Assembly (NCBI RefSeq): GCF_021545845.1
Contig: NZ_CP088923.1
Location: 2,914,001 to 2,978,000 of the forward strand
Direction of reading: 5' to 3'
Origin: Rhodanobacter thiooxydans
Lineage (GTDB): Bacteria; Pseudomonadota; Gammaproteobacteria; Xanthomonadales; Rhodanobacteraceae
Length of the DNA stretch: 64,000 nucleotides
This document shows, piece after piece, positions 1 to 64,000 of this stretch. Position 1 is the first letter of the stretch; the number at the start of each line of letters is the position of its first letter. The position numbers were made by a program, and so were the translations under genes. The notes under the pieces are model-generated. The model was not told the origin of the DNA and did not search any database. It worked only from the letters and a program-made list of their open reading frames with translations.

Positions 1-215
1 TCGGGCAGGTACAGGAACGCCAGCCCGCCCAGCGACGAGACCAGTCCGTAATCGAGCCGACCGAAGTACGCGCCCACCAGCACCGGCAAGCCGGTGGCCA
101 GCCCGGCCGCCACCGGCATCTGCCAGCGCCGGCGCGAGGGATGGAACGTGGACAGGTGCTGCCATTCGACGCGCAACCAGCGTCCCAGTGTCGTGCCTTG
201 GACTGACTGGGTCAT
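1..215 (-). CDS. FUSC-like inner-membrane protein, N-terminal part (cut by window edge)
   Basis: This reading frame enters the window on the minus strand from an ATG at 215 and runs off the left edge, so only about 71 residues are seen. The N-terminus is soluble and basic (MTQSVQGTTLGRWLRVEW), followed by a hydrophobic stretch with PVAAGLATGLPVLVGAYFG and then a Gly/Leu-rich segment. This pattern resembles the start of FUSC/YccS-type aromatic-acid exporter-like membrane proteins. The ATG overlaps the stop of the upstream amidohydrolase remnant by four bases (ATGA), so the two are translationally coupled. The family call rests on a short piece and is moderate. Confidence 0.5.
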   Translation of the reverse strand, partial: MTQSVQGTTLGRWLRVEWQHLSTFHPSRRRWQMPVAAGLATGLPVLVGAYFGRLDYGLVSSLGGLAFLYLP

Positions 216-550
216 GGGCCGGCGAACGCCGCGAGCAAGCCCGCGGGCACGCGGTCGTGGCGCATGCCGCGCGCCGGGAAAGCTCCCGGCAACATGAAGC
301 CGCCGCGGCCTTCCGCCTGCCATTCCGCGTAGGCCCCGCGCAGGAACGCCAGGTAGTTCGCATCGTGTACGCGGGCGAGCACGGCATCGTCGTACCCGCG
401 CGGCGCTTCCACCGCCCAGCCCGCGCGCGCGATCGCCGCCAGGATGTGGTCGACCCGCGCCGGCATCTCGAAGCACGGCACCAGCTCGCCGCAGTGCAGT
501 TCCATACCGCCGTCATGCAAAGCGTGCAGCGGTGAATGGATCGTCTTCAT
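212..550 (-). pseudogene. Acetylpolyamine amidohydrolase / HDAC-like N-terminal remnant
   Basis: The 112-residue product begins MKTIHSPLHALHD and contains GGMELHCGELVPCFEMPARVDHIL and later VHDANYLAFLRGAYAEW, split here by other residues. This matches the N-terminus of bacterial acetylpolyamine amidohydrolases (histone-deacetylase superfamily), which are normally about 340 residues. The zinc-binding Asp/His centre lies later in the family and is absent here. After about residue 85 the sequence loses resemblance and stops at the ATGA overlap with the downstream membrane-protein gene. The start at 550 is supported by GAGGA five bases upstream; a longer frame to 652 lacks support. It looks like a deletion remnant, but a short expressed protein cannot be excluded. 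Confidence 0.6.
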
Positions 551-776
551 CGAATCCTCGTGGCGAAACGGGCGGGATGCATCGTTCCACAACCGGCTCC
601 GCCAGGAACAGCCTCCGGCCCCCATGCTCCATTCCGATAATGGCCACGGCAAAGGCGACCGTCACGCGAAACGCCTGTGCGGCAAGGTTCCCTCATCGCC
701 GGCGCCAGCAGGGCGACACGCGGCCGCGGCGTGGCTGTGCCAACCGGTGAAACACGCCTGAGCCACTCCGCCGCGT

Positions 777-2258
777 TCAGTCGTTCGTCTTGCGGCCCCT
801 GGGCACGGTGAGCACGATCGAGACGATCGCCGCCACCACCATCAGCACGTTGAAACCCAGCGCCACGAAGGCGGCTTCGCGCACCGCCAGGTTGTCCTGG
901 CGGCCGGCGAAAGTGATCACGCCTTCCAGCCAGCGCACGCTGCCGCTGTCGCCCGCCAGCGCGGTGAACACGGCGGCGGAGATCGCCACGCCGAAGGCGG
1001 CGCCCAGCGACGAGGCCATCTTGTAGATGCCCGAGCCCGAACCGCCCTGCGCCGCCGGCAGGTTGGACAGCGCAGCGTCGGTGGAGGGCGTGGCGTAGAA
1101 CGCCAGGCCCAGGCCGAACAGTGTGTAGCCGATCATCGCCAGCACCTTGTACTGCCCCAGCAGCAGTTGCGTGGGCATCAGCAACGCGATCGCCACGCCG
1201 GTGATCAGGCAGCCCCAGATCATCGGCTTGCGCGGGCCGAAGCGCTGCAGCAGCTTCTCGCCCACGCGGATGAAGGCGATGATCGCGATCGCATAGCCCA
1301 GCGTCAGCATGCCCGCCTGCTGCGCATTCATGCCGCCGCCCAGCTGCACCAGCTGCAGCGAGACGATCAGCGTGCCGGCGGTGGCGTTGATCAGGAAATT
1401 GGAAATCGTGGCGCCGGTGTAGGTCGGGTTGCCGAACAACCGGAAATCGAAGAACGCATTGGCCGAGCGCCGCTCGATCAGCACGAACAGCACGCCGAAT
1501 ACCAGCGTCGCAGCGATCAACCCGAGCACCGACGGGCTGGCCCAACCCAGCGTGTTGCCCTGTGTCACCAATACCTGCAGCGCCAGCATCGCCACCATGA
1601 AGGCCAGCACCCCGGGCAGGTCGAACTTGTAGTCGCCGTGGGTCTCGGCCTTGTTCTCCGGCGTGCCGCGCATCAGCCACAGGCCGAGCACGTTGACTGC
1701 GATCGCCAGCCAGAAGATCGAACGCCAGCCCAGGTTCTGCGACATCAAGCCACCGACCAGCGAGCACAGCCCGCCGCCGCCCCACGAGCCGATCGACCAC
1801 AGCGACACCGCACGCTGGCGCGCGGCGCCATCCCAGTACGCCTTCACCAGTGCCAGGCTGGCCGGCATCACGCAGGCCGCCGACAGCCCCTGCAGCGCGC
1901 GCCCCGCCAGCAGCACCGGCGCGGCCATCGCACCGGTGGGCGTGATCGCCACCAGCAGCGAGCCGGCGATGCTCAGGTAGAAACCGATGCGGGTGATCCG
2001 CAACCGCCCGACCCGGTCGGCCAGCCCGCCCATGACCACGATGAAGATGCCCGAGAACAGCGAGGTCAGCGCCACCGCGATGTTCATGGTGGCCGCATTG
2101 ATGCCCAGGTCGCGCTGCATGTCGGGTGCGATATTGAGCGTGGTCTGGGCGAACAGCCAGAACGAGACCACCCCCATGATGATGCCGAACAGCAGGCGGT
2201 CGTTGCCCTGGAAGTGGGTGGACGGCTGGCCTGGTGCGGGCGTGGCGACGGTGTTCAT
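777..2258 (-). CDS. MFS transporter, DHA2 (14-TM) type
   Basis: This 493-residue integral membrane protein is almost entirely hydrophobic helices. It has the MFS loop 2-3 signature GGLADRVGRLRI after the second helix and the motif-C-like segment GSWGGGGLCSLVGGLMSQ, both typical of proton-driven drug exporters of the DHA2 family. The length fits 14 helices. Start at 2258 (MNTVATPAPGQPS) is set by AAGGAG six bases upstream; an upstream extension to 2381 has no ribosome site and a non-membrane composition. The gene stands alone, with remnants and repeats upstream. Substrate is unknown; multidrug or small organic molecule export is inferred from the family only. Confidence 0.85.
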   Translation of the reverse strand: MNTVATPAPGQPSTHFQGNDRLLFGIIMGVVSFWLFAQTTLNIAPDMQRDLGINAATMNIAVALTSLFSGIFIVVMGGLADRVGRLRITRIGFYLSIAGSLLVAITPTGAMAAPVLLAGRALQGLSAACVMPASLALVKAYWDGAARQRAVSLWSIGSWGGGGLCSLVGGLMSQNLGWRSIFWLAIAVNVLGLWLMRGTPENKAETHGDYKFDLPGVLAFMVAMLALQVLVTQGNTLGWASPSVLGLIAATLVFGVLFVLIERRSANAFFDFRLFGNPTYTGATISNFLINATAGTLIVSLQLVQLGGGMNAQQAGMLTLGYAIAIIAFIRVGEKLLQRFGPRKPMIWGCLITGVAIALLMPTQLLLGQYKVLAMIGYTLFGLGLAFYATPSTDAALSNLPAAQGGSGSGIYKMASSLGAAFGVAISAAVFTALAGDSGSVRWLEGVITFAGRQDNLAVREAAFVALGFNVLMVVAAIVSIVLTVPRGRKTND

Positions 2259-2423
2259 GTGAACTCCTTGGGCAGCGGCCTGCGGACGAAGCCGACGGTA
2301 GTACAGGCCGGGGCCGAATGCACCGGGCGCCGCCTTACCGGTGAAGCTGCAATCCCCTTTCTGGAGGCGCGCCGCCTGCACGGCACTTCCCGGCGAAACC
2401 CGGCCTCGCCGCCGCCCTCTTCA

Positions 2424-2530
2424 TCACGGCCCCAGCATCCGCGGCACCAGCGCATGCCATCCCGATGTGTCCCACAGCAGGTGGACCGCAATGGCGATGG
2501 GCAGGAACAGGCCAGCCAGACCAGATAGAC
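2424..2530 (-). pseudogene. C-terminal remnant of a membrane protein
   Basis: Read on the minus strand, this piece encodes a hydrophobic tail (LSGLAGLFLPIAIAVHLLWD, then a short hydrophilic end with HALVPRMLGP and a stop). It begins abruptly at the edge of the 127-bp repeat array, so the upstream part of the gene appears to have been replaced or separated by the repeats. It looks like the last helix of a multi-pass membrane protein. The family cannot be named from this length. Confidence 0.3.
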
Positions 2531-2531
2531 A

Positions 2532-2937
2532 CGGGGAGAGGGGCTCGATGCAGCAGCCCTTCTCCCTCCGGGAGAAGGTGGCGCGCAGCGCCGGATGAGG
2601 GTGCGGGGCTGGCCGGACTTCTCGCTGCGGCCGAACCCTCACCCCAACCCCTCTCCCGCGGGGAGAGGGGCTCGATGCAGCAGCCCTTCTCCCTCCGGGA
2701 GAAGGTGGCGTGCAGCGCCGGATGAGGGTGCGGGGCTGGCCAGACTTCTCGCTGCGGCCGGACCCTCACCCCAACCCCTCTCCCACAGGGAGAGGGGCTC
2801 GATGCAGCAGCCCTTCTCCCTCCGGGAGAAGGTGGCGCGCAGCGCCGGATGAGGGTGCGGGGCTGGCCGGACTTCTCGCTGCGGCCGAACCCTCACCCCA
2901 GCCCCTCTCCCGCAGGGAGAGGGGCTCGATGCAGCAT
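2532..2937. repeat. Tandem array, 127-bp unit, three full copies plus partial
   Basis: The marker CTCGATGCAGCA recurs at 2544, 2671, 2798 and 2925, giving an exact 127-bp period. Each unit contains inverted arms (CCCCTCTCCC with GGGAGAGGGG, and CTTCTCCC with GGGAGAAGG) and GGTGCGGGGCTGGCC. Copies differ at only a few bases. Arms of the same kind occur at 28.5 kb inside icmF and at 30.2 kb. The array can form nested stem-loops and lies between two gene remnants, a likely site of past rearrangement. It is not a CRISPR: the unit is uniform, with no unique spacers. Confidence 0.9.
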
Positions 2938-3040
2938 CAGTCGTCGAAGGCCTCGTCGTGCACGTTGTCCAGGCCCCAGTCGTTGAACTTCCCGCGCGTC
3001 CACGCATTGGCCTTGGCCAGCGGAACCGGCACCCGCTTCC
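2937..3040 (-). pseudogene. M28-type peptidase N-terminal fragment
   Basis: The minus-strand frame ends LAKANAWTRGKFNDWGLDN followed by VHDEAFDD and a stop at the edge of the repeat array. This resembles the conserved early segment of M28 metallopeptidases (the ANxWT...F...GL.NVH.E pattern), in which a catalytic domain of several hundred residues would follow. None of the zinc ligands is present. It is therefore a small remnant, apparently truncated where the repeats begin. Upstream sequence to 3400 has no recognisable protein and seems degenerate on both strands. Confidence 0.35.
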
Positions 3041-3440
3041 GGCTTACTTCGATTCCACCTGCTCCGCCACGGCGAGGCCGCTCCCTCGACGCATCGCCTC
3101 GAGCAGCCCACGTTGGCGGTCGCCCTGGGCCTTCGCCCATTCGCCATCTACGTCGAGTCGCTCGGCAACGCAATCTGCATGATCCAGACCAACCCGGCCA
3201 ACAACGTGTTCGAAGGCACCGCCAGACGCAGCTGGTAAACCGTACCGAGGCAGCACCCGGACCGGAGCGCCTGCCGCTCCGGCCCGATGCATCCCACGGC
3301 CTGCCGCGCCATCGCGGCAGGCTCACGCAGGAACGCGAGTCCCGGATCGCACCGGCCGCCGTGCCTTTCGCCCTCCTCGTCCCGATTCGGCCTGCCAACG
3401 CACGGCGTGGCTGGGGGACCGGCGACGAACCCCCGAGGGG
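3041..3440. other. Degenerate intergenic stretch
   Basis: No convincing gene was found in these 400 bases. A plus-strand frame ending near 3238 (IQTNPANNVFEGTARRSW then stop) looks like the tail of an eroded gene but could not be assigned. Confidence 0.4.
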
Positions 3441-4802
3441 TCATTCGCCGCTGCCGGACTTCCGCGACCGCCGCCGCATGCGCCACCAGCGCAACAGGCC
3501 GTAGGACAAGCGCACCTTTTCCTGCCCCACCGGCAGGTCGGCACGGGCGAAGATCCATGAGGACTTGCTGAAGGCGATCTGCTGCTCCGGGTAGACGCTG
3601 CGGTGGCCGATGATGAGATACGCCGCTACGCAGGCGCCGGCCACGTACAGCGTGGCGTCCGCGCCGTACAGCTCCACGCCCATCAGGATCGCGGCGATCG
3701 GCGCGTTGGAGGCCGCGGCCACCACCGCCGTCAGCCCCACCGCCGCGCCCAGCGCAGGCGTCAGGCCGAACAGGTGGGCGAAGGCGCCGCCAGCCACTGC
3801 GCCAAGCACGAACTGCGGCGTGACGATGCCGCCGTAGAAGCCCGAGCCCAGCGTGATCGCCACCAGCAGCGCCTTCCACACGAAGCCGAGCCAGGGCATG
3901 GCCTCGCCGTGCAGCGCGCGCTCCATCAGTGGCAGGCTGAGGCCGAGGTAATCCGTCGGCACCAGCAGGATCAGCAACGCCAGCACCACACCACCCAGCA
4001 TCGGCACCAGCGGCGGCCACAGCGCCCAGCGCTGCTTCAGCCCGCCGAACAGCTTCCTCGCCTGCCCCAGCAGCTCCACGAACAGCCATGCCACGCCGCC
4101 GCACAGCACGCCGATCAGCACCGTCTTCAGGAACAGCAGCTCGGTGAACTGGCCGCTGAAGTCGATCACGTAATGCGGGTACGGCACGCCGAGCCAGCGC
4201 GACACCTCGAACGAGGTGACGCCGCCCACGATGGCGGGAAACAGGAAGTCGTGGCGGATGCGTCCGATCGCCAGCATCTCCACGCCGTAGATCGCGCCCG
4301 CGATCGGCGTGCCGAACACGCTGGAGAAACCCGCGCTGACGCCGCAGGCCAGCAGGCGCTTGCGCATCTCCGGGTTGAGATGCAGCATGCGCCCCACCGC
4401 CGCCGCCAGGCTGGCGCCGATGTGCGAACACGGCCCTTCCTTGCCCGCCGAGCCGCCGCAGGCCAACGTGATCAATGCGCACACCGGCTTGATCCACATG
4501 GTGCGGAACGGCAGCTTGCCGTGCTGCTCGTTCACCGCCACGATCACGTTGTCGCTGAACGTGCTGCGCCGCAGCCGGTAGCCGTAGTGCAGTAGCAGGC
4601 CGTTGGCGAGGCCGCCCAGCGGCAGGGCCAGCGCCAGCACCCACCACGGCGCCGCATAGGCGTGGCCCTCGGTGGCGAACAGCGCGCGCAGGAACAGCGT
4701 GCAACCCGCGCCGACCAACGCCCCGGTGAAGATCGCCAGTACCAGCCACTGCAGCACGGTCACCAGCATCACCAGCGGTTCGGTCAGACAGAAACGTCGC
4801 AT
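3441..4802 (-). CDS. ClC-family chloride channel / H+-Cl- antiporter
   Basis: This 453-residue membrane protein carries the ClC selectivity signatures: GSAGKEGP (variant of GREGP, containing the external gating glutamate), GTPIAGAIYGVEML with the internal proton-glutamate position, and GSGFYGGIVTPQFVLGA (GxFxP). These residues suggest an exchanger rather than a passive channel, moving chloride or another anion against protons across the inner membrane, as in acid-stress ClcA. No C-terminal CBS domains are present. The start at MRRFCLTEP (4802) is chosen because the upstream extension is Pro/Arg-rich and atypical; no strong ribosome site is visible. The gene appears monocistronic. Confidence 0.88.
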   Translation of the reverse strand: MRRFCLTEPLVMLVTVLQWLVLAIFTGALVGAGCTLFLRALFATEGHAYAAPWWVLALALPLGGLANGLLLHYGYRLRRSTFSDNVIVAVNEQHGKLPFRTMWIKPVCALITLACGGSAGKEGPCSHIGASLAAAVGRMLHLNPEMRKRLLACGVSAGFSSVFGTPIAGAIYGVEMLAIGRIRHDFLFPAIVGGVTSFEVSRWLGVPYPHYVIDFSGQFTELLFLKTVLIGVLCGGVAWLFVELLGQARKLFGGLKQRWALWPPLVPMLGGVVLALLILLVPTDYLGLSLPLMERALHGEAMPWLGFVWKALLVAITLGSGFYGGIVTPQFVLGAVAGGAFAHLFGLTPALGAAVGLTAVVAAASNAPIAAILMGVELYGADATLYVAGACVAAYLIIGHRSVYPEQQIAFSKSSWIFARADLPVGQEKVRLSYGLLRWWRMRRRSRKSGSGE

Positions 4803-4971
4803 CGGCGTGGCTGGGCTGGGCTCTGGGGTGGGCGGGGTGAAAAGCCTGACGAGTATAGCAATCGGTTCGGTGGCGGCTTCGAAGTACGAAGCGGAAGGCG
4901 AGGCCCGCCGCCGCGCCGTCCGGCGCGAGCCCGCGACGTACCGTTCCGGAAGCGAGCCCGACCCGTCGAGG

Positions 4972-5796
4972 CTAGTGCCCGCCCGATCGCCGCTTCGCCA
5001 GCGCGCGCTCGATGGCCTGCTGCGCAAGCGGCGCCATGATCGCGTAGCCCGCGGGCGTCGGGTGCACGCCGTCGCTGGCAAGGTCGGAATCCATGCCGCC
5101 CTGCGCGTTCGCCAGCGCGTCGTAGTAGTCGAGGTAGGTGGCGCCACTCGATGCCGCATAGGCCCGGAGCCATGCGTTGAGCACGCGAACCTTGCCGGCG
5201 GGCTGCAGTCCGCGATGCCAGGGATAGTCGCTGACCGGCAGCACGGAGGCGAGGATGACCCGGATGTGATTGGCCTGCGCCAGTTCCGTCATGGAGCGCA
5301 GGTTGTCCTCGATCATCGGCAAGCTGGCGAAGCCGGTGTTGCCCGCAAGGTCGTTGGTGCCGGTGAGCAGCACCACCGCCGCGGGACGGAGCGCGATCAC
5401 GTCCTGCCGGAAACGCAGCAGCATCTGCGCCGTCGTCTGCCCCGAGATGCCGCGGTTGACGTACGGCTTGCCGGGGAAAAAGCGCGTGCCCTCGGCGCGC
5501 CCCCACGCGTCGGTGATGGAGTCGCCGAAAAACACCACACGTTCCTCGCCGGGCACTGGCGCCGGCAGCCGCGCATTGTCGTCGCGGTAGCGGCCCAGCT
5601 GCGGCCAGTCCAGCAATTGCTGCTGCATCGCCGCGACCTGCTCGGCCGTGAGCGAGGCCGGCGGTATGGTGTAGAGCGGGTTGATCGCGACAGGTGGCGC
5701 GGAGGTGGAAGCGGCGGCCTGGCCGCTGGTCTGCGGCGGGACGGCAGCGTTGGCGAGCAGCACCAGAGCGGCGAGCGGAAGCGACGAGAAGGCCAT
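4972..5796 (-). CDS. SGNH/GDSL hydrolase, exported
   Basis: The 274-residue product starts with a hydrophobic signal-like segment (MAFSSLPLAALVLLANAAV), so it is probably periplasmic or secreted. The four SGNH blocks are visible: FFGDSIT (nucleophile Ser), NRGISGQT (oxyanion Gly), GTNDL (oxyanion Asn), and SDGVHPT (catalytic Asp and His). These families hydrolyse ester bonds of lipids or carbohydrates; the exact substrate cannot be read. Start at 5796 has GGAGA upstream. It is divergent from the MFS gene at 5979, leaving about 180 bases for both promoters. Confidence 0.85.
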   Translation of the reverse strand: MAFSSLPLAALVLLANAAVPPQTSGQAAASTSAPPVAINPLYTIPPASLTAEQVAAMQQQLLDWPQLGRYRDDNARLPAPVPGEERVVFFGDSITDAWGRAEGTRFFPGKPYVNRGISGQTTAQMLLRFRQDVIALRPAAVVLLTGTNDLAGNTGFASLPMIEDNLRSMTELAQANHIRVILASVLPVSDYPWHRGLQPAGKVRVLNAWLRAYAASSGATYLDYYDALANAQGGMDSDLASDGVHPTPAGYAIMAPLAQQAIERALAKRRSGGH

Positions 5797-5978
5797 GCGG
5801 GAATCTCCAGAGAAGCTGGACTCAGAGTGCTCCGACCCGGTTCTCAACGCCACCGCACCAGTGCAGTAACGCGCCGATATGCCGCCGGACGGCGACAAAC
5901 TCTTTCCCGTCCGGTTACCCTGCTGCGGTCGCACCTGCTCCACTGGCCGTGCGGCACGTGCCATCCCGGACCCTTCGC

Positions 5979-7217
5979 ATGTTGAGCAGCATCCGCACCA
6001 CCGCACCGTTGTTGTCGAGCACCGTGTTCCTGTTGATGGGAGTCGGCCTGCTGCATACGCATATCGCGTTGCAGGGCGAGGCGCTGGGCTTCTCCGTCGC
6101 GATGATCGGAATCCTGACCTCGGCCTACTACACCGGCTTCCTGGTCGGTACCTACACGGTGCCGAAGCTCACGCACCGCTTCGGCCATATCCGCAGCTTC
6201 GCCTTCTGTACCTCGCTGGTGGCGGTGACCGCGCTGCTGCAGGCACTGACCCCGGCGTACGGGGCCTGGCTGGTGCTGCGGGTTCTGCAGGGGCTGCTGC
6301 TGGTCGGTCTGTACGCGATCATCGAGAGCTGGCTGAACACCGCCGCCGAGCCGAGGCACCGCAGCACGGTATTCGCCGTCTACATGATGCTGAACCTGGG
6401 TGCCAGCGCAGCGGCACAACAGTTCCTGCGCATCCGCGGCGAGGGCTTCGTGTTGTTCTGCGTGGTGGCGATCCTGTTCTGCCTCGCCAGCCTGCCGGTG
6501 GTCGTGACCCTGCAGCCGCAGCCGTCCCTGCGCGCGGCGCCGCGGGTCCAGGTGGGCCACATGTTCCGGCTGGTGCCTACCGCGCTGGTCAGCGCATTGA
6601 TATCGGGCATGGCGCTGGGTGCGTTCTGGGGCCTGCTGCCGCTGTACGCGGCCGCCCGCGGCCTGGGCACCGCCGCAGTCGGCACCTACATGAGCGTGGC
6701 CATCGCCGGCGGCGTGGCGCTGCAATTGCCGCTGGGGCACCTGTCCGACCGCATCGACCGGCGGCTCGCGCTAGCGCTGATCAGCGCCACCGCGGCACTG
6801 GTGGCGCTGGTCAACCTAGCATTGCCGACGGCCGGACAGACGGTCGCCATGCTGCTGGTGTTCGCCTTCGCCGGCATGAGCTTCGCGCTGTACCCGATCG
6901 CGGTGGCGCACCTGGTCGACTACCTGCGCCGCGACGATCTGCTCTCGGGGTCGAGCACGGTGCTGTTGGTCAACGGCATCGGTTCAGCGGTGGGGCCACT
7001 GCTGGCGGGCACACTGATGAGCCTGACGCAGCCGGCGTTCCTGTTCGCCTGGTTCGCGATCCTCGACGGCCTGCTGGCCGGCTATGCGCTGTACCGCTTC
7101 ATGCGCCGCAAACGCGAGGTGACCCCGGACGACAACTTCGTACCTTTGGTGCACACCACACCGGGCGCGATGGATCCGCATCCCGATGCGCCGGACCAGC
7201 CAGGCAAGCCGGCTTGA
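5979..7217 (+). CDS. MFS transporter, YcaD-like
   Basis: This 412-residue, 12-helix transporter begins MLSSIRTTAPLLSSTVFLLM. It contains the loop signature TVPKLTHRFGHIRSF between helices 2 and 3, the symmetrical second-half signature GHLSDRIDRRLAL, and GLYAIIESWLN, which is typical of YcaD-type MFS proteins. The C-terminal tail is hydrophilic and Pro-rich. The ATG at 5979 is the start of the first transmembrane helix; longer upstream frames overlap the divergent hydrolase promoter and are not membrane-like. Substrate unknown. Confidence 0.82.
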   Translation: MLSSIRTTAPLLSSTVFLLMGVGLLHTHIALQGEALGFSVAMIGILTSAYYTGFLVGTYTVPKLTHRFGHIRSFAFCTSLVAVTALLQALTPAYGAWLVLRVLQGLLLVGLYAIIESWLNTAAEPRHRSTVFAVYMMLNLGASAAAQQFLRIRGEGFVLFCVVAILFCLASLPVVVTLQPQPSLRAAPRVQVGHMFRLVPTALVSALISGMALGAFWGLLPLYAAARGLGTAAVGTYMSVAIAGGVALQLPLGHLSDRIDRRLALALISATAALVALVNLALPTAGQTVAMLLVFAFAGMSFALYPIAVAHLVDYLRRDDLLSGSSTVLLVNGIGSAVGPLLAGTLMSLTQPAFLFAWFAILDGLLAGYALYRFMRRKREVTPDDNFVPLVHTTPGAMDPHPDAPDQPGKPA

Positions 7218-7242
7218 GCCGGGTGGGGCGGGGGGCAAGCAC

Positions 7243-7680
7243 TCAGTCACCCGCCCGCAGCGCCAACAGCAACGCAGCGTGGAATCGCTCCGGCGCCTCC
7301 ATCTGGGCTGCGTGGCCCAGTTACGGGAACGCGATCAGGCGGGCGCCGGGAATCGCCTTGGCCGCCTGCCTGCCGAGCAGGTCGTAGCGGCCGAGCGTCG
7401 CGGCCAGTTCCGGCGGCGCGCGATTGGCGCCGGGCGCGGTGCGGTCCTTGTCGCCGACAATCGGCACGGTCGGCACGCGAATGCGCGGGAACTCGTGCAC
7501 CACCGGCTGGGTGAAGATCATGTCCGAGGTCCGCGCCTGGTTCCACGCGACGATCTCCGCGCCGCTGCCGCCGTAGAGCCCGGCCTGCATGTCGACCCAG
7601 CGCTGGTACTGCGGCTTCCACTGGCCGTCGTAGTAGAACTTGAGCGGCTCTCTCGCGTTTGCTGTGGGTGACACGCAGCC
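7243..7680 (-). pseudogene. Alpha/beta hydrolase C-terminal half, with in-frame stop
   Basis: The minus strand encodes the C-terminal half of an alpha/beta hydrolase: EFPRIRVPTVPIVGDKDRTAPG carries the family's acid-residue turn (GDKD), and a conserved RAPPELAATLGRYDLLG segment follows. Translation then meets TAA (7321-7323) where relatives have an acidic codon, after IAFP. The frame resumes immediately with LGHAAQMEAPERFHAALLLAL, which contains the catalytic His, to a second stop at 7243. The N-terminal half, with the nucleophile Ser, is missing before about 7680. Both lesions indicate a dead gene. Confidence 0.72.
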
Positions 7681-7991
7681 GATCTTGCGGTAGGCACCCT
7701 ACAGCAGGCAGGCGGGCGGAGTCGAAGCGCCGCCAGGTGAGGGCCGCCCCCATCGCCGGCGTGTCCTTCGACTTCCTCGCTCCTCAGGACCGTGGCCATC
7801 CACGGCCACTCCCCGCGTGCGGCCTTCGGCCTACGCTCGGAGCCTGCCCCGGACTTGATCCGGGAACGAACGGGCTCAAGCAAGTGCCATTCAGCCACGT
7901 CCCCTTTGATTTCACCCGTACTTCCACATCCGCAAGAACGGCCATATATTTCCTGTTCCGCATTCCCGTCGATCCAGAAGTCCGTCCGCAC
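7681..7991. other. Intergenic region before alcohol dehydrogenase
   Basis: No gene is supported here. It contains a short inverted segment around 7846-7870 (CCCCGGACTTGATCCGGG), a motif often found in intergenic repeats, and presumably the promoter of the gene at 7992. No clear sigma-70 boxes were assigned. Confidence 0.35.
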
Positions 7992-9005
7992 ATGAAAGCC
8001 ATCCATCTTCGTCGCCCTTTCGGGTTGGAGCATCTCGAATACACCGACAGCGCGGATCCCGGCGCACCTGGTGCCGGTAAAATCCGCGTGCGGCTGCACG
8101 CCAGTTCCCTCAATTTTCATGACCTGGACGTGGTGCTGGGGCGGATGCCGGTAGAGGACGGTCGTATCCCCTTGTCCGATGGTGCCGGCGTGGTCGAAGC
8201 AGTCGGTGCCGATGTGCATGAGTTCGCCGTCGGCGATCACGTCGTTTCTACTTTCTATCCGCAATGGCTGGCCGGAGGCCCGGTCGCGGCCGGTTTCGCT
8301 GCAACCCCCGGCGACGGCATCGACGGTTATGCCCGCGAGGCGGTGGTGCGACCAGCTACGGCCTTCACCCATGCGCCGCGCGGGTACAGCCATGTGGAGG
8401 CGGCCACGCTGACCACCGCCGGGCTGACCGCCTGGCGCGCACTGGTGGTCGAAGGCGGCCTGAAAGTCGGCGACACCGTGCTGGCGCTGGGCACTGGCGG
8501 CGTGTCGATTTTTGCGCTGCAACTGGCGAAGGCCGCAGGCGCGACAGTGATCGTGACCTCATCCTCAGAGGAAAAGCTTGCCCGCGCCGCTGCGCTGGGT
8601 GCCGATTACGGCATCAACTACCGCCAGTACCCCGAATGGTCGAAGCAGGTGCTGAAGATCACCGGTGGCCGTGGCGTCGACCATGTCATCGAAGTGGGCG
8701 GCCCCGGCACGCTGACGCAGTCGATGCGTGCCACGCGTGTCGGCGGGCATATCGCACTGATCGGCGCTCTCACGGGCGTTGCCGATGTGGTGCCGACGGT
8801 CGAACTGATGCTGCGCCAACAGCGCGTCAGCGGCATCGGTGTCGGGAACCGCCAGCACCAGATCGCATTGGTGCGCGCCATTGAGGCTACCGGCATCCAT
8901 CCGGTAATCGACCGCAGTTTCGCGCTGCGCGATATGGCCGATGCGTTCCGGTTGCAACAAACCGGAGGCCATTTCGGAAAAATCGGCCTGGATTACGCGC
9001 TCTGA
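7992..9005 (+). CDS. Zinc-independent NAD(P)-dependent alcohol dehydrogenase (MDR family)
   Basis: The 337-residue protein has the GroES-like N-terminal domain (LHASSLNFHDLDVVLGRMP, SDGAGVVEAVG) and a Rossmann fold with the dinucleotide motif as ALGTGGVSIFALQLAKAAGA near residues 160-180. The structural and catalytic zinc cysteines of classical alcohol dehydrogenases are absent, so it belongs with quinone-oxidoreductase-like medium-chain reductases that reduce carbonyls or enones using NAD(P)H. The start MKAIHLRRPFG at 7992 is the normal N-terminus of the family. It stands alone on the plus strand, followed by a RAYT remnant. Confidence 0.88.
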   Translation: MKAIHLRRPFGLEHLEYTDSADPGAPGAGKIRVRLHASSLNFHDLDVVLGRMPVEDGRIPLSDGAGVVEAVGADVHEFAVGDHVVSTFYPQWLAGGPVAAGFAATPGDGIDGYAREAVVRPATAFTHAPRGYSHVEAATLTTAGLTAWRALVVEGGLKVGDTVLALGTGGVSIFALQLAKAAGATVIVTSSSEEKLARAAALGADYGINYRQYPEWSKQVLKITGGRGVDHVIEVGGPGTLTQSMRATRVGGHIALIGALTGVADVVPTVELMLRQQRVSGIGVGNRQHQIALVRAIEATGIHPVIDRSFALRDMADAFRLQQTGGHFGKIGLDYAL

Positions 9006-9076
9006 TGCCCTGAGCCGCACACCTGAGGATGCTCTGATCAAGTCTCCGCTCGTCATTCCAGCGAACGGGGCGCAAA

Positions 9077-9235
9077 GGGGTCGGGTTCATTTTCCTACCC
9101 CACGACGGGATGTGGGGCAACGAGCGCCCGGAAGCTGACCGACAGTGGCAGCGATGCCGGCCACGCATCCTGATGCGCTCCGATCGCAACGGAGACGTGC
9201 CTGGCACGCCAGCCTCGCCTTGACTTCCCAGGCAT
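9077..9235 (+). mobile_element. 5' remnant of a REP-associated transposase (RAYT) element
   Basis: From GGGTCGGGTTCATTT at 9079 onward this stretch matches the left part of the intact RAYT at 21487 at most positions: terminal repeat, about 120 bases of leader, and the first dozen codons (ARQPRLDFPGIP). Similarity then ends. One base is missing at the start codon, where the intact copy has GTGGCACGCC and this one CTGGCACGCC, so the fragment could not be translated normally. It marks the left flank of the lasso-peptide locus. Confidence 0.75.
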
Positions 9236-9332
9236 CCCTCGGCGAGCGCAGCGAACATCTCCACCAGCCCATATCAGCCGAAGAAACGTCGAAGCAGAGC
9301 CCGACATGACAGGAGCGGCCAACAGCTCCCCG

Positions 9333-9410
9333 AATAATTATCTGATAATTAATTAATAATTAGTTAATAATTATCTGATAATTACGCAATATTTACTTGA
9401 TAATTAAAAT
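9333..9410 (+). promoter_or_regulatory. AT-rich operator-like palindrome array upstream of lasso precursor
   Basis: In otherwise GC-rich DNA, a nearly pure AT block holds two identical inverted repeats TAATTATC-T-GATAATTA at 9335-9351 and 9368-9384, spaced exactly 33 bp (about three helical turns). A third half-site GATAATTA lies at 9399-9406. The block ends about 60 bases before the precursor ATG. Spacing on one helix face suggests cooperative binding by a dimeric regulator. The promoter is presumably within or just after the array; I could not assign -35/-10 boxes with confidence. Confidence 0.7.
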
Positions 9411-9470
9411 ATCCGCCTCCTACGCTGCCTGCGTCATGGGACTGCCATGACGCAACCGCAGGAGACTGAG

Positions 9471-9620
9471 ATGGACACGAACGAGAACATCCGCAGCAAC
9501 GCGCAGGACGATGTCATCGAACTCGGCGTCGCCAGTGTCGAGACCAAGGGGCCTGGTGGCCCCACCGAATCGGGCGGCGGGCTCGGCAAGACCGTGATCC
9601 CTGGCATTTCCGAGGAGTAA
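9471..9620 (+). CDS. Lasso peptide precursor, predicted seven-residue ring (xanthomonin-like)
   Basis: The 49-residue product has a 26-residue leader (MDTNENIRSNAQDD, then VIELGVASVETK) with Thr at position -2 of the predicted cleavage, the hallmark recognised by lasso B proteins. The core would start at Gly27: ring GPGGPTE, closed between the Gly1 amine and the Glu7 side chain; tail SGGGLGKTVIPG; C-terminal ISEE. There is no Asp/Glu at core position 8 or 9, so only a seven-member ring is possible. The PG-ISEE ending and the ring size resemble the xanthomonins, whose ISEE-like tail is trimmed (recalled from the literature). Start at 9471 is supported by GGAG seven bases upstream; an in-frame ATG at 9447 has a poorer site. 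The maturation genes follow directly. Confidence 0.9.
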   Translation: MDTNENIRSNAQDDVIELGVASVETKGPGGPTESGGGLGKTVIPGISEE

Positions 9621-9628
9621 CCACTCCG

Positions 9629-9652
9629 GGGCGCACACCATGGTGTGCGCCC
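9629..9652 (+). terminator. Perfect palindrome between precursor and B gene (attenuator candidate)
   Basis: A perfect 24-base palindrome with arms GGGCGCACACCA and TGGTGTGCGCCC lies nine bases after the precursor stop and 18 bases before the B start. It is followed by TATT rather than a U-run. It would form a very stable hairpin in the transcript, and could lower read-through into B/C or protect the precursor mRNA 3' end, giving more precursor than enzyme. The function is inferred from position. Confidence 0.6.
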
Positions 9653-9670
9653 TATTCTGAGGAACGGGCG

Positions 9671-10357
9671 ATGCACTATCAGCTCAGGGAAAATCTCTCG
9701 TACTGTGAGGTCGACGGACAGCTGGTTTTTCTCGACGTCGCGCAAGATCGATACTTCAAGCTGACCGGCGCTCTCGAGAGGGCCATGCGACAGTTCCAGG
9801 CACATGAAGATGTCTCCCCCATGCTAGTGGAGGATCTTGCGGCCGCAAGGATATTGGTCGAGGCACCGAGCCCGAAAGCTCATACCGCAATAACGAGCAT
9901 CCGGCGCCCGACTTCCAGCGCGATCGAGCAACCCGCCACGACTGCGGGTCAACGAATCGATATGGCCATTGTCTTCGAAGTCATGGCGATCGTCTGGTCG
10001 ACCCGTCGCCAACTGAAGACCCGTGCACTCAAAACGAATCTCGACGAAGCCAGCGCATACCGCGACAGAAAAACAGGTGCACACGAGGTCGCTACGCCCA
10101 CCACTCCCGAAGACAACCTGCTCCAGGTAAACGGGCAATTCGCTCGTGCACGCTGCTATGTACCTATCGAGCCGATCTGCCTCCTGGATTCCTTGTCCCT
10201 GCTCTGGTTCCTTTCGCGGCGAGGGCTGTCGGCGAATATCGTTTTCGGCGTGACACCGGAGCCTTTCGCGGCGCATTGCTGGGTACAAGCCGGCGACATG
10301 GTCTTGAATGAAACACTCTTCGACGCTCATGCATACACTCCTATCAGGGTGGTCTGA
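9671..10357 (+). CDS. Lasso peptide B protein (RRE + transglutaminase-like leader peptidase fusion)
   Basis: The 228-residue protein fuses the two functions that are separate (B1, B2) in many Gram-positive clusters. Residues 1-65 resemble the PqqD-like RiPP recognition element (VDGQLVFLDVAQDRYFKLTG) that binds the leader. Residues about 150-228 form the papain/transglutaminase-like peptidase, with Cys170 in EPICLLDSLSLLWFLSRRG and His202 in PFAAHCWVQAG. It would remove the leader after the TK dipeptide, freeing Gly1 for cyclisation. Its stop overlaps the C-gene ATG by one base (TGATG), so the two are coupled. Confidence 0.9.
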   Translation: MHYQLRENLSYCEVDGQLVFLDVAQDRYFKLTGALERAMRQFQAHEDVSPMLVEDLAAARILVEAPSPKAHTAITSIRRPTSSAIEQPATTAGQRIDMAIVFEVMAIVWSTRRQLKTRALKTNLDEASAYRDRKTGAHEVATPTTPEDNLLQVNGQFARARCYVPIEPICLLDSLSLLWFLSRRGLSANIVFGVTPEPFAAHCWVQAGDMVLNETLFDAHAYTPIRVV

Positions 10358-12105
10358 TGAACTGCCGCTACATCATCCTGCTCGGCGGAAGATTGAACCG
10401 GAATGCTGACTACATGCCGCAGCTGGACACGCTCCTGCGCGCTGCGGGAATGACCTGCAAGCTTGAATCAGCGTCGGTCAGGGTCTTTGCTTCCACAGAT
10501 GCCCCTACCCTTGCAATACCCGGGCACGGTCTGCTTATTGGCCAGGTTTTCACCAAAGACGGCCAGCCCATCTCACAACCTCTGGATATCGATGGTTCGG
10601 CGCGCGAACTCGCCAGTCACCTGCTGCAAGACACTTGGGGCAACTATCTCGCCATTTTTTGCGACCGCGACAATATCCCGGCGATCACTCTGCTACGCGA
10701 CCCTTCTGGCGCTGTGCCATGCGTCTATTCGCTCGCCGATGGCGAAGGCTTCATTACATCGGACATCGGCCTTGCAGTCGACCTGGGACTCTATCGCAGG
10801 GAGGTAAACTGGCAGGCCATCGCACACGGCCTCACTTTTCCCTACCTCAAGACGACGCGTACGGCACTGCAGCGCGTCAGTGAATTGCTTCCAGGCGGCG
10901 TGCTGACTTACCTGGGAAGGGATGTTTCGGTTCGCTCCGCATGGTCGCCCTGGCGCTTCGTGGAAAGGGGCGTCCGGCACGAGGATCCTCGTGTGGCCGC
11001 CGAAGATGTCCGAGTTGCCGTATCCAGTGCGGCCAAGGCTTTAGCCGCGGGTGGCAATAGGTTTTTGGTCGAGCTGTCGGGTGGGCTGGACTCATCCATC
11101 GTTGCCACGTGCCTGCGCCATGCTTCGCTGCGCGCCACCTTTTGCACGCTTGTCATGCCCGTAGCCGGGACCGACGAGCGCCCATATGCCCGGTTGGTAA
11201 CGGAGGCATTGGGACAGGAACTCTTCTCGGTGGAAGTCGGGTTCGACAATGTCCACCTCGAATTTCCCGTGCCCCGCTCTTCCGTCTTGCCCGCGATCGG
11301 AATGCTACAACGCGTCATCAACGAAGCATGGGAAGCCGCAGGCAACCGATATGGCGTGGAAGACTTCTTTTCGGGTGCCGGTGGCGATACCGTCTTCTGC
11401 TACCTGAGGACCGCAGCGCCCGCCGCCGACGCGTTCCGGGAACGTGGCGTCATGGCAGGCATCACTGCCATCGCAGATCTAGCGGCCCTCCACCGATGCA
11501 CGGTCTTCAAGGCTGGCCGATTGACCCTCAAGAAAGTGCTGCGTCGGCCACGTGCGACCTGGAAAGAAGATCACACGCTGCTCAACCCAGCCTGTGCGGC
11601 CACAACGTCGGAACATCATCCCTGGATGGACGCACCGCCGGGCGCACTGCCCGGCGATCACGAGAAAATTCATGACCTGATCGGGAACCAGCTATTCAGG
11701 GATGCCGGACCACGCAGCCCGGAACGCTCCATGCATTTTCCATTACTGTCTCAACCGGTCATGGAGGCATGCCTCAAAGTCCCGACCTGGATGTGGATCG
11801 CCGACGGCCAGAATCGCGCCATCGCCCGCCAAGCCTTTGCCGATCGCCTGCCGCAAGCCATTCTCGATCGACGCAGCAAGGGCTCGTACACCGGCCACAT
11901 GGCTGGTGTCTACACGCGCAACAAGCTGAAGATTCGCGAGTTCCTCGAGGAGGGGCAGCTGTGCACACATGGCCTGCTCGACCGCCCTGCCTTGGCAAAT
12001 TTCTTCGCCAAGGACCTCGCCTCCAGGGACTTGTCGTTTCTTCGCATCTTCGACCTATGTACAGCCGAGAACTGGACACGTCAACAAGGTCACGATCCAT
12101 CGTGA
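10357..12105 (+). CDS. Lasso peptide cyclase (asparagine-synthetase-like C protein)
   Basis: The 582-residue protein is homologous to asparagine synthase B and lasso C proteins. An N-terminal glutaminase-like region without an N-terminal catalytic Cys is followed by the ATP-pyrophosphatase motif VELSGGLDSSIVAT at 238-251. It would adenylate the Glu7 side chain of the precursor and form the isopeptide bond with Gly1 while the tail is threaded. It is the third gene of the A-B-C operon. Its last 16 bases overlap the 3' end of the convergent isopeptidase gene. Length is usual for proteobacterial lasso cyclases. Confidence 0.92.
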   Translation: MNCRYIILLGGRLNRNADYMPQLDTLLRAAGMTCKLESASVRVFASTDAPTLAIPGHGLLIGQVFTKDGQPISQPLDIDGSARELASHLLQDTWGNYLAIFCDRDNIPAITLLRDPSGAVPCVYSLADGEGFITSDIGLAVDLGLYRREVNWQAIAHGLTFPYLKTTRTALQRVSELLPGGVLTYLGRDVSVRSAWSPWRFVERGVRHEDPRVAAEDVRVAVSSAAKALAAGGNRFLVELSGGLDSSIVATCLRHASLRATFCTLVMPVAGTDERPYARLVTEALGQELFSVEVGFDNVHLEFPVPRSSVLPAIGMLQRVINEAWEAAGNRYGVEDFFSGAGGDTVFCYLRTAAPAADAFRERGVMAGITAIADLAALHRCTVFKAGRLTLKKVLRRPRATWKEDHTLLNPACAATTSEHHPWMDAPPGALPGDHEKIHDLIGNQLFRDAGPRSPERSMHFPLLSQPVMEACLKVPTWMWIADGQNRAIARQAFADRLPQAILDRRSKGSYTGHMAGVYTRNKLKIREFLEEGQLCTHGLLDRPALANFFAKDLASRDLSFLRIFDLCTAENWTRQQGHDPS

Positions 12106-14309
12106 GATCCCGCATCAAAACGACGTTCTGCGGCCTTCTTCATTTCAAGCCAGATGCGATATTGCCCTACTTTTTCCGGACTTGGATCTTCATATCCCTG
12201 CAACCAGAAGCGGAACCAGTCAACGTTGCGTTCGTACACCGCCAGCTTGTGTCGTGGCTGGTACTTGATATGAGTCTCGTGCGGGAACACGTACATATCC
12301 CCCTGATGCCTCCGCATCAGAGGTATCGCATAGTCCAGGGTCACCCGGTATTCCTTCTCGGGCAGCTGGAATAGAACCGGCGCCTTGATCCTGTCGAGTT
12401 GATACGCGGGCGATGCCTCCTTCCATCGTTCAGGCGTTTCGCTCGGCGCGCCAAGTTGCCACACTTTCCGAAAGGTAGAACGAAAAGCATCTCGCAAGCT
12501 GTTGAACAGGTAATAGGTCGGTGTCACCGAAACACCACTAATGGATGCGGTGCTCACCGCATCCGAATGCGCCAACGTCCACAACGTCGCTTCGCTGCCA
12601 TAGCTGAGTCCGCCCATGCCAACACGTGTCCGATCGATGCGCCCTTCAGCGGACAGGAGCTTCACGACACCTTCGACGGCTGCACGTCCCTGGTCGTAAC
12701 CGTCAATGGCGTCAGGGTGTGCCTCCGGATTCGTGTTGATGCACAGCGCCGAGATACCATTCTCGGCCAGGGTGGCAAGTGGCCACTCATTACCCACCCC
12801 ACCGCGTAGAAAGCCATAGCAGTCATAGAACGTCACGAACAACGGCGGTGCATGATCGGCACTCGCTCCTCGCGCTTCGAAGAGTTGGCCGGTGAACTCC
12901 CTTCCCTGCGCATCCTTCCAACGGATCAGTTCCGCCGGCACCGTTGCCGCAATATCCGCGTCCAACCCCTTGTTCGGCGCGAACAGGATTCGCCGATAAT
13001 CGCTCTTCACATCGATCGCCTCAAGACGTGGCGGATGATCGGCTTCCGCAGCCACACAGACCAATGTATCGGACGACAGCGCACAGGGGATGTCCCAGTA
13101 GCGCTGGCTCCCGCTGATAAGCCCATCGGAAAACACGATCGGTCGCACCACGCTCGTTACGACATTCCATCCGTAAAGGGACTGCGTATGTCCCTTGTTA
13201 TAGTCGTCGGTGGTGAACAGGACCTCGTCACTCCCGGGGCGCCACTGAATATCTGTGATGTCTTTGTGGCGACACATCTCGGCCGTACAGTAGATCGGGT
13301 GCGACGTATGCCTTTCCGGCAGCATGGCCAACTCGTCATGCTGACTTAAAGACGGCCCTTTGCCCTTGCGTCCAGGCAACAGCACCGCTATGCGTCCATC
13401 GCCAGGATTCTGGGTTATCTGGTAGCGCTGCGGCCGCAGGCCGTCCCAGATCTTGACCGGCGCCGCCGGCAAATCGGGCGAAAGATCGGCCGGCGTCAAC
13501 CAGCGCACCGGATGCTCCGATATGGGCAGGGCCCGGGTTGCCATCGTTGTCAGGTCGACGGCCTTCCAGCAGTCTGGCACTTTTGCCAGCAGGGGCCCGG
13601 TCGAGGCCCACCCCTCTAGGTATCGCCGCGTGGTCGGCTGCCCATTGAGTACGCTCTGCCGAAACAGTCCAGCGGCAATATCCACGGTGTCATCGATGCG
13701 GATACCGTGATCGTACTCAGACTCTTCCGCATCGATGACCGCTTTCCGCGTGGCGCCGACACTGTACATCAGTGTTTTACCATCGTTGCTCAACGCAAAG
13801 TCCCGCACGTCCGCCGGATCCGACGTCACCGCGTAAGCTCCGGACCCAACCGTCGCCGCACGCCAGACAGAGACACGGCCATTGAAGATCGCGCGATAGT
13901 AGATCCACTTTCCATCCGGCGACCAGACGGCTGGCGATGGCAGCACTGTTCCATTGACGTACTGGAACAACGGCACGCCTCCATCCGCTACCCGGAGCGG
14001 CGGGGCTTTCCCATCCAAGCTCTGTACATACCACGTAGTGTCATACGTGTTGCGCTCAACCGATGCGCGCTCGGATCGGAAAGCCACGTACCGCCCATCG
14101 GGTGAGATCACCGGGTTGCCCAAGTCGATCACCTCCAGTAGGCGTCGCGGCGAAATCGTCTCCGCGTGCGACTGCCCGACGATAGCCATGCCAAGTACAA
14201 CAAGTGCAAGCGCCAAAATCCAATATGTACTGTGCTTCCTGGCCGAGAAATCCAGACGCATGCGTGCCGTCACGGCCGCCCACGCGGCCGAATGATGGAA
14301 AAGTTCCAT
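12090..14309 (-). CDS. Lasso peptide isopeptidase (prolyl-oligopeptidase family, AtxE2-like)
   Basis: The 739-residue protein has an N-terminal membrane/signal segment (YWILALALVVLGMAIVGQSHA), a WD40/beta-propeller-like region (VISPDGRYVAF, WSPDGKWIYY) and a C-terminal S9-type hydrolase. The nucleophile is Ser569 in GGLSYGSEA; the base is probably His680 in FPHETHIKY; an acidic residue near 651-653 (LPEKEYR) replaces the usual Asp position, as in lasso isopeptidases. These enzymes open the macrolactam of the cognate threaded peptide, suggesting the peptide is imported and degraded. GGGAGG sits before the ATG at 14309. It lies 10 bases downstream of the receptor gene on the same strand. Confidence 0.85.
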   Translation of the reverse strand: MELFHHSAAWAAVTARMRLDFSARKHSTYWILALALVVLGMAIVGQSHAETISPRRLLEVIDLGNPVISPDGRYVAFRSERASVERNTYDTTWYVQSLDGKAPPLRVADGGVPLFQYVNGTVLPSPAVWSPDGKWIYYRAIFNGRVSVWRAATVGSGAYAVTSDPADVRDFALSNDGKTLMYSVGATRKAVIDAEESEYDHGIRIDDTVDIAAGLFRQSVLNGQPTTRRYLEGWASTGPLLAKVPDCWKAVDLTTMATRALPISEHPVRWLTPADLSPDLPAAPVKIWDGLRPQRYQITQNPGDGRIAVLLPGRKGKGPSLSQHDELAMLPERHTSHPIYCTAEMCRHKDITDIQWRPGSDEVLFTTDDYNKGHTQSLYGWNVVTSVVRPIVFSDGLISGSQRYWDIPCALSSDTLVCVAAEADHPPRLEAIDVKSDYRRILFAPNKGLDADIAATVPAELIRWKDAQGREFTGQLFEARGASADHAPPLFVTFYDCYGFLRGGVGNEWPLATLAENGISALCINTNPEAHPDAIDGYDQGRAAVEGVVKLLSAEGRIDRTRVGMGGLSYGSEATLWTLAHSDAVSTASISGVSVTPTYYLFNSLRDAFRSTFRKVWQLGAPSETPERWKEASPAYQLDRIKAPVLFQLPEKEYRVTLDYAIPLMRRHQGDMYVFPHETHIKYQPRHKLAVYERNVDWFRFWLQGYEDPSPEKVGQYRIWLEMKKAAERRFDAGSHDGS

Positions 14310-14319
14310 GTTGCCTCCC

Positions 14320-16950
14320 CTACCAGTGCTTGGAAATCGAAACGCTGACGAAGCGTCCGATCGCCGAGTAGTTGGTGGCGTCATACGGCACGTAGGTCGC
14401 CACCGCCGCGGTATAAAGCGGAGGCGCGCGATTCAGCAGGTTCTGTACCACCAGCTCGAACGTCATGCCCGAAAAAGCACCAGTACGTTCGCCAGTGTTG
14501 TAGTTGATCGTGGTGTCGAGCGTGGTGAACGACGCGGTCTTCTCCGGCATCGGCGCAAAACCGTTGGTCACGCCGCCGGTGTAGTTGACGAAGCCCGAAG
14601 CGCTGACGCCTCCCGATGTCCACACTGCGCCGACACGGCCATTGAGCCGGGCCGGATTGAAGACGGTGCCCGCGAGCTTTTGTTCGGGCTGTCCGGCACC
14701 GGTCGTCTGCGTACTGTCAAGCCAACTGGTCGATCCGCGCACTGTCAGCCGACCATCGCCGAAATCGAAGCGGTACGACCCGGACAGATCAAGCCCCTTG
14801 ATCCGCTGTCGTGCAGCGTTCACATACTGGTCGCGAACAATCGCCACCACCTTGCTGGCATCGTAGGGCGCTCCGGCATAGTTGTAGAAGTTGCTGCCAT
14901 AGGTGGCGAGAAGCTCCTGAATCTGCTCCCGCGTTGGCGACCGATCCACAAAGTCTACATAGGCCGGATTGCTCAGCGCCTGCTGGTAGGCGACCGGCTG
15001 AACCACGCGGTCGGTGTAGTCGATGTCGAACCAGGTTAGCTCGGCATCCAGACCCGGCAGTGACTCCGGATGCAATGCCAGCGAAGTCGTCCAGGTCCGT
15101 GCCCGCTCCGCACGCAGGTCGGTGGTGTTGCCGCCGGAAGACAACAATACAGTGGCGTCGGTTGGGCTACCACTGGCACCCACTGCAGAGGCACTGAACA
15201 GATAGGCATACTTGTTGCCGTAGCGCTGCAGCAGTGTCGGAGCCTTGAACGACTTTCCCCAAGAGGCCTTGAGTGTGAAGTCCGAGGTGGGGTCGTAGAT
15301 CACCCCCAATTTCGGCGTGGTCACTCGGCCAAAGCTGTCGTAATCCTCGCCGCGCATTGCTGCACTGAATTCCAGACGATGGACACCCGCGATGCCCGAG
15401 GATGGCGAAACGAACGGGAAATCAAGTTCGGTATATGCGAACCCAGCACGTTGATCGCCACCATAGGAGCTGCCGGAAACCTTCGACACGACCCGGAACT
15501 TGTTTTTTCGCGACCCGGCTCCGACAGCCAGACGCGTCTCCCCTCCGCCCATCGGGAACAGTGGGCCTTCGGCGCCGACCTCCCAGGAACGACTTTCGTT
15601 GCAGTAGCAGCTCTGTGAAAGACTGTTCTCCGCTACCGACACGAAATGGTCCTCATTGGCAGTATTGTCCTTACCGTACGTTCCGCCGAGCGTGATGGAC
15701 CAGTCATGCCGAAGAAAGAACTCGATACTTGGCGACACCAGCGTGATCGACGTCTCCGGGTTGTAGCGGTAGTAGGAATCTGTCGACGTCCCGAGATACT
15801 GCGTCACAGCGCGCTTGGTTCTGAGCGCGTCAAGCCGCAATTCGGCTACGTCGCCCAACGACTGATGAACGATCATAAGACCGCTGTGCGATTCGCTGCC
15901 CGGGTAGATCGTATACGGGTCGATCAGGTACTTGGTGTAACTGCGCTGGCGCGCATAGATGGGATCGACGTCGGCACCCTTGAACGTTGCGATCAATCCA
16001 CCGCCGGCCCAGGTGGTGCCGGCGGTCGCGGTGTACTCGCGCGTCGCCAGCCCACCTTCGGTCGCATTGCCATAGCGCGCACGCACGGTAACTCCGTCGA
16101 AGTCGGACTTCATGATCACGTTGGCCACACCACCCACCGCATCAGAGCCGTAGATCGCCGACGCACCGTCAGGGACGATTTCCAGGCGATCGATCGCCTC
16201 TGCGGGGATGGCGCTGATATCCACGGCCTGGGAATACCCGTCGTAGGCCAGCCGGCGACCGTTGAGCAGCGTCAACGATGCGTCGGCGCCCAGTCCGCGC
16301 AGGTTCAAGGCGGAGCCGCCAGTGGTGTCGCCAAGGCCGCTGGCAACGCCCATGACACCTGGGTTCTGCCCGCCATTGAAGTTCTGCGGCACGCTACGAA
16401 TCACCTGACCCAGATCGGTGAAACCTTCCTGCTGGATCTGCTCGCTGCCGATGGTGATGACTGGCGATGGCGTGCTGCCGCCGCGGATACGCGTTCCCGT
16501 AACCTGTACGCTTTCCAAGTTCGTGGCGGCGGGTACCGAATGTGTTGCGCTTGATGTAGTGACCGTGGAGTCTGCCGCCCTCGCCTGTCCGGCCGCACGT
16601 CGGATGGCCACAGTCCGGCTGTCGAGCATTTCGTACTCCAGGCCCGACTCTTCGAGCAGCTGGGTCAGCGCCTCGCGCCAGTTCATGCGGCCGTGCACCG
16701 CCCTGCCCTGCTTGCCCACGACCAGCGCAGATGGATAGTCCACCTGCAGGCCGCTTTGTGTGCGGAGCGCGTCGAGAGCGGTGGCAAGTTTGCCAGCTGG
16801 CAGATCGAAGTTGCGTGCAGCATCCGCTGTCGGCGCCACCTGCGCAGTAGCGGTATACAACGGCAGCAGTGGCGCCAACACGGCAGCGAGGGTGCCTCGC
16901 ACCAACATGATCCTGAAGCTGCGTAACGGTATCTGCCGTGTTCGGACCAT
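14320..16950 (-). CDS. TonB-dependent receptor with N-terminal STN domain (lasso-locus receptor)
   Basis: From MVRTRQIPLRSF at 16950 the protein has 876 residues: a signal peptide (MLVRGTLAAVLAPLLPLYTATAQ), a secretin/TonB short N-terminal domain (FDLPAGKLATALDALRTQSG to RTVAIRR), a plug (VQVTGTRIRGG; GLGADASLTLLNGRRLAYDG) and a 22-strand-type barrel ending VSVSISKHW. STN domains often signal to an anti-sigma factor, but no fecI/fecR pair is nearby. Position next to the isopeptidase, as in related lasso loci, suggests it imports the lasso peptide or its metal complex. The start is uncertain; 16908 is an alternative. Confidence 0.85.
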   Translation of the reverse strand: MVRTRQIPLRSFRIMLVRGTLAAVLAPLLPLYTATAQVAPTADAARNFDLPAGKLATALDALRTQSGLQVDYPSALVVGKQGRAVHGRMNWREALTQLLEESGLEYEMLDSRTVAIRRAAGQARAADSTVTTSSATHSVPAATNLESVQVTGTRIRGGSTPSPVITIGSEQIQQEGFTDLGQVIRSVPQNFNGGQNPGVMGVASGLGDTTGGSALNLRGLGADASLTLLNGRRLAYDGYSQAVDISAIPAEAIDRLEIVPDGASAIYGSDAVGGVANVIMKSDFDGVTVRARYGNATEGGLATREYTATAGTTWAGGGLIATFKGADVDPIYARQRSYTKYLIDPYTIYPGSESHSGLMIVHQSLGDVAELRLDALRTKRAVTQYLGTSTDSYYRYNPETSITLVSPSIEFFLRHDWSITLGGTYGKDNTANEDHFVSVAENSLSQSCYCNESRSWEVGAEGPLFPMGGGETRLAVGAGSRKNKFRVVSKVSGSSYGGDQRAGFAYTELDFPFVSPSSGIAGVHRLEFSAAMRGEDYDSFGRVTTPKLGVIYDPTSDFTLKASWGKSFKAPTLLQRYGNKYAYLFSASAVGASGSPTDATVLLSSGGNTTDLRAERARTWTTSLALHPESLPGLDAELTWFDIDYTDRVVQPVAYQQALSNPAYVDFVDRSPTREQIQELLATYGSNFYNYAGAPYDASKVVAIVRDQYVNAARQRIKGLDLSGSYRFDFGDGRLTVRGSTSWLDSTQTTGAGQPEQKLAGTVFNPARLNGRVGAVWTSGGVSASGFVNYTGGVTNGFAPMPEKTASFTTLDTTINYNTGERTGAFSGMTFELVVQNLLNRAPPLYTAAVATYVPYDATNYSAIGRFVSVSISKHW

Positions 16951-17249
16951 GCCTGTGGTCTGCAGCACCGCTTCGCGGCTGCTACGGCCATGCGGCATGA
17001 CTTTCGCGCCGCGTCCTGCAAGCTCCAACGCACAGACCCAGTTCATCCCCTTGGTTGGGTCGGCCACTACAGTCCCCTTATCTTTCAACATGAAATGTCT
17101 CCGATTGGTGGTCGTCCCCTTGGCCGACCTGTGAGAGATGTGTCCTGCCAGGCATCCCGCTTGCTCCTGGTAGTTCCCCGATAAGTAAAGGCGTGCACGC
17201 CATGCCCGGCTTGGCTCCGTCAGCAAATAGGCGCCCCACGCGAGGGATC
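16951..17249. other. Region upstream of receptor gene
   Basis: About 300 bases upstream of the chosen receptor start. The receptor frame stays open to 17226 (including MLKDKGTVV near 17091), so a longer N-terminus is formally possible, but these residues do not look like part of the protein. It probably carries the receptor promoter and leader. Confidence 0.35.
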
Positions 17250-17291
17250 ATATCTGAATTTCAGATATTTGAAAACCGGATATAGGTTGGG
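17250..17291 (+). promoter_or_regulatory. Inverted repeat and conserved upstream block of first XRE gene
   Basis: An inverted repeat ATATCTGA-ATT-TCAGATAT at 17250-17268 is followed by a block reaching GGATATAGGTTGGG at 17278-17291. The block from TTCAGATA onward recurs before the second XRE gene at 17631-17662. It sits between the divergent receptor and XRE genes and is a good candidate operator for XRE autoregulation. Confidence 0.6.
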
Positions 17292-17317
17292 GACGGCCTA
17301 CCATCTGAGTCGCCGTG

Positions 17318-17587
17318 ATGCCTCCCAAATCGATCCACAAAGCTGAGTACAAAGTGCTGCAGGGGCTGCTACGCGAGATGCGCATCAAAGCCCACCCAAA
17401 CCAGGCCGATTTGGCCGCACTGCTGGGGAGAAAGCAGTCATATGTCAGCGACGTCGAACGCGGTTCCCGAAGGATGGATCTGCTCCAACTACGCGACTTC
17501 TGCTTGGCGTGCGACCAGGACTTGGTCGGCTTTGTAAGACGGTTTGAGGAAAAGATCGCTGGCGGGCCTAACCGAGTCGCCCTTTAG
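17318..17587 (+). CDS. Small XRE-family HTH regulator (copy 1)
   Basis: The 89-residue protein is essentially one helix-turn-helix: LREMRIKAHPNQADLAALLGRKQSYVSDVERGSRRMD at residues 17-53, with recognition helix KQSYVSDVERG. A conserved tail follows (LLQLRDFCLACDQDLVGFVRRFEEKI). Start at ATG 17318; a GTG directly in front could also serve. It is a paralogue of the next gene. In copy 1 the HTH has His-Pro-Asn where copy 2 has Gly-Leu-Lys, a divergent turn residue that could alter binding. It is divergent from the TonB receptor gene and may regulate the lasso locus (inference). Confidence 0.85.
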   Translation: MPPKSIHKAEYKVLQGLLREMRIKAHPNQADLAALLGRKQSYVSDVERGSRRMDLLQLRDFCLACDQDLVGFVRRFEEKIAGGPNRVAL

Positions 17588-17630
17588 AAGAGAGCGGATC
17601 ACCAACATATCCGCTCATGAACATCCGTTT

Positions 17631-17662
17631 TTCAGATACCGAAAAACTGGATATAGGGTGGG
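17631..17662 (+). promoter_or_regulatory. Duplicated upstream block of second XRE gene
   Basis: TTCAGATACC...GGATATAGGGTGGG repeats the block found upstream of the first XRE gene with few differences, showing that gene and control region were duplicated together. Only the right half-site TCAGATA is kept here; the left arm is not. Confidence 0.55.
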
Positions 17663-17688
17663 CGTGGCCTTCCAGTTATGACGCCGCA

Positions 17689-17970
17689 ATGCCCCCGAAG
17701 TCGATCCACAAACCCGAGTACCAGACGCTGCTCGAACTGCTAATCGAAGTCCGGAACAAGGCTGGTCTGAAGCAGGCCGAACTGGCCTCGTTGTTGGATC
17801 GATCACAGTCCTATATCAGCGACGTCGAACGCGGTGGACGACGGCTGGACCTGCTGCAACTGCGCGAATATTGCCAAGCCTGCGATCAAGACCTGGTTGG
17901 CTTTGTAAAACGGTTCGAGAAGTCGATTGCTGGTCGCGGACCAAGTTCAGCAGGCCGGGCCTCTCGCTAA
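17689..17970 (+). CDS. Small XRE-family HTH regulator (copy 2)
   Basis: The 93-residue protein starts MPPKSIHKPEYQTLLELL (17689) and shares most residues with copy 1. HTH: VRNKAGLKQAELASLLDRSQSYISDVERG, with canonical GLKQAELA spacing. The conserved tail LLQLREYCQACDQDLVGFVKRFEKSI follows, then a short Arg/Ser-rich end. The family is common as single copies in Xanthomonadales. Tandem duplication including the upstream block gives two related repressor-like proteins with possibly overlapping sites. Confidence 0.85.
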   Translation: MPPKSIHKPEYQTLLELLIEVRNKAGLKQAELASLLDRSQSYISDVERGGRRLDLLQLREYCQACDQDLVGFVKRFEKSIAGRGPSSAGRASR

Positions 17971-18364
17971 CGGGAGCGGCTCAAGAACAGGGCACGTTGG
18001 CTTACCTACCAAGAAGTGAGTCTGATCTGTCTTGGAGACAGATGCCTTCACGGTCGTCGCCGTCACCTCTATCGAGTACGAACCATCACATCGCTGCGAA
18101 CATCAGCCGTCTACAAAGACCTACGACTGAACCAGCCAACGTGATCCCTCGGACGCGCGTACCGCGGCTTGAACGTCGCGCTACCAGCATTTCCGTCGAT
18201 GGTCTTGAGCGGCTACTCAAGTCTTGGAGGGTGGGCATCACCGATGCTTCTGCAGATGTCCGAACATGGAAAGCGGTGAGCTATTGAAGAGGCTAGCTTG
18301 TCTACACCAACCTACTTTGGCCGAGCGCAGCAATGTCCGACCCCACCGGTTGCAAGCGCCTACA
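17971..18364. other. Gene-free stretch before IS630 element
   Basis: No convincing coding sequence, RNA or repeat was seen in these roughly 390 bases. A plus-strand frame to 18287 is open but has no family resemblance and no ribosome site. Confidence 0.4.
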
Positions 18365-18366
18365 TA

Positions 18367-19495
18367 CTAAGGCGAACATAAGTAAGCGAACATTTTCGCT
18401 TCGTCGCTGTCCAAGGATAGGATGTCGATGAGGAGAGGGAAATGCGCGCTACCGATGGTCGAAAGTTGTCCCACGAGACGCTGGAGGCGATGCGCCTTCG
18501 GGCGGTCGAGGCGGTGGAATCCGGGGAGTCGCCGGAAACCGTGATCCGGACGCTTGGGCTGTCGCGGCCACGTATTTATGAGTGGCTGGCCGCCTTCCGT
18601 GAGGGCGGGCTGGAGGCGCTGCGAGCCAAGCCCATCAGCGGACGGCCGCGCAAACTCGACGAGCGTGCCATGCGCTGGATTCATGCAACGGTGACCACGA
18701 AGAACCCGCAACAGCTGAAGTTCGAATTTGCGTTGTGGACACGGGCGATGGTGCGTGACCTGATCGCCCGGCGGTTCAAGGTTCGTCTGTCCGAGGTATC
18801 GGTCGGACGCCTGTTGCGCGAACTGGGCCTGTCGCCGCAACGACCGCTGGCGCGTGCCTACCAACGCGACCCGGCACGCGTTGAAGCCTGGCTGCATGAG
18901 GAATATCCAGCGATCCGCAAGGAAGCCAAGCGCGCCAAGGCGCAGGTGTTCTTTGCCGATGAGGCCAGTGTGCGCTCGGACTACCACAGCGGCACGACGT
19001 GGGCACCGCTCGGGCAAACGCCCACCGTGGAGCGGACGGGCGCGCGTTTCACCCTGAATTTCATTTCGGCGGTCAGCCCGCGGGGTGAGCTGCGGTTTGC
19101 CTGTTGCCCAGGCACCCTGACGACCGCCAAGTTCATCGACTTCCTCAAGCGGCTCATGGTCCATCGCGATGCGCCCGTCTTCCTTGTCGTCGATGGCCAT
19201 CCGGTGCACCGTTCACGCGCCGTGAAGCAGTTCGTCGCCGGTACTCAAGGGCAATTGCGCTTGTTCCAGTTACCGCCTTACAGCCCGGATCTGAATCCGG
19301 ACGAGTTGGTGTGGAATCACCTCAAACGCCACAAGCTTGGTCGTTTGGCCTTGAGCGGGCCGGACCACCTCAAGCGTCATGCCATGGCTTTCCTGCGCGC
19401 CCTGCAGAAACAACCGGCCTTGGTGCGCGGCTTCTTTCAACACCCCACCGTCCGCTATGCCGCCTGATATGTTCGGATACTTTCTTTCGGCTTAG
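18367..19495 (+). mobile_element. IS630-family insertion sequence
   Basis: The element is 1129 bp. Its imperfect terminal inverted repeats begin CTAAGGCGAACATAAGTA on the left and, read inward, CTAAGCCGAAAGAAAGTA on the right, both continuing to CGAACAT. It is bounded on each side by a TA dinucleotide (18365-18366 and 19496-19497), the target duplication expected for IS630/Tc1. A single intact transposase fills the interior. Confidence 0.9.
18442..19467 (+). CDS. IS630-family transposase
   Basis: The 341-residue transposase has an N-terminal HTH pair ([53 protein letters not shown]) and a C-terminal DDE integrase core: [12 protein letters not shown] (first Asp), [11 protein letters not shown] (second Asp), and [18 protein letters not shown] (Glu). 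The catalytic residues and full length are kept, so it is probably active. It is followed within 30 bases by the right terminal repeat. Confidence 0.92.
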
Positions 19496-19543
19496 TAACA
19501 TCGATCCAGCCACTGATATTCGCGACGGCCAAGCTGCGGGAAC

Positions 19544-19756
19544 ATGGCAGCCATGGAAAAGCATATCGACATGGATAGCCCGCTCTCCCGGGCCTATTGG
19601 TGCGGCAACTTCACCTGCAGTGATGCAGAGTTGGCCAACGCAGTGCGCATCATGGACAGCACTGCAGTAGGCCTTGTCGGGCTGTACCTGGTCACACGTC
19701 AATCCGAATCCTGTGCCATCGATCAGCTCGACATGCCGTGGATCGATATTGGGTAA
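19544..19756 (+). CDS. Small protein, DUF3606-like
   Basis: The 70-residue product contains SRAYWCGNFTCSDAELANAVRIMDSTAVGLVGLYL when read across residues 15-50. This resembles the short DUF3606 fold (tryptophan-turn, then SxxELxxAVxxVGxSxxxVxxYL). The function of DUF3606 proteins is unknown. The start may be 19544 or the ATG at 19553; no strong ribosome site is visible. It sits just right of the IS630 element and may be cut at its N-terminus by that insertion. Confidence 0.45.
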   Translation: MAAMEKHIDMDSPLSRAYWCGNFTCSDAELANAVRIMDSTAVGLVGLYLVTRQSESCAIDQLDMPWIDIG

Positions 19757-19829
19757 CTGGCGAAGAACAGATCAGGCTCACTTCCTCAGCGGAATCATGT
19801 GACTAACCTCGATCTTGCGCTGCGCCTCG

Positions 19830-19950
19830 TGCGCCTGCGGAGCGTGGCTCAAACAAGGCATCGGCGACGAGGGGCTGATCGCGTCCGACCACACGGCAGA
19901 CCACCGAAACCACCCGAAACCACCCGAAACCAAGGCTAAATGAACCTAAC
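19830..19950 (+). mobile_element. 3' remnant of a RAYT element
   Basis: The plus strand encodes an Arg/Pro-rich tail (RHRRRGADRVRPHGRPPKPP, then a few residues and a stop at 19935) like the C-terminus of RAYT transposases. It is followed at once by AAATGAACCTAACCCC, a near match to the right terminal repeat of the intact element at 22311. A 10-bp tandem repeat (CCGAAACCAC) lies within 19901-19931. Only this end of the element remains. Confidence 0.5.
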
Positions 19951-19965
19951 CCCTTTCTGTTCTTA

Positions 19966-21003
19966 CTATGGAAGCACCGCCTCGAAGGCCTTGGCTGCAA
20001 CTTGCTCATTGAACCGGATTTCTCCCGGCTTATCCAGGCGCTGGAGCACCCAGTATTTATCCACGACCTTGGGGGCATAGATTTCTAGCTCGTTGCCGTT
20101 GCTAGTCGCATTGCGAAGTACGCACACCCGATACCTCGAATGGTGCTCCTGGAGCCGTAGGTATTCATTCGGCGTCAACTCAAACTGAATAACATTGCCG
20201 ATATGCCCCTTCACCTCGACATACAGAACCTCTTTGCCCTTCCTGACTTCAATATCCCACCCACGGTTATCCCGCTCGACCGATTTCACCGCGTAGCCCT
20301 GCTGCTTGTAGTGCTTTTCTGCCAAAGCAACAGCGGCCTGCTCGATCTGAGTGACTAGGTCCTTGTTCGGTTTGCTCCACTTGCCTCCACGCTTACCTTG
20401 GGTGGGGTTTACACGCGTACCTGTTGATCCACCTATGTACTTTCGGAGCCGATCTACAATTCGCAGGGCCTCCGGATTGCCTTCATCCGGGTACCACACG
20501 TTCGACTGACCTATAAACCCCTTGCCGTGCGGCACACGAAAATCGCGATCCCTCTCTTGCACAAGGAGGGCATCGTCGGCATCCACTTCGCAAAGGTAGT
20601 CCAGACCTGCCCAGTCGCCCATCTTCGGTCGCCCGCGGCGCTTTCGATAGGCTTTGTGGAAGACCGTGGCATTCCGGTACCAGCCAATCACCACTTGACC
20701 ACCATCGGGATGCTTCGCGATATAGACGATGTCGACGCCCGGCAGCGACTCGTTCTCTCTCCACTTCTGTGTGGGATCGATCCTCTTGAGATTGATACCA
20801 GCGAAGCGCTTCTTCTTGGCGTACTTCCGGGTGATGTCTTTCGTCATCACGAAGCCATAGCAGCGCCCGGCTTCATAGCGAAAGTTCCACATCTCGCCAC
20901 CTTCGCCGTTCTCCTCGACGTAGGCACCGCCGCCAACGATCTCGTCGATCCCATCGTAGGTCTTCATGTAGCCCACGCGAAACACCAGCAACGGATTAGC
21001 CAT
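19966..21003 (-). CDS. DUF3883 (NOV-type) protein with PD-(D/E)XK-like C-terminal domain
   Basis: The 345-residue protein has an N-terminal half of unknown fold (MANPLLVFRVGYMKTYDGI..., GRCYGFVMTKDITRKYAKKK) and a C-terminal DUF3883-like domain: AEKHYKQQGYAVKSVERDNRGWDIEV, then LYVEVKGHIGN. The G-WD...E-VK arrangement is the nuclease-like active site (Asp and Glu-x-Lys) of Mrr-type endonucleases. DUF3883 domains are common in restriction and anti-phage genes. No methylase or helicase is adjacent on this strand. Start at 21003 is the first Met giving the hydrophobic MANPLLVF; the upstream site is G-rich. Function is inferred only. Confidence 0.65.
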   Translation of the reverse strand: MANPLLVFRVGYMKTYDGIDEIVGGGAYVEENGEGGEMWNFRYEAGRCYGFVMTKDITRKYAKKKRFAGINLKRIDPTQKWRENESLPGVDIVYIAKHPDGGQVVIGWYRNATVFHKAYRKRRGRPKMGDWAGLDYLCEVDADDALLVQERDRDFRVPHGKGFIGQSNVWYPDEGNPEALRIVDRLRKYIGGSTGTRVNPTQGKRGGKWSKPNKDLVTQIEQAAVALAEKHYKQQGYAVKSVERDNRGWDIEVRKGKEVLYVEVKGHIGNVIQFELTPNEYLRLQEHHSRYRVCVLRNATSNGNELEIYAPKVVDKYWVLQRLDKPGEIRFNEQVAAKAFEAVLP

Positions 21004-21336
21004 TCGAACGCCCCCCGAGTAGCACCTAATCAAAAAGCCAAGCATCCAAAACAGTGGTCAGAGTAGACATTTCGACATACTCAGCGCCACGTCCTTCTCC
21101 GGCCACACCGGGCACAACGCTTCCACTGCCTCCATCAACTCCACCCAATCGGAAAGATCTCCTCTCCCCGGCAGCGAACCCGGCACGACATAGCCCCCAG
21201 CCGGCGGTTCGGCCACTCTGCCAGGATGCTTCGTCGGCAACTTGGGCAAAGCGTTCACCAAGCCATCCCCCCGCTGAACTATTCGCGTACCTCAGCCATG
21301 TTGCTGCCTGCGCGCCAAGTAGGCAAGCCGGGGAAA

Positions 21337-21483
21337 AAGGTGTCAGGGACAATGTGGCCGCCGCGGTGGTCTGCCGAGTGTCCGAACTGTGGCGAAACGT
21401 CCTGTCCTTGCCTCGACCCATGCGCGGAATCGATCCATGCCCAGCACCTTCTGTTGCTGCAGGTAGTCGCGAATCTCAACGCA
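21337..21483 (-). mobile_element. C-terminal remnant of a second RAYT transposase (minus strand)
   Basis: Read on the minus strand, this piece encodes EIRDYLQQQKVLGMDRFRAW, then VEARTGRFATVRTLGRPPR and a stop. This is the typical C-terminus of a RAYT (LG-x-RF, basic GRP tail). The stop is followed by a GTCCCTGACACC-like end sequence near 21337. It abuts the left end of the intact RAYT and is in the opposite direction, so one element inserted beside or into another. Confidence 0.6.
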
Positions 21484-21486
21484 AGG

Positions 21487-22325
21487 GGGTCGGGTTCATT
21501 TTCCTACCCCACGATGAGATGTGAGGCAGCGCGCGCCGGGAAGCTGACCGACAGTGGCAACAACCCCGGCCAGGCATCCTCATGCGGTCCAATCACAACG
21601 GAGACGTGCCGTGGCACGCCAGCCCCGCCTTGACCTCCCAGGTATCCCCCAGCACGTCGTTCAACGCGGCAACGATCGCCAAGCCTGCTTCGCCGCGGAT
21701 GCGGATTACCTGCGCTATCTGCAGGAGTTACAGGAAGCCTCACGCAAACACGATTGCGCCATCCATGCCTACGTACTGATGACCAACCACGTCCATCTCC
21801 TGGTGACACCGGCAGGCAACGGTGCGATCTCGCGCATGATGCAGGCGGTTGGCCGCCGCTATGTCGGCAGCTTCAATGCACGCTACCGGCGCACCGGCAC
21901 CTTGTGGGAGGGCCGCTTCAAGGCGGCGCTGGTCGACACCGTGCGCTACCTGCTGACCTGCTATCGCTACATCGAGCTCAATCCCGTCAGAGCCCGCATG
22001 ACCGACGATCCCGCGGACTACCCCTGGTCGAGCTACCACCACAACGCGATGGGACAACCCACGCCACTCATCACGCCACACCCGCAATACATGCTGCTGG
22101 CCACCACACCTGCCGCACGACAAGCCGTCTACCGCGCCCTGGTCCACGAACACGTGGAAGAAAAGCATCTCGACGATCTGCGACAACACACCCAGCAACA
22201 GCGCGTATGGGGCAGCGAACGCTTTCAGCAGCAAGTCGAAGCACTGACCCAGCGCTCAGTCAGCCTCAGGCCTCGCAGAAGACCACCCAAATCGCCAAAA
22301 AATCAGGATTAAATGAACCTGACCC
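21487..22325 (+). mobile_element. Intact RAYT element with inverted ends
   Basis: The element is bounded by GGGTCGGGTTCATTT (21487-21501) and AAATGAACCTGACCC (22311-22325), inverted copies with one mismatch. It contains a 124-base leader and one transposase gene. REP-associated tyrosine transposases mobilise or maintain short palindromic repeats, so it may be linked to the repeats scattered in this window. The IS4 element begins two bases after its right end. Confidence 0.8.
21611..22312 (+). CDS. REP-associated tyrosine transposase (Y1, HUH family)
   Basis: The 233-residue protein begins at GTG 21611 (read MARQPRLDLPGIPQHVVQRGN), the usual RAYT N-terminus, with GGAGA upstream. The HUH motif is in TNHVHLLVTP. 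The tyrosine region includes RRYVGSFNARYRRTG and LTCYRYIELNPVRA with YPWSSY, all family hallmarks. The C-terminus is Arg/Pro-rich. It cuts single-stranded DNA at palindromic ends. All catalytic elements are kept, so it may be functional. The stop codon overlaps the right terminal repeat. Confidence 0.9.
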   Translation: MARQPRLDLPGIPQHVVQRGNDRQACFAADADYLRYLQELQEASRKHDCAIHAYVLMTNHVHLLVTPAGNGAISRMMQAVGRRYVGSFNARYRRTGTLWEGRFKAALVDTVRYLLTCYRYIELNPVRARMTDDPADYPWSSYHHNAMGQPTPLITPHPQYMLLATTPAARQAVYRALVHEHVEEKHLDDLRQHTQQQRVWGSERFQQQVEALTQRSVSLRPRRRPPKSPKNQD

Positions 22326-22326
22326 G

Positions 22327-23834
22327 AATGGCACTTACTTAAGCCCTTTTTGGATGGCCATTCAACCGGATGGCTTCGCGGAGTACGGCACGAGGTTGGG
22401 TCATCAAGGAAAAGGGTTTGGGTCGTCGCTTGATGACCCTGGGTTCAACGCGTCCGGGCCGGTTGGCAACACGTTGCTGGCCGATCAGCGCAAACAGAAC
22501 CTGGCGCGGGTCGAGCGTGGTGTCATCGAACGGGTGGTGCCGCCAAGCGTCATAAAGTTGCAGCGTATGCTTGAAACTGAGTTGTCGCGGCAGGCAGCCC
22601 ATCGACCATGCCGCTTGCGCCATGAGCAGGCGGATCAGGTTGTAGGCCAACAGGTAAACCCAGATTTCCTTGATCGCCATGTCCGGCGTGCGACAGCTGA
22701 GCGTCTCCATGCCCAAGGTGGTTTTGATATGGCGCAAGTCCAGCTCGACGTTCCAGCGCTGGCGATAGAGCAGTTTCAGCGCTTCTTTGGGTGTCTCCTT
22801 GGGGCATAGCAGGGTCGTGACCAAGGTCTTTCCACCGGCCCGCAACTCGCGCACGATCACCGTCGCGGGCGCGCGGTCGTACTGCGCCTGAGTCATCCAT
22901 TCGGGTTTGAGTTTGGGCTTGGGCAGGGCGAGCAGGTGATCGCGCGTACCCACGATCAGGCCGCCCTCGAAATTCGTTGTCCTTGCACGCGCGCCGTGCT
23001 GCTCGAAGACCGCATCGATGCCCCGTTCGTACAAGTCCGCCAGCAGGAAATAGGTGGCGTAGAACGCATCGCCCAGCAATACCTCGCCACGCTTCAAGGT
23101 GTCGAGCATCGACCGCAGCAGCGTTTGTTCGTCGCTGCCTTTGCCGTGGTAACCGCTGCTTGCCGCATCCAGGATGGCACCGCTACCCAGACAGATCAGG
23201 GCCGCCATGCGGCACAGCGGAAAGCCCAATCCCGGTTGCTGGGTACGCGGCTGGGGGTAACGTACCTGATTGGCCACGGTATCGGGCATCGACACGGTCG
23301 TGCCGTCGACCAAGCGCACGGCCCGGCCTCGCCATTGCCCCGTCGGTGGCACGCGATCGGTCAGGTGGCGTCCGCTATGGCGAGTGAGCGATGCGATCAG
23401 TGGCGTGGGCAGGCGCTGGCGCGCACGGCAATAAGCGCCGGTGCGTGTACTGCATCCATCGCGGGAGGTGACCCGCGATGCGGGCCACGGCCGTGTCGTT
23501 GACTGCACGCTGACACGAACGATCGTCGCTCAACGCCTGGCGCAAGAACATGGCCAGGGTTTCCGTGGGCGGAAACCGTCGCTCGCTATGCACGGGCAAC
23601 AGTACTTCCAGAGGATCGAATAGTTCCGGACCGGTGAGGATGTTGAAGAACGTGAAGATGTCCGCTTGTCCAAGCTGGCGGCGGATCTGCTGTTGCTGGA
23701 GAGCGACACGACGGCTACGCTGCATCAGGGCTGGTCTCGGGTGGTGAGTGGATGTCTGGCGACACCACCTTATCATTCGAGCCAGCCCTTCCTGCTTGTC
23801 AGATCAGTGAGTTACGGCTTAAGTAAGTGCCATT
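22327..23834 (-). mobile_element. IS4-family insertion sequence
   Basis: This 1508-bp element has perfect 19-bp terminal inverted repeats, AATGGCACTTACTTAAGCC at 22327-22345 and its complement at 23816-23834. It carries one transposase gene on the minus strand, frameshifted. A target duplication is not evident: left flank GACCCG, right flank CCACTC. It lies immediately beside the RAYT element and upstream of the helicase gene. Confidence 0.88.
22339..23776 (-). pseudogene. IS4-family transposase, frameshifted
   Basis: Two overlapping frames make up one transposase. The N-terminal part (from 23776) contains FTFFNILTGPELFDPLEVLLP, RRFPPTETLAMFLRQAL and NDTAVARIAGHLP. The rest, in another frame from about 23460 down to 22339, contains TGAYCRARQRLPTPLI, RLVDGTTVSMPDT (first Asp), LLGDAFYATYF (second Asp) and LYRQRWNVELDLRHIKTTLGME (YREK-like motif with Glu). 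The switch falls in a GC-rich stretch near 23455-23470. A mutation is more likely than programmed frameshifting, since no slippery run is apparent. Confidence 0.75.
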
Positions 23835-23938
23835 CCACTCTGACCCGGGTTTCTTTTCTCGCTCTTTGCTTTCGCATGCTGGTAGAGCGTAGGCTGACAC
23901 TTGTTGTTGACAACCGAACTTAAACTAAGGAGTGGTAA

Positions 23939-26467
23939 ATGGTCGACTTCAAGAAAAAGCGCGTCGCCGGCCCCGCAGGAAAGCCAGTTGAACCAACAGA
24001 GATCTATGAACGCCTAGATAGGGCAAGCGACAAAGGGCCGCTTAGGGCCGCGCAGGAGCGAGTTCTACAGGATTGGCATCTCAATTTCAGAAGAAATAAT
24101 GATGTAATACTCAAGCTCCACACGGGTCAAGGAAAGACTCTTGTAGGCTTATTAATGCTCCAATCAAAGATAAATGAGAGCGGCGGCCGAGCAATCTACC
24201 TTTGTCCAAATAATTTTCTCGCCAGACAGACCCTCATTCAGGCAAAGCAATTTGGAATAACGTGCACCGATGCGGACGATGACGGCAATCTACCGTCTTC
24301 ATTTTTAGACGGTCGCGCAATACTAGTTGTAACTGTTCAGAAACTTTTCAATGGACTCACGAAGTTCAACTTGGGCGCACGCTCGACCGAAGTAGACTAT
24401 ATCGTTATAGATGACGCGCACGCTTGCATTGATTCAATCCGCTCGGCATGTCAAATAACTTTACCGCGTAAACATGAAGCTTACCAACATATTGTAAATT
24501 TATTTGAAGACGATCTCAGAAAGCAGGGGGTCGGATCTTACGAGGAAATCAGACAAGCAAACGATAGAGGGCCAAGCCCTATCTTGCCAGTTCCATATTG
24601 GGCGTGGCTCGATCGCGAGGAAGAAGTCACTCGAATCCTTGCGCGTGCAAACCAAACAAAAGAACTCAAATTTGTTTGGCCGATACTCCGAGATAAGATC
24701 AAGCTTTGCCAATGCGTAGTCTCTTCAGAACAAATTATAATAATTCCACATATCCCGCCGCTGGAAATGTTTGGGTCGTATGCTAATGCCAAGCATCGTA
24801 TATTCATGTCTGCCACCGTCACCGATGACGCCTTCCTGATAAAAGGTCTAGGCTTGGATCGAAACGTCGTTACTGCACCCTTGAGAGATCCAAAGGAAAC
24901 TTGGTCAGGTGAGCGAATGCTTTTGATCCCGTCCATAATTTCCACAGACCTCGACGAAGGATACGTCATGGCAAATTTTGGGAAGCCGGACGCTAAGCGA
25001 CGCTACAATACAGTTGTACTGACACCAAGTTTTAATAGCTCAAAAGGTTGGGAAGCATCTGGTGCAGTTGTCGCAAGCACAAATACAATTGATCAACTAG
25101 TTGATGCCCTCCGAAACGGTATAATTCAGACGACGCTGACAGTTGCAAATCGGTACGACGGAATTGATCTACCAGATGAAGCGTGCCGCATATTGATACT
25201 CGACGGCAAACCTTATGGTGAAACGCTATGGGAAAGATATGTAGAGGAATGTCGCCCAGAGAGTCAAATCTCTGCTGCTAGGATAGCGCGAACGATCGAA
25301 CAGGGCTTAGGCAGAGCCGTTCGCGGCGAGAAAGATTACTGTGTGGTGCTCATCACTGGCTCGGATCTCGTGAGGTCCATACGCTCAAGAGAAATTCAAG
25401 ATCATCTATCCGATCAAACAAAGGCCCAAGTTCGCCTCGGGCTAGAAATTTCCGAGGAAGCACAGGCCGATGTTCAAAATGCAGGCACCTCGCATTCCGC
25501 ATTGATGGCGTTAATACGCCAATGTTTAGAACGTAACGAAGATTGGAAGGAGTTCTACAAAGAAACAATGGACTCTCTTTCTCCCCAAGCTCTAATATCG
25601 GGCCTGCTCGACATATTCACGGCTGAGAGACTAGCCGAAGTCGATTTCTCGCTTGGAAGATATCAGCAAGCCATTGCACGCATCCAAGCAATTCTTGACA
25701 AATATCCCGACATGGCTTCTACCGAGCGAGGATGGTACCTGCAGGAGGCTGCGCGATACGAATATTTAGAAAGTCACGCGGGGGCACAAGCTAAGCAGGC
25801 TGGAGCACATCGACTCAATCGACTGCTTTTAAAGCCAGAGTCCATCCCAATTTTGAAGTTGTCAGCGATTGCCCAAAAAAGATCTATCAGCATAGTCAAG
25901 TGGGTTCAAAATTTTCAATCAAATGAGAACTTAAGGCTCGCCGTAGACGATATAACCAACTCACTAAAATTCGGGGTCCGCGCAGAGCAATTCGAAAGGG
26001 CATGGCATGAGCTGGGGGCCGCATTAGGATTCGCTTCTGAGCGACCCGACAAGGAGTGGAAGGAGGGGCCGGACAATCTTTGGGCACTCAAGGCTGGCAA
26101 CTACTTGCTCGTTGAGTGCAAAAACGAAGTAGAACTGACTCGTGCGCATATAAACAAAGATGAGAGTGGTCAACTCAATAACGCATGCGCATGGTTTGAT
26201 CGCGAGTATGTCGGATGTGAATCCACGAACGTACTAATCATACCTACAGTAAAACTTGGGCCAGGCGCTGGATTTAATAAAGACGTCCGCATAATGCGGA
26301 AACGTGACTTGAATAAATTTATTCACTCGGTTCGCACTTTTTATGACGACATATACAAATTCGACCGCAATGACTTAACAGAGGAGAAAGTTCACGAGCT
26401 TCTCACTCAACATAAACTCATCATGGAAGACTTCGTCGAAGAGTTCACATCGTCCGTGGCCATTTAA
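23939..26467 (+). CDS. SF2 helicase with C-terminal PD-(D/E)XK-like nuclease domain (candidate defence gene)
   Basis: The 842-residue protein has SF2 motifs: Walker A HTGQGKTLVG (61-70), DEAH-type IDDAHAC (157-163), motif III SAT (291-293), NRYDGIDLPDEACRILIL (404-421) and motif VI EQGLGRAVRG (454-463). The last group resembles XPD/DinG-like helicases, but no Fe-S cysteine cluster is evident. Residues about 560-660 are helical and repeat-like. Residues 685-760 resemble a restriction-endonuclease fold: FERAWHELGAALGF, GPDNLWAL (Asp712), LLVECKNEV (Glu727, Lys729) and GQLNNACAWF. Codon use is AT-rich (many ATA, TTA), unlike neighbours, so it is probably acquired. AAGGAG lies six bases before the ATG. 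DNA translocation with cleavage is inferred; no named defence system was recognised. Confidence 0.8.
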   Translation: MVDFKKKRVAGPAGKPVEPTEIYERLDRASDKGPLRAAQERVLQDWHLNFRRNNDVILKLHTGQGKTLVGLLMLQSKINESGGRAIYLCPNNFLARQTLIQAKQFGITCTDADDDGNLPSSFLDGRAILVVTVQKLFNGLTKFNLGARSTEVDYIVIDDAHACIDSIRSACQITLPRKHEAYQHIVNLFEDDLRKQGVGSYEEIRQANDRGPSPILPVPYWAWLDREEEVTRILARANQTKELKFVWPILRDKIKLCQCVVSSEQIIIIPHIPPLEMFGSYANAKHRIFMSATVTDDAFLIKGLGLDRNVVTAPLRDPKETWSGERMLLIPSIISTDLDEGYVMANFGKPDAKRRYNTVVLTPSFNSSKGWEASGAVVASTNTIDQLVDALRNGIIQTTLTVANRYDGIDLPDEACRILILDGKPYGETLWERYVEECRPESQISAARIARTIEQGLGRAVRGEKDYCVVLITGSDLVRSIRSREIQDHLSDQTKAQVRLGLEISEEAQADVQNAGTSHSALMALIRQCLERNEDWKEFYKETMDSLSPQALISGLLDIFTAERLAEVDFSLGRYQQAIARIQAILDKYPDMASTERGWYLQEAARYEYLESHAGAQAKQAGAHRLNRLLLKPESIPILKLSAIAQKRSISIVKWVQNFQSNENLRLAVDDITNSLKFGVRAEQFERAWHELGAALGFASERPDKEWKEGPDNLWALKAGNYLLVECKNEVELTRAHINKDESGQLNNACAWFDREYVGCESTNVLIIPTVKLGPGAGFNKDVRIMRKRDLNKFIHSVRTFYDDIYKFDRNDLTEEKVHELLTQHKLIMEDFVEEFTSSVAI

Positions 26468-26470
26468 TAA

Positions 26471-26504
26471 AATGTCGAGGCGATCTTTCAATCGCCTCGA
26501 CATT
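26471..26504 (+). terminator. Strong hairpin terminator after helicase gene
   Basis: Stem AATGTCGAGGCGA / TCGCCTCGACATT with an 8-base loop, followed by TATTTA, three bases after the helicase stop. It can act in both directions and also lies beyond the 3' end of the convergent icmF gene. Confidence 0.85.
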
Positions 26505-26549
26505 TATTTATGTTCACCGGAATACCTGAAGCACTCGCGCGCGGAACAG

Positions 26550-29500
26550 CTACATATTCCTCCGATACTCCCCCCCCACCTCATACAACGCATGGCTAAT
26601 CTGCCCCAACGAGTTGTACTTCACCGCCTCCATCAACTGCTCAAACACATTCTTCCGCTCCCTGGCCGTGTTCTGCAAGGTCCGCAAACTCTCCGGCGCC
26701 AACGCATTCCGTGAATCACCATACGTCTTCACGTTGCCAATCTGCGCCCCCTTCTCCTCGGGTGTCGAGCGGATCAACTCGATCTCGGTAGCAATCTCCC
26801 CGCCATGATCCTTCGGCAGGAAGGTATTCACGCCGATCAACGGCAGCGACCCATCATGCTTTTTCTGCTCGTAATACATCGATTCTTCCTGAATCTTGCC
26901 ACGCTGATACATGGTGTCCATCGCGCCGAGCACCCCGCCGCGCTCGCTGATCGCCTCGAACTCCTTGTACACCGCTTCCTCGACCAGGTCGGTGAGGGTG
27001 TCGACCACATAGCTGCCCTGCCACGGGTTCTCGTTGAAGTTGAGGCCGAGTTCCTTGTTGATGATCATCTGGATCGCCACCGCGCGGCGCACGCTTTCTT
27101 CCGTCGGCGTGGTAATGGCTTCGTCGTAGGCGTTGGTGTGCAGGCTGTTGCAGTTGTCGAACAGCGCGTACAGCGCCTGCAGCGTGGTGCGGATGTCATT
27201 GAACTGGATTTCCTGCGCGTGCAGCGAGCGGCCGGAGGTCTGGATGTGGTACTTCATCATCTGGCTGCGGCTGCTGGCGCCATAGCGCTCGCGCATCGCA
27301 CGGGCCCAGATGCGGCGGGCGACGCGGCCGATGACGGTGTATTCCGGGTCCATGCCGTTGGAGAAGAAGAACGACAGGTTCGGCGCGAAGTCGTCCACCT
27401 TCATGCCGCGCGCGAGGTAGTACTCGACGATGGTGAAGCCGTTGCTGAGGGTGAAGGCGAGCTGGCTGATCGGGTTGGCGCCGGCTTCGGCGATGTGATA
27501 ACCGCTGATGCTCACCGAGTAGAAGTTGCGCACCTTGTGGTCGACGAAGTACTGCTGGATGTCGCCCATCATGCGCAGCGCGAACTCGGTGGAGAAGATG
27601 CAGGTGTTCTGCGCCTGGTCCTCCTTCAGGATGTCGGCCTGCACGGTGCCGCGCACGCTGGATAGCGTCTCGGCCTTGATCCGCGCGTAGGTCCCGGCAT
27701 CCACCAACTGGTCGCCGGTGACGCCGAGCAGGCCCAGCCCCAGGCTATCGTTACCCTTGGGCAAGTCGCCGGAATACTGCGGACGGCCGTTCGGGTACAT
27801 CGCGGCGATCTTCGTTTCCGCCGCGGCCCAGCGCGCGGGGTCTTCCCTGAGGTACTTCTCCACGTTCTGGTCGATCGCGGTGTTCATGAACATCGCCAGG
27901 ATCATCGGCGCGGGGCCGTTGATGGTCATGGAGACGGACGTGCTTGGCGCGCTCAGGTCGAAGCCGGAGTACAGCTTCTTCATGTCGTCCAGCGTGGCGA
28001 TGTTGACGCCGGAGTTGCCGATCTTGCCGTAGATGTCCGGGCGCGGCGCGGGGTCTTCGCCGTACAGGGTGACCGAGTCGAACGCGGTGGACAGGCGCGT
28101 GGCGGCGCCGCCCTGGCTGAGGTAATGGAAGCGGCGGTTGGTGCGCTCGGGCGTGCCTTCGCCGGCGAACATGCGGGTGGGGTCTTCGCCGCTGCGACGG
28201 TACGGGTAGACGCCGCCGGTGTACGGGTAGTGGCCGGGCAGGTTTTCCTTGCCGAGGAAGGTGACCAGTTCGCCCCAGTCCTTCGACTTCGGCGGCGCCA
28301 CCTTCGGGATCTTCTGGTGGCTCAGCGACTCGCGATAGTTGTCGACGCGGATGACCTTGTCGCGCACCTTGTATTCGTTGACGTCGGCGGTGACCGAGGC
28401 GAACAGCGCGGGCCATTCGCGCAGCTGGCGGATGGCTTCGTGGGTGATTTCCTTCAGCGCGGCGTTGTAGCGCTGGCGCAGCAGCAGGAGGCTGCGGTCC
28501 ACACCTTCTCCCCTCTCCCCTCGGCGACCGTCAGGGAGTCCCCTTGCCGGTGAGAGGGGTTGGGGGTGAGGGTTCAGGGCTTGCGTGGAGCTGCTCGCTC
28601 CGACCGTATCTTCACCCTCGGTTCCTCTCCCAGAGGGAGAGGGAGGCGAAGCAGGCTGCAAGTCGGCGTTGCGGTACGGCTCCAGCGGGCGCGGCAGCTT
28701 GTCGTCATCCAGTTCCTTCAGCGACTCGTAGTAGTGCTGCGCCTTGCTGGCGTATTCGGCCTGGGTCTCGATGCCCTTGTTGATGGCGCGGCCCTGCTCG
28801 GCGATCTCGGCAAGGTAGCGCACGCGACTGCCGGGGATGAGTACGGTGGCGCGCGGTTCTTTCAGGGTAGTGTCGATCTGCGGCGTCCACTTCTCCGCGG
28901 GCAGGTGCAACTTCCCGCGCATCAGCCGGCACAGGTTGCTGAACATCCAGGTCACGCCCGGGTCGTTGAACTGGCTGGCGATGGTCGGGTAGACCGGCAC
29001 GTCCTGGTCGGCCACCTTGAACGCGGTGTGGTTGCGCTTCCACTGCTTGCGCACGTCGCGCAGCGCGTCTTCGGCGCCGCGCTTGTCGAATTTGTTCAGC
29101 ACCACCAGGTCGGCGAAGTCGATCATATCGATCTTCTCCAGCTGGCTGGCCGCGCCGTAGTCGCTGGTCATCACGTAGACCGGGAAGTCGACCAGGTCGG
29201 CGATCTCCGAATCGCTCTGGCCGATGCCGGCGGTTTCGACGATGACGAGGTCGTACGGCTGGCTCTTCAGGAAATCGATGCAGTCATGCAGCACCACGCT
29301 GGTGGCGGCGTGCTGGCGGCGGGTGGCCATCGAGCGCATGTAGACGTGGTGACTGCGCAACGCGTTCATGCGGATGCGGTCGCCCAGCAGCGCGCCGCCG
29401 GAACGGCGACGCGTCGGATCGACCGCGAGCACGGCGATGCGCATGTGCGGGAACGCGTGCAGGAAGCGCAGCAGCAGTTCGTCGACCACCGACGACTTGC

Positions 29501-30155
29501 CGGCGCCGCCGGTGCCGGTGAGGCCGAGCACGGGTGTGTGCCTGCCGGCCAGCTTCCACTGCTTGCGCTGGTGTTCGAGCTCGCCGTCGCGGAGCTTGCC
29601 TTCCTCGATGGCCGAGAGCATGTGCCCGACCGAGATCTCGTCGTCGATGTCGACCTTGGGCAGTGCGTTGGTCTCGGAACTGGCACGCTGCGCGGCGGCA
29701 TTCCTGGCGCGTTGCATCACGTCCTCGATCATGTGCACGAGGCCCATGTGCATGCCGTCGTTGGGGTGGTAGATGCGTTCCACGCCGTAGGCTTCCAGTT
29801 CGTGGATCTCCTCCGGCGTGATGGTGCCGCCGCCGCCGCCGAACACGCGCACGTGGCCGGCGCCGCGCTCGCGCAGCATGTCGACCATGTACTTGAAGTA
29901 CTCGACGTGGCCGCCCTGGTAGGACGACAGGGCGATCGCGTCAGCGTCTTCCTGAAGAGCGGCGCGCACCACGTCCTCGACCGAGCGGTTGTGGCCGAGG
30001 TGGACCACCTCCGCGCCCTGCGACTGGATGATCCGTCGCATGATGTTGATCGCCGCGTCGTGGCCATCGAACAGGCTGGCCGCGGTGACGAAACGCAGTG
30101 GGGTGGTTTCCGTCTGCGGGGCGCTGGCGGGAACATGCTTGGCGGGGGAACTCAT
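26550..30155 (-). CDS. icmF: Fused isobutyryl-CoA mutase IcmF with in-frame repeat insertion
   Basis: The 1201-residue protein joins three parts. The N-terminal B12-binding domain has [12 protein letters not shown], with the cobalt-binding His. A MeaB-like GTPase chaperone has the P-loop GTGGAGKSS, with [16 protein letters not shown] and NKFD. The C-terminal half is the acyl-CoA mutase large domain ([38 protein letters not shown]). IcmF interconverts isobutyryl-CoA and butyryl-CoA using adenosylcobalamin. Residues about 502-551, between GTPase and mutase parts, are low-complexity and encoded by a dispersed intergenic repeat (28503-28650). Start at 30155 ([11 protein letters not shown]) has GGAG six bases upstream. 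The rest appears intact, so the enzyme is probably functional. Confidence 0.92.
28503..28650. repeat. Intergenic-type repeat inserted inside icmF
   Basis: About 148 bases with the arms CTCTCCC...GGGAGAGG, GGCGACCGT followed by AGGGAGTCCCC, and GGTGAGAGGGGTTGGGG. The same string order occurs in the intergenic copy at 30222. Read in the icmF frame it gives a Pro/Ser/Gly/Arg-rich segment ([15 protein letters not shown] ... [18 protein letters not shown]) without a stop. The flanking protein sequence resumes normal family similarity on both sides. Confidence 0.85.
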
Positions 30156-30221
30156 GGCAACTCCGGACATCGTGTGCTTGAACCAGTCAATTCTAGTGGA
30201 TCGACGGCAGTCACGCGGAAT

Positions 30222-30386
30222 TGGCCCCCTCTCCCTTTGGCGACCGTAGGGAGTCCCTTTGCGGTGAGGGGGCTGGGGTGAGGGTACGGGGGGCACCGAA
30301 GTTGAAGACCGCGCAGGATTCGGCACTTCGCTCCGCGCGCACCCTCATCCGCCCTCCGGGCACCTTCTCCCAAAGGAGAAGGGATG
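30222..30386. repeat. Intergenic repeat, same family as the one in icmF
   Basis: Between icmF and the hydrolase gene: CCCCTCTCCCTTTGGCGACC, AGGGAGTCCCTTTGCGGTGA, GGGGCTGGGGTGAGGGT, then a second arm with CCCTCATCCGCC and CTTCTCCC/GGAGAAGGG. This is homologous to the icmF insertion and shares arms with the 127-bp array at 2.5 kb. Confidence 0.8.
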
Positions 30387-31289
30387 TCACATGCAGAGCG
30401 CGAGGTCCGGGCTGCCCACCACGCGCTCGCCCACCGGCTCGCCGCGCATGAAGGCGAGCGCGGCGTCGATCACTTCGGGCGCGTCCAGCACGCGGCGATG
30501 GCCCAGGCCCTGCGTGGTATACAGGCGCGCGCCGGGCCAGAACCGGGCGTAGCGTTCACCTTCGGCCCACGGCACGTCCTCGTCGTCCAGATCGTGCACG
30601 ATCAACGCGGGCTGGCCCAGCGCCGGCAGCCGGCGATCCACCCGCAGCTCGTCGATGTGCACGCCGGTGCGCCGGTGCAGCCATGCATAGAACGGCGGGC
30701 GCAGGTAGCCTGCCAGGTGCACGAAGCGGAAGAAGCGCCGCGCCGCCGCCTTCATGTCGGCGGCTGGCGCCACCAGGATCAGCCGCTCGGCATGCCAGGC
30801 CTCATCCTGTGCGAGGGTGAGCGCCGCGCCGCCGAGCGAATGGCCGATCGCCAGCGCGGCGTTGCCGTAATGCATACCGACGGCGCGGATCGTGGCGATG
30901 AATTCCGGCAGCGTGCACAGCTTGCCGCTGCTGTGGCCGTGGCCGGGCTGGTCGAAGGTGACCACCGCAAAACCCAGCGCACGCAGCCGCGCCACCCACG
31001 GCAGGAAGCGCAGGCCGAAACTGGACCAGCCATGCGCCAGCAGCGCGTAGGGCTGGGTCGACGGATCGCCCCAGACGTAGGTGGCGATGGTTTCGCCGTT
31101 GACCTGCAGCTGGCCGCGCTGCATCTCCGCGTCGCCCCGGGCGGCCCGTGCACGGCTGCGGCTGCTGACGAACGGGGTGGCGAACAGGCGCGCGGCACGG
31201 TTTACCGTGCGCTGCGGCGCGAGCCGGCCGCCCAGCACGAAGCTGGTGCGCACGGTGGCGAGCTTGAGTCGATCGATGACGGTGGACAT
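30387..31289 (-). CDS. Alpha/beta hydrolase
   Basis: The 300-residue protein has the alpha/beta-hydrolase core: AHGWSSFGLRF (oxyanion region), TFDQPGHGHSSG, the nucleophile elbow AIGHSLGGAAL, an acid in IVHDLDDEDVP and the catalytic His in GLGHRRVL. No signal peptide is seen, so it is cytoplasmic; the natural ester or other substrate is unknown. Start at MSTVIDRLKL (31289) has GAGG about nine bases upstream. It lies 10 bases downstream of the tetR-like gene on the same strand and is probably co-transcribed and controlled by it. Confidence 0.85.
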   Translation of the reverse strand: MSTVIDRLKLATVRTSFVLGGRLAPQRTVNRAARLFATPFVSSRSRARAARGDAEMQRGQLQVNGETIATYVWGDPSTQPYALLAHGWSSFGLRFLPWVARLRALGFAVVTFDQPGHGHSSGKLCTLPEFIATIRAVGMHYGNAALAIGHSLGGAALTLAQDEAWHAERLILVAPAADMKAAARRFFRFVHLAGYLRPPFYAWLHRRTGVHIDELRVDRRLPALGQPALIVHDLDDEDVPWAEGERYARFWPGARLYTTQGLGHRRVLDAPEVIDAALAFMRGEPVGERVVGSPDLALCM

Positions 31290-31299
31290 GGGCGTTGCC

Positions 31300-31902
31300 T
31301 CAGGTTTGCCAGCTGCGCCACAGGCGCTCGAACGCCGCCCGGGTGCGCTGGCCGGCTTCATCGAAGCCGAACAGCCCGGCGTCGTGGTGCAGGCCGAGCA
31401 TCAGCGCATAGATCTCGAAAGCGAGCTGGGCGACGTCGGTATCGGCGCGCAGTTCGCCCAGCCCGACCGCCTGCGTGATCGCCTTCTGCAGCTCGTCGCG
31501 CCAGCCGGCCTGCTGCCGCACCACGCCATCGTGCAGCGCGCCGTCGCGACCGTCGTATTCGCTCACGGCGGACAGCAGCACACAGCCGCGCTGGTGCTCG
31601 CGGCTCCATTCGAACCAGTTCGCCACGATCGCGCGCAACCGCGGCAGGCCCTTGGGCTGCTGCAGCGCCGGCAGCAGCACCTGGGCCACGAAACGCTGGC
31701 GGCCGGTATCGAGTACGGCCAGCTGCAGGTCTTCGCGCGAGCCGAAATGGGCGAACACGCCACTCTTGGACATGCCCACGTCGCCTGCCAGGCCGCCGAT
31801 CGACAGGCCCTCCAGCCCGTCGCGGCGGGCCAGCGCGTAGGCGTGGTCGAGGATGGTGTCGCGGGTGGCCGCACGCTTGCCCGGAAGGGTTGCCGTCTTC
31901 AT
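31300..31902 (-). CDS. TetR-family transcriptional regulator
   Basis: The 200-residue protein has an N-terminal TetR HTH (TRDTILDHAYALARRDGLEGLSIGGLAGDVGMSKSGVFAHFGSREDL, residues about 10-55) and a helical ligand-binding domain typical of the TetR C-terminal type. It likely represses itself and the hydrolase that follows. Start MKTATLPGKRAATRD at 31902; a longer frame (MERTIVLFF) from 31935 is less likely. It is divergent from the M48 peptidase gene. Confidence 0.88.
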   Translation of the reverse strand: MKTATLPGKRAATRDTILDHAYALARRDGLEGLSIGGLAGDVGMSKSGVFAHFGSREDLQLAVLDTGRQRFVAQVLLPALQQPKGLPRLRAIVANWFEWSREHQRGCVLLSAVSEYDGRDGALHDGVVRQQAGWRDELQKAITQAVGLGELRADTDVAQLAFEIYALMLGLHHDAGLFGFDEAGQRTRAAFERLWRSWQT

Positions 31903-31916
31903 GGTCACGAAAAATA

Positions 31917-31935
31917 GCACGATCGTTCGTTCCAT
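31917..31935. promoter_or_regulatory. Possible TetR operator between tetR and M48 genes
   Basis: ACGATCGT (31919-31926), a perfect palindrome, continues into TCGTTCC. Upstream of the TetR start, read on the minus strand, this is GGAACGAACGATCGTGC. TetR regulators often bind such AACGATCGTT-like sites. This is based on sequence symmetry and position only. Confidence 0.35.
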
Positions 31936-32009
31936 ATCAAACGCAAGCTCACGCGGCCTCGGCAAACCTTGCGGGTATGCTTTGCCACTGCACGCCAAGG
32001 AGGATCCCC

Positions 32010-32807
32010 ATGAAATTCCGCAACCTGACCATCCCGCTGGCCACCGCCCTGCTGGCCGCCTGCGTCACCTCGCCGACCGGCCGCTCGCAGCTGATGATGG
32101 TGTCGGACAGCCAGATGAGCCAGATGGGCCTGAGCGCGTTCAATGACATGCGCAAGCAGGGCAAGTTCGTCGACGCCCCGCGCGAGCACGCCTATGCCAC
32201 CTGCGTGTCCAACGCGCTGATCGCAGTGCTGCCGCCGCCATGGAACACCCAGCAGTGGGAAGTGCAGATCATCGGCGACGACACGGCCAACGCGTTCGCC
32301 CTGCCCGGCGGCCGCATCGGCGTGAACCGCGGCATGTTCAAGATCGCCACCAACCAGGACCAGCTGGCGGTGGTGCTGGGCCACGAGTTGTCGCACGTGG
32401 TATCGCGCCATGGCGCCGAGCGCGTGTCCGACAACATGGCGGCGCAGGCGGCGGTGGCCGCCGGCACCATCTATGCCGGCTCGCGCGGCAGCGACGCCGG
32501 CAACGCCGCGGCCCTGCTCGGCGTGGGCGCGGAGGTGGGCATCCTGCTGCCGTTCTCGCGCACCCAGGAAAGCGAGGCGGATACGCTGGGCCAGCGCTAC
32601 ATGGCGCAGGCCGGTTTCGATCCACGCGCCGCGGCAGCGCTGTGGGGCAAGATGGGTGCACAGGGCGGCGGCAAGCCGCCAGCGTTCCTGTCCACCCACC
32701 CTTCTTCCGGCAACCGCGCGCAGGCGCTGGATCGGCAGGCGCAGCAACTGCTGCCGGTGTACCAGCAGGCGCGCGCCAGCGGCCACGCGCCGAACTGCCG
32801 GATGTAG
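32010..32807 (+). CDS. M48-family metallopeptidase lipoprotein
   Basis: The 265-residue protein has a lipoprotein signal (PLATALLAACVTS, lipid-anchored Cys) and the zinc motif VLGHELSHVVSRHGAER (HExxH), with a downstream glutamate ligand in QESEADTLGQRYMAQAGFD. This matches the periplasmic YcaL/LoiP group of M48 peptidases that act in outer-membrane protein quality control. SD AAGGAGG precedes the ATG by about seven bases. A single gene, ended by a hairpin terminator. Confidence 0.92.
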   Translation: MKFRNLTIPLATALLAACVTSPTGRSQLMMVSDSQMSQMGLSAFNDMRKQGKFVDAPREHAYATCVSNALIAVLPPPWNTQQWEVQIIGDDTANAFALPGGRIGVNRGMFKIATNQDQLAVVLGHELSHVVSRHGAERVSDNMAAQAAVAAGTIYAGSRGSDAGNAAALLGVGAEVGILLPFSRTQESEADTLGQRYMAQAGFDPRAAAALWGKMGAQGGGKPPAFLSTHPSSGNRAQALDRQAQQLLPVYQQARASGHAPNCRM

Positions 32808-32898
32808 ATGACGAGCCTGCGCCGCACTCCTGCGCCTGCGGCTTGCTGCGTCGCACCACCGCCTGCGGGGATGACGTACTAAACTTCTCGCTTTGATT

Positions 32899-32926
32899 CA
32901 TCGCCCCGACTCCGCTCGGGGCGATG
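32899..32926 (+). terminator. Hairpin terminator after M48 gene
   Basis: Stem CATCGCCCCGA / TCGGGGCGATG with a 6-base loop, about 90 bases after the peptidase stop; followed by a weak T-rich stretch (AGTTTC). Confidence 0.6.
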
Positions 32927-33026
32927 AGTTTCAGGCGTTTTCACACCCCCAGGCAGGGTCCCATTCGCTCCCCGCCGCCCTCTGTAGATGCCATCGGCAC
33001 CGCAAATCAATGGAGTCATCGTTCCA

Positions 33027-34130
33027 ATGATCTTTGAAACCATCGCCAACACGGGTCACGAAGAAGTCGTCTTCTGCCACAACAAGGACGCCGGCCTGAA
33101 GGCCATCATCGCGATCCACAACACGGTGCTGGGCCCCGCGCTCGGTGGTCTGCGCATGTGGCCGTACAAGACCGAGCAGGAGGCGGTGAACGACGTGCTG
33201 CGCCTGTCGCGCGGCATGACCTTCAAGAACGCCGTGGCCGGCCTGAACCTGGGCGGCGGCAAGGCGGTGATCATCGGCGACCCGAGCAAGGACAAGTCCG
33301 AGGCGCTGTTCCGCGCATTCGGCCGTTTCGTCAACTCGTTGAACGGCCGCTACATCACCGCCGAGGACGTCGGCATCGACGTCAACGACATGGAATACGT
33401 GTTCCGCGAAACCGAGTACGTCACCGGCGTGCACCAGGTGCACGGCGGCTCGGGCGACCCGTCGCCGTTCACCGCCTACGGCTCGCTGCAGGGCCTGATG
33501 GCCGCGCTGCAGTTCAAGCACGGCAACGAGGACGTGGGCAAGTACAGCTACGCCGTGCAGGGCGCCGGCCACGTCGGCGGCGAGTTCATCAAGCTGCTGC
33601 GCGAACAGGGCGCCAAGGTGTTCGTCACCGACATCAACAAGGAAGCGGTGCAGCGCTGCGTGGACGAGCTGGGCTGCGAGGCGGTGGGCCTGGACGAGAT
33701 CTACGACGTCGACGCCGACGTGTACTCGCCGTGCGCGCTGGGCGGCACGCTCAACGAGCAGACCATCGACCGCATCAAGGCCAAGATCATCTGCGGCCCG
33801 GCCAACAACCAGCTGGCCACCGACGCGATCGGCGACGAATTGAACCGCCGCGGCGTGCTGTACTCACCGGACTACGCGGTGAACGCCGGTGGCGTGATGA
33901 ACGTGTCGCTGGAGATCGACGGCTACAACCGCGAGCGCGCGATGCGCATGATGCGCACCATCTACTACAACCTGGGCCGCATCTTCGAGATATCCAAGAC
34001 CGAGAACATCCCGACCTACAAGGCGGCCGACCGCCTGGCCGAGGAGCGCATCAGCGCGATCGGCAAGCTGAAGCTGTCGCACATGGGCAACGGCGGCACC
34101 CGCTTCCAGGGCCGCATGCGCGGCCAGTAA
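33027..34130 (+). CDS. Leucine (branched-chain) dehydrogenase
   Basis: The 367-residue Glu/Leu/Phe/Val dehydrogenase starts MIFETIANTGHEEVVFCHNK. The substrate-binding region GPALGGLRMWPY, the catalytic lysines Lys67 (TFKNAVAG) and Lys79 (LGGGKAVI), and the NAD-binding AVQGAGHVGGEF are all present. The N-terminus and GGLRMW match leucine dehydrogenases of this order. It oxidatively deaminates leucine, isoleucine and valine to the 2-keto acids with NAD, feeding the acyl-CoA genes further right. GGAG lies 11 bases before the chosen ATG; an upstream ATG at 32988 is possible but atypical. Confidence 0.9.
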   Translation: MIFETIANTGHEEVVFCHNKDAGLKAIIAIHNTVLGPALGGLRMWPYKTEQEAVNDVLRLSRGMTFKNAVAGLNLGGGKAVIIGDPSKDKSEALFRAFGRFVNSLNGRYITAEDVGIDVNDMEYVFRETEYVTGVHQVHGGSGDPSPFTAYGSLQGLMAALQFKHGNEDVGKYSYAVQGAGHVGGEFIKLLREQGAKVFVTDINKEAVQRCVDELGCEAVGLDEIYDVDADVYSPCALGGTLNEQTIDRIKAKIICGPANNQLATDAIGDELNRRGVLYSPDYAVNAGGVMNVSLEIDGYNRERAMRMMRTIYYNLGRIFEISKTENIPTYKAADRLAEERISAIGKLKLSHMGNGGTRFQGRMRGQ

Positions 34131-34178
34131 GCCACACCGTTGCGGGCATTGCCGGCTTCCGGCCTGCCTGGTTCCATG

Positions 34179-34210
34179 AAGGCCTGCCGCCACCCGTGCG
34201 GCGGGCCTTT
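34179..34210 (+). terminator. Terminator after leucine dehydrogenase gene
   Basis: GC-rich stem AAGGCCTGCCGC paired with GCGGCGGGCCTT, ending in a short T run (TTTGCTT). Confidence 0.7.
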
Positions 34211-34261
34211 GCTTGTGCGGGGCATTAATCGAATAATCAGCTGCGGGAGGGGGTGCCAGAG

Positions 34262-35818
34262 GTGCGCAGGATGATGATCTGGCTGGGATGGGGCTTGTTC
34301 GCGCTGGTGCTGCTGGTGATCAGCGGGTTGCTGCTGGCCGACCACCTGACCCCGCGCGCCACCGGCGTGCCCAGCACCGCGTTGCCGCCGCAGCCCACAC
34401 AGACCCCGATCGACCGCGAGCTGACCCCGTACCTTGCCAGACACCCGGGGGAGACGGCGGCGACCTTGCTGTCCGACGGACTGGACGCGTTCGCTGCGCG
34501 CGCGGCGTCCGCGCGCCTGGCCGGGCGCAGCCTCGACCTGCAGTACTACATATGGCACGACGATCTGGTCGGCCATCTGCTGGCGCGCGAGGTGTACGCC
34601 GCGGCCGAGCGCGGCGTGCGTGTGCGCCTGTTGCTCGACGACATCAACACCAAGGGACTGGACCCGGCGCTGCTGGCGCTGGACGCACACCCGAACATCG
34701 AGGTGCGGCTGTACAACCCGTTCCGCAACCGCAGCGGCGTGTGGCGATTGCTGGAGATGGTGCACCGCTTCTTCAGCGTCAACCATCGCATGCACAACAA
34801 GGCGTGGATCGCCGACGGTCGGGTCGCACTGGTCGGCGGACGCAACATCGGCGACGAATACTTCGACGCCAACCGCAGCGTGAATTTCCGTGATCTGGAC
34901 ATGCTGCTGCTCGGCCCGGCGGTGGCCGACGCCAGCGCGATCTTCGACGATTTCTGGAACTCCAGCGCCGCCGTGCCGATCGAGGCGCTGAACCCGCAGA
35001 CGCCGGAAAGCCTGCACGCTCTGGTGGCGGCGCTCGCCAGCGAGTGCACCGACGCCGCCGCGCAGGTCTACCTGGACCGGGTCGCCGCCTCGCCCTCGGT
35101 GCAGCGCCTGGCCAACCACGACCTGTCGCCGCACTGGAGCACGAACATCGTGGTGGCGTCCGACCCGCCGCTGAAGACGACAACCGCCGATCGCCGCGGC
35201 TGGCTGCAGCCGCGGCTGGTCGCCCACCTGGATGACGTGCACAGCGAAGTGCTGCTGATTTCGCCCTACTTCGTTCCCGGCAGGCAAGGCGCGGCGACCC
35301 TGCTCGGCCTGGCGCGCGACGGCACCCATGTCGGCGTGATCACCAACTCGCTGGCCGCGAACGACGTGCCGGCCGTGCACAGCGGCTACGAGCGCTATCG
35401 CCGGCAGTTGCTGAACGGTGGCGTGAGCCTGTTCGAGATCCGCCGCCATGGCCCAGTCGCCACCCACGGCCTGTTCGGCAGCAGCGGCGCCAGCCTGCAC
35501 ACCAAGGCATTCGTGATCGACGGCGCGCGCGGCTTCGTCGGCTCGTTCAACCTCGACCCGCGCTCGGCCAACCTCAACACCGAGATGGGCGTGCTGTTCG
35601 ACGACGACGCCCTGGCCCACGACCTGCGCCAGGAATATCTGCGGTTGGCCGCACCGGCGCTGAGCTACCAGCTGCGCCGCGGCGCGGACGGCTTGCCGCA
35701 GTGGCTGGACCGCAGCGTGCAGCCGCCCGAGGTGCTCGAACACGAGCCCGACGCCGGCTGGTGGCTGCGCACGGTCACCCGCGCGATCAGCTGGCTGCCG
35801 ATCGAGTCGCAACTGTAG
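34262..35818 (+). CDS. Phospholipase-D-family protein (cardiolipin-synthase ClsC/YmdC-like)
   Basis: The protein has about 518 residues: an N-terminal membrane anchor (MMIWLGWGLFALVLLVISGLLL, split across the start region) and two HKD motifs. The first is HRMHNKAWIADGRVALVGGRN and the second SLHTKAFVIDGARGFVGSFN, each H-x-K-x4-D. This is the layout of ClsC/YmdC-type phosphatidyl-transferases that make cardiolipin in the inner membrane. GGGAGGGG precedes the region; the start is GTG 34262 or ATG 34271 (GTG 34253 is too close). The stop codon lies within the dispersed repeat that follows. Confidence 0.85.
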   Translation: MRRMMIWLGWGLFALVLLVISGLLLADHLTPRATGVPSTALPPQPTQTPIDRELTPYLARHPGETAATLLSDGLDAFAARAASARLAGRSLDLQYYIWHDDLVGHLLAREVYAAAERGVRVRLLLDDINTKGLDPALLALDAHPNIEVRLYNPFRNRSGVWRLLEMVHRFFSVNHRMHNKAWIADGRVALVGGRNIGDEYFDANRSVNFRDLDMLLLGPAVADASAIFDDFWNSSAAVPIEALNPQTPESLHALVAALASECTDAAAQVYLDRVAASPSVQRLANHDLSPHWSTNIVVASDPPLKTTTADRRGWLQPRLVAHLDDVHSEVLLISPYFVPGRQGAATLLGLARDGTHVGVITNSLAANDVPAVHSGYERYRRQLLNGGVSLFEIRRHGPVATHGLFGSSGASLHTKAFVIDGARGFVGSFNLDPRSANLNTEMGVLFDDDALAHDLRQEYLRLAAPALSYQLRRGADGLPQWLDRSVQPPEVLEHEPDAGWWLRTVTRAISWLPIESQL

Positions 35819-35910
35819 GAGCGCACCCCGTGCGCGATGCTTTCCGTCACGTGACGAAGAGCATCGCGCACGACCGAAGGAAGTCCCTTGCGGACAAGGT
35901 GCGCTCCTTA
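35816..35910. repeat. Dispersed ~95-bp palindromic repeat, copy 1
   Basis: TAGGAGCGCACC at the left pairs with GGTGCGCTCCT at the right. Inside, GTGCGCGATGCT pairs with AGCATCGCGCAC, and a shared GACCGAAGGAAGTCCCTTG follows. The first three bases are the stop codon of the phospholipase-D gene. A second copy is at 55328. Confidence 0.85.
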
Positions 35911-36130
35911 GGTCTTGATGTCCGACCTGTCAGGGTCGAGCATTCCCGACTGATCATCGGGGGAACCGGGTGATGCCGATGCGCTCCTTTGGCTTCGAGC
36001 CCGTGACGTAGATGCACACCCCGGTTCCGATTTCGCTCATCCAGAAGTTTGAACGGTACCCTCGGCCCGCCACTGGCGTGAGCCTGCACACCTAAGGATC
36101 AGCCGGATGAGCATGGTGATCGGAACAAAC
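35911..36130. other. Gene-free stretch before IS110 element
   Basis: About 220 bases without a supported gene. It probably holds the left end of the IS110 element (boundary not visible, as these elements lack long inverted repeats). Confidence 0.35.
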
Positions 36131-36146
36131 CATGCGAGGTAAGGCG

Positions 36147-37169
36147 ATGACAAACGTTGTGGGAGTGGATGTGGCCAAGGCCACGTTTGATGTGGCCGTT
36201 GGTCTGGCCAAGCCGGGCAAATTCCAGACACGCGCCAAGGTGGCCAATCGTGAAGAAGGCTTCCAGGAGTTGATGACCTGGTTGGACAAGCACGCGCCGG
36301 AAGCGGCGGTGTGCATGGAAGCGACGGGGATCTATCACGAGGCACTGGCCATCTTCCTGGTACAGCAAGGCAAGACGGTCTACGTGGCCAATCCGGCGCA
36401 AGTAAAGTACTTCGGCAAGAGCCAGCTGACGCGAACCAAGACCGACCGCACAGACGCCAAGCTCATTGCGCAGTTCGCCACCAGTCAGCAGGCCGGCACC
36501 CATCCGATGGCGCCGTGGATGCCGCCGACAGCGGCCCAGCGCACCTTGCGCGCGCTGGTCGAACGGCTGGACGATCTCAAGGGCATGGAGCGGATGGAAG
36601 CGAACCGACTCGACGTCGCCAATGACGCCGTACGCGACTCGGTGGAAGCGTCGCTCAAGGAACTGCGCAAGCAGATCAAGGCGCTGGAGCAGCGCATCAA
36701 CAATCACATCGACAAGGATCCCCAGCTGCGCTACGACGCGGCGTTGATGACGTCCATCCCCGGCATCGCCAAGACCACGTCGGCCTCCCTGCTCGCCGCA
36801 CTGGGCGACCTGCGACGCTTCGACGCGCCGGGCAAGCTGGTCGCCTTCGCCGGCCTCAACCCGGCACGGCGCGAGTCGGGCACGCTCAAGGGACAGGTCC
36901 GGATCTCCAAAACCGGTGCCCCCGGCTTGCGCGCCAAACTCTACTTTCCCGCCATCTGCGCCAAGAACCACAACCCCGTGGTTCGTGCCTTCTGCGAACG
37001 GTTGCTCGCACGCGGGAAGCTCCCCATCGTGACCGTGTGTGCCGCCATGCGGAAGCTCCTGCACCTAGTCTGGGGCGTCATCCATACCAACTCGCTGTTT
37101 GATCCTGACTACCCCAGACACCGCCTCGTTGCCTCTGCGCACGCATCACCTGGATGCTCGCTTGCATAA
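36147..37169 (+). CDS. IS110-family transposase
   Basis: The 340-residue protein has the N-terminal DEDD RuvC-like domain (VVGVDVAKATFDVAVG; CMEATGIYHEALA; RTKTDRTDAKLIAQFA) and the C-terminal Transposase_20 region (LMTSIPGIAKTTSASLLAALGDLRRF; FAGLNPARRESGT) with the serine typical of the family. Full length and all motifs kept, so it is probably active. Start ATG 36147 with AGGTAAGG upstream. IS110 elements carry long non-coding ends that encode a bridge RNA in relatives; the 5' end here (about 36040-36146) would be the place to look. Confidence 0.9.
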   Translation: MTNVVGVDVAKATFDVAVGLAKPGKFQTRAKVANREEGFQELMTWLDKHAPEAAVCMEATGIYHEALAIFLVQQGKTVYVANPAQVKYFGKSQLTRTKTDRTDAKLIAQFATSQQAGTHPMAPWMPPTAAQRTLRALVERLDDLKGMERMEANRLDVANDAVRDSVEASLKELRKQIKALEQRINNHIDKDPQLRYDAALMTSIPGIAKTTSASLLAALGDLRRFDAPGKLVAFAGLNPARRESGTLKGQVRISKTGAPGLRAKLYFPAICAKNHNPVVRAFCERLLARGKLPIVTVCAAMRKLLHLVWGVIHTNSLFDPDYPRHRLVASAHASPGCSLA

Positions 37170-37251
37170 CGCGGAACGAGACGGTATCTACACACGGGCC
37201 AAGGATTGCCGCGTGCGCTAAAATCGCCGGTCTGCATTCAAGGAGTCCGCC

Positions 37252-38409
37252 ATGCGTCCGTTTCCGCTCGGAGAAGACATCGACCTGCTGCGCGAGTCCG
37301 TGCATGCGTTCGCGGAAAAGGAAATCGCCCCGCGCGCCGACCGCATCGACCGCGACAACCTGTTCCCCGCCGACCTGTGGCGCAAGTTCGGCGAGATGGG
37401 CCTGCTCGGGGTGACCGTCCCGGAGACCTACGGCGGCAGCGGCATGGGCTTCCTGGCGCACATGGTGGCGATGGAGGAAATTTCGCGCGCGTCCGGCTCG
37501 GTCGGCCTGTCCTACGGCGCGCACTCCAACCTGTGCCTCAACAACATTTTCCACAACGGCAACGAAGTGCAGCGCCGCAAGTACCTGCCGAAACTATGCA
37601 GCGGCGAACACGTCGGTGCGCTGGCGATGAGCGAGCCCGGCGCCGGTTCCGACGTCGTTGGCTCGATGAGCTGCAAGGCCGAGCTGCGCGGCGACGTGTG
37701 GGTGGCCAACGGCAACAAGATGTGGATCACCAATGGGCCGGATGCCGACGTGCTGCTGGTCTACATGCGCACCGCGCCGCGCCCGGCCGGCAGCCGCTGC
37801 ATGACCGCCTTCATCGTCGAGAAGGGCATGAAGGGTTTCTCCACCGCGCAGAAACTGGACAAGCTCGGCATGCGCGGCTCCAACACCTGCGAGCTGGTAT
37901 TCGACAACTGCGAGATCCCGGCCGAGAACATCGTGGGCGAGGTCAACGAGGGCGTGCGCGTGCTGATGAGCGGGCTGGACACCGAACGGCTGGTGCTGTC
38001 CGGCGGCCCGATCGGCCTGATGCAGGCGGCGCTCGACATCACCCTGCCCTACGTGCGCGAACGCAAGCAGTTCAACGCGCCGATCGGCACCTTCGAGATC
38101 ATGCAGGCCAAGGTCGCCGACATGTACACCGCGCTGCAGAGCTCGCGCGGCTTCGCCTACATGGTGGCGCAGCAGTTCGACAGCGGCGTGAAGTCGCGCA
38201 TCGACCCGGCCGCCTGCCTGCTCAACGCCTCGGTCAACGCGGTGAAGGTGGCGCTGGAGGCGATCCAGTCGCTGGGCGGCAACGGCTACATCAACGAGTT
38301 CCCCGCCGGCCGCCTGCTGCGCGACGCCAAGCTGTACGAGATCGGCGCGGGCACCAACGAGATCCGCCGCATGCTGATCGGCCGCGAGCTGTTCCATGGC
38401 AAGGCATGA
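37252..38409 (+). CDS. liuA: Isovaleryl-CoA dehydrogenase
   Basis: The 385-residue flavoprotein acyl-CoA dehydrogenase has signatures [17 protein letters not shown] and [19 protein letters not shown]. In place of the C-terminal catalytic Glu of other family members (YEGT) it has YEIGAGT, with Ala. A Glu is available in [12 protein letters not shown], where isovaleryl-CoA dehydrogenases carry the base. This pair of features identifies the leucine-pathway enzyme: isovaleryl-CoA to 3-methylcrotonyl-CoA. The start [13 protein letters not shown] has AAGGAG upstream. Its 3' end is copied three times downstream as a 94-bp tandem repeat. Confidence 0.92.
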
Positions 38410-38691
38410 GCAACATGCGCCGACAAAGGCATCGGCGCCGGCACATCGAACCGAATTCCGCCGCATGCTGATCGGCCGCGAGCTGTTCCATGGCAAGGCA
38501 TGAGCAACATGCGCCGACAAAGGTATCGGCGCCGGCACATCGAACCGAATTCCGCCGCATGCTGATCGGCCGCGAGCTGTTCCATGGCAAGGCATGAACA
38601 ACATGCGCCGACAAAAGCATCGGCGCCGGCACATCGAACCGAGTTCCGCCGCATGCTGATCGGCCGCGAGCTGTTCCACGGCAACGCGTGA
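38410..38691 (+). repeat. Three 94-bp tandem copies of the isovaleryl-CoA dehydrogenase 3' end
   Basis: Units at 38410-38503, 38504-38597 and 38598-38691, each exactly 94 bases. Each ends with the gene's own last ~40 bases (CCGCATGCTGATCGGCCGCG to AAGGCATGA) preceded by ACATGCGCCGACAAA and GGCGCCGGCACATCGAACCG. The gene end itself matches the unit from ATCGGCGC on, with small changes. Copies differ at few bases, so the amplification is recent or homogenised. Confidence 0.92.
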
Positions 38692-38711
38692 TTTCCCCAC
38701 ATCGGATAAGG

Positions 38712-38736
38712 AAAGGCCCGCACCAGGCGGGCCTTT
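38712..38736 (+). terminator. Bidirectional hairpin terminator
   Basis: Stem AAAGGCCCGC / GCGGGCCTTT with loop ACCAG, then CGTTTG. It lies after the repeat units and before the 3' end of the convergent autotransporter gene. Confidence 0.85.
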
Positions 38737-38757
38737 CGTTTGTGTGCACCGATCTGC

Positions 38758-41616
38758 TCAGAACGCCCAGCTGAAACTGGCGCTGGCCATCTGCGCCTGC
38801 CGGCCCTGGCCCAGGTAACGGTCGTAGCCGAACTGCAGGCTGGCGTGCGGCGTCATCTTCCAGTCCAGCGTGGTGCCGAGCATGCCGCCGTAACGTGACA
38901 GGCCGATGCCCCCCACCGGGGCGAACTGGTTGACCCCGCTGAAGCTGGCATCGAATGCCTCGCCGCGCAGGCCGAACGACTGCTGCCACAGCATGCGTCC
39001 CTGCATGGCGAGGCTGCCGCCACCGGGCAGCGCCCATTCGCGGGTGACACGCAGACCCGCGCCGGCCTGCCAGCGCGCCGTACTCTGCGCCGCCGATTTC
39101 AGGCCAAAGCCGTAGGCGCCCAGCTCGTTGAAACCATCGCGCCGGATCTGCGCGTACTGCAGGTTCATGTACGGGGTGAGCTGCGTGCGGCCCAGGGTGA
39201 AGCGGTAACCGCTTTCGCCATAGGCCACGCCGTAGCGGCCATGGACGTCGCTGGCGACCCCGGCGAACTGGTCGCCCAGTTGCAATTGGCGACGCATGGT
39301 TTCCCGATAACTGCCGATGCCGAAGCGGCCCATGGCGTACCACGATCCGTGGACCATGCCGCCATACAGCATGCCTTCCAGCGCATGGCTGCGGCCCTGG
39401 TCCGCACTTTCGGCCAGCCGCCCCAGGCTCCGGCTCTGGCTCAGCGCATAGCCCGCGACGCCGTTGCTGCCGACGCGCAGGTCCTGCCCGACCAGCGCAC
39501 CGCTGAGGTCGTAGCCGACGTGCCCATAGCCGCTGCGCGACATGCCACCGTGATAGCCAAGGCTCTGCGTCCAGGCACCGGCCTGCGGCGCATCGAGCAG
39601 GCGGTCGAAACGGTCGGACAGCGCCCGCGTACCGGCATCAATCGCCTCGAAGGTCATCGCCGCGCTGGCCGCATGCAACTGGCCGGAAAGGCTTTCCAGC
39701 GAACGCTGCATGACCTCGGTGGAAACGGCATGTTGCAGGTTCGCGGCACCCTCGACAAAGCCCGTGCCGACCGATGTTCCGCTGGCGACGCCCTGCAACT
39801 GGCTGTTGATCTGCTGGAACGCGCTCTGCGTGCGCAGCGCAGCGCCGAAACTGGCGGCGGTGTATGGCAGCCCTTGGATCTGGCTCAGGTTCACCTGCTG
39901 CACGTCGAGCCAGGCGTTGCTGGCGTCGTAGCCCAGCGTCGCGGTCAGCGCCACGCCGGGAGCCGTGTTCAGCGCCGAGAAGGTGCCCGTGAGGCCAGCG
40001 TTGGCCGTCAGCACCGTCGTATGCGAGTTGAGCGTGTAATTGGCATTGGCGCCGTACACGTAAAGGTCGCCGCCGGACAAGGTGGCCGTACCGTTCACGT
40101 ACAGTTGCGAACCCAGCGACACCGCCATTCGCCCGCTGCCCTGCTGCAGATAGTTGCCACTCAGATGGACGTCGCCCTGGCTCACCACCAGCACGCCGGC
40201 GTTGGTCACGCTGTTGTAGACCGAGAAGCCGGTGGGATTCAGCTGCGTGGAAGCGGACATCAGCGTGCCCGCCGCGCCAATCTCCACCGGGCTGTGCAAC
40301 CCCGCCACGGCGAGCGTGCCGCCCTGCACCTGGGTGAGGCCGGTATAGCTGCTTTCGCCGCCCCAGAGGTTGAGCCGGCCCGGCCCCTGCTTGATCAACC
40401 CGCCGGCACCGGAGATCGGATTGCCCCAGGTCGAGGTGCCGCTGAAATTCACCGTGACGTCGCCCCAGTCGAACCTTGCCGGCCCCTGGACTGCCGCGAA
40501 CACGTCCAGGGCTCCGTAGCCGAACGTGGGGTCGGGACCGGGCGCGCCGAGATCGCGCGCGGTGCCGAGCAGGGTCTGGCGCACCAGGTCGTTGCTGAAA
40601 TACGGAAAAGCCTGCCACACCAGCGCTGCCGCGCCCGACACCTGCGGTGCCGCGAACGAGGTACCGCTGACAACCCAGTAGGAGGGGTTGGTAGTGCTGG
40701 CCGTGGTGTCCTTGTCCAGCACGATCACGTCGCCCGGCGCGGCCAGGCAGTAGTTCATGGTCCGCCCGCAGGCGTTGGAGTAGCTCGCCAGCTGGGTGGG
40801 ATGGTTGCTGTCCAGCGCCACCGCGACCAGCCAGCCCTTGTCCAGCCCCAGACCCGGTGCCACCGTGGGCAGGCTGGCGATGTCGCTGGGACTGGTGCGT
40901 GATTCGTTACCCGCCGCGAACACCACCAGGCCGCCATGCTGCACCACGAACGGCTGGTAGGCTTGGCCAAAGGCCTGGTTGATCGAGGCGTTGGTGGTGT
41001 CCCAGTAGATGCCGCCCCAGGAATTGTTCATCACCTGCACGCCGGCATTGATCAGGGCCGGGTTGAGTGTCTGTGCGAAGAAGGCCGCGTCGGCGGCGGT
41101 CACCGCGTTGCCCTGGCCGGAGCCGTCGTCCTTCGGCGTCACGTCGCTGATGATACGTGCCGAGACCAGGCTGGCCCTGGGCGCGATGCCGCCGGGGAAT
41201 TTGGCGAACCCCGTGCCTGCGGCGATCTCCGACACCCAGGTGCCGTGGCCGACCACATCGTCGATGGCCGTCTTGTTGACCGTGGGGTCGACGTAGATCA
41301 ATTCCTGCGTGACTCGCCCAGCCACGGTGGGATTGCTGCGCATGATGCCGCTGTCGACCATGCCGATGGTCACGCCGACGCCGGTGTAGCCCAGGCTTTG
41401 CGCGCCGCTAGCCCGGGTAATTGAGAGCTGGGCATCCAACGGTGGCTGGGCACTGGGAGGCGGTGACGGTGGTGGCGCCGGCGGCGGGGATGTCGGCACC
41501 ACTGGCGGCGGCGTGGGCTTGCTGCCGCCGCCCCCGCCGCAGGCACTCAGCCCAAGTGCCATGGCCACCAGCAGGGCCATTTCGCGACGCCGCCAACCCG
41601 AGTCGAGCACTTTCAT
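38758..41616 (-). CDS. Subtilisin-type (S8) autotransporter serine protease with lipobox
   Basis: The 952-residue protein has an N-terminal signal with a lipobox-like end (AMALGLSACGGGGG, Cys26) and a Pro-rich linker (33-58). The subtilase catalytic domain has Asp88 in GMVDSGI, His124 in VGHGTW and Ser320 in SGTSFAAPQ. A beta-helical passenger repeat follows (AGGLIKQGPGRLNLWGG; GTLAVAGLHSP), and a C-terminal autotransporter barrel ends with Phe (SASFSWAF). It would be exported and either kept on or released from the surface to degrade proteins. SD AAGGGGGA precedes the ATG. It is convergent with the isovaleryl-CoA dehydrogenase gene. Confidence 0.92.
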   Translation of the reverse strand: MKVLDSGWRRREMALLVAMALGLSACGGGGGSKPTPPPVVPTSPPPAPPPSPPPSAQPPLDAQLSITRASGAQSLGYTGVGVTIGMVDSGIMRSNPTVAGRVTQELIYVDPTVNKTAIDDVVGHGTWVSEIAAGTGFAKFPGGIAPRASLVSARIISDVTPKDDGSGQGNAVTAADAAFFAQTLNPALINAGVQVMNNSWGGIYWDTTNASINQAFGQAYQPFVVQHGGLVVFAAGNESRTSPSDIASLPTVAPGLGLDKGWLVAVALDSNHPTQLASYSNACGRTMNYCLAAPGDVIVLDKDTTASTTNPSYWVVSGTSFAAPQVSGAAALVWQAFPYFSNDLVRQTLLGTARDLGAPGPDPTFGYGALDVFAAVQGPARFDWGDVTVNFSGTSTWGNPISGAGGLIKQGPGRLNLWGGESSYTGLTQVQGGTLAVAGLHSPVEIGAAGTLMSASTQLNPTGFSVYNSVTNAGVLVVSQGDVHLSGNYLQQGSGRMAVSLGSQLYVNGTATLSGGDLYVYGANANYTLNSHTTVLTANAGLTGTFSALNTAPGVALTATLGYDASNAWLDVQQVNLSQIQGLPYTAASFGAALRTQSAFQQINSQLQGVASGTSVGTGFVEGAANLQHAVSTEVMQRSLESLSGQLHAASAAMTFEAIDAGTRALSDRFDRLLDAPQAGAWTQSLGYHGGMSRSGYGHVGYDLSGALVGQDLRVGSNGVAGYALSQSRSLGRLAESADQGRSHALEGMLYGGMVHGSWYAMGRFGIGSYRETMRRQLQLGDQFAGVASDVHGRYGVAYGESGYRFTLGRTQLTPYMNLQYAQIRRDGFNELGAYGFGLKSAAQSTARWQAGAGLRVTREWALPGGGSLAMQGRMLWQQSFGLRGEAFDASFSGVNQFAPVGGIGLSRYGGMLGTTLDWKMTPHASLQFGYDRYLGQGRQAQMASASFSWAF

Positions 41617-41843
41617 TCATCCCCCTTGACCACAGTCCGATCTCATGCAGCAACGGCGTGATGGATATGCCGCCGCTTGCCCCCATGCGCATCTTGGCAC
41701 AACGAAAATCCAATGAAACCGGATGCAAATCCAGACACCGCAAGGACTTGCGGTTGTTTGCCGAGTTTTGCAACAGGCTGCGATAATTGGTCAGTTGTCT
41801 GTCAGGCGTTCGCGCCCCTCAAGTCTTGCAAGCGGAGTTCTCC
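41617..41843. promoter_or_regulatory. Divergent promoter region of autotransporter and thiolase genes
   Basis: 227 bases between divergent starts. No clear operator or sigma boxes were assigned; the thiolase has GGAG about 8 bases before its ATG. Confidence 0.4.
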
Positions 41844-43028
41844 ATGTCGGATGTCAACGTCGTCATCGTCGGTGCCAAGCGCACCGCCATCGGCTCCTTC
41901 CTCGGCCAGTTCACCGGCGTGCCCACCCCGAAGCTCGGTGCCACCGCGATTCGCGCGGCGCTGGAGCAGTCGGGCGTGGCTCCCGCCGACGTCAGCGAGG
42001 TGATCATGGGCTGCGTGTTGCCCGCCAACCTGGGCCAGGCGCCGGCGCGCCAGGCCTCGCTCGGTGCCGGTCTGCCGACCAGCACCGGCTGCACCACGAT
42101 CAACAAGGTGTGCGGCTCGGGCATGAAGGCGATCATGCTGGGTCATGACCTGATCAGGGCCGGCTCGGCGGCCGTGGTGGTCGCCGGCGGCATGGAGTCG
42201 ATGACCAACGCCCCGCACATGGTGCAGGCGCGCACCGGCATCCGCTACGGCGACGGCCAACTGGTCGACCACATGGCCTGGGACGGCCTGACCAACCCCT
42301 ACGACGGCAAGTCGATGGGCTTGTTCGGCGAACTGTGCGCCGACAAGTACCACTTCACCCGCGAGCAGCAGGATGCGTTCGCCATCGAGTCGGTCAACCG
42401 GGCCAAGGCGGCACAGCAGAATGGCGGCTTCGCCGGCGAAATCGTGCCGGTGACGGTGAGCGGCCGCAAGGGCGACGTGGTGGTCGACACCGACGAGCAG
42501 CCCGGTCGTTCCGACGTGGCCAAGGTTCCCTCGCTGAAGCCCGCCTTCCGCAAGGAGAACGGCACGATCACCGCCGCCAGCTCGTCCAGTATCTCCGACG
42601 GCGCCGCCGCGGTGGTGCTGCTGTCGGCCGACGATGCGAACAAGCGCGGCCTGAAACCGCTGGCGCGCATCGTGGCGCACGCCACCCACTCGCAGGAACC
42701 GGAGTGGTTCACCACCGCGCCGGTCAGTGCGATCCAGAAGGTATTGGACAAGGCCGGCTGGAAGGTTGGCGATGTCGACCTGTTCGAGATCAACGAGGCG
42801 TTCGCCGTGGTCGCGATGGCCCCGATGAAGGAGCTCGGCATCCCGCACGACAAGCTCAACGTCAACGGCGGCGCCTGCGCGCTCGGGCACCCGATCGGCG
42901 CCAGCGGCGCGCGGCTGGTGGTGACCCTGCTGAACGCGCTGAAAACACGCGGCCTCAAGCGCGGTGTCGCCTCACTGTGCATCGGCGGCGGCGAGGCGAC
43001 GGCGATCGCGGTGGAATGCATTGGCTGA
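41844..43028 (+). CDS. Acetyl-CoA C-acetyltransferase (thiolase)
   Basis: The 394-residue thiolase has the acyl-enzyme Cys in NKVCGSGMKAIML (about residue 90), the His in GGACALGHPIGASGAR and the base Cys in SLCIGGGEATAIAVE. It condenses or cleaves acetoacetyl-CoA. Given leucine-pathway neighbours it could split acetoacetyl-CoA from HMG-CoA degradation, or start polyhydroxybutyrate synthesis; the sequence alone does not decide. Start MSDVNVVIVGAKRT. Confidence 0.92.
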   Translation: MSDVNVVIVGAKRTAIGSFLGQFTGVPTPKLGATAIRAALEQSGVAPADVSEVIMGCVLPANLGQAPARQASLGAGLPTSTGCTTINKVCGSGMKAIMLGHDLIRAGSAAVVVAGGMESMTNAPHMVQARTGIRYGDGQLVDHMAWDGLTNPYDGKSMGLFGELCADKYHFTREQQDAFAIESVNRAKAAQQNGGFAGEIVPVTVSGRKGDVVVDTDEQPGRSDVAKVPSLKPAFRKENGTITAASSSSISDGAAAVVLLSADDANKRGLKPLARIVAHATHSQEPEWFTTAPVSAIQKVLDKAGWKVGDVDLFEINEAFAVVAMAPMKELGIPHDKLNVNGGACALGHPIGASGARLVVTLLNALKTRGLKRGVASLCIGGGEATAIAVECIG

Positions 43029-43191
43029 TACGCAGCGCATCGCCATGACCGACGCATGATATTCAGATGACGGCCGGATAAATCAGTTTTTAATACGCAC
43101 TGAAGCTCCACACATAAAGATGTGGCGCGGTCACCGCGAAAGCGCTATTAATACACGGCCAAATGGCATTCCACGGCAAAGGAGATCCACC

Positions 43192-43569
43192 ATGAAGTTT
43201 ACGCGTACCCTACTCGCCGCCGCGCTCGTCGCGCTGTTGGCGGCATGCAGCAACGGCGCGCAGGATTCCGCGCAAGACGCTCAGAAGTCGGCTGACACCG
43301 CGCAGCAGGCTGCTGATACCGCGCAGAAGGCTGCCGAGGCTCCGGCAGCGGCGGCGGCTCCGGCTGCTGCTGAGGCCCCGGCTGCTGCCCCGGCCACCAC
43401 GGCTGCCGCTCCGGCCGCAGCTCCAGCGGCAGCTCCGGCCACCACGGCTGCCGCTCCGGCTGCTACTGCAGTCGACGCCGCCGCCAAGGCTGCCGACGCT
43501 GCCAAGGACGCCGCCGGCGCCGCCAAGGACGCGGCCGACAAGGCCAAGGACGCCGTGAAGGGGCATTGA
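43192..43569 (+). CDS. Alanine-rich lipoprotein
   Basis: The 125-residue product has a short signal ending in a lipobox (LLAAALVALLAACSN, Cys18), then a low-complexity Ala/Pro/Thr body (APAAAPATTAAAPAAAP). The C-terminal part has AAKAADAAKDAAGAAKDAA-type heptad repeats and ends KDAVKGH. These would be helical and rod- or coiled-coil-forming, like LEA/Lpp-type proteins. AAGGAGA precedes the ATG by about 7 bases. Function unknown; envelope location and stress or structural role are inferred. Confidence 0.8.
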   Translation: MKFTRTLLAAALVALLAACSNGAQDSAQDAQKSADTAQQAADTAQKAAEAPAAAAAPAAAEAPAAAPATTAAAPAAAPAAAPATTAAAPAATAVDAAAKAADAAKDAAGAAKDAADKAKDAVKGH

Positions 43570-43587
43570 TCCTTCTCTGGTTTCCTG

Positions 43588-43620
43588 AAAAAACGGCCGC
43601 CTTGCGCGGCCGTTTTTTTT
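43588..43620 (+). terminator. Strong terminator after alanine-rich lipoprotein
   Basis: A-run, stem CGGCCGC / GCGGCCG with loop CTTGC, then a run of eight or more T; a textbook rho-independent signal for the plus strand. Confidence 0.92.
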
Positions 43621-43722
43621 CGTCGACGATTTGCCACTCCATCCGTGATTTTGGTCGCCGGCCCGCGCCCGCTATCATTCGTGGTTCGGCCTTGATGGCA
43701 ACCACTCCGTGAGCCCGCATCC

Positions 43723-45330
43723 ATGAGCGTCATTGCATCGCAGATTGATCCGCGTTCTGCCGAGTTCCAGGCCAGCAGCAGGCAATTGCGCGCCGTGGCG
43801 GACGATTTGCAGCGCGAACTGACGCGCAGCGCGGAAGGTGGCGGAGCGAAGGCGCGCGAAAAGCACGTTGCCCGCGGCAAGTTGCTGCCGCGCGAGCGCA
43901 TCCGCGCCCTGCTCGATCCCGGTTCGCCATTCCTGGAACTCTCGCCGCTGGCCGCGCACGGCATGTACGACGACGCCGCGCCCGCCGCCGGCATCATCAC
44001 CGGCATCGGCCGGGTCAACGGCATCGAGGTGGTGGTGGTCGCCAACGATGCCACGGTCAAGGGCGGCACCTACTTCCCGATGACGGTGAAGAAACACCTG
44101 CGCGCGCAGGAAGTGGCGCTGGAAAACAACCTGCCCTGCATCTACCTGGTCGACTCCGGCGGCGCCTTCCTGCCGCTGCAGGACGAGGTGTTCCCGGACA
44201 AGGAACATTTCGGGCGGATCTTCTACAACCAGGCGCGGATGTCCGCGCTCAACATCCCGCAGATCGCCGTGGTGATGGGCAGCTGCACCGCCGGTGGCGC
44301 CTACGTGCCGGCGATGAGCGACGAAACGATCATCGTGCGCGAGCAGGGCACCATCTTCCTCGGTGGACCGCCGCTGGTGAAGGCCGCCACCGGCGAGGTG
44401 GTGGATGCCGAGACGCTGGGCGGCGCGGACGTCCATACGTCTGTCTCCGGCGTGGCCGACCACTACGCCGAGAACGACGCGCACGCGCTGTCGATCGCAC
44501 GCGACATCGTCGGTCACCTGAACCGCAGGAAGGGCATGCCGCTGGCGCTGCGCGCACCGGTCGAGCCGAAATATCCGGCCGAGGAACTCTACGGCGTGAT
44601 CCCGCAGGACACCCGCCGCCCGTTCGACATCCGCGAGGTGATCGCGCGCGTCGTCGATGGCTCCGAGTTCCACGAGTTCAAGGCGCGCTACGGCAAGACC
44701 CTGGTGTGCGGCTTCGCACACATCCACGGCTACCCGGTGGGTATCGTCGCCAACAACGGCATCCTGTTCGCCGAAAGCGCACTGAAGGGCGCGCACTTCA
44801 TCGAGCTGTGCAACCAGCGCAACGTGCCACTGGTGTTCCTGCAGAACATCACCGGCTTCATGGTCGGCAGAAAGTACGAACAGGCGGGTATCGCCAAGGA
44901 CGGCGCCAAGATGGTCACCGCCGTGGCCTGCTCGCATGTGCCGAAGTTCACTGTGGTGATCGGCGGCAGCTTCGGCGCCGGCAACTATGCCATGTGCGGC
45001 CGCGCCTACGGCGCCCGCTTCCTGTGGATGTGGCCGAACGCGCGCATCTCGGTGATGGGCGGCGAGCAGGCCGCCAGCGTGCTGGCCACGGTGAAGCGCG
45101 ACGGCATCGAGGCGCGCGGCGGCGAGTGGTCGGCGGCCGAGGAGGCTGCCTTCAAGGCGCCTATCCGCGAGCAATACGAGCGCCAGGGCCACCCCTACTA
45201 CGCCAGCGCACGGCTGTGGGACGACGGCATCATCGACCCGGTGGACACCCGCCGCGTGCTCGGCCTGGCGATCTCCGCCTCGCTCAACGCGCCGATCGAG
45301 CCGCAGCGCTACGGCGTGTTCCGCATGTGA
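43723..45330 (+). CDS. liuB: Methylcrotonyl-CoA carboxylase beta subunit (carboxyltransferase)
   Basis: The 535-residue carboxyltransferase begins [21 protein letters not shown], with the N-terminal half ([41 protein letters not shown]) and the C-terminal half (LFLQN-type [41 protein letters not shown]). This matches methylcrotonyl-CoA carboxylase rather than propionyl-CoA carboxylase ([14 protein letters not shown]). With biotinylated alpha subunit it makes 3-methylglutaconyl-CoA after isovaleryl-CoA dehydrogenase. The alpha subunit is not in this window, so the usual liu gene cluster is broken up here. Confidence 0.9.
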
Positions 45331-45438
45331 GCGTCCGCTCCGTACGCAACGATCCCGCGGGGATGCGCGGCAATGATTCGTGGCAGCCGCGCCGGCGGAA
45401 CGGCGGCGCAGCGGGATGAGCCTCGCGCGGCCGTCTCG

Positions 45439-46281
45439 TCAGCCGACCGGATGCGTGATCGCCCTGCCGTCCGCGGTCTGGGTTGAGGGTTGGCGCTTGG
45501 CGAATCGCGCACCCATCCACAGCAAGACCAGGGTCAGCCCGTAGAACACCAGCTGCATGCCGGCCGGCTGCGCGTCGTAACCGATCAGGATGTGGGCGGT
45601 CTGGCCTGGTACCGAGCCATTGCCGAGCAGCCACGAGCTGTCCCACAGCTGGTTGCCCCAGGCCGGCAACAGGTCGGCCTGGATCAGGTAGCGCGCGGCC
45701 GTCGAGGCCAGTCCCGCCGCCAGCAGCACCAACATGCCGTTGGTGACGCCGAAGAAGTGCCGCATCGGGATGCGCAGCAGGCCCGCGTACAGCGCAAACC
45801 CCAGCGCCGCACCAGCCGCCGTACCGATCGCCAGGCCGGTCCACAGGTGACCGGCACCGCCGGCGCGCATGCCGTACAGGAACAGCACCACCTCGGAGCC
45901 CTCGCGTAGCACCGCCAGCGCCACCACTGCCAGCAGCAGCCCCAGCGAACTGGCGCCACTGTGCACCGCGCTGCCCAGCTCGCGCATCTGCCGGCTCAGT
46001 TCGCGGCCGTGGCTGGACATCCACAGCACGTGCCAGCCGATCATCAACACCGCGGCCAGCAGCACGATGGCATTGAACAGTTCCTGCCCGGCACCGCTGA
46101 ATGCCGAGGCCAGCAGGTCGGCCGACAGCGCCACCAGTACGGCACCGAACACTCCCAGCGCGATCCCGCCGCCGATGAACCAGCCACGCCGCATCACGCC
46201 GCGGGTGGCAGCCGCCACCACGCTGACGATCAGCGCCGCCTCCAGCACTTCACGAAACACCAGCAAGGCTACGGCTCCCAT
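45439..46281 (-). CDS. FTR1-family iron permease
   Basis: The 280-residue membrane protein of seven helices has two REGxE-type iron motifs: LVFREVLEAALIVS near the N-terminus and LAVLREGSEVVLFLY in the fourth helix. It carries ferric or ferrous iron across the inner membrane, typically with a periplasmic partner. It starts four bases after the cupredoxin gene stop on the same strand and so belongs to its operon, below the Fur box at 46638. Confidence 0.9.
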   Translation of the reverse strand: MGAVALLVFREVLEAALIVSVVAAATRGVMRRGWFIGGGIALGVFGAVLVALSADLLASAFSGAGQELFNAIVLLAAVLMIGWHVLWMSSHGRELSRQMRELGSAVHSGASSLGLLLAVVALAVLREGSEVVLFLYGMRAGGAGHLWTGLAIGTAAGAALGFALYAGLLRIPMRHFFGVTNGMLVLLAAGLASTAARYLIQADLLPAWGNQLWDSSWLLGNGSVPGQTAHILIGYDAQPAGMQLVFYGLTLVLLWMGARFAKRQPSTQTADGRAITHPVG

Positions 46282-46285
46282 GGCG

Positions 46286-46612
46286 CTACTCCACCACCAA
46301 CGTGCCCTGCGCGGTGGGCTGGTGGAAGTCGCCATAGAAGCGATAGTGCCCGCGCTTGAGCGGGCCGATGAACAAGCTGGTGCGGCTGTTCGGCATCACG
46401 ATCTTCTCCGCGGGAAAGTCGTCGCTTTCGAACTCCTCCGGCGAGGCGTCCTGGTTGACCAGATCCAGCCTGACCCGGGTATCCGCCGGAATGCGCAGTT
46501 CGCTCGGCTGGTAGCGGTGGTCCTTCAGGGTCAGCGTGTAGCTGGGAACATCCGCCGCGCTAGCCAGCAGCGGCAGCGACATGGCGAACACGAACGGCAA
46601 CAGGCGCTGCAT
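46286..46612 (-). CDS. Periplasmic cupredoxin-like iron transport protein
   Basis: The 108-residue protein has a signal peptide (MQRLLPFVFAMSLPLLASA) and a cupredoxin fold resembling EfeO N-terminal / Cupredoxin_1: YTLTLKDHRYQPSELRIPA and DLVNQDASPEEFESDD, with FYGDFHQPTAQG at the C-terminus. It contains no clear blue-copper Cys-His set, in keeping with iron-uptake relatives. First gene of the two-gene operon with the FTR1 permease; probably delivers or oxidises iron for it. Confidence 0.85.
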   Translation of the reverse strand: MQRLLPFVFAMSLPLLASAADVPSYTLTLKDHRYQPSELRIPADTRVRLDLVNQDASPEEFESDDFPAEKIVMPNSRTSLFIGPLKRGHYRFYGDFHQPTAQGTLVVE

Positions 46613-46637
46613 GCAAAGCTCCCATATCGAGGATGAC

Positions 46638-46660
46638 TGATTGATAGTCATTATCATTCA
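46638..46660 (-). promoter_or_regulatory. Fur box upstream of cupredoxin-FTR1 operon
   Basis: The block TGATAGTCATTATCATT, within TGATTGATAGTCATTATC and followed by ATTCA, closely matches the Fur consensus of interrupted GATAAT/ATTATC repeats. It lies about 30 bases upstream of the cupredoxin ATG, so ferric-uptake control is likely. Confidence 0.75.
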
Positions 46661-46789
46661 TTGGTGCATGGTACTCCATCGCCCGGCATGACGCCAAGTG
46701 GGCGGTCAACCAAGCCACACCATGGCGAGACAGGCAAAAACCGCTCCGACTGGATCTAACGGCATGGCGGCGTGCCGCCGGCGGCGGGC

Positions 46790-48046
<1,257 letters not shown>

Positions 48047-48304
48047 TTATGCCTGCACGACGCTGACGAAGCGGCGGTTCTTGGCGCCGCTGACCTTGAA
48101 TTCGACCTTGCCGTCGACCAGCGCGAACAGCGTGTGGTCACGGCCGAGGCCCACACCGGTACCCGGGTGGAACTGGGTGCCGCGCTGGCGCACGATGATG
48201 TTGCCGGCCTCAATGGCCTGGCCACCGTAGATCTTCACGCCGAGGTACTTCGGGTTCGAATCGCGACCATTGCGGGTGGAACCACCTGCCTTCTTGTGTG
48301 CCAT
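48047..48304 (-). CDS. rpmA: Ribosomal protein bL27
   Basis: The 85-residue protein starts [20 protein letters not shown], the L27 N-terminus that reaches the peptidyl-transferase centre. [21 protein letters not shown] and [18 protein letters not shown] follow. Full length; 20 bases downstream of rplU. No cleavable N-terminal extension is present. Confidence 0.98.
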
Positions 48305-48324
48305 GACTTTCTACTCCGGCTGAA

Positions 48325-48639
48325 TCAGGCGTTGATGCCCGTGATCTCGATTTCGGTGAAATGCTGACGATGGCCCTGCTGACGCTTGTAGTGCTTGCGG
48401 CGGCGGAACTTGATGATGCGGATCTTGTCGGCGCGGCCGTGCTTGCGCACGGTGGCGCTGACGGTGGCGCCCGCGATGACCGGCGCACCGACGGTGACCG
48501 ACTCGCCGGAACCGACCAGCAGCACCTGGTCGAAGCTCACGGTGGCGCCTTCATCGGCGGTCAACAGCTCCACGCGCAGCACGTCGCCCTGCTGCACACG
48601 GTACTGCTTGCCACCGGTCTTGATGACTGCATAACTCAT
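48325..48639 (-). CDS. rplU: Ribosomal protein bL21
   Basis: The 104-residue protein starts [19 protein letters not shown] and ends with the RNA-binding [19 protein letters not shown], as in all L21 proteins. First gene of the rplU-rpmA unit. A sigma-70 promoter is visible 65-95 bases upstream. Confidence 0.98.
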
Positions 48640-48704
48640 GGAAATGCCCTTCTGTCGTTATTCTCTTGGGTATTTCGCCCCGAACTGGCCGGAACGAACG
48701 CGGG

Positions 48705-48734
48705 AGTATAACGAGACCACGGGCTGCTGGTCAA
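48705..48734 (-). promoter_or_regulatory. Sigma-70 promoter of rplU
   Basis: On the minus strand: -35 TTGACC (48729-48734), 18-base spacer, -10 TATACT (48705-48710). It is close to consensus and gives an rplU leader of about 60 bases. It begins only 15 bases after the upstream gene's stop, so rplU need not depend on it. Confidence 0.75.
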
Positions 48735-48749
48735 TTCCTGACCAGTCGG

Positions 48750-49379
48750 CTAGGACTGGGCCGACGCCGCAGACTTTGCCGGAGCCAGCACCGCCGCCGG
48801 CCTGGACTTGGGCTTGGGCTTGGCTGCCGGTTTGTGATGGTGAACGGGCTTGTGCCGGACGTGCTTCTTCACCGGCCGGGTCGCTGGCTTGGTCTCGCTC
48901 TCGGCAGCCTCCGGCACGGCCGGACAGCGCCCCTGTGCGTCGAGGCTGCCCTTCTTCTGCAACTCCTGCAGCATCGTGCGGGTGCGCTCCTGTCCCCATT
49001 GCTGGCCCACCTGGGTCGCCTCGGCCATGGCCGCCGGCATTTCGGTCAGCACCTTCTGGCCCAGCGGCGAGCGGTAGAACTTGAGCAATCCTTCGATTTC
49101 CTCGCCGCTGAAATGGCGCTGGAACACCGGCACCATGCGCTGCGCCACGGCGGTGGCGCCGTCGCCATCGACGAACCCCTGCCAGTACTCCGCCGGCACG
49201 CAGGGAAGTTTCTGCCGCATCTGCGCCGCCATCTGCGTGTTCATCTGGCCGAGGGTCTGCTCCACCCGCATCACCTTGAACAGGTCGCGCACCTGCTGCT
49301 CGCTGGGCGCCACCGCAGCGGCGACCCCGCAGAAGACGAGCAGCCACAACAGGGCGCCGATCCGGATCCAGGTGTGCAT
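48750..49379 (-). CDS. DUF2059 exported protein with basic tail
   Basis: The 209-residue protein has a signal peptide ([17 protein letters not shown]) and a DUF2059 region: [40 protein letters not shown] and [18 protein letters not shown]. An added Lys/Pro/His-rich C-terminus (about 165-205: [19 protein letters not shown]) follows. DUF2059 proteins are periplasmic with unknown function. The His/Lys-rich tail is an unusual addition that could bind metal or the cell wall (inference). Confidence 0.8.
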
Positions 49380-49528
49380 GGGCGGTGGTCTCCGACTGAG
49401 CGACCACGCGGCCGCGAAACCGTGCATTAGGCCATACGTCGCGCCCGATCGGAACTTTCCGGCTGAAGCGGCAATAACTGACCTGCTCAGGTTGGTATAG
49501 TGCGCGTTCCCCCCCATATCCGGCGTCC

Positions 49529-52458
<2,930 letters not shown>

Positions 52459-52462
<4 letters not shown>

Positions 52463-52911
52463 ACCCCACCAAGACCACCGACACCGCCGGCGCGGGCGAA
52501 CCGAATGCCGAGGCCGGCCAGCCGCTGCACGTCGCCTCGCTCAGCGTGCGCTGGCGTGACCTCGACGCGTTCAACCACGTCAACAACTCCAGCTACCTCA
52601 CCTACCTGGAAGAGGCGCGGCTGCAGTGGCTGAGCCACGTGCCCGGGCCGTGGTTCGACGAGCATGCGATGCCGGTGATGGCTGCCAGCCAGGTCAACTA
52701 CCGCCACCCCATCGCCTGGCCCGCGCAACTGCAGGTGCAGCTGTTCTGCGAGCGCATGGGCAACAGCTCGATGACGATCGCGCACCGGGTAATCGATGCC
52801 GAACGCCCCGACCAGCTGTACTGCGACGGCCACGTGGTGATGGTGTGGACGGACCCGGCCAGCGGCAAGCCGGTGCCGGTGCCCGAGGCGATCCGCAGCG
52901 CCGTGGGATAA
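52459..52911 (+). CDS. Acyl-CoA thioesterase, 4HBT hot-dog fold
   Basis: The 150-residue protein has the 4-hydroxybenzoyl-CoA-thioesterase signature [25 protein letters not shown], in which the Asp and His-Val-Asn form the active site. It has a 28-residue polar N-terminus. It would hydrolyse short or medium acyl-CoA thioesters. ATG overlaps the uvrA stop and the pair is probably translationally coupled. Confidence 0.9.
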
Positions 52912-53078
52912 CCCGCCCACATTCCCGGGAGCCGCTTGGGTTCCAGCTCCAGCTCCAGCGCCACGCCGCTGACTCCGGCCCGGACCGACATCACCATACG
53001 GCGGTGCCGTCATCGGTGCACGGCGAGCAGTTGCCGTCGCTATGATGGCGGTCCGGTTCCCACGATGGAATGCGCCTG

Positions 53079-54542
53079 ATGACGACAGCACATCGCCCCG
53101 CCTTGGCCCTCGCCTGTCTCGCCGCGCTCGCCGGCGCATCGACGGCACGCGCCGCTGATACCACGGCACTCACCCTGTACCGCAGTGACAGCCCCGCGCT
53201 GTACGCCAGCCATGGCGACGGCGAGGTCGACGAAGGCTATGCGGTGGTGCGCGAGCAGCGTTCGCTGAGCCTCGTCGCCGGTACCCACGACGTGGTGATT
53301 GGCGACCTGCCGAACGCGCTCGACGCCGAGGCGCTGGCGCTGGGCTTTCCCGACGGCAACGCCAAGGTGATCTCGCAGCGCCTGCTGCTGGCGCAAGGTG
53401 CGGACGCGGCGCTGAGCGGCCTGCTCGGGCGCGAGGTGAGCGTGCTCGGCAGCAGCGGCGAAGCGCTGGCCAGCGGCACCCTGCTGCGTGCGGGCAACGG
53501 CCTGCTGGTGCGCGGCGCCAACGGTACCACGCTGGTGCGCGACTACGCCGCCGTGCGCAGTGCCCAAGGCGACTTCCCGCTCGGCTCCAGCCTCAGCCTG
53601 CGCGTGGACGCCGCGCGCAGCGGCCAGACCCGCGCGGTGCTCAGCTACCCCACCTCCGGCCTCGGCTGGCGCGCCGCGTACGTGGCCACGCTGCAGCCCG
53701 GCGCGGCCTGCCGCATGCGGTTCGAGTCGCGCGCCAGCATCGCCAACCGCAGCGGCCGCGACTGGCACGATGCACAGCTCACCCTGATCGCCGGCCAGCC
53801 AAACATGGCCAAGGCTTCGGCACCGCGGCCGATGGTGTCGATGGCGCGCGGCTACGGGCCGCAGGACATGGTCGCCGGCGGTTTGCCGCAGCAGGACAGC
53901 CTCGGCGACTACCGCAGCTACACCCTGCCCGGCACGGTCGAGCTGCCCGACGCCAGCGTCAGCCAGGTGCCACTGTACGCCGACCACACGCTGGACTGCG
54001 AGCGCACCGCACTGTACGAGAACGGCAACCGCTACCTGCCGCCACGGCCGATCCTGGAGCGCGACTTCAACCCCGGCGGCGGCAACGCCATCGTCAGCAC
54101 GCTGAAATTGAAAGCATTCGACAGCCTGCCGGCCGGCTACCTGCGCGTGCTCAGCGCCGACAGGAACGGCACGCCGCAGTTCATCGGCGAAGGCCGCATC
54201 GAGGACACCCCGAAAGGCGGCGACGCCACCATCACCCTGGGCACCGCGTTCGACCTGCGCGCGACGCGCGAGCGTACCGCCTTCCACGTCGACAAGGCCG
54301 GCCGCACACTGGACGAGGCGTTCCGCATCACCCTCACCAACGCCGACGACAGCGCGCGCACGGTGACCGTGCGCGAGCATCCCGGCCGCTGGCGCCAGTG
54401 GACGCTGGTCTCCTCCAGCAGCAAGCCGAGCGCGCAGACACCGGACACGCTGGAATTCCGCGTCGACGTGCCGGCCAGCGGCAAGGCCGTACTGGATTAC
54501 GCGGTGCGCTACCAGTGGACCGCCGACGAACAACCGCAATAA
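53079..54542 (+). CDS. DUF4139 exported protein
   Basis: The protein has about 487 residues, a signal peptide (ALALACLAALAGASTARA) and a DUF4139-type C-terminal half: VLSYPTSGLGWRAAYVATL, RASIANRSGRDWHDAQLTLIAG and YRSYTLPGTVELPDASVSQVPLY. The late segment HPGRWRQWTLVSSSSKPS precedes a final beta-rich region. These proteins are probably secreted or periplasmic, mainly beta-structure, with unknown function. Start at ATG 53079 or 53070 (no strong preference; GGAA lies before both). Confidence 0.82.
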   Translation: MTTAHRPALALACLAALAGASTARAADTTALTLYRSDSPALYASHGDGEVDEGYAVVREQRSLSLVAGTHDVVIGDLPNALDAEALALGFPDGNAKVISQRLLLAQGADAALSGLLGREVSVLGSSGEALASGTLLRAGNGLLVRGANGTTLVRDYAAVRSAQGDFPLGSSLSLRVDAARSGQTRAVLSYPTSGLGWRAAYVATLQPGAACRMRFESRASIANRSGRDWHDAQLTLIAGQPNMAKASAPRPMVSMARGYGPQDMVAGGLPQQDSLGDYRSYTLPGTVELPDASVSQVPLYADHTLDCERTALYENGNRYLPPRPILERDFNPGGGNAIVSTLKLKAFDSLPAGYLRVLSADRNGTPQFIGEGRIEDTPKGGDATITLGTAFDLRATRERTAFHVDKAGRTLDEAFRITLTNADDSARTVTVREHPGRWRQWTLVSSSSKPSAQTPDTLEFRVDVPASGKAVLDYAVRYQWTADEQPQ

Positions 54543-54560
54543 CTACCGACTGGAGTTCCC

Positions 54561-55319
54561 ATGCTCAACCTGACCAACCACGACAACGGCATCCGCGAGA
54601 TCCAGCTTGCCCGCCCGCCGGTCAACGCGCTGAACCTGGATCTGCTGCGCGCGCTGCACGCCGCCCTCGACGAAGCCGTGCGGGACGGCGTGCGCGGTAT
54701 CGTGCTGTCCGGTGCGCCGGGGTTGTTTTCCGCCGGCGTCGACGTGCCGGCGCTGATCCAGCGCGATCGCGCCGGCGTGCGCGAGTACTGGCGCGAGTTC
54801 TTCGCGCTGTGCGGCAGGCTGGCGCGCGCACCGATGCCGCTGGTGGCCGCGGTCACCGGCCACAGCCCGGCCGGCGGTGCGGTGCTGGCGCTGTTCTGCG
54901 ACTACCGCGTGATGGCCGAAGGGCCGTACCGGATCGGCCTCAACGAGGTGCAGGTCGGGTTGATCGTGCCCGAGGCGATCCAGCTCGCGCTGCGCCGCGT
55001 GGTCGGCACCTATCGTGCCGAGCGGCTGCTGGTGGTCGGCGCGATGCTCGAGTCCGCCGAGGCACTGGCCTGCGGCTTCGTCGACGAACTCACCGGCGTC
55101 GACCAGGTCGCGACCCGCGCGATCCGCTGGCTGGGCGACCTGCTGGCCCTGCCCTCGCACGCCATGCTGGCCACGCGAACCCTCGCGCGGGCCGACCTAG
55201 CCGCAGCGTACGCCGACCCGGATGCGCTGCCGCTGGAGGATTTCGTCGACGCGTTCTTCCACCCGCAGACACAGGCCACGCTGCAGCAACTGGTCGCGCG
55301 ACTCAAAGAGAAGAAATGA
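54561..55319 (+). CDS. Enoyl-CoA isomerase-like crotonase
   Basis: The 252-residue crotonase-fold protein has oxyanion-hole segments SAGVDVPAL and GHSPAGGAVLALFCDYRVMAEG, and RIGLNEVQVGLIVPEAIQ carries the single catalytic Glu of delta3-delta2-enoyl-CoA isomerases (GLNExQ). The Glu of true hydratases at the earlier position is replaced (Ala-Gly-Gly-Ala). It shifts double bonds during unsaturated fatty-acid oxidation. It follows the DUF4139 gene by 18 bases. Confidence 0.82.
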   Translation: MLNLTNHDNGIREIQLARPPVNALNLDLLRALHAALDEAVRDGVRGIVLSGAPGLFSAGVDVPALIQRDRAGVREYWREFFALCGRLARAPMPLVAAVTGHSPAGGAVLALFCDYRVMAEGPYRIGLNEVQVGLIVPEAIQLALRRVVGTYRAERLLVVGAMLESAEALACGFVDELTGVDQVATRAIRWLGDLLALPSHAMLATRTLARADLAAAYADPDALPLEDFVDAFFHPQTQATLQQLVARLKEKK

Positions 55320-55327
55320 ATGTGCTG

Positions 55328-55423
55328 TAGGAGCGCACCCTGTGCGCGATGCTCTGATGCCGATCGGAACCAAGAGCATTGCGCACGACCGAAGGAAGTC
55401 CCTTGTGGAAAGGTCGCGCTCCT
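55328..55423. repeat. Dispersed ~95-bp palindromic repeat, copy 2
   Basis: Begins TAGGAGCGCACCCTGTGCGC and ends with GCGCTCCT, with internal GACCGAAGGAAGTCCCTTG; homologous to copy 1 at 35816 at most positions outside the loop. It lies between the ends of two convergent genes and would form a long hairpin. Confidence 0.88.
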
Positions 55424-55428
55424 GCCTG

Positions 55429-56277
55429 TCAGCCTTCCGCCACCGGCCGCGACGGGTCGCTGACCCAGCCGCTCCAAGAGGGTGCGTACAGCCGCGAGCC
55501 GGTGAGGCCAGCGTGTTCCATCGCCAGCAGGTTGTAGCAGGCGGTGACACCGGAGCCGCACATGTGCACGACCTGCGCGGGCGGCGTGTCGCCCAGTACC
55601 GCGGCGAATTCCTCGCGCAGCTGCGCCGGGGTCTTGAAGTGGCCGTCGGCAAGCAGATTGTCCATGTAGGGCCGGTTGCGTGCACCCGGCACGTGGCCGG
55701 CGGCGCGGTCCAGCGGCTCGAGGTCGCCGCGGTAGCGCGCGGCGGCGCGGGCGTCGATCAGCAGCGGCGCGGGCGCGGCATGCAGGGCGGCGTGATCGAC
55801 GATCACCTGTCGCGCATCGTAGGTCAGCGTCACCTCGGTCGACGCGCGTGGCTGAACGGCCGTTTCCAGCGGTTGCCCGGCCGCCTGCCAAGCCGCAAAG
55901 CCGCCATCGAGCACGGCCGCTGCACGTACGCCGGCCAACCGCAACAGCCACCACAGGCGGGCGGCCGCCAGCGCGCCCGGCCCGGCGTCGTAGCACACCA
56001 CCTGCAGCCCCGGCGTCCAGCCCCAGCGGCCGAGCACGGCGCCGAACGCCGCCGACGACGGCAGCGGATGCCGGCCCAGCCCCTCGGGCACACGCGACAT
56101 GTCGGACAGGTCGCGTTCCAGATCGGCGAACACGGCGCCGGGAATGTGCCCGGCGAGGTACTGGCGTTCGCCCTGCGTGCGGTCGGCCAGGTCGACGCGG
56201 CAATCGACGACCAGCACCTCGTTTGCCGGCAACGCGGCCAGCGCGGCGACGTCGATCAGGGTGGTCTTCAGTGTCAT
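55429..56277 (-). CDS. Sulfurtransferase (two-rhodanese domain)
   Basis: The 282-residue protein has two rhodanese domains; the active-site loop HMCGSGVTACYNLL (Cys in CGSGVTAC) is in the second, and the inactive first domain carries VVDCRVDLADRTQGERQY. The CGSG-VTAC loop is that of 3-mercaptopyruvate sulfurtransferases (SseA) rather than thiosulfate rhodaneses (CRKGVT). It moves sulfur to thiol acceptors or cyanide. It starts in a four-base overlap (ATGA) with the Nudix gene. Confidence 0.88.
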   Translation of the reverse strand: MTLKTTLIDVAALAALPANEVLVVDCRVDLADRTQGERQYLAGHIPGAVFADLERDLSDMSRVPEGLGRHPLPSSAAFGAVLGRWGWTPGLQVVCYDAGPGALAAARLWWLLRLAGVRAAAVLDGGFAAWQAAGQPLETAVQPRASTEVTLTYDARQVIVDHAALHAAPAPLLIDARAAARYRGDLEPLDRAAGHVPGARNRPYMDNLLADGHFKTPAQLREEFAAVLGDTPPAQVVHMCGSGVTACYNLLAMEHAGLTGSRLYAPSWSGWVSDPSRPVAEG

Positions 56278-56867
56278 GTCCGTCCCATCCTCTCGAGCAG
56301 GTTGTACAGCATCGCGGCGGTGGCGCCCCAGATGCGGTGGCCACCGTGGACGAATTCCACCATCGGCCGCGAGTGGCCGCGGAAATCCATCGTATAGCGA
56401 CGCAGGTTCGCCGGCTCCAGCAGGAACGCCAGCGGCACCTCGAACACCTCGGCCACCTCGTCCGGCGCCGGATACAGCCGGGCTTCGGCGGCGATCCGCG
56501 CCACCACCGGCGTGATGCAGTAGCCGCTGATCGTCTCGAAGCGGTCGAGATAGCCCAGCGGCGTCACCAGCGCGCGATCGAGACCGATCTCTTCCTCGCT
56601 CTCGCGCAACGCGGTGGCCAGCGCGTCGCCGTCGCAGGGGTCGCTGCGCCCGCCGGGAAACGCCACCTGGCCGGCGTGCGCCTGCAGGTGGTCGGTACGC
56701 ACGGTGAGCACCAGCCGCGGCTGCACGCCTTCGCGAAAACCCACCAGCACCGCAGCCGGCAGGCGCAGGCTGCTGCCGAGCAGCTCGGTCATGTCGGCGT
56801 GGTTCCACCCCGGCCCGGTCGGCGGCGCCGACAAGGGCCGCAGGGCGGCCACCAGTTCGTCGATCAT
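56274..56867 (-). CDS. Nudix hydrolase, CoA-pyrophosphatase type
   Basis: The 197-residue protein contains the Nudix box in the NudL/YeaB form (AFPGGRSDPCDGDALATALR followed by ESEEEIGL) and the preceding UPF0035-type conserved segment (LVLTVRTDHLQAHAGQVAF). It would cleave coenzyme A or its acyl forms to 4'-phosphopantetheine and 3',5'-ADP. Middle gene of a three-gene minus-strand unit with DUF1289 and sulfurtransferase, joined by four-base overlaps. Confidence 0.88.
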   Translation of the reverse strand: MIDELVAALRPLSAPPTGPGWNHADMTELLGSSLRLPAAVLVGFREGVQPRLVLTVRTDHLQAHAGQVAFPGGRSDPCDGDALATALRESEEEIGLDRALVTPLGYLDRFETISGYCITPVVARIAAEARLYPAPDEVAEVFEVPLAFLLEPANLRRYTMDFRGHSRPMVEFVHGGHRIWGATAAMLYNLLERMGRT

Positions 56868-57055
56868 GGCGACGGTCGCAGCGGCAGCACGTCGCGCATC
56901 AGGCGCAGCCGTTCGGCGTCGCTCATGCCCCGCCAGCGCCCGATTTCCTCGCCGGTGCGGCGACAGCCGACGCAGTAACCGTGCGCATCCAGGCGACAGA
57001 TGCCGATGCAGGGCGTCAAGGGAGAGATGGCGGCAGAATCGGCGGCGTTCGACAT
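56864..57055 (-). CDS. DUF1289 small cysteine-rich protein
   Basis: The 63-residue protein contains PCIGICRLDAHGYCVGCRRT (CxxxC...CxxC), the DUF1289 signature, then EIGRWRGMSDAERLRLM. The four cysteines could bind a metal or Fe-S cluster; function unknown. It overlaps the Nudix gene by four bases and heads the three-gene unit. The start MSNAADS at 57055 is close behind the FKBP gene. Confidence 0.85.
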   Translation of the reverse strand: MSNAADSAAISPLTPCIGICRLDAHGYCVGCRRTGEEIGRWRGMSDAERLRLMRDVLPLRPSP

Positions 57056-57081
57056 GCCCCGCCATGCTACCACCGAGGCAG

Positions 57082-57816
57082 CTACGGCTGGCCGGAATCA
57101 GGCTTGATCGCGAGCAGTTCGATCTCGAACACCAATGCCTCGTTCGGGCCGATCCGCGGCAGCGCGCCGGTTTCGCCGTACGCCAGTTGCGGCGGGATCA
57201 CCACCTTCCAGCGATCGCCCACGTGCATGCGCGGGATCACGTCCTGCCAGCCGCGGATCACCTTGTCGACGGTGAAGCTGACCGGCGCGCCGTGCGCCCA
57301 GGTGCTGTCGAATTCGGTACCGTCCACCAGCATGCCGCGGTAGTTCACGGTGACCGTGCTGGTTACCGTGGGGCTGACCGTGCCGCTGCCCGCGCTGAGC
57401 ACCGCGTACTGGATGCCCGACGGCAGCTGCACGACGCCGGGGCGCTGCCTGTTCTGCGCCATGTACTGCACGCTCTTGCGCGCGTTGGCGGCGGCGACCC
57501 GCTTGAACTCGCCCAGCGCATCGGCATGCATCTGCTGGTCGAGCCGCTGCAGCTGCTGGTGCATGTCTTGCAGCGACACGCTGGGACGGCGCTTGGCGTA
57601 GGCATCCTGGATCGCCTGCACCAGCACCGGGATCTCCACGTCGGGCTTGCCGTCGGCGAACTGGCTGCCGATCTGGTAGCCGATCGCGTACGACAGCTTG
57701 GCCTTGTCCGGCTTGGTCGCCAGCGACGACGCGGCACTCTGCGCATGGGCCGCACCGCCCAGCAACAGCGCTGCGCCGAGCAACCCGCAATGCAGATGTG
57801 TGATGCCTTTCTCCAC
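57082..57816 (-). CDS. FKBP-type peptidyl-prolyl isomerase, periplasmic (FkpA/Mip-like)
   Basis: The 244-residue protein has a signal peptide (LLGAALLLGGAAHA), an N-terminal dimerisation helix region (LSYAIGYQIGSQFADGK) and an FKBP domain: VTVNYRGMLVDGTEFDSTW, VIRGWQDVIPRMHVGDRW and IPPQLAYGETG. It helps fold outer-membrane and periplasmic proteins. The family arrangement matches FkpA. It is divergent from the enoyl-CoA hydratase gene and just upstream of the DUF1289 unit. Confidence 0.92.
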   Translation of the reverse strand: MEKGITHLHCGLLGAALLLGGAAHAQSAASSLATKPDKAKLSYAIGYQIGSQFADGKPDVEIPVLVQAIQDAYAKRRPSVSLQDMHQQLQRLDQQMHADALGEFKRVAAANARKSVQYMAQNRQRPGVVQLPSGIQYAVLSAGSGTVSPTVTSTVTVNYRGMLVDGTEFDSTWAHGAPVSFTVDKVIRGWQDVIPRMHVGDRWKVVIPPQLAYGETGALPRIGPNEALVFEIELLAIKPDSGQP

Positions 57817-57970
57817 CGGGCCTTTCCCTATCGGACAGTCGATCCTGATGAATCATCCTAAGCGGTTCGCGCGATTCGTGCAGCGACGGCGCTCGTGGCT
57901 TGAGAAACCCTGCGGCGGCAAAGGTTCCCGCTGCTACCATCGCGGACCTGCACCCATCAGGAGCCGATCC

Positions 57971-58753
57971 ATGGCCTATCGCAATCTGGAAATCAGCAAC
58001 CGCGGCGCCGTCCGCACCATCGTGGTCAACCGACCAGACAAGCTCAACGCGCTGAACCGCGACACGCTCAACGAGCTGAGCCTGGTGTTCGCGCAAGCCG
58101 CGCAGGACGACGCGGTGCGCGTGGTGGTGCTGACCGGCGCCGGCGAGAAGGCGTTTGTCGCCGGTGCCGACATCGCCGAGATGAGCGGTTATACGCCGGT
58201 GCAGGCGCGAGGCTTCTCGCGCGCCGGGCAGCGCCTGATGGCGTCGATCGAGCGGCTCGGCAAGCCGGTGATCGCGCGCATCCAGGGCTTCGCACTGGGT
58301 GGCGGCATGGAGCTGGCGATGGCCTGCCACCTGCGCGTGGCCAGCGAGAAGGCGAAGCTCGGCCAGCCGGAGATCAACCTCGGCCTGATCCCCGGCTTCG
58401 GCGGCACCCAGCGCCTGCTGCGCCTGGCCGGCCGCGGCGCCGCGCTGGAGCTGTGCCTGACCGGCGCGCCGATCGGTGCGCAGCGTGCGTACGAGCTGGG
58501 CATCGTCAATCGCGTGGTGGCGCCCGAGGCGCTGGACGAAACCGTGAACACGCTGGCCGACCAGCTCGCCGCCGCCGCGCCGCTGGCTGCCGCCGGCATC
58601 CTCGATGCTGTGCTGCAAGGTGGCGAGAACGCCATCGACCAGGGCCTGGAATTCGAGACACAGGGTTTCGCGCTGGTGTTCTCCACCGCGGACATGCGTG
58701 AAGGCACCGGCGCGTTCCTGGAAAAGCGCAAGGCGGTGTTCAAAGGCGCCTGA
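57971..58753 (+). CDS. Enoyl-CoA hydratase
   Basis: The 260-residue crotonase has oxyanion segments FVAGADIAEM and QGFALGGGMELAMACHLRVA, with both catalytic glutamates (GGGMEL, and GQPEINLGLIPGFGGTQRL). It is a classical hydratase adding water to 2-enoyl-CoA; the substrate in vivo may be crotonyl-CoA or 3-methylglutaconyl-CoA from the leucine route. Start MAYRNLEISNRGA at 57971; GGAG upstream. Confidence 0.92.
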   Translation: MAYRNLEISNRGAVRTIVVNRPDKLNALNRDTLNELSLVFAQAAQDDAVRVVVLTGAGEKAFVAGADIAEMSGYTPVQARGFSRAGQRLMASIERLGKPVIARIQGFALGGGMELAMACHLRVASEKAKLGQPEINLGLIPGFGGTQRLLRLAGRGAALELCLTGAPIGAQRAYELGIVNRVVAPEALDETVNTLADQLAAAAPLAAAGILDAVLQGGENAIDQGLEFETQGFALVFSTADMREGTGAFLEKRKAVFKGA

Positions 58754-58793
58754 CCGCTTCCGGCAATCGGGGAACGGCGCCCGCCGCCGACGG

Positions 58794-59699
58794 TCAATGC
58801 GCGCCGGCGTACTTCTTCTCGCCGGCGGTCACGCGCAGGTCCAGCCGGTTTTCCGGCGGCGCCAGCGGACAGGTGGCGAACGACGTGAACGCGCACGGCG
58901 GGTTGTAGGCCTTGTTGAAATCCAGCACGACCTTGCCGTCCTGCGGCGGGTCGATGTACAGGAAGCGCGCGGCACCATAGGTTTCCTTGCCGCTGGTGCG
59001 ATCGGCGAACACGATGAAGTACTGCGCGGCACCCGCTTCCTCGATCACCGGCAGGATCTCGAAATGCTTGCCGTCGCGGCTGAACTCGAGCTTGCCCGGC
59101 ACCGGGTACCTGTCGATGGTGCCGATGACCGTGCCCATCTCCAGTGTTTCGCCGGGCGGCGCCGGCACCCAGGTCGCCTCGATCCGCCACGACGGGTCGA
59201 TCGCAAACGCGTCGACGCCAGCGAAGTGCTTGCGCGACGGTGCTTCCGTATCTTTCACCCGCAGCCCCTTGCGGCCGTCGCGGTCGATTACGTAGAAGCT
59301 CGCGCTGCCGAATGCCACCCGCGTCGGGGCGGCGTCGCCGGCAACGTGCGCGTCGTCCACCAGCGGCGCTTCGGCAACGGCCTTGCCGTCGATCGTGGCC
59401 CCGCTGTGCTGGTCCAGCGCGATGCGCATGCTGCCATCGCGCTCCAGCGTGACCACGCCCAGATGCGCGGGTCCGACGCCCAGCACGATGTCGTTGCCGG
59501 CGGCGCTGCCGACGCGGTTCGCGCCCTGCTTCAGCCATTCCAGCCCGACCAGGCTCAGCCAGCCGTCCGGCGCGGTCAGCCGCGCGACGCGACCGGCCTG
59601 CCACTGCTCGATGCTGTGCTTGTAACTGTCGATGTCGGTGGCTTGCACGGTGGTGACTCCCAGGATGGCGGCGGCAACAAACAGACTGGTACGTATCAT
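58794..59699 (-). CDS. DUF1684 exported protein
   Basis: The 301-residue protein has a signal peptide (MIRTSLFVAAAILGVTTVQA) and the DUF1684 pattern: WQAGRVARLTAPDGWLSLVGL, RDGRKGLRVKD and FLYIDPPQDGKVVLDFNKAYNPPCAF. Function unknown; it is mainly beta-structure and probably periplasmic. GGGGAG lies six bases before the ATG at 59699; the ATG at 59705 is too close. It is downstream of mutL on the same strand. Confidence 0.85.
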   Translation of the reverse strand: MIRTSLFVAAAILGVTTVQATDIDSYKHSIEQWQAGRVARLTAPDGWLSLVGLEWLKQGANRVGSAAGNDIVLGVGPAHLGVVTLERDGSMRIALDQHSGATIDGKAVAEAPLVDDAHVAGDAAPTRVAFGSASFYVIDRDGRKGLRVKDTEAPSRKHFAGVDAFAIDPSWRIEATWVPAPPGETLEMGTVIGTIDRYPVPGKLEFSRDGKHFEILPVIEEAGAAQYFIVFADRTSGKETYGAARFLYIDPPQDGKVVLDFNKAYNPPCAFTSFATCPLAPPENRLDLRVTAGEKKYAGAH

Positions 59700-59730
59700 C
59701 AACATCTCCCCCCAGAAACTTTTTGACGCG

Positions 59731-61557
59731 TCAACGGCCGCGCATGAACAATTTGTCGAGTTCGGCCAGGCCCAGCTGGACCCAGGTCGGACGTCCATGA
59801 TTGCATTGTCCGGAGCGTTCGGTCGCCTCCATCTCGCGCAGCAGCGCGTTCATCTCCGGAAGCGTCAGGCGGCGTCCTGCACGCACCGAGCCATGGCAGG
59901 CCATGGTGGAGAGCAGTTCGTTCTCCAGTTCCTGCAGACGGCGCGAGCTGCCGTGCTGAGCCAGTTCGGATAGCACGTCGCGGCTGAGCTGGGCCACGTC
60001 GGCGCCTTCCAGCAGCGCGGGGATACGTCGCACCACGATCGTCGCCGGGCCGCTGCGCGACAACTCAAGGCCCCACTCGGCCAAGGCTTCGGCATGCTCC
60101 TCGGCGGCCGCCGCTTCCTTCGCGCTGACCGCGATCGACAGCGGCACCAGCAGCAGCTGCGAGCGCAAGTTGCTGCAGGCGCGGCCGGACTTCAGCTTCT
60201 CGTAGGTGATCCGCTCGTGCGCCGCGTGCATGTCGACCAGCACCAGGCCTTGCGCATTTTCGGCCAGCACATAGATGTTCTTCAGCTGCGCGATGGCATA
60301 GCCCAGCGGCGGCGATTCGGCGTCGTCGGCTGCCGGCATCGGCACGCCCGCCGCCGCGCGCGGCGACTCACCCAGCAGCGCGGCGTAGTCGGCCAGCGGC
60401 GCATCGCGCACGCCCAGCGCCAGCCGGCTCTGCCCGGCGCGGCCGAGCCATGCCGACGACGCGGCGACGACCGGCGTGGCGGGCGGCGCCGAGGCACTGG
60501 TGGCAGCCAGGCGCAGATGGCCGTCCTCCGCCTGCGCGGACGACGCCACCTGCCCCGCGCGCGTCTGCGCCAGCACCTCGTGCAGGGTGCGAAACAGAAA
60601 ATCGTGCACCAGCCGCTGCTCGCGGAAGCGCACCTCGTGCTTGGCCGGGTGCACGTTCACGTCGACCCCCGCCGGATCGAGTTCCAGGTACAGCACGAAG
60701 GCGGCGTAGCGGCCGTGGAACAGCACGTCGGCGTAGGCCTGGCGCACCGCGTGGGCGACGATGCGGTCGCGCACCAGCCGGCCGTTGACGTAGAAATACT
60801 GCGCATCGGCCTGCGCCCGCGACGCGGTGGGCAGGCCGACCCAGCCGGACAGGTGCAGGCCCGCCGCGGCGTGGTCGATGCGCAGGCTCTGCGCGGGGAA
60901 ATCCTCGCCCAGCACCTCGGCCACCCGCTGCAACTGCGCCTGCTCATCGCGCGCCGCCTTCCAGATGCGCACCGGCTTGCCGTTGTGGCTGAGCCGGAAT
61001 TCCACCGTGCTTCGCGCCAGCGCCAGCGATTTCAGCAGGTCGTCGATGTGCGCGAACTCGGTGCGCTCGGCGCGCATGAACTTCTTGCGCGCCGGCACGT
61101 TGTAGAACAGGTCGCGCACCTCGACGCTGGTGCCCTGCGGATGCTGCGCCGGGCGCGCCGTCTGCAGCCTGCCGCCGTCCACCTCGATGCGGAACGCGGC
61201 GTCCTGGCCGCGTGCACGCGAGGTCAATGCAAAGCGCGCCACCGACGACACCGAAGCCAATGCCTCGCCGCGGAAGCCCATGCTGGCGACGTGTTCCAGG
61301 TCGTCGAAGCTGCCGATCTTGCTGGTCGCATGCGAGGCGACCGCCAGCGGCAGTTCGTCGGCATGGATGCCGTCGCCGTCGTCGCGCACGCGGATCAGCC
61401 GCGCGCCGCCGGCCTCGATCTCCACCTCGACGCGCGCGGCGCCGGCGTCGAGGCTGTTCTCGACCAGCTCCTTGACCACCGAGGACGGGCGCTCGATCAC
61501 CTCGCCGGCGGCGATCTGGTTGATGAGCTCGGGGGGAAGCGGGCGGATGACGGTCAT
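59731..61557 (-). CDS. mutL: DNA mismatch repair protein MutL
   Basis: The 608-residue protein has the GHKL ATPase: [37 protein letters not shown] and TRG-like [13 protein letters not shown] variable linker (about 340-400) precedes the C-terminal dimerisation domain ([26 protein letters not shown]). The C-terminal endonuclease motif DQHAxxExxxxE of non-enteric MutLs is present only as [13 protein letters not shown], lacking the second Glu, as in MutH-type or MutH-less gammaproteobacteria; I cannot decide endonuclease activity. Full length, start at 61557. Confidence 0.95.
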
Positions 61558-61606
61558 CCGCGAACTTTAGCAGCGAACGTCCGCCAGGCCGCCGACGGCG
61601 CCGGGA

Positions 61607-63127
61607 TCAGCCGGCGGGAATGGTCAGCGTGGTGCCGGCGCGGACCGTGTTGCTGTTGATCTGGTTCGCGTTTTTCAGCGCGCCTACGCTCACGCCATAC
61701 TGCTTGGCGATGCTGCTCAGGCTCTCGCCGCGCCCGACCTTGTGCACGTCGTGCGCAGCCGCCTGCGCGCGAGGCGCAGACCGATCGGCCGACGCCACCG
61801 CCTCGCCGTCGCCGGACCCGGCAGCGGACGCCAGCTGCACGCCATTGCGGCGCGCCGCCTCGGCCGCGAACCAGGTGCCGGGCGGCGGCGTGGATTCGAA
61901 ATAATTCCGCACGCCGCCCATCACCGCTTCGGCCAGCCGCTTCTGGTGTGTCGGGTCGCGCAGCTTGCGCTCCTCGGCCGGATTGCTGATGAACGCGGTC
62001 TCGACCAGGATCGACGGCACGTCGGGCGAGCGCAGCACCACGAAGTTCGCGCGCTCGACATAGCCGCGGTGGGGCGGCCCGAGCTGGGACAACGCCTTCA
62101 GCACGTTGCCGGCGACCACGTCGCTGGCCTGCATCGCCCAGCCCTGCTGCATGTCCAGCAGCACCTTGGCCAGGCTGTCATCCTTGTCATCCAGCGTGGT
62201 GCCGCCGATCAGGTCGGCGCGGTTCTCGCGGTCGGCCAGCCAGCGCGCCGCCTCGCTGGTTTTGCCGCGCGGCGACAGCACCCACACCGACGAGCCCCTG
62301 GCGTCGTCGCGGGTGAAGGCATCGGCATGGATCGACACGAACAGGTCCGCATTGTGCTCGCGGGCGATCCGGTAACGCTGCGCCAGCGGGATGAAGAAGT
62401 CGCTGCTGCGGGTCAGTACCGCCTTCATGCCGGGCTGGCGATTGATCTGCGCCGCCAGTTCGCGCGCCACCGCCAGGGTGACGTTCTTCTCCAGCGTGCC
62501 GCCGGGGCCGTGCGAACCGGGGTCCTTGCCGCCGTGGCCGGCGTCGATCGCCACCACCACCTGGCGCTGGCCGTTGAGCAGGGCCGCCGCATGCTCGGCC
62601 GCGACCCGGCGGCTGTGCGTGGGGTTGCTGTACTGCGATGGCGCGGGCGCCGCGATGACCTTCGCCGGAGCGGCCTTGGGCGTGGCCGCGGGCGCGCTGG
62701 CCACACCAGTATCGGTACCCTCGCGGGCGGGATACAGGTCCAGCACCAGGCGGTAGTTCGAACCGCTGGCCGGCTTCAGCTCGAAGGTTTTCAGCCGGCT
62801 GGCCGGAGCAACCCTGGCGGTCAGCTGCAGGTTGTCGCCGATACGGGTATGGCTCATGCCTCGGTACAGACCCTGCGCGGCCGGATCGGAAAACCCGTGA
62901 GCTACCCGGCTTTCGCTCAGGTCGACCACGACCTGGCCGTCCTTCTGGCTGATCGTGTAATGCAGCGGGCCGGTGGCATCCAGCACCACGCGGGTGTATT
63001 CGGGGCCGGCCCAGACCCGCGCAGCCTTCAGATCCGCCGCCTGGGCCGCGCACAGCGGCGCGGCCGCCAGGATCGCGGCGGCGACGAATCCACCCAGCTT
63101 GTTCAGGTTGGCCCGCATGGGCCGCAT
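61607..63127 (-). CDS. N-acetylmuramoyl-L-alanine amidase (AmiC-type) with LysM
   Basis: The 506-residue protein has a signal peptide (LGGFVAAAILAAAPLCAAQA) and an AMIN domain (ARVWAGPEYTRVVLDATGP). Its Amidase_3 zinc domain has VVAIDAGHGGKDPGSHG, SIHADAF and ILVETAFISNPAEE with the catalytic Glu. A single LysM (HKVGRGESLSSIAKQYGVS) is at the C-terminus. It cleaves septal peptidoglycan for daughter-cell separation. MRPMRANLNK at 63127 or MRANLNK at 63118 is preferred over longer frames to 63196. It is encoded just upstream of mutL, as in many gammaproteobacteria. Confidence 0.92.
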   Translation of the reverse strand: MRPMRANLNKLGGFVAAAILAAAPLCAAQAADLKAARVWAGPEYTRVVLDATGPLHYTISQKDGQVVVDLSESRVAHGFSDPAAQGLYRGMSHTRIGDNLQLTARVAPASRLKTFELKPASGSNYRLVLDLYPAREGTDTGVASAPAATPKAAPAKVIAAPAPSQYSNPTHSRRVAAEHAAALLNGQRQVVVAIDAGHGGKDPGSHGPGGTLEKNVTLAVARELAAQINRQPGMKAVLTRSSDFFIPLAQRYRIAREHNADLFVSIHADAFTRDDARGSSVWVLSPRGKTSEAARWLADRENRADLIGGTTLDDKDDSLAKVLLDMQQGWAMQASDVVAGNVLKALSQLGPPHRGYVERANFVVLRSPDVPSILVETAFISNPAEERKLRDPTHQKRLAEAVMGGVRNYFESTPPPGTWFAAEAARRNGVQLASAAGSGDGEAVASADRSAPRAQAAAHDVHKVGRGESLSSIAKQYGVSVGALKNANQINSNTVRAGTTLTIPAG

Positions 63128-63282
63128 TGAAACGCAGCCAGGCGCCGAATGCAAGATAGTTTTCCCTTGAATATCCATGACCTGCAGACCTTTCATCAGG
63201 TCGTATCAAGTTATGGACCGCAAACCGCGCCCGCCGGACAGCTGCTCGCCACAATCGCCAAGCCAGCAATTCTCAAAGGAAA

Positions 63283-63774
63283 TCAGTACTTGGCCAGCCG
63301 CGCCAGCCACCGTTTGCCGCGTGCGGTCAGCGCACGCAGCGACGCGTGGCGACCTTGGCCGGCGTAGCCCAGGCGCACTTCGAGGTCCGCCGCCGGCAGG
63401 GCGCCGGCGCCACGTTCGGGCCACTCCACCAGCACCAGCGCGCTCGGCTCGGCCAACGCATCGAGGCCCAGCCACTCCAGCTCGCCGGGGCCGGCGATCC
63501 GGTACAGGTCCAGGTGCCAGGCCGGGCGGTCCCGCGTCGCATAACCCTCGATCAGGCTGTAGGTGGGGCTCTTGACCCGCTCGCCTACCCCCAGCGCGGT
63601 CAGCAGCGCGCGCGCGAAGCTGGTCTTGCCGGCGCCCAGTGGGCCGTGCAGGTACACCACCATGCCCTCCTCCAGCACGCCGGCCAGACGCGCAGCCAGC
63701 GATGCCGTGGCCGCCTCGTCCGGCAACGCGCAGGCCAGGTCGGTATCGGTTGGCTCAATCATGCTCACGCTCAT
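63283..63774 (-). CDS. tsaE: tRNA threonylcarbamoyladenosine ATPase TsaE
   Basis: The 163-residue protein has Walker [52 protein letters not shown] and VEWPERG, the TsaE family pattern. It drives t6A formation with TsaB, TsaC and TsaD. The start is 63774 or 63762; either overlaps the nnrD end by 8-20 bases, so the two are translationally coupled. The amiC-like gene follows, then mutL, a conserved order. Confidence 0.94.
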
Positions 63775-64000
63775 AGCCCGTCATGCCGTTGCCGAGTGCC
63801 CGCAGATGAGCCAGCAGGTCGCTGGCCAGCAAGCCGCGCTCGCCCTGCTGCGCGGCGCGATCGCCGGCCCGCGCATGCAGGCCCGTGCCAAGGCAGGCGG
63901 CCTGCCATGCGCTGCAACCCTGCGCCAGCAGGCCCGCCACGATGCCGGTGAGCAGGTCGCCCATGCCGCCCGAGGCCATGCCCGGGTTGCCCCACGGACA
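63755..64000 (-). CDS. nnrD: ADP-dependent NAD(P)H-hydrate dehydratase, C-terminal end (cut by window edge)
   Basis: The last 81 residues are seen. The catalytic loop [21 protein letters not shown], preceded by PWGNP, is the ribokinase-like signature (usual GMATGGTGDVLTG) with its base Asp. [32 protein letters not shown] completes the C-terminus. In many bacteria this is fused to an epimerase domain, which would lie beyond the window. It sits upstream of tsaE as usual. Confidence 0.85.

What the first reader, a model, noticed from the sequence alone, without database searches (positions are those of the whole stretch)
9471..12105. Lasso peptide locus with a predicted seven-residue macrolactam ring
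The 49-residue precursor has Thr at -2, a core starting GPGGPTE and no acidic residue at core 8 or 9, so only a Gly1-Glu7 ring can form. Seven-residue rings are the smallest known and rare. The core has an exceptionally Gly-rich tail start (SGGG) with no bulky residue next to the ring, so what plug keeps the tail threaded is unclear (candidates: Lys, Ile or the Val-Ile-Pro region).
Basis: partly seen in the sequence, partly recalled or inferred. Interest (0 to 1): 0.75.

Follow-up and report, generated by a model that had tools for sequence, protein, structure and literature searches.

The report
Seven-residue-ring lasso peptide gene cluster
A Rhodanobacter-type bacterium carries a complete gene set for a small knotted peptide with a predicted very small ring; this ring size proves to be the usual one in its family, while the gene set itself exists twice in the genome and this copy seems to have lost its own regulator gene.

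Summary
Window 9471-9620 encodes a 49-aa lasso precursor (PF24178, NF033522), followed by B and C and, convergent, an AtxE2-type isopeptidase and a TonB-dependent receptor. In the core GPGGPTESGGGLGKTVIPGISEE the only acid in positions 1-10 is Glu7, so Gly1-Glu7 is the only standard ring.

"Rare" does not hold in this family: 106 of 129 distinct homologous cores have Glu7 and no acid at 8 or 9. Forty-two of them are long (21-22, some 23 aa), mostly with a Gly-rich loop; the window's is the most Gly-rich. Column composition favours Val16/Ile17 over Lys14 as the steric lock. I file it as a new member of the xanthomonin-like class II lasso peptides.

Less expected: the genome holds a second, 84% identical cluster. 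The window copy lacks the GntR gene present in 36 of 36 related loci but keeps a promoter palindrome whose exact 19-base form occurs in this genome only at the two precursors. Its receptor has an STN domain that its nearest sister clusters lack, apparently through recombination. Product, threading, plug and regulation are unproven.

The parts
9238..9267 (+). Remnant matching the last ~10 codons of the sister cluster's GntR gene; the rest of that gene is absent
   Evidence: blastn match window 9238-16503 to L003 8453-15707, where the GntR stop lies at 8480-8482; end coordinate by arithmetic
9335..9411 (+). AT-rich array, seven 11-base units by eye; function unknown
   Evidence: Tandem repeat finder: period 11 at 9333-9384 and period 33 at 9333-9406; units printed; TAATTATCTGATAATTA exact only here in the genome
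9397..9426 (+). Candidate promoter by eye: TTGATA, 18 bases, TACGCT
   Evidence: read and from the conserved upstream stretches; not among the three sites of the consensus scan, so weak
9430..9454 (+). Palindrome TGCGTCATGG-GACTG-CCATGACGCA: GntR operator or 5'-UTR hairpin
9471..9548 (+). Leader peptide, 26 codons
9549..9620 (+). Core peptide GPGGPTESGGGLGKTVIPGISEE and stop; predicted Gly1-Glu7 ring
9671..10357 (+). B protein, leader peptidase (228 aa)
   Evidence: PF13471 and NF033537
10357..12105 (+). C protein, lasso cyclase (582 aa), SGGLDSS loop present
   Evidence: PF00733; NCBIfam cyclase models below cut-off
12090..14384 (-). Lasso peptide isopeptidase, AtxE2 family; signal-peptide-like start read by eye
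   Evidence: NF033523 620.5 bits, cut-off 400; AtxE2 5txc E 6.1e-43
14320..17226 (-). TonB-dependent receptor with STN domain (about 16594-16749); true start probably near 16908
   Evidence: PF00593, PF07715, PF07660
17315..17970 (+). Pair of XRE-type regulator genes flanking the site (membership in the system unproven)
   Evidence: HTH_3/HTH_31; shared flank with lasso loci L063, L064, L072

Best explanation
A complete cluster for a class II lasso peptide of the xanthomonin/benenodin kind. B removes the leader after Thr-Lys; C activates the Glu7 side chain and joins it to Gly1 around the pre-threaded tail, giving a 7-residue ring (23 ring atoms by my count). With nothing bulky near the ring, the narrow ring is probably locked on Val16/Ile17 before Pro18-Gly19. 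No dedicated ABC exporter was found; the peptide probably re-enters through the TonB-dependent receptor and is opened by the isopeptidase, perhaps in the periplasm, as part of a scavenging or signalling loop rather than as an antibiotic. This copy lost its GntR gene and is probably governed in trans by the GntR of the sister cluster. Shown: gene set, homology, family-wide Glu7, second cluster, absence of GntR, receptor difference. Inferred: every biochemical step, threading, plug, localisation, uptake and regulation.
For: Family matches of A, B, isopeptidase and receptor above curated cut-offs; AtxE2 alignment keeps the GLSxG serine and the His and Glu stretches (that these form the triad is recalled). 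106 of 129 distinct cores with Glu7 and no acid at 8/9. Second cluster, 84% over 7.3 kb, dN/dS 0.19-0.41 for the five genes, so both copies look constrained. Val16 and Ile17 columns Val-sized or larger in 34 and 31 of 39 anchored long cores. GntR in 36 of 36 related loci, not in the window; one copy in the genome. Palindrome in 33 of 35 distinct loci.
Against: No product data. C is below NCBIfam's cyclase cut-offs. The lock columns are not absolute: Ala/Ser/Pro/Thr occur at the Val16 column in 5 of 39, and Gly, Pro or Thr at the Ile17 column in 8 of 39. The palindrome's spacer varies from 1 to 6 bases, unusual for a dimer operator. The receptor has an STN domain but no FecR was found in the genome, so a FecIR-type signal path is not complete.
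Confidence: 0.8

Rival explanations
1. The product is a branched-cyclic, unthreaded or easily unthreading peptide, because the Gly-rich loop puts nothing bulky next to the ring.
For: Positions 8-11 are S-G-G-G, the extreme of 106 cores; some larger-ring lasso peptides unthread on heating (PMC13352647, passages).
Against: Bulky residues are kept at the Val16/Ile17 columns; a cognate isopeptidase is present, and a review says that this enzyme takes only threaded peptides (PMC13352647, passages); xanthomonins are listed as stable at 95 C for 8 h (PMC7549694, passages).
Confidence: 0.12
2. The peptide is an antibiotic of the microcin type.
For: Relatives are often listed as bacteriocins (PMC9062649, passages).
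Against: No ABC transporter among 22 window proteins scanned with Pfam around the cluster (four of them had no family match); a review states that isopeptidase-type lasso peptides other than astexin-1 lack antimicrobial activity (PMC9266682, passages).
Confidence: 0.1
3. The palindrome is a 5'-UTR RNA hairpin (mRNA stability or translation control), not a GntR operator, so the loss of gntR says nothing about control in trans.
For: RNA fold of 54 nt: -21.3 kcal/mol, z -3.35; 12 of 33 rows have G-U at one pair, 13 cells changed on both sides (1 of 500 shuffles as high), spacer 1 to 6 bases; 24 of 35 loci have it exactly 37 nt before the ATG.
Against: Arms also covary in a DNA palindrome; number of pairs with double change not above shuffles (61 of 500 as high); a GntR gene accompanies the cluster in 36 of 36 related loci; Rfam has no convincing match.
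Confidence: 0.4
4. The window copy is a degenerating duplicate, no longer expressed.
For: GntR gene lost, left flank replaced by a copied dehydrogenase gene, IS-type transposase genes to the right.
Against: All five genes open; dN/dS 0.19-0.41; promoter region kept.
Confidence: 0.15

Closest known systems
Xanthomonins I-III (Xanthomonas; original paper not held, so known here only through other papers and recall)
   Same: Seven-residue ring; class II; isopeptidase-free structure known for xanthomonin I lacking 4 tail residues (PMC13352647, passages). Cores in the set resemble recalled xanthomonin I, e.g. GGPLAGEEIGGTHALGISEE.
   Different: The window core is 23 aa with a Gly-rich positions 8-13 stretch and no bulky residue at 8-11; xanthomonin I has Ile9 (recalled). 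The short cores here usually have a bulky residue at about position 9 (50 of 62).
Predicted lasso peptide of Stenotrophomonas acidaminiphila ZAC14D2_NAIMI4_2
   Same: Leader ...LGVASVETQ, core ending PVPGISEE, predicted 7-residue ring (PMC4675943, whole text)
   Different: 20-aa core GILQGNEPMGGEPVPGISEE; also only predicted
Benenodin/astexin-type clusters with isopeptidase (Asticcacaulis)
   Same: A-B-C plus convergent isopeptidase and TonB-dependent receptor, GntR upstream (PMC9266682, passages; L027, L028)
   Different: Benenodin-1 has an 8-residue ring (PMC13352647, passages); window copy has no GntR gene and no FecR in the genome
Sister cluster in the same genome (L003, C1:3864652)
   Same: 83.7% over 7.3 kb; C 90%, B 79%, isopeptidase 78%, receptor 78%; also a Glu7 core
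   Different: 9 of 23 core residues differ; GntR present, receptor without STN

Membership tests
Class II lasso peptide | Precursor with Thr at -2, small N-terminal core residue, Glu/Asp at core 7-9, no Cys | tested here: met
   Sequence
Class II lasso peptide | B peptidase and C asparagine-synthase-like cyclase next to the precursor | tested here: met
   C is below NCBIfam's lasso cyclase cut-offs
Class II lasso peptide | Isopeptide-closed ring threaded by the tail | not testable with these tools
   Needs expression, MS, NMR
Seven-residue-ring (xanthomonin-like) lasso peptide | Ring acid at core position 7, none at 8 or 9 | tested here: met
   ring itself not observed
Isopeptidase-type lasso cluster | AtxE2-family isopeptidase convergent with C | tested here: met
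   NF033523 620.5 bits, cut-off 400; AtxE2
Isopeptidase-type lasso cluster | TonB-dependent receptor beside the isopeptidase | tested here: met
Isopeptidase-type lasso cluster | GntR-like regulator before the precursor gene (PMC9266682) | tested here: not met
   Absent from the 64-kb window at tblastn E 1e-5; present in the sister cluster
Isopeptidase-type lasso cluster | Sigma/anti-sigma pair downstream (PMC9266682) | tested here: not met
   FecR: 0 matches in the own genome; FecI-type sigma factor not searched

The most novel reading that the evidence does not exclude
Long Gly-x-Gly cores with Glu7 are a distinct, undescribed class of seven-residue-ring lasso peptides whose narrow ring is locked only by a bulky pair far down the tail, leaving an unusually long, loose loop; and lasso clusters at one chromosomal site are swapped and recombined, leaving here a regulator-less copy run in trans by the sister cluster's GntR through a conserved palindrome.
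Probability: 0.3. Interest if true: 0.6.

Novelty: new member of a known kind. Interest (0 to 1): 0.38.

Why it matters
Seven-residue rings are treated as exceptional, yet in the homologs sampled here they are the majority form, in at least two core classes, so ring size and lock can be studied by comparison. Two similar clusters in one genome, one without its regulator, and a palindrome that only they share exactly, would make the control and role of isopeptidase-type lasso peptides, called enigmatic in a review (PMC9266682, passages), directly testable.

Tried and rejected
Lys14 as the family-wide plug: rejected, its column is Gly in 10 of 37 aligned long cores; it may still serve in this one peptide.

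Solved relatives of the core: 0 matches. The query was 22 residues (it lacked Gly1) and the library leaves out chains under 20 residues, so a 16-residue xanthomonin chain could not appear.

Ring size following the cyclase: the quick tree of 36 C proteins shows no clustering of 7 against 8 beyond shuffles (6 changes for the 28 rows labelled 7, shuffled mean 6.6, 172 of 500 as low). Two loci with acids at both 7 and 8 (L018, L069) entered as a third state through my script, and L026 had no label, so this count is weak. Seven of the eight loci with a C gene and a Glu7 core of 21 aa or more form one starred group; L012 lies outside it.

A long-core class defined by length alone: rejected for the same reason; L012-type cores (GPGVGIELAGPGQQ...) are long but of another lineage.

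Palindrome as a known RNA: Rfam gave only HgcC, 14.6 bits against a gathering score of 50. Alignment and pair count used 33 of 35 distinct loci; L016 and L025 were left out before the count. The 135 of 20000 random stretches with the palindrome include draws that overlap the real sites, so they overstate the background.

One Pfam scan (window 5990-7214) was out of frame and empty; repeated in frame (MFS transporter).

Age of the left flank: the dehydrogenase stretch 7917-9017 has a 97% copy at C1:1.195 Mb and no match at E 1e-100 in the other 44 genomes of the genus held; which copy is older is open.

Full report
What is there. The window is C1:2914001-2978000 of a 4.2-Mb genome in two contigs. 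The genus is Rhodanobacter by inference: several of the closest named proteins are from Rhodanobacter, and the contig of genome G001, same genus, has the length of the R. denitrificans contig behind P0078 (4225490). At 9471-9620 stands a 49-aa precursor with leader MDTNENIRSNAQDDVIELGVASVETK and core GPGGPTESGGGLGKTVIPGISEE, followed by B and C; convergent with C are an AtxE2-type isopeptidase and a TonB-dependent receptor with an STN domain. The isopeptidase begins with a signal-peptide-like stretch (by eye), so it may act in the periplasm. Among 22 window proteins scanned with Pfam none is an ABC transporter; two are MFS transporters, four had no match.

Ring size. The single-sequence search gave 42 precursors at E 0.01. 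The profile search gave 1075, of which only the best 120 are listed and could be used. With these and the precursors read from loci, and leaving out P0125, which my motif missed (acids at 7 and 8), there were 129 distinct cores: 106 with an acid at 7 and none at 8 or 9, 15 with it at 8 and not at 7 or 9, and 8 with other combinations; all 106 have Glu; in 97 Glu7 is the only acid in positions 1-10. The listing favours near relatives of the query, so this share describes this family, not lasso peptides at large. In the genus, 19 of 45 genomes have a precursor match at E 0.001.

Core classes and plug. Of the 106, 64 cores have 20 aa or fewer and 42 have 21-23. Anchored on the Gly of GIS, short cores have a Val-sized or larger residue at -7 (about position 9) in 50 of 62; long cores have Gly at position 10 in 40 of 42 and at 12 in 36 of 42. 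In the long cores the Val16 column is Val-sized or larger in 34 of 39, the Ile17 column in 31 of 39, the Lys14 column in 21 of 37 with Gly in 10; three long cores could not be anchored. The Ile of GIS is Ile or Leu in 39 of 39, but xanthomonin I is reported as a lasso structure lacking 4 tail residues (PMC13352647, passages), so I favour Val16/Ile17. This rests on composition alone.

The second cluster. A 76% identical precursor lies at C1:3864652 in a complete cluster; blastn gives one 7.3-kb match at 83.7% (window 9238-16503 to L003 8453-15707). The two C proteins are sisters (starred branch). dN/dS is 0.33 (A), 0.41 (B), 0.21 (C), 0.21 (isopeptidase) and 0.19 (receptor); dS runs from 0.24 (C) to 0.67 (receptor), which suggests patchwork exchange rather than one clean duplication.

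Regulator and promoter. The sister cluster is preceded by a GntR gene. A relative is found at tblastn E 1e-5 in 36 of 36 related loci (some species may be held twice), and in 20 of the 25 loci it ends within 1 kb of the precursor; the 64-kb window has none beyond a stretch matching its last codons. The genome has one such gene. A palindrome TCATGG/CCATGG-N-CCATGA/G stands upstream of the precursor in 33 of 35 distinct loci, in 24 exactly 37 nt before the ATG that I chose; 135 of 20000 random 120-base stretches of the same loci hold one. In this genome the exact 19-base form occurs at the two lasso precursors only; three places have 2 mismatches, and the reversed control pattern gave 6 matches at that level. 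A GntR operator is the simplest reading. A 5'-UTR hairpin is a real alternative, because the spacer varies from 1 to 6 bases and one stem pair is G-U in 12 of 33 rows. A review states that isopeptidase clusters have a GntR gene before the precursor (PMC9266682, passages). The search for lasso peptide, isopeptidase and GntR together listed 2 papers, of which I saw passages of that review only; I found no mention of the palindrome, which is a weak statement.

Site and recombination. The right flank is shared with lasso loci of other genomes: 17250-17972 with L063, 17205-18364 with L064, 16949-18288 with L072, and 19497-19743 (19667 for L072, 19502-19725 for L064) with these and L065; one search places the XRE-type gene next to the lasso loci of G001, G007 and G013. 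In L064 and L072 the two pieces are nearly adjacent, so the IS-type transposase gene at 18442-19467 is an insertion in the window. L063 and L064 carry long-core clusters whose receptors lack STN; L072 carries a short-core cluster with STN. The window follows the long-core clusters up to about 16503-16534 and the L072 type beyond. My reading: different lasso clusters alternate at this site, and the window is a recombinant within the receptor gene. STN was found in 8 of 36 related loci and in 0 of the 5 members of the window's C group whose receptor lies in the stretch held. FecR, the usual partner of STN (recalled), gave 0 matches in this genome, against 32 of 45 genomes of the genus.

Function. 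No role is settled in the passages that I saw: cargo release like a siderophore's, or control of peptide level, is proposed (PMC9266682), and a Sphingomonas mutant in the B gene of such a cluster lost phenanthrene use (PMC11006600, passages). I favour an uptake-and-opening loop; this is inference.

Is it in print? Paper searches for words of the core found nothing relevant (1 unrelated paper), and Rhodanobacter with lasso peptide gave 4 papers, of which I saw passages of two; neither passage names this core. One names lasso clusters in two Rhodanobacter species without cores. Mining tables in supplements could not be read.

Verdict. The ring is ordinary for its family; the core is a new, particularly Gly-rich member. 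The lost regulator, shared palindrome and recombined receptor are the less expected part.

Noticed in passing
window 9335-9411: AT-rich array of 11-base units upstream of the precursor, longer than the corresponding stretch in the sister cluster; an 11-base spacing recalls OmpR/PhoB-type binding sites (recalled).
   Followed up: partly
window 7917-9017: Zinc-type dehydrogenase gene with a 97% identical copy at C1:1.195 Mb of the same genome, sitting where the GntR gene would be expected.
   Followed up: partly
window 18442-23508: Three transposase genes (DDE_3 type, IS200-like, DDE_Tnp_1) and, at 19966-21045 and 23939-26467, genes with NO VEIN C-terminal and helicase/ResIII domains: a mobile, possibly defence-related stretch.
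   Followed up: no
L022 and L026: Short contigs labelled Paenibacillus dendritiformis hold pieces of a Lysobacterales-like lasso cluster; perhaps contamination of that assembly.
   Followed up: no
L010 7119-7451, L011 17453-17707: Relatives (55-65% identity) of the window's XRE-type pair also lie near lasso clusters of two Luteimonas genomes.
   Followed up: no
window 26553-30326: Methylmalonyl-CoA mutase fused to a MeaB-type GTPase and B12-binding domain.
   Followed up: no
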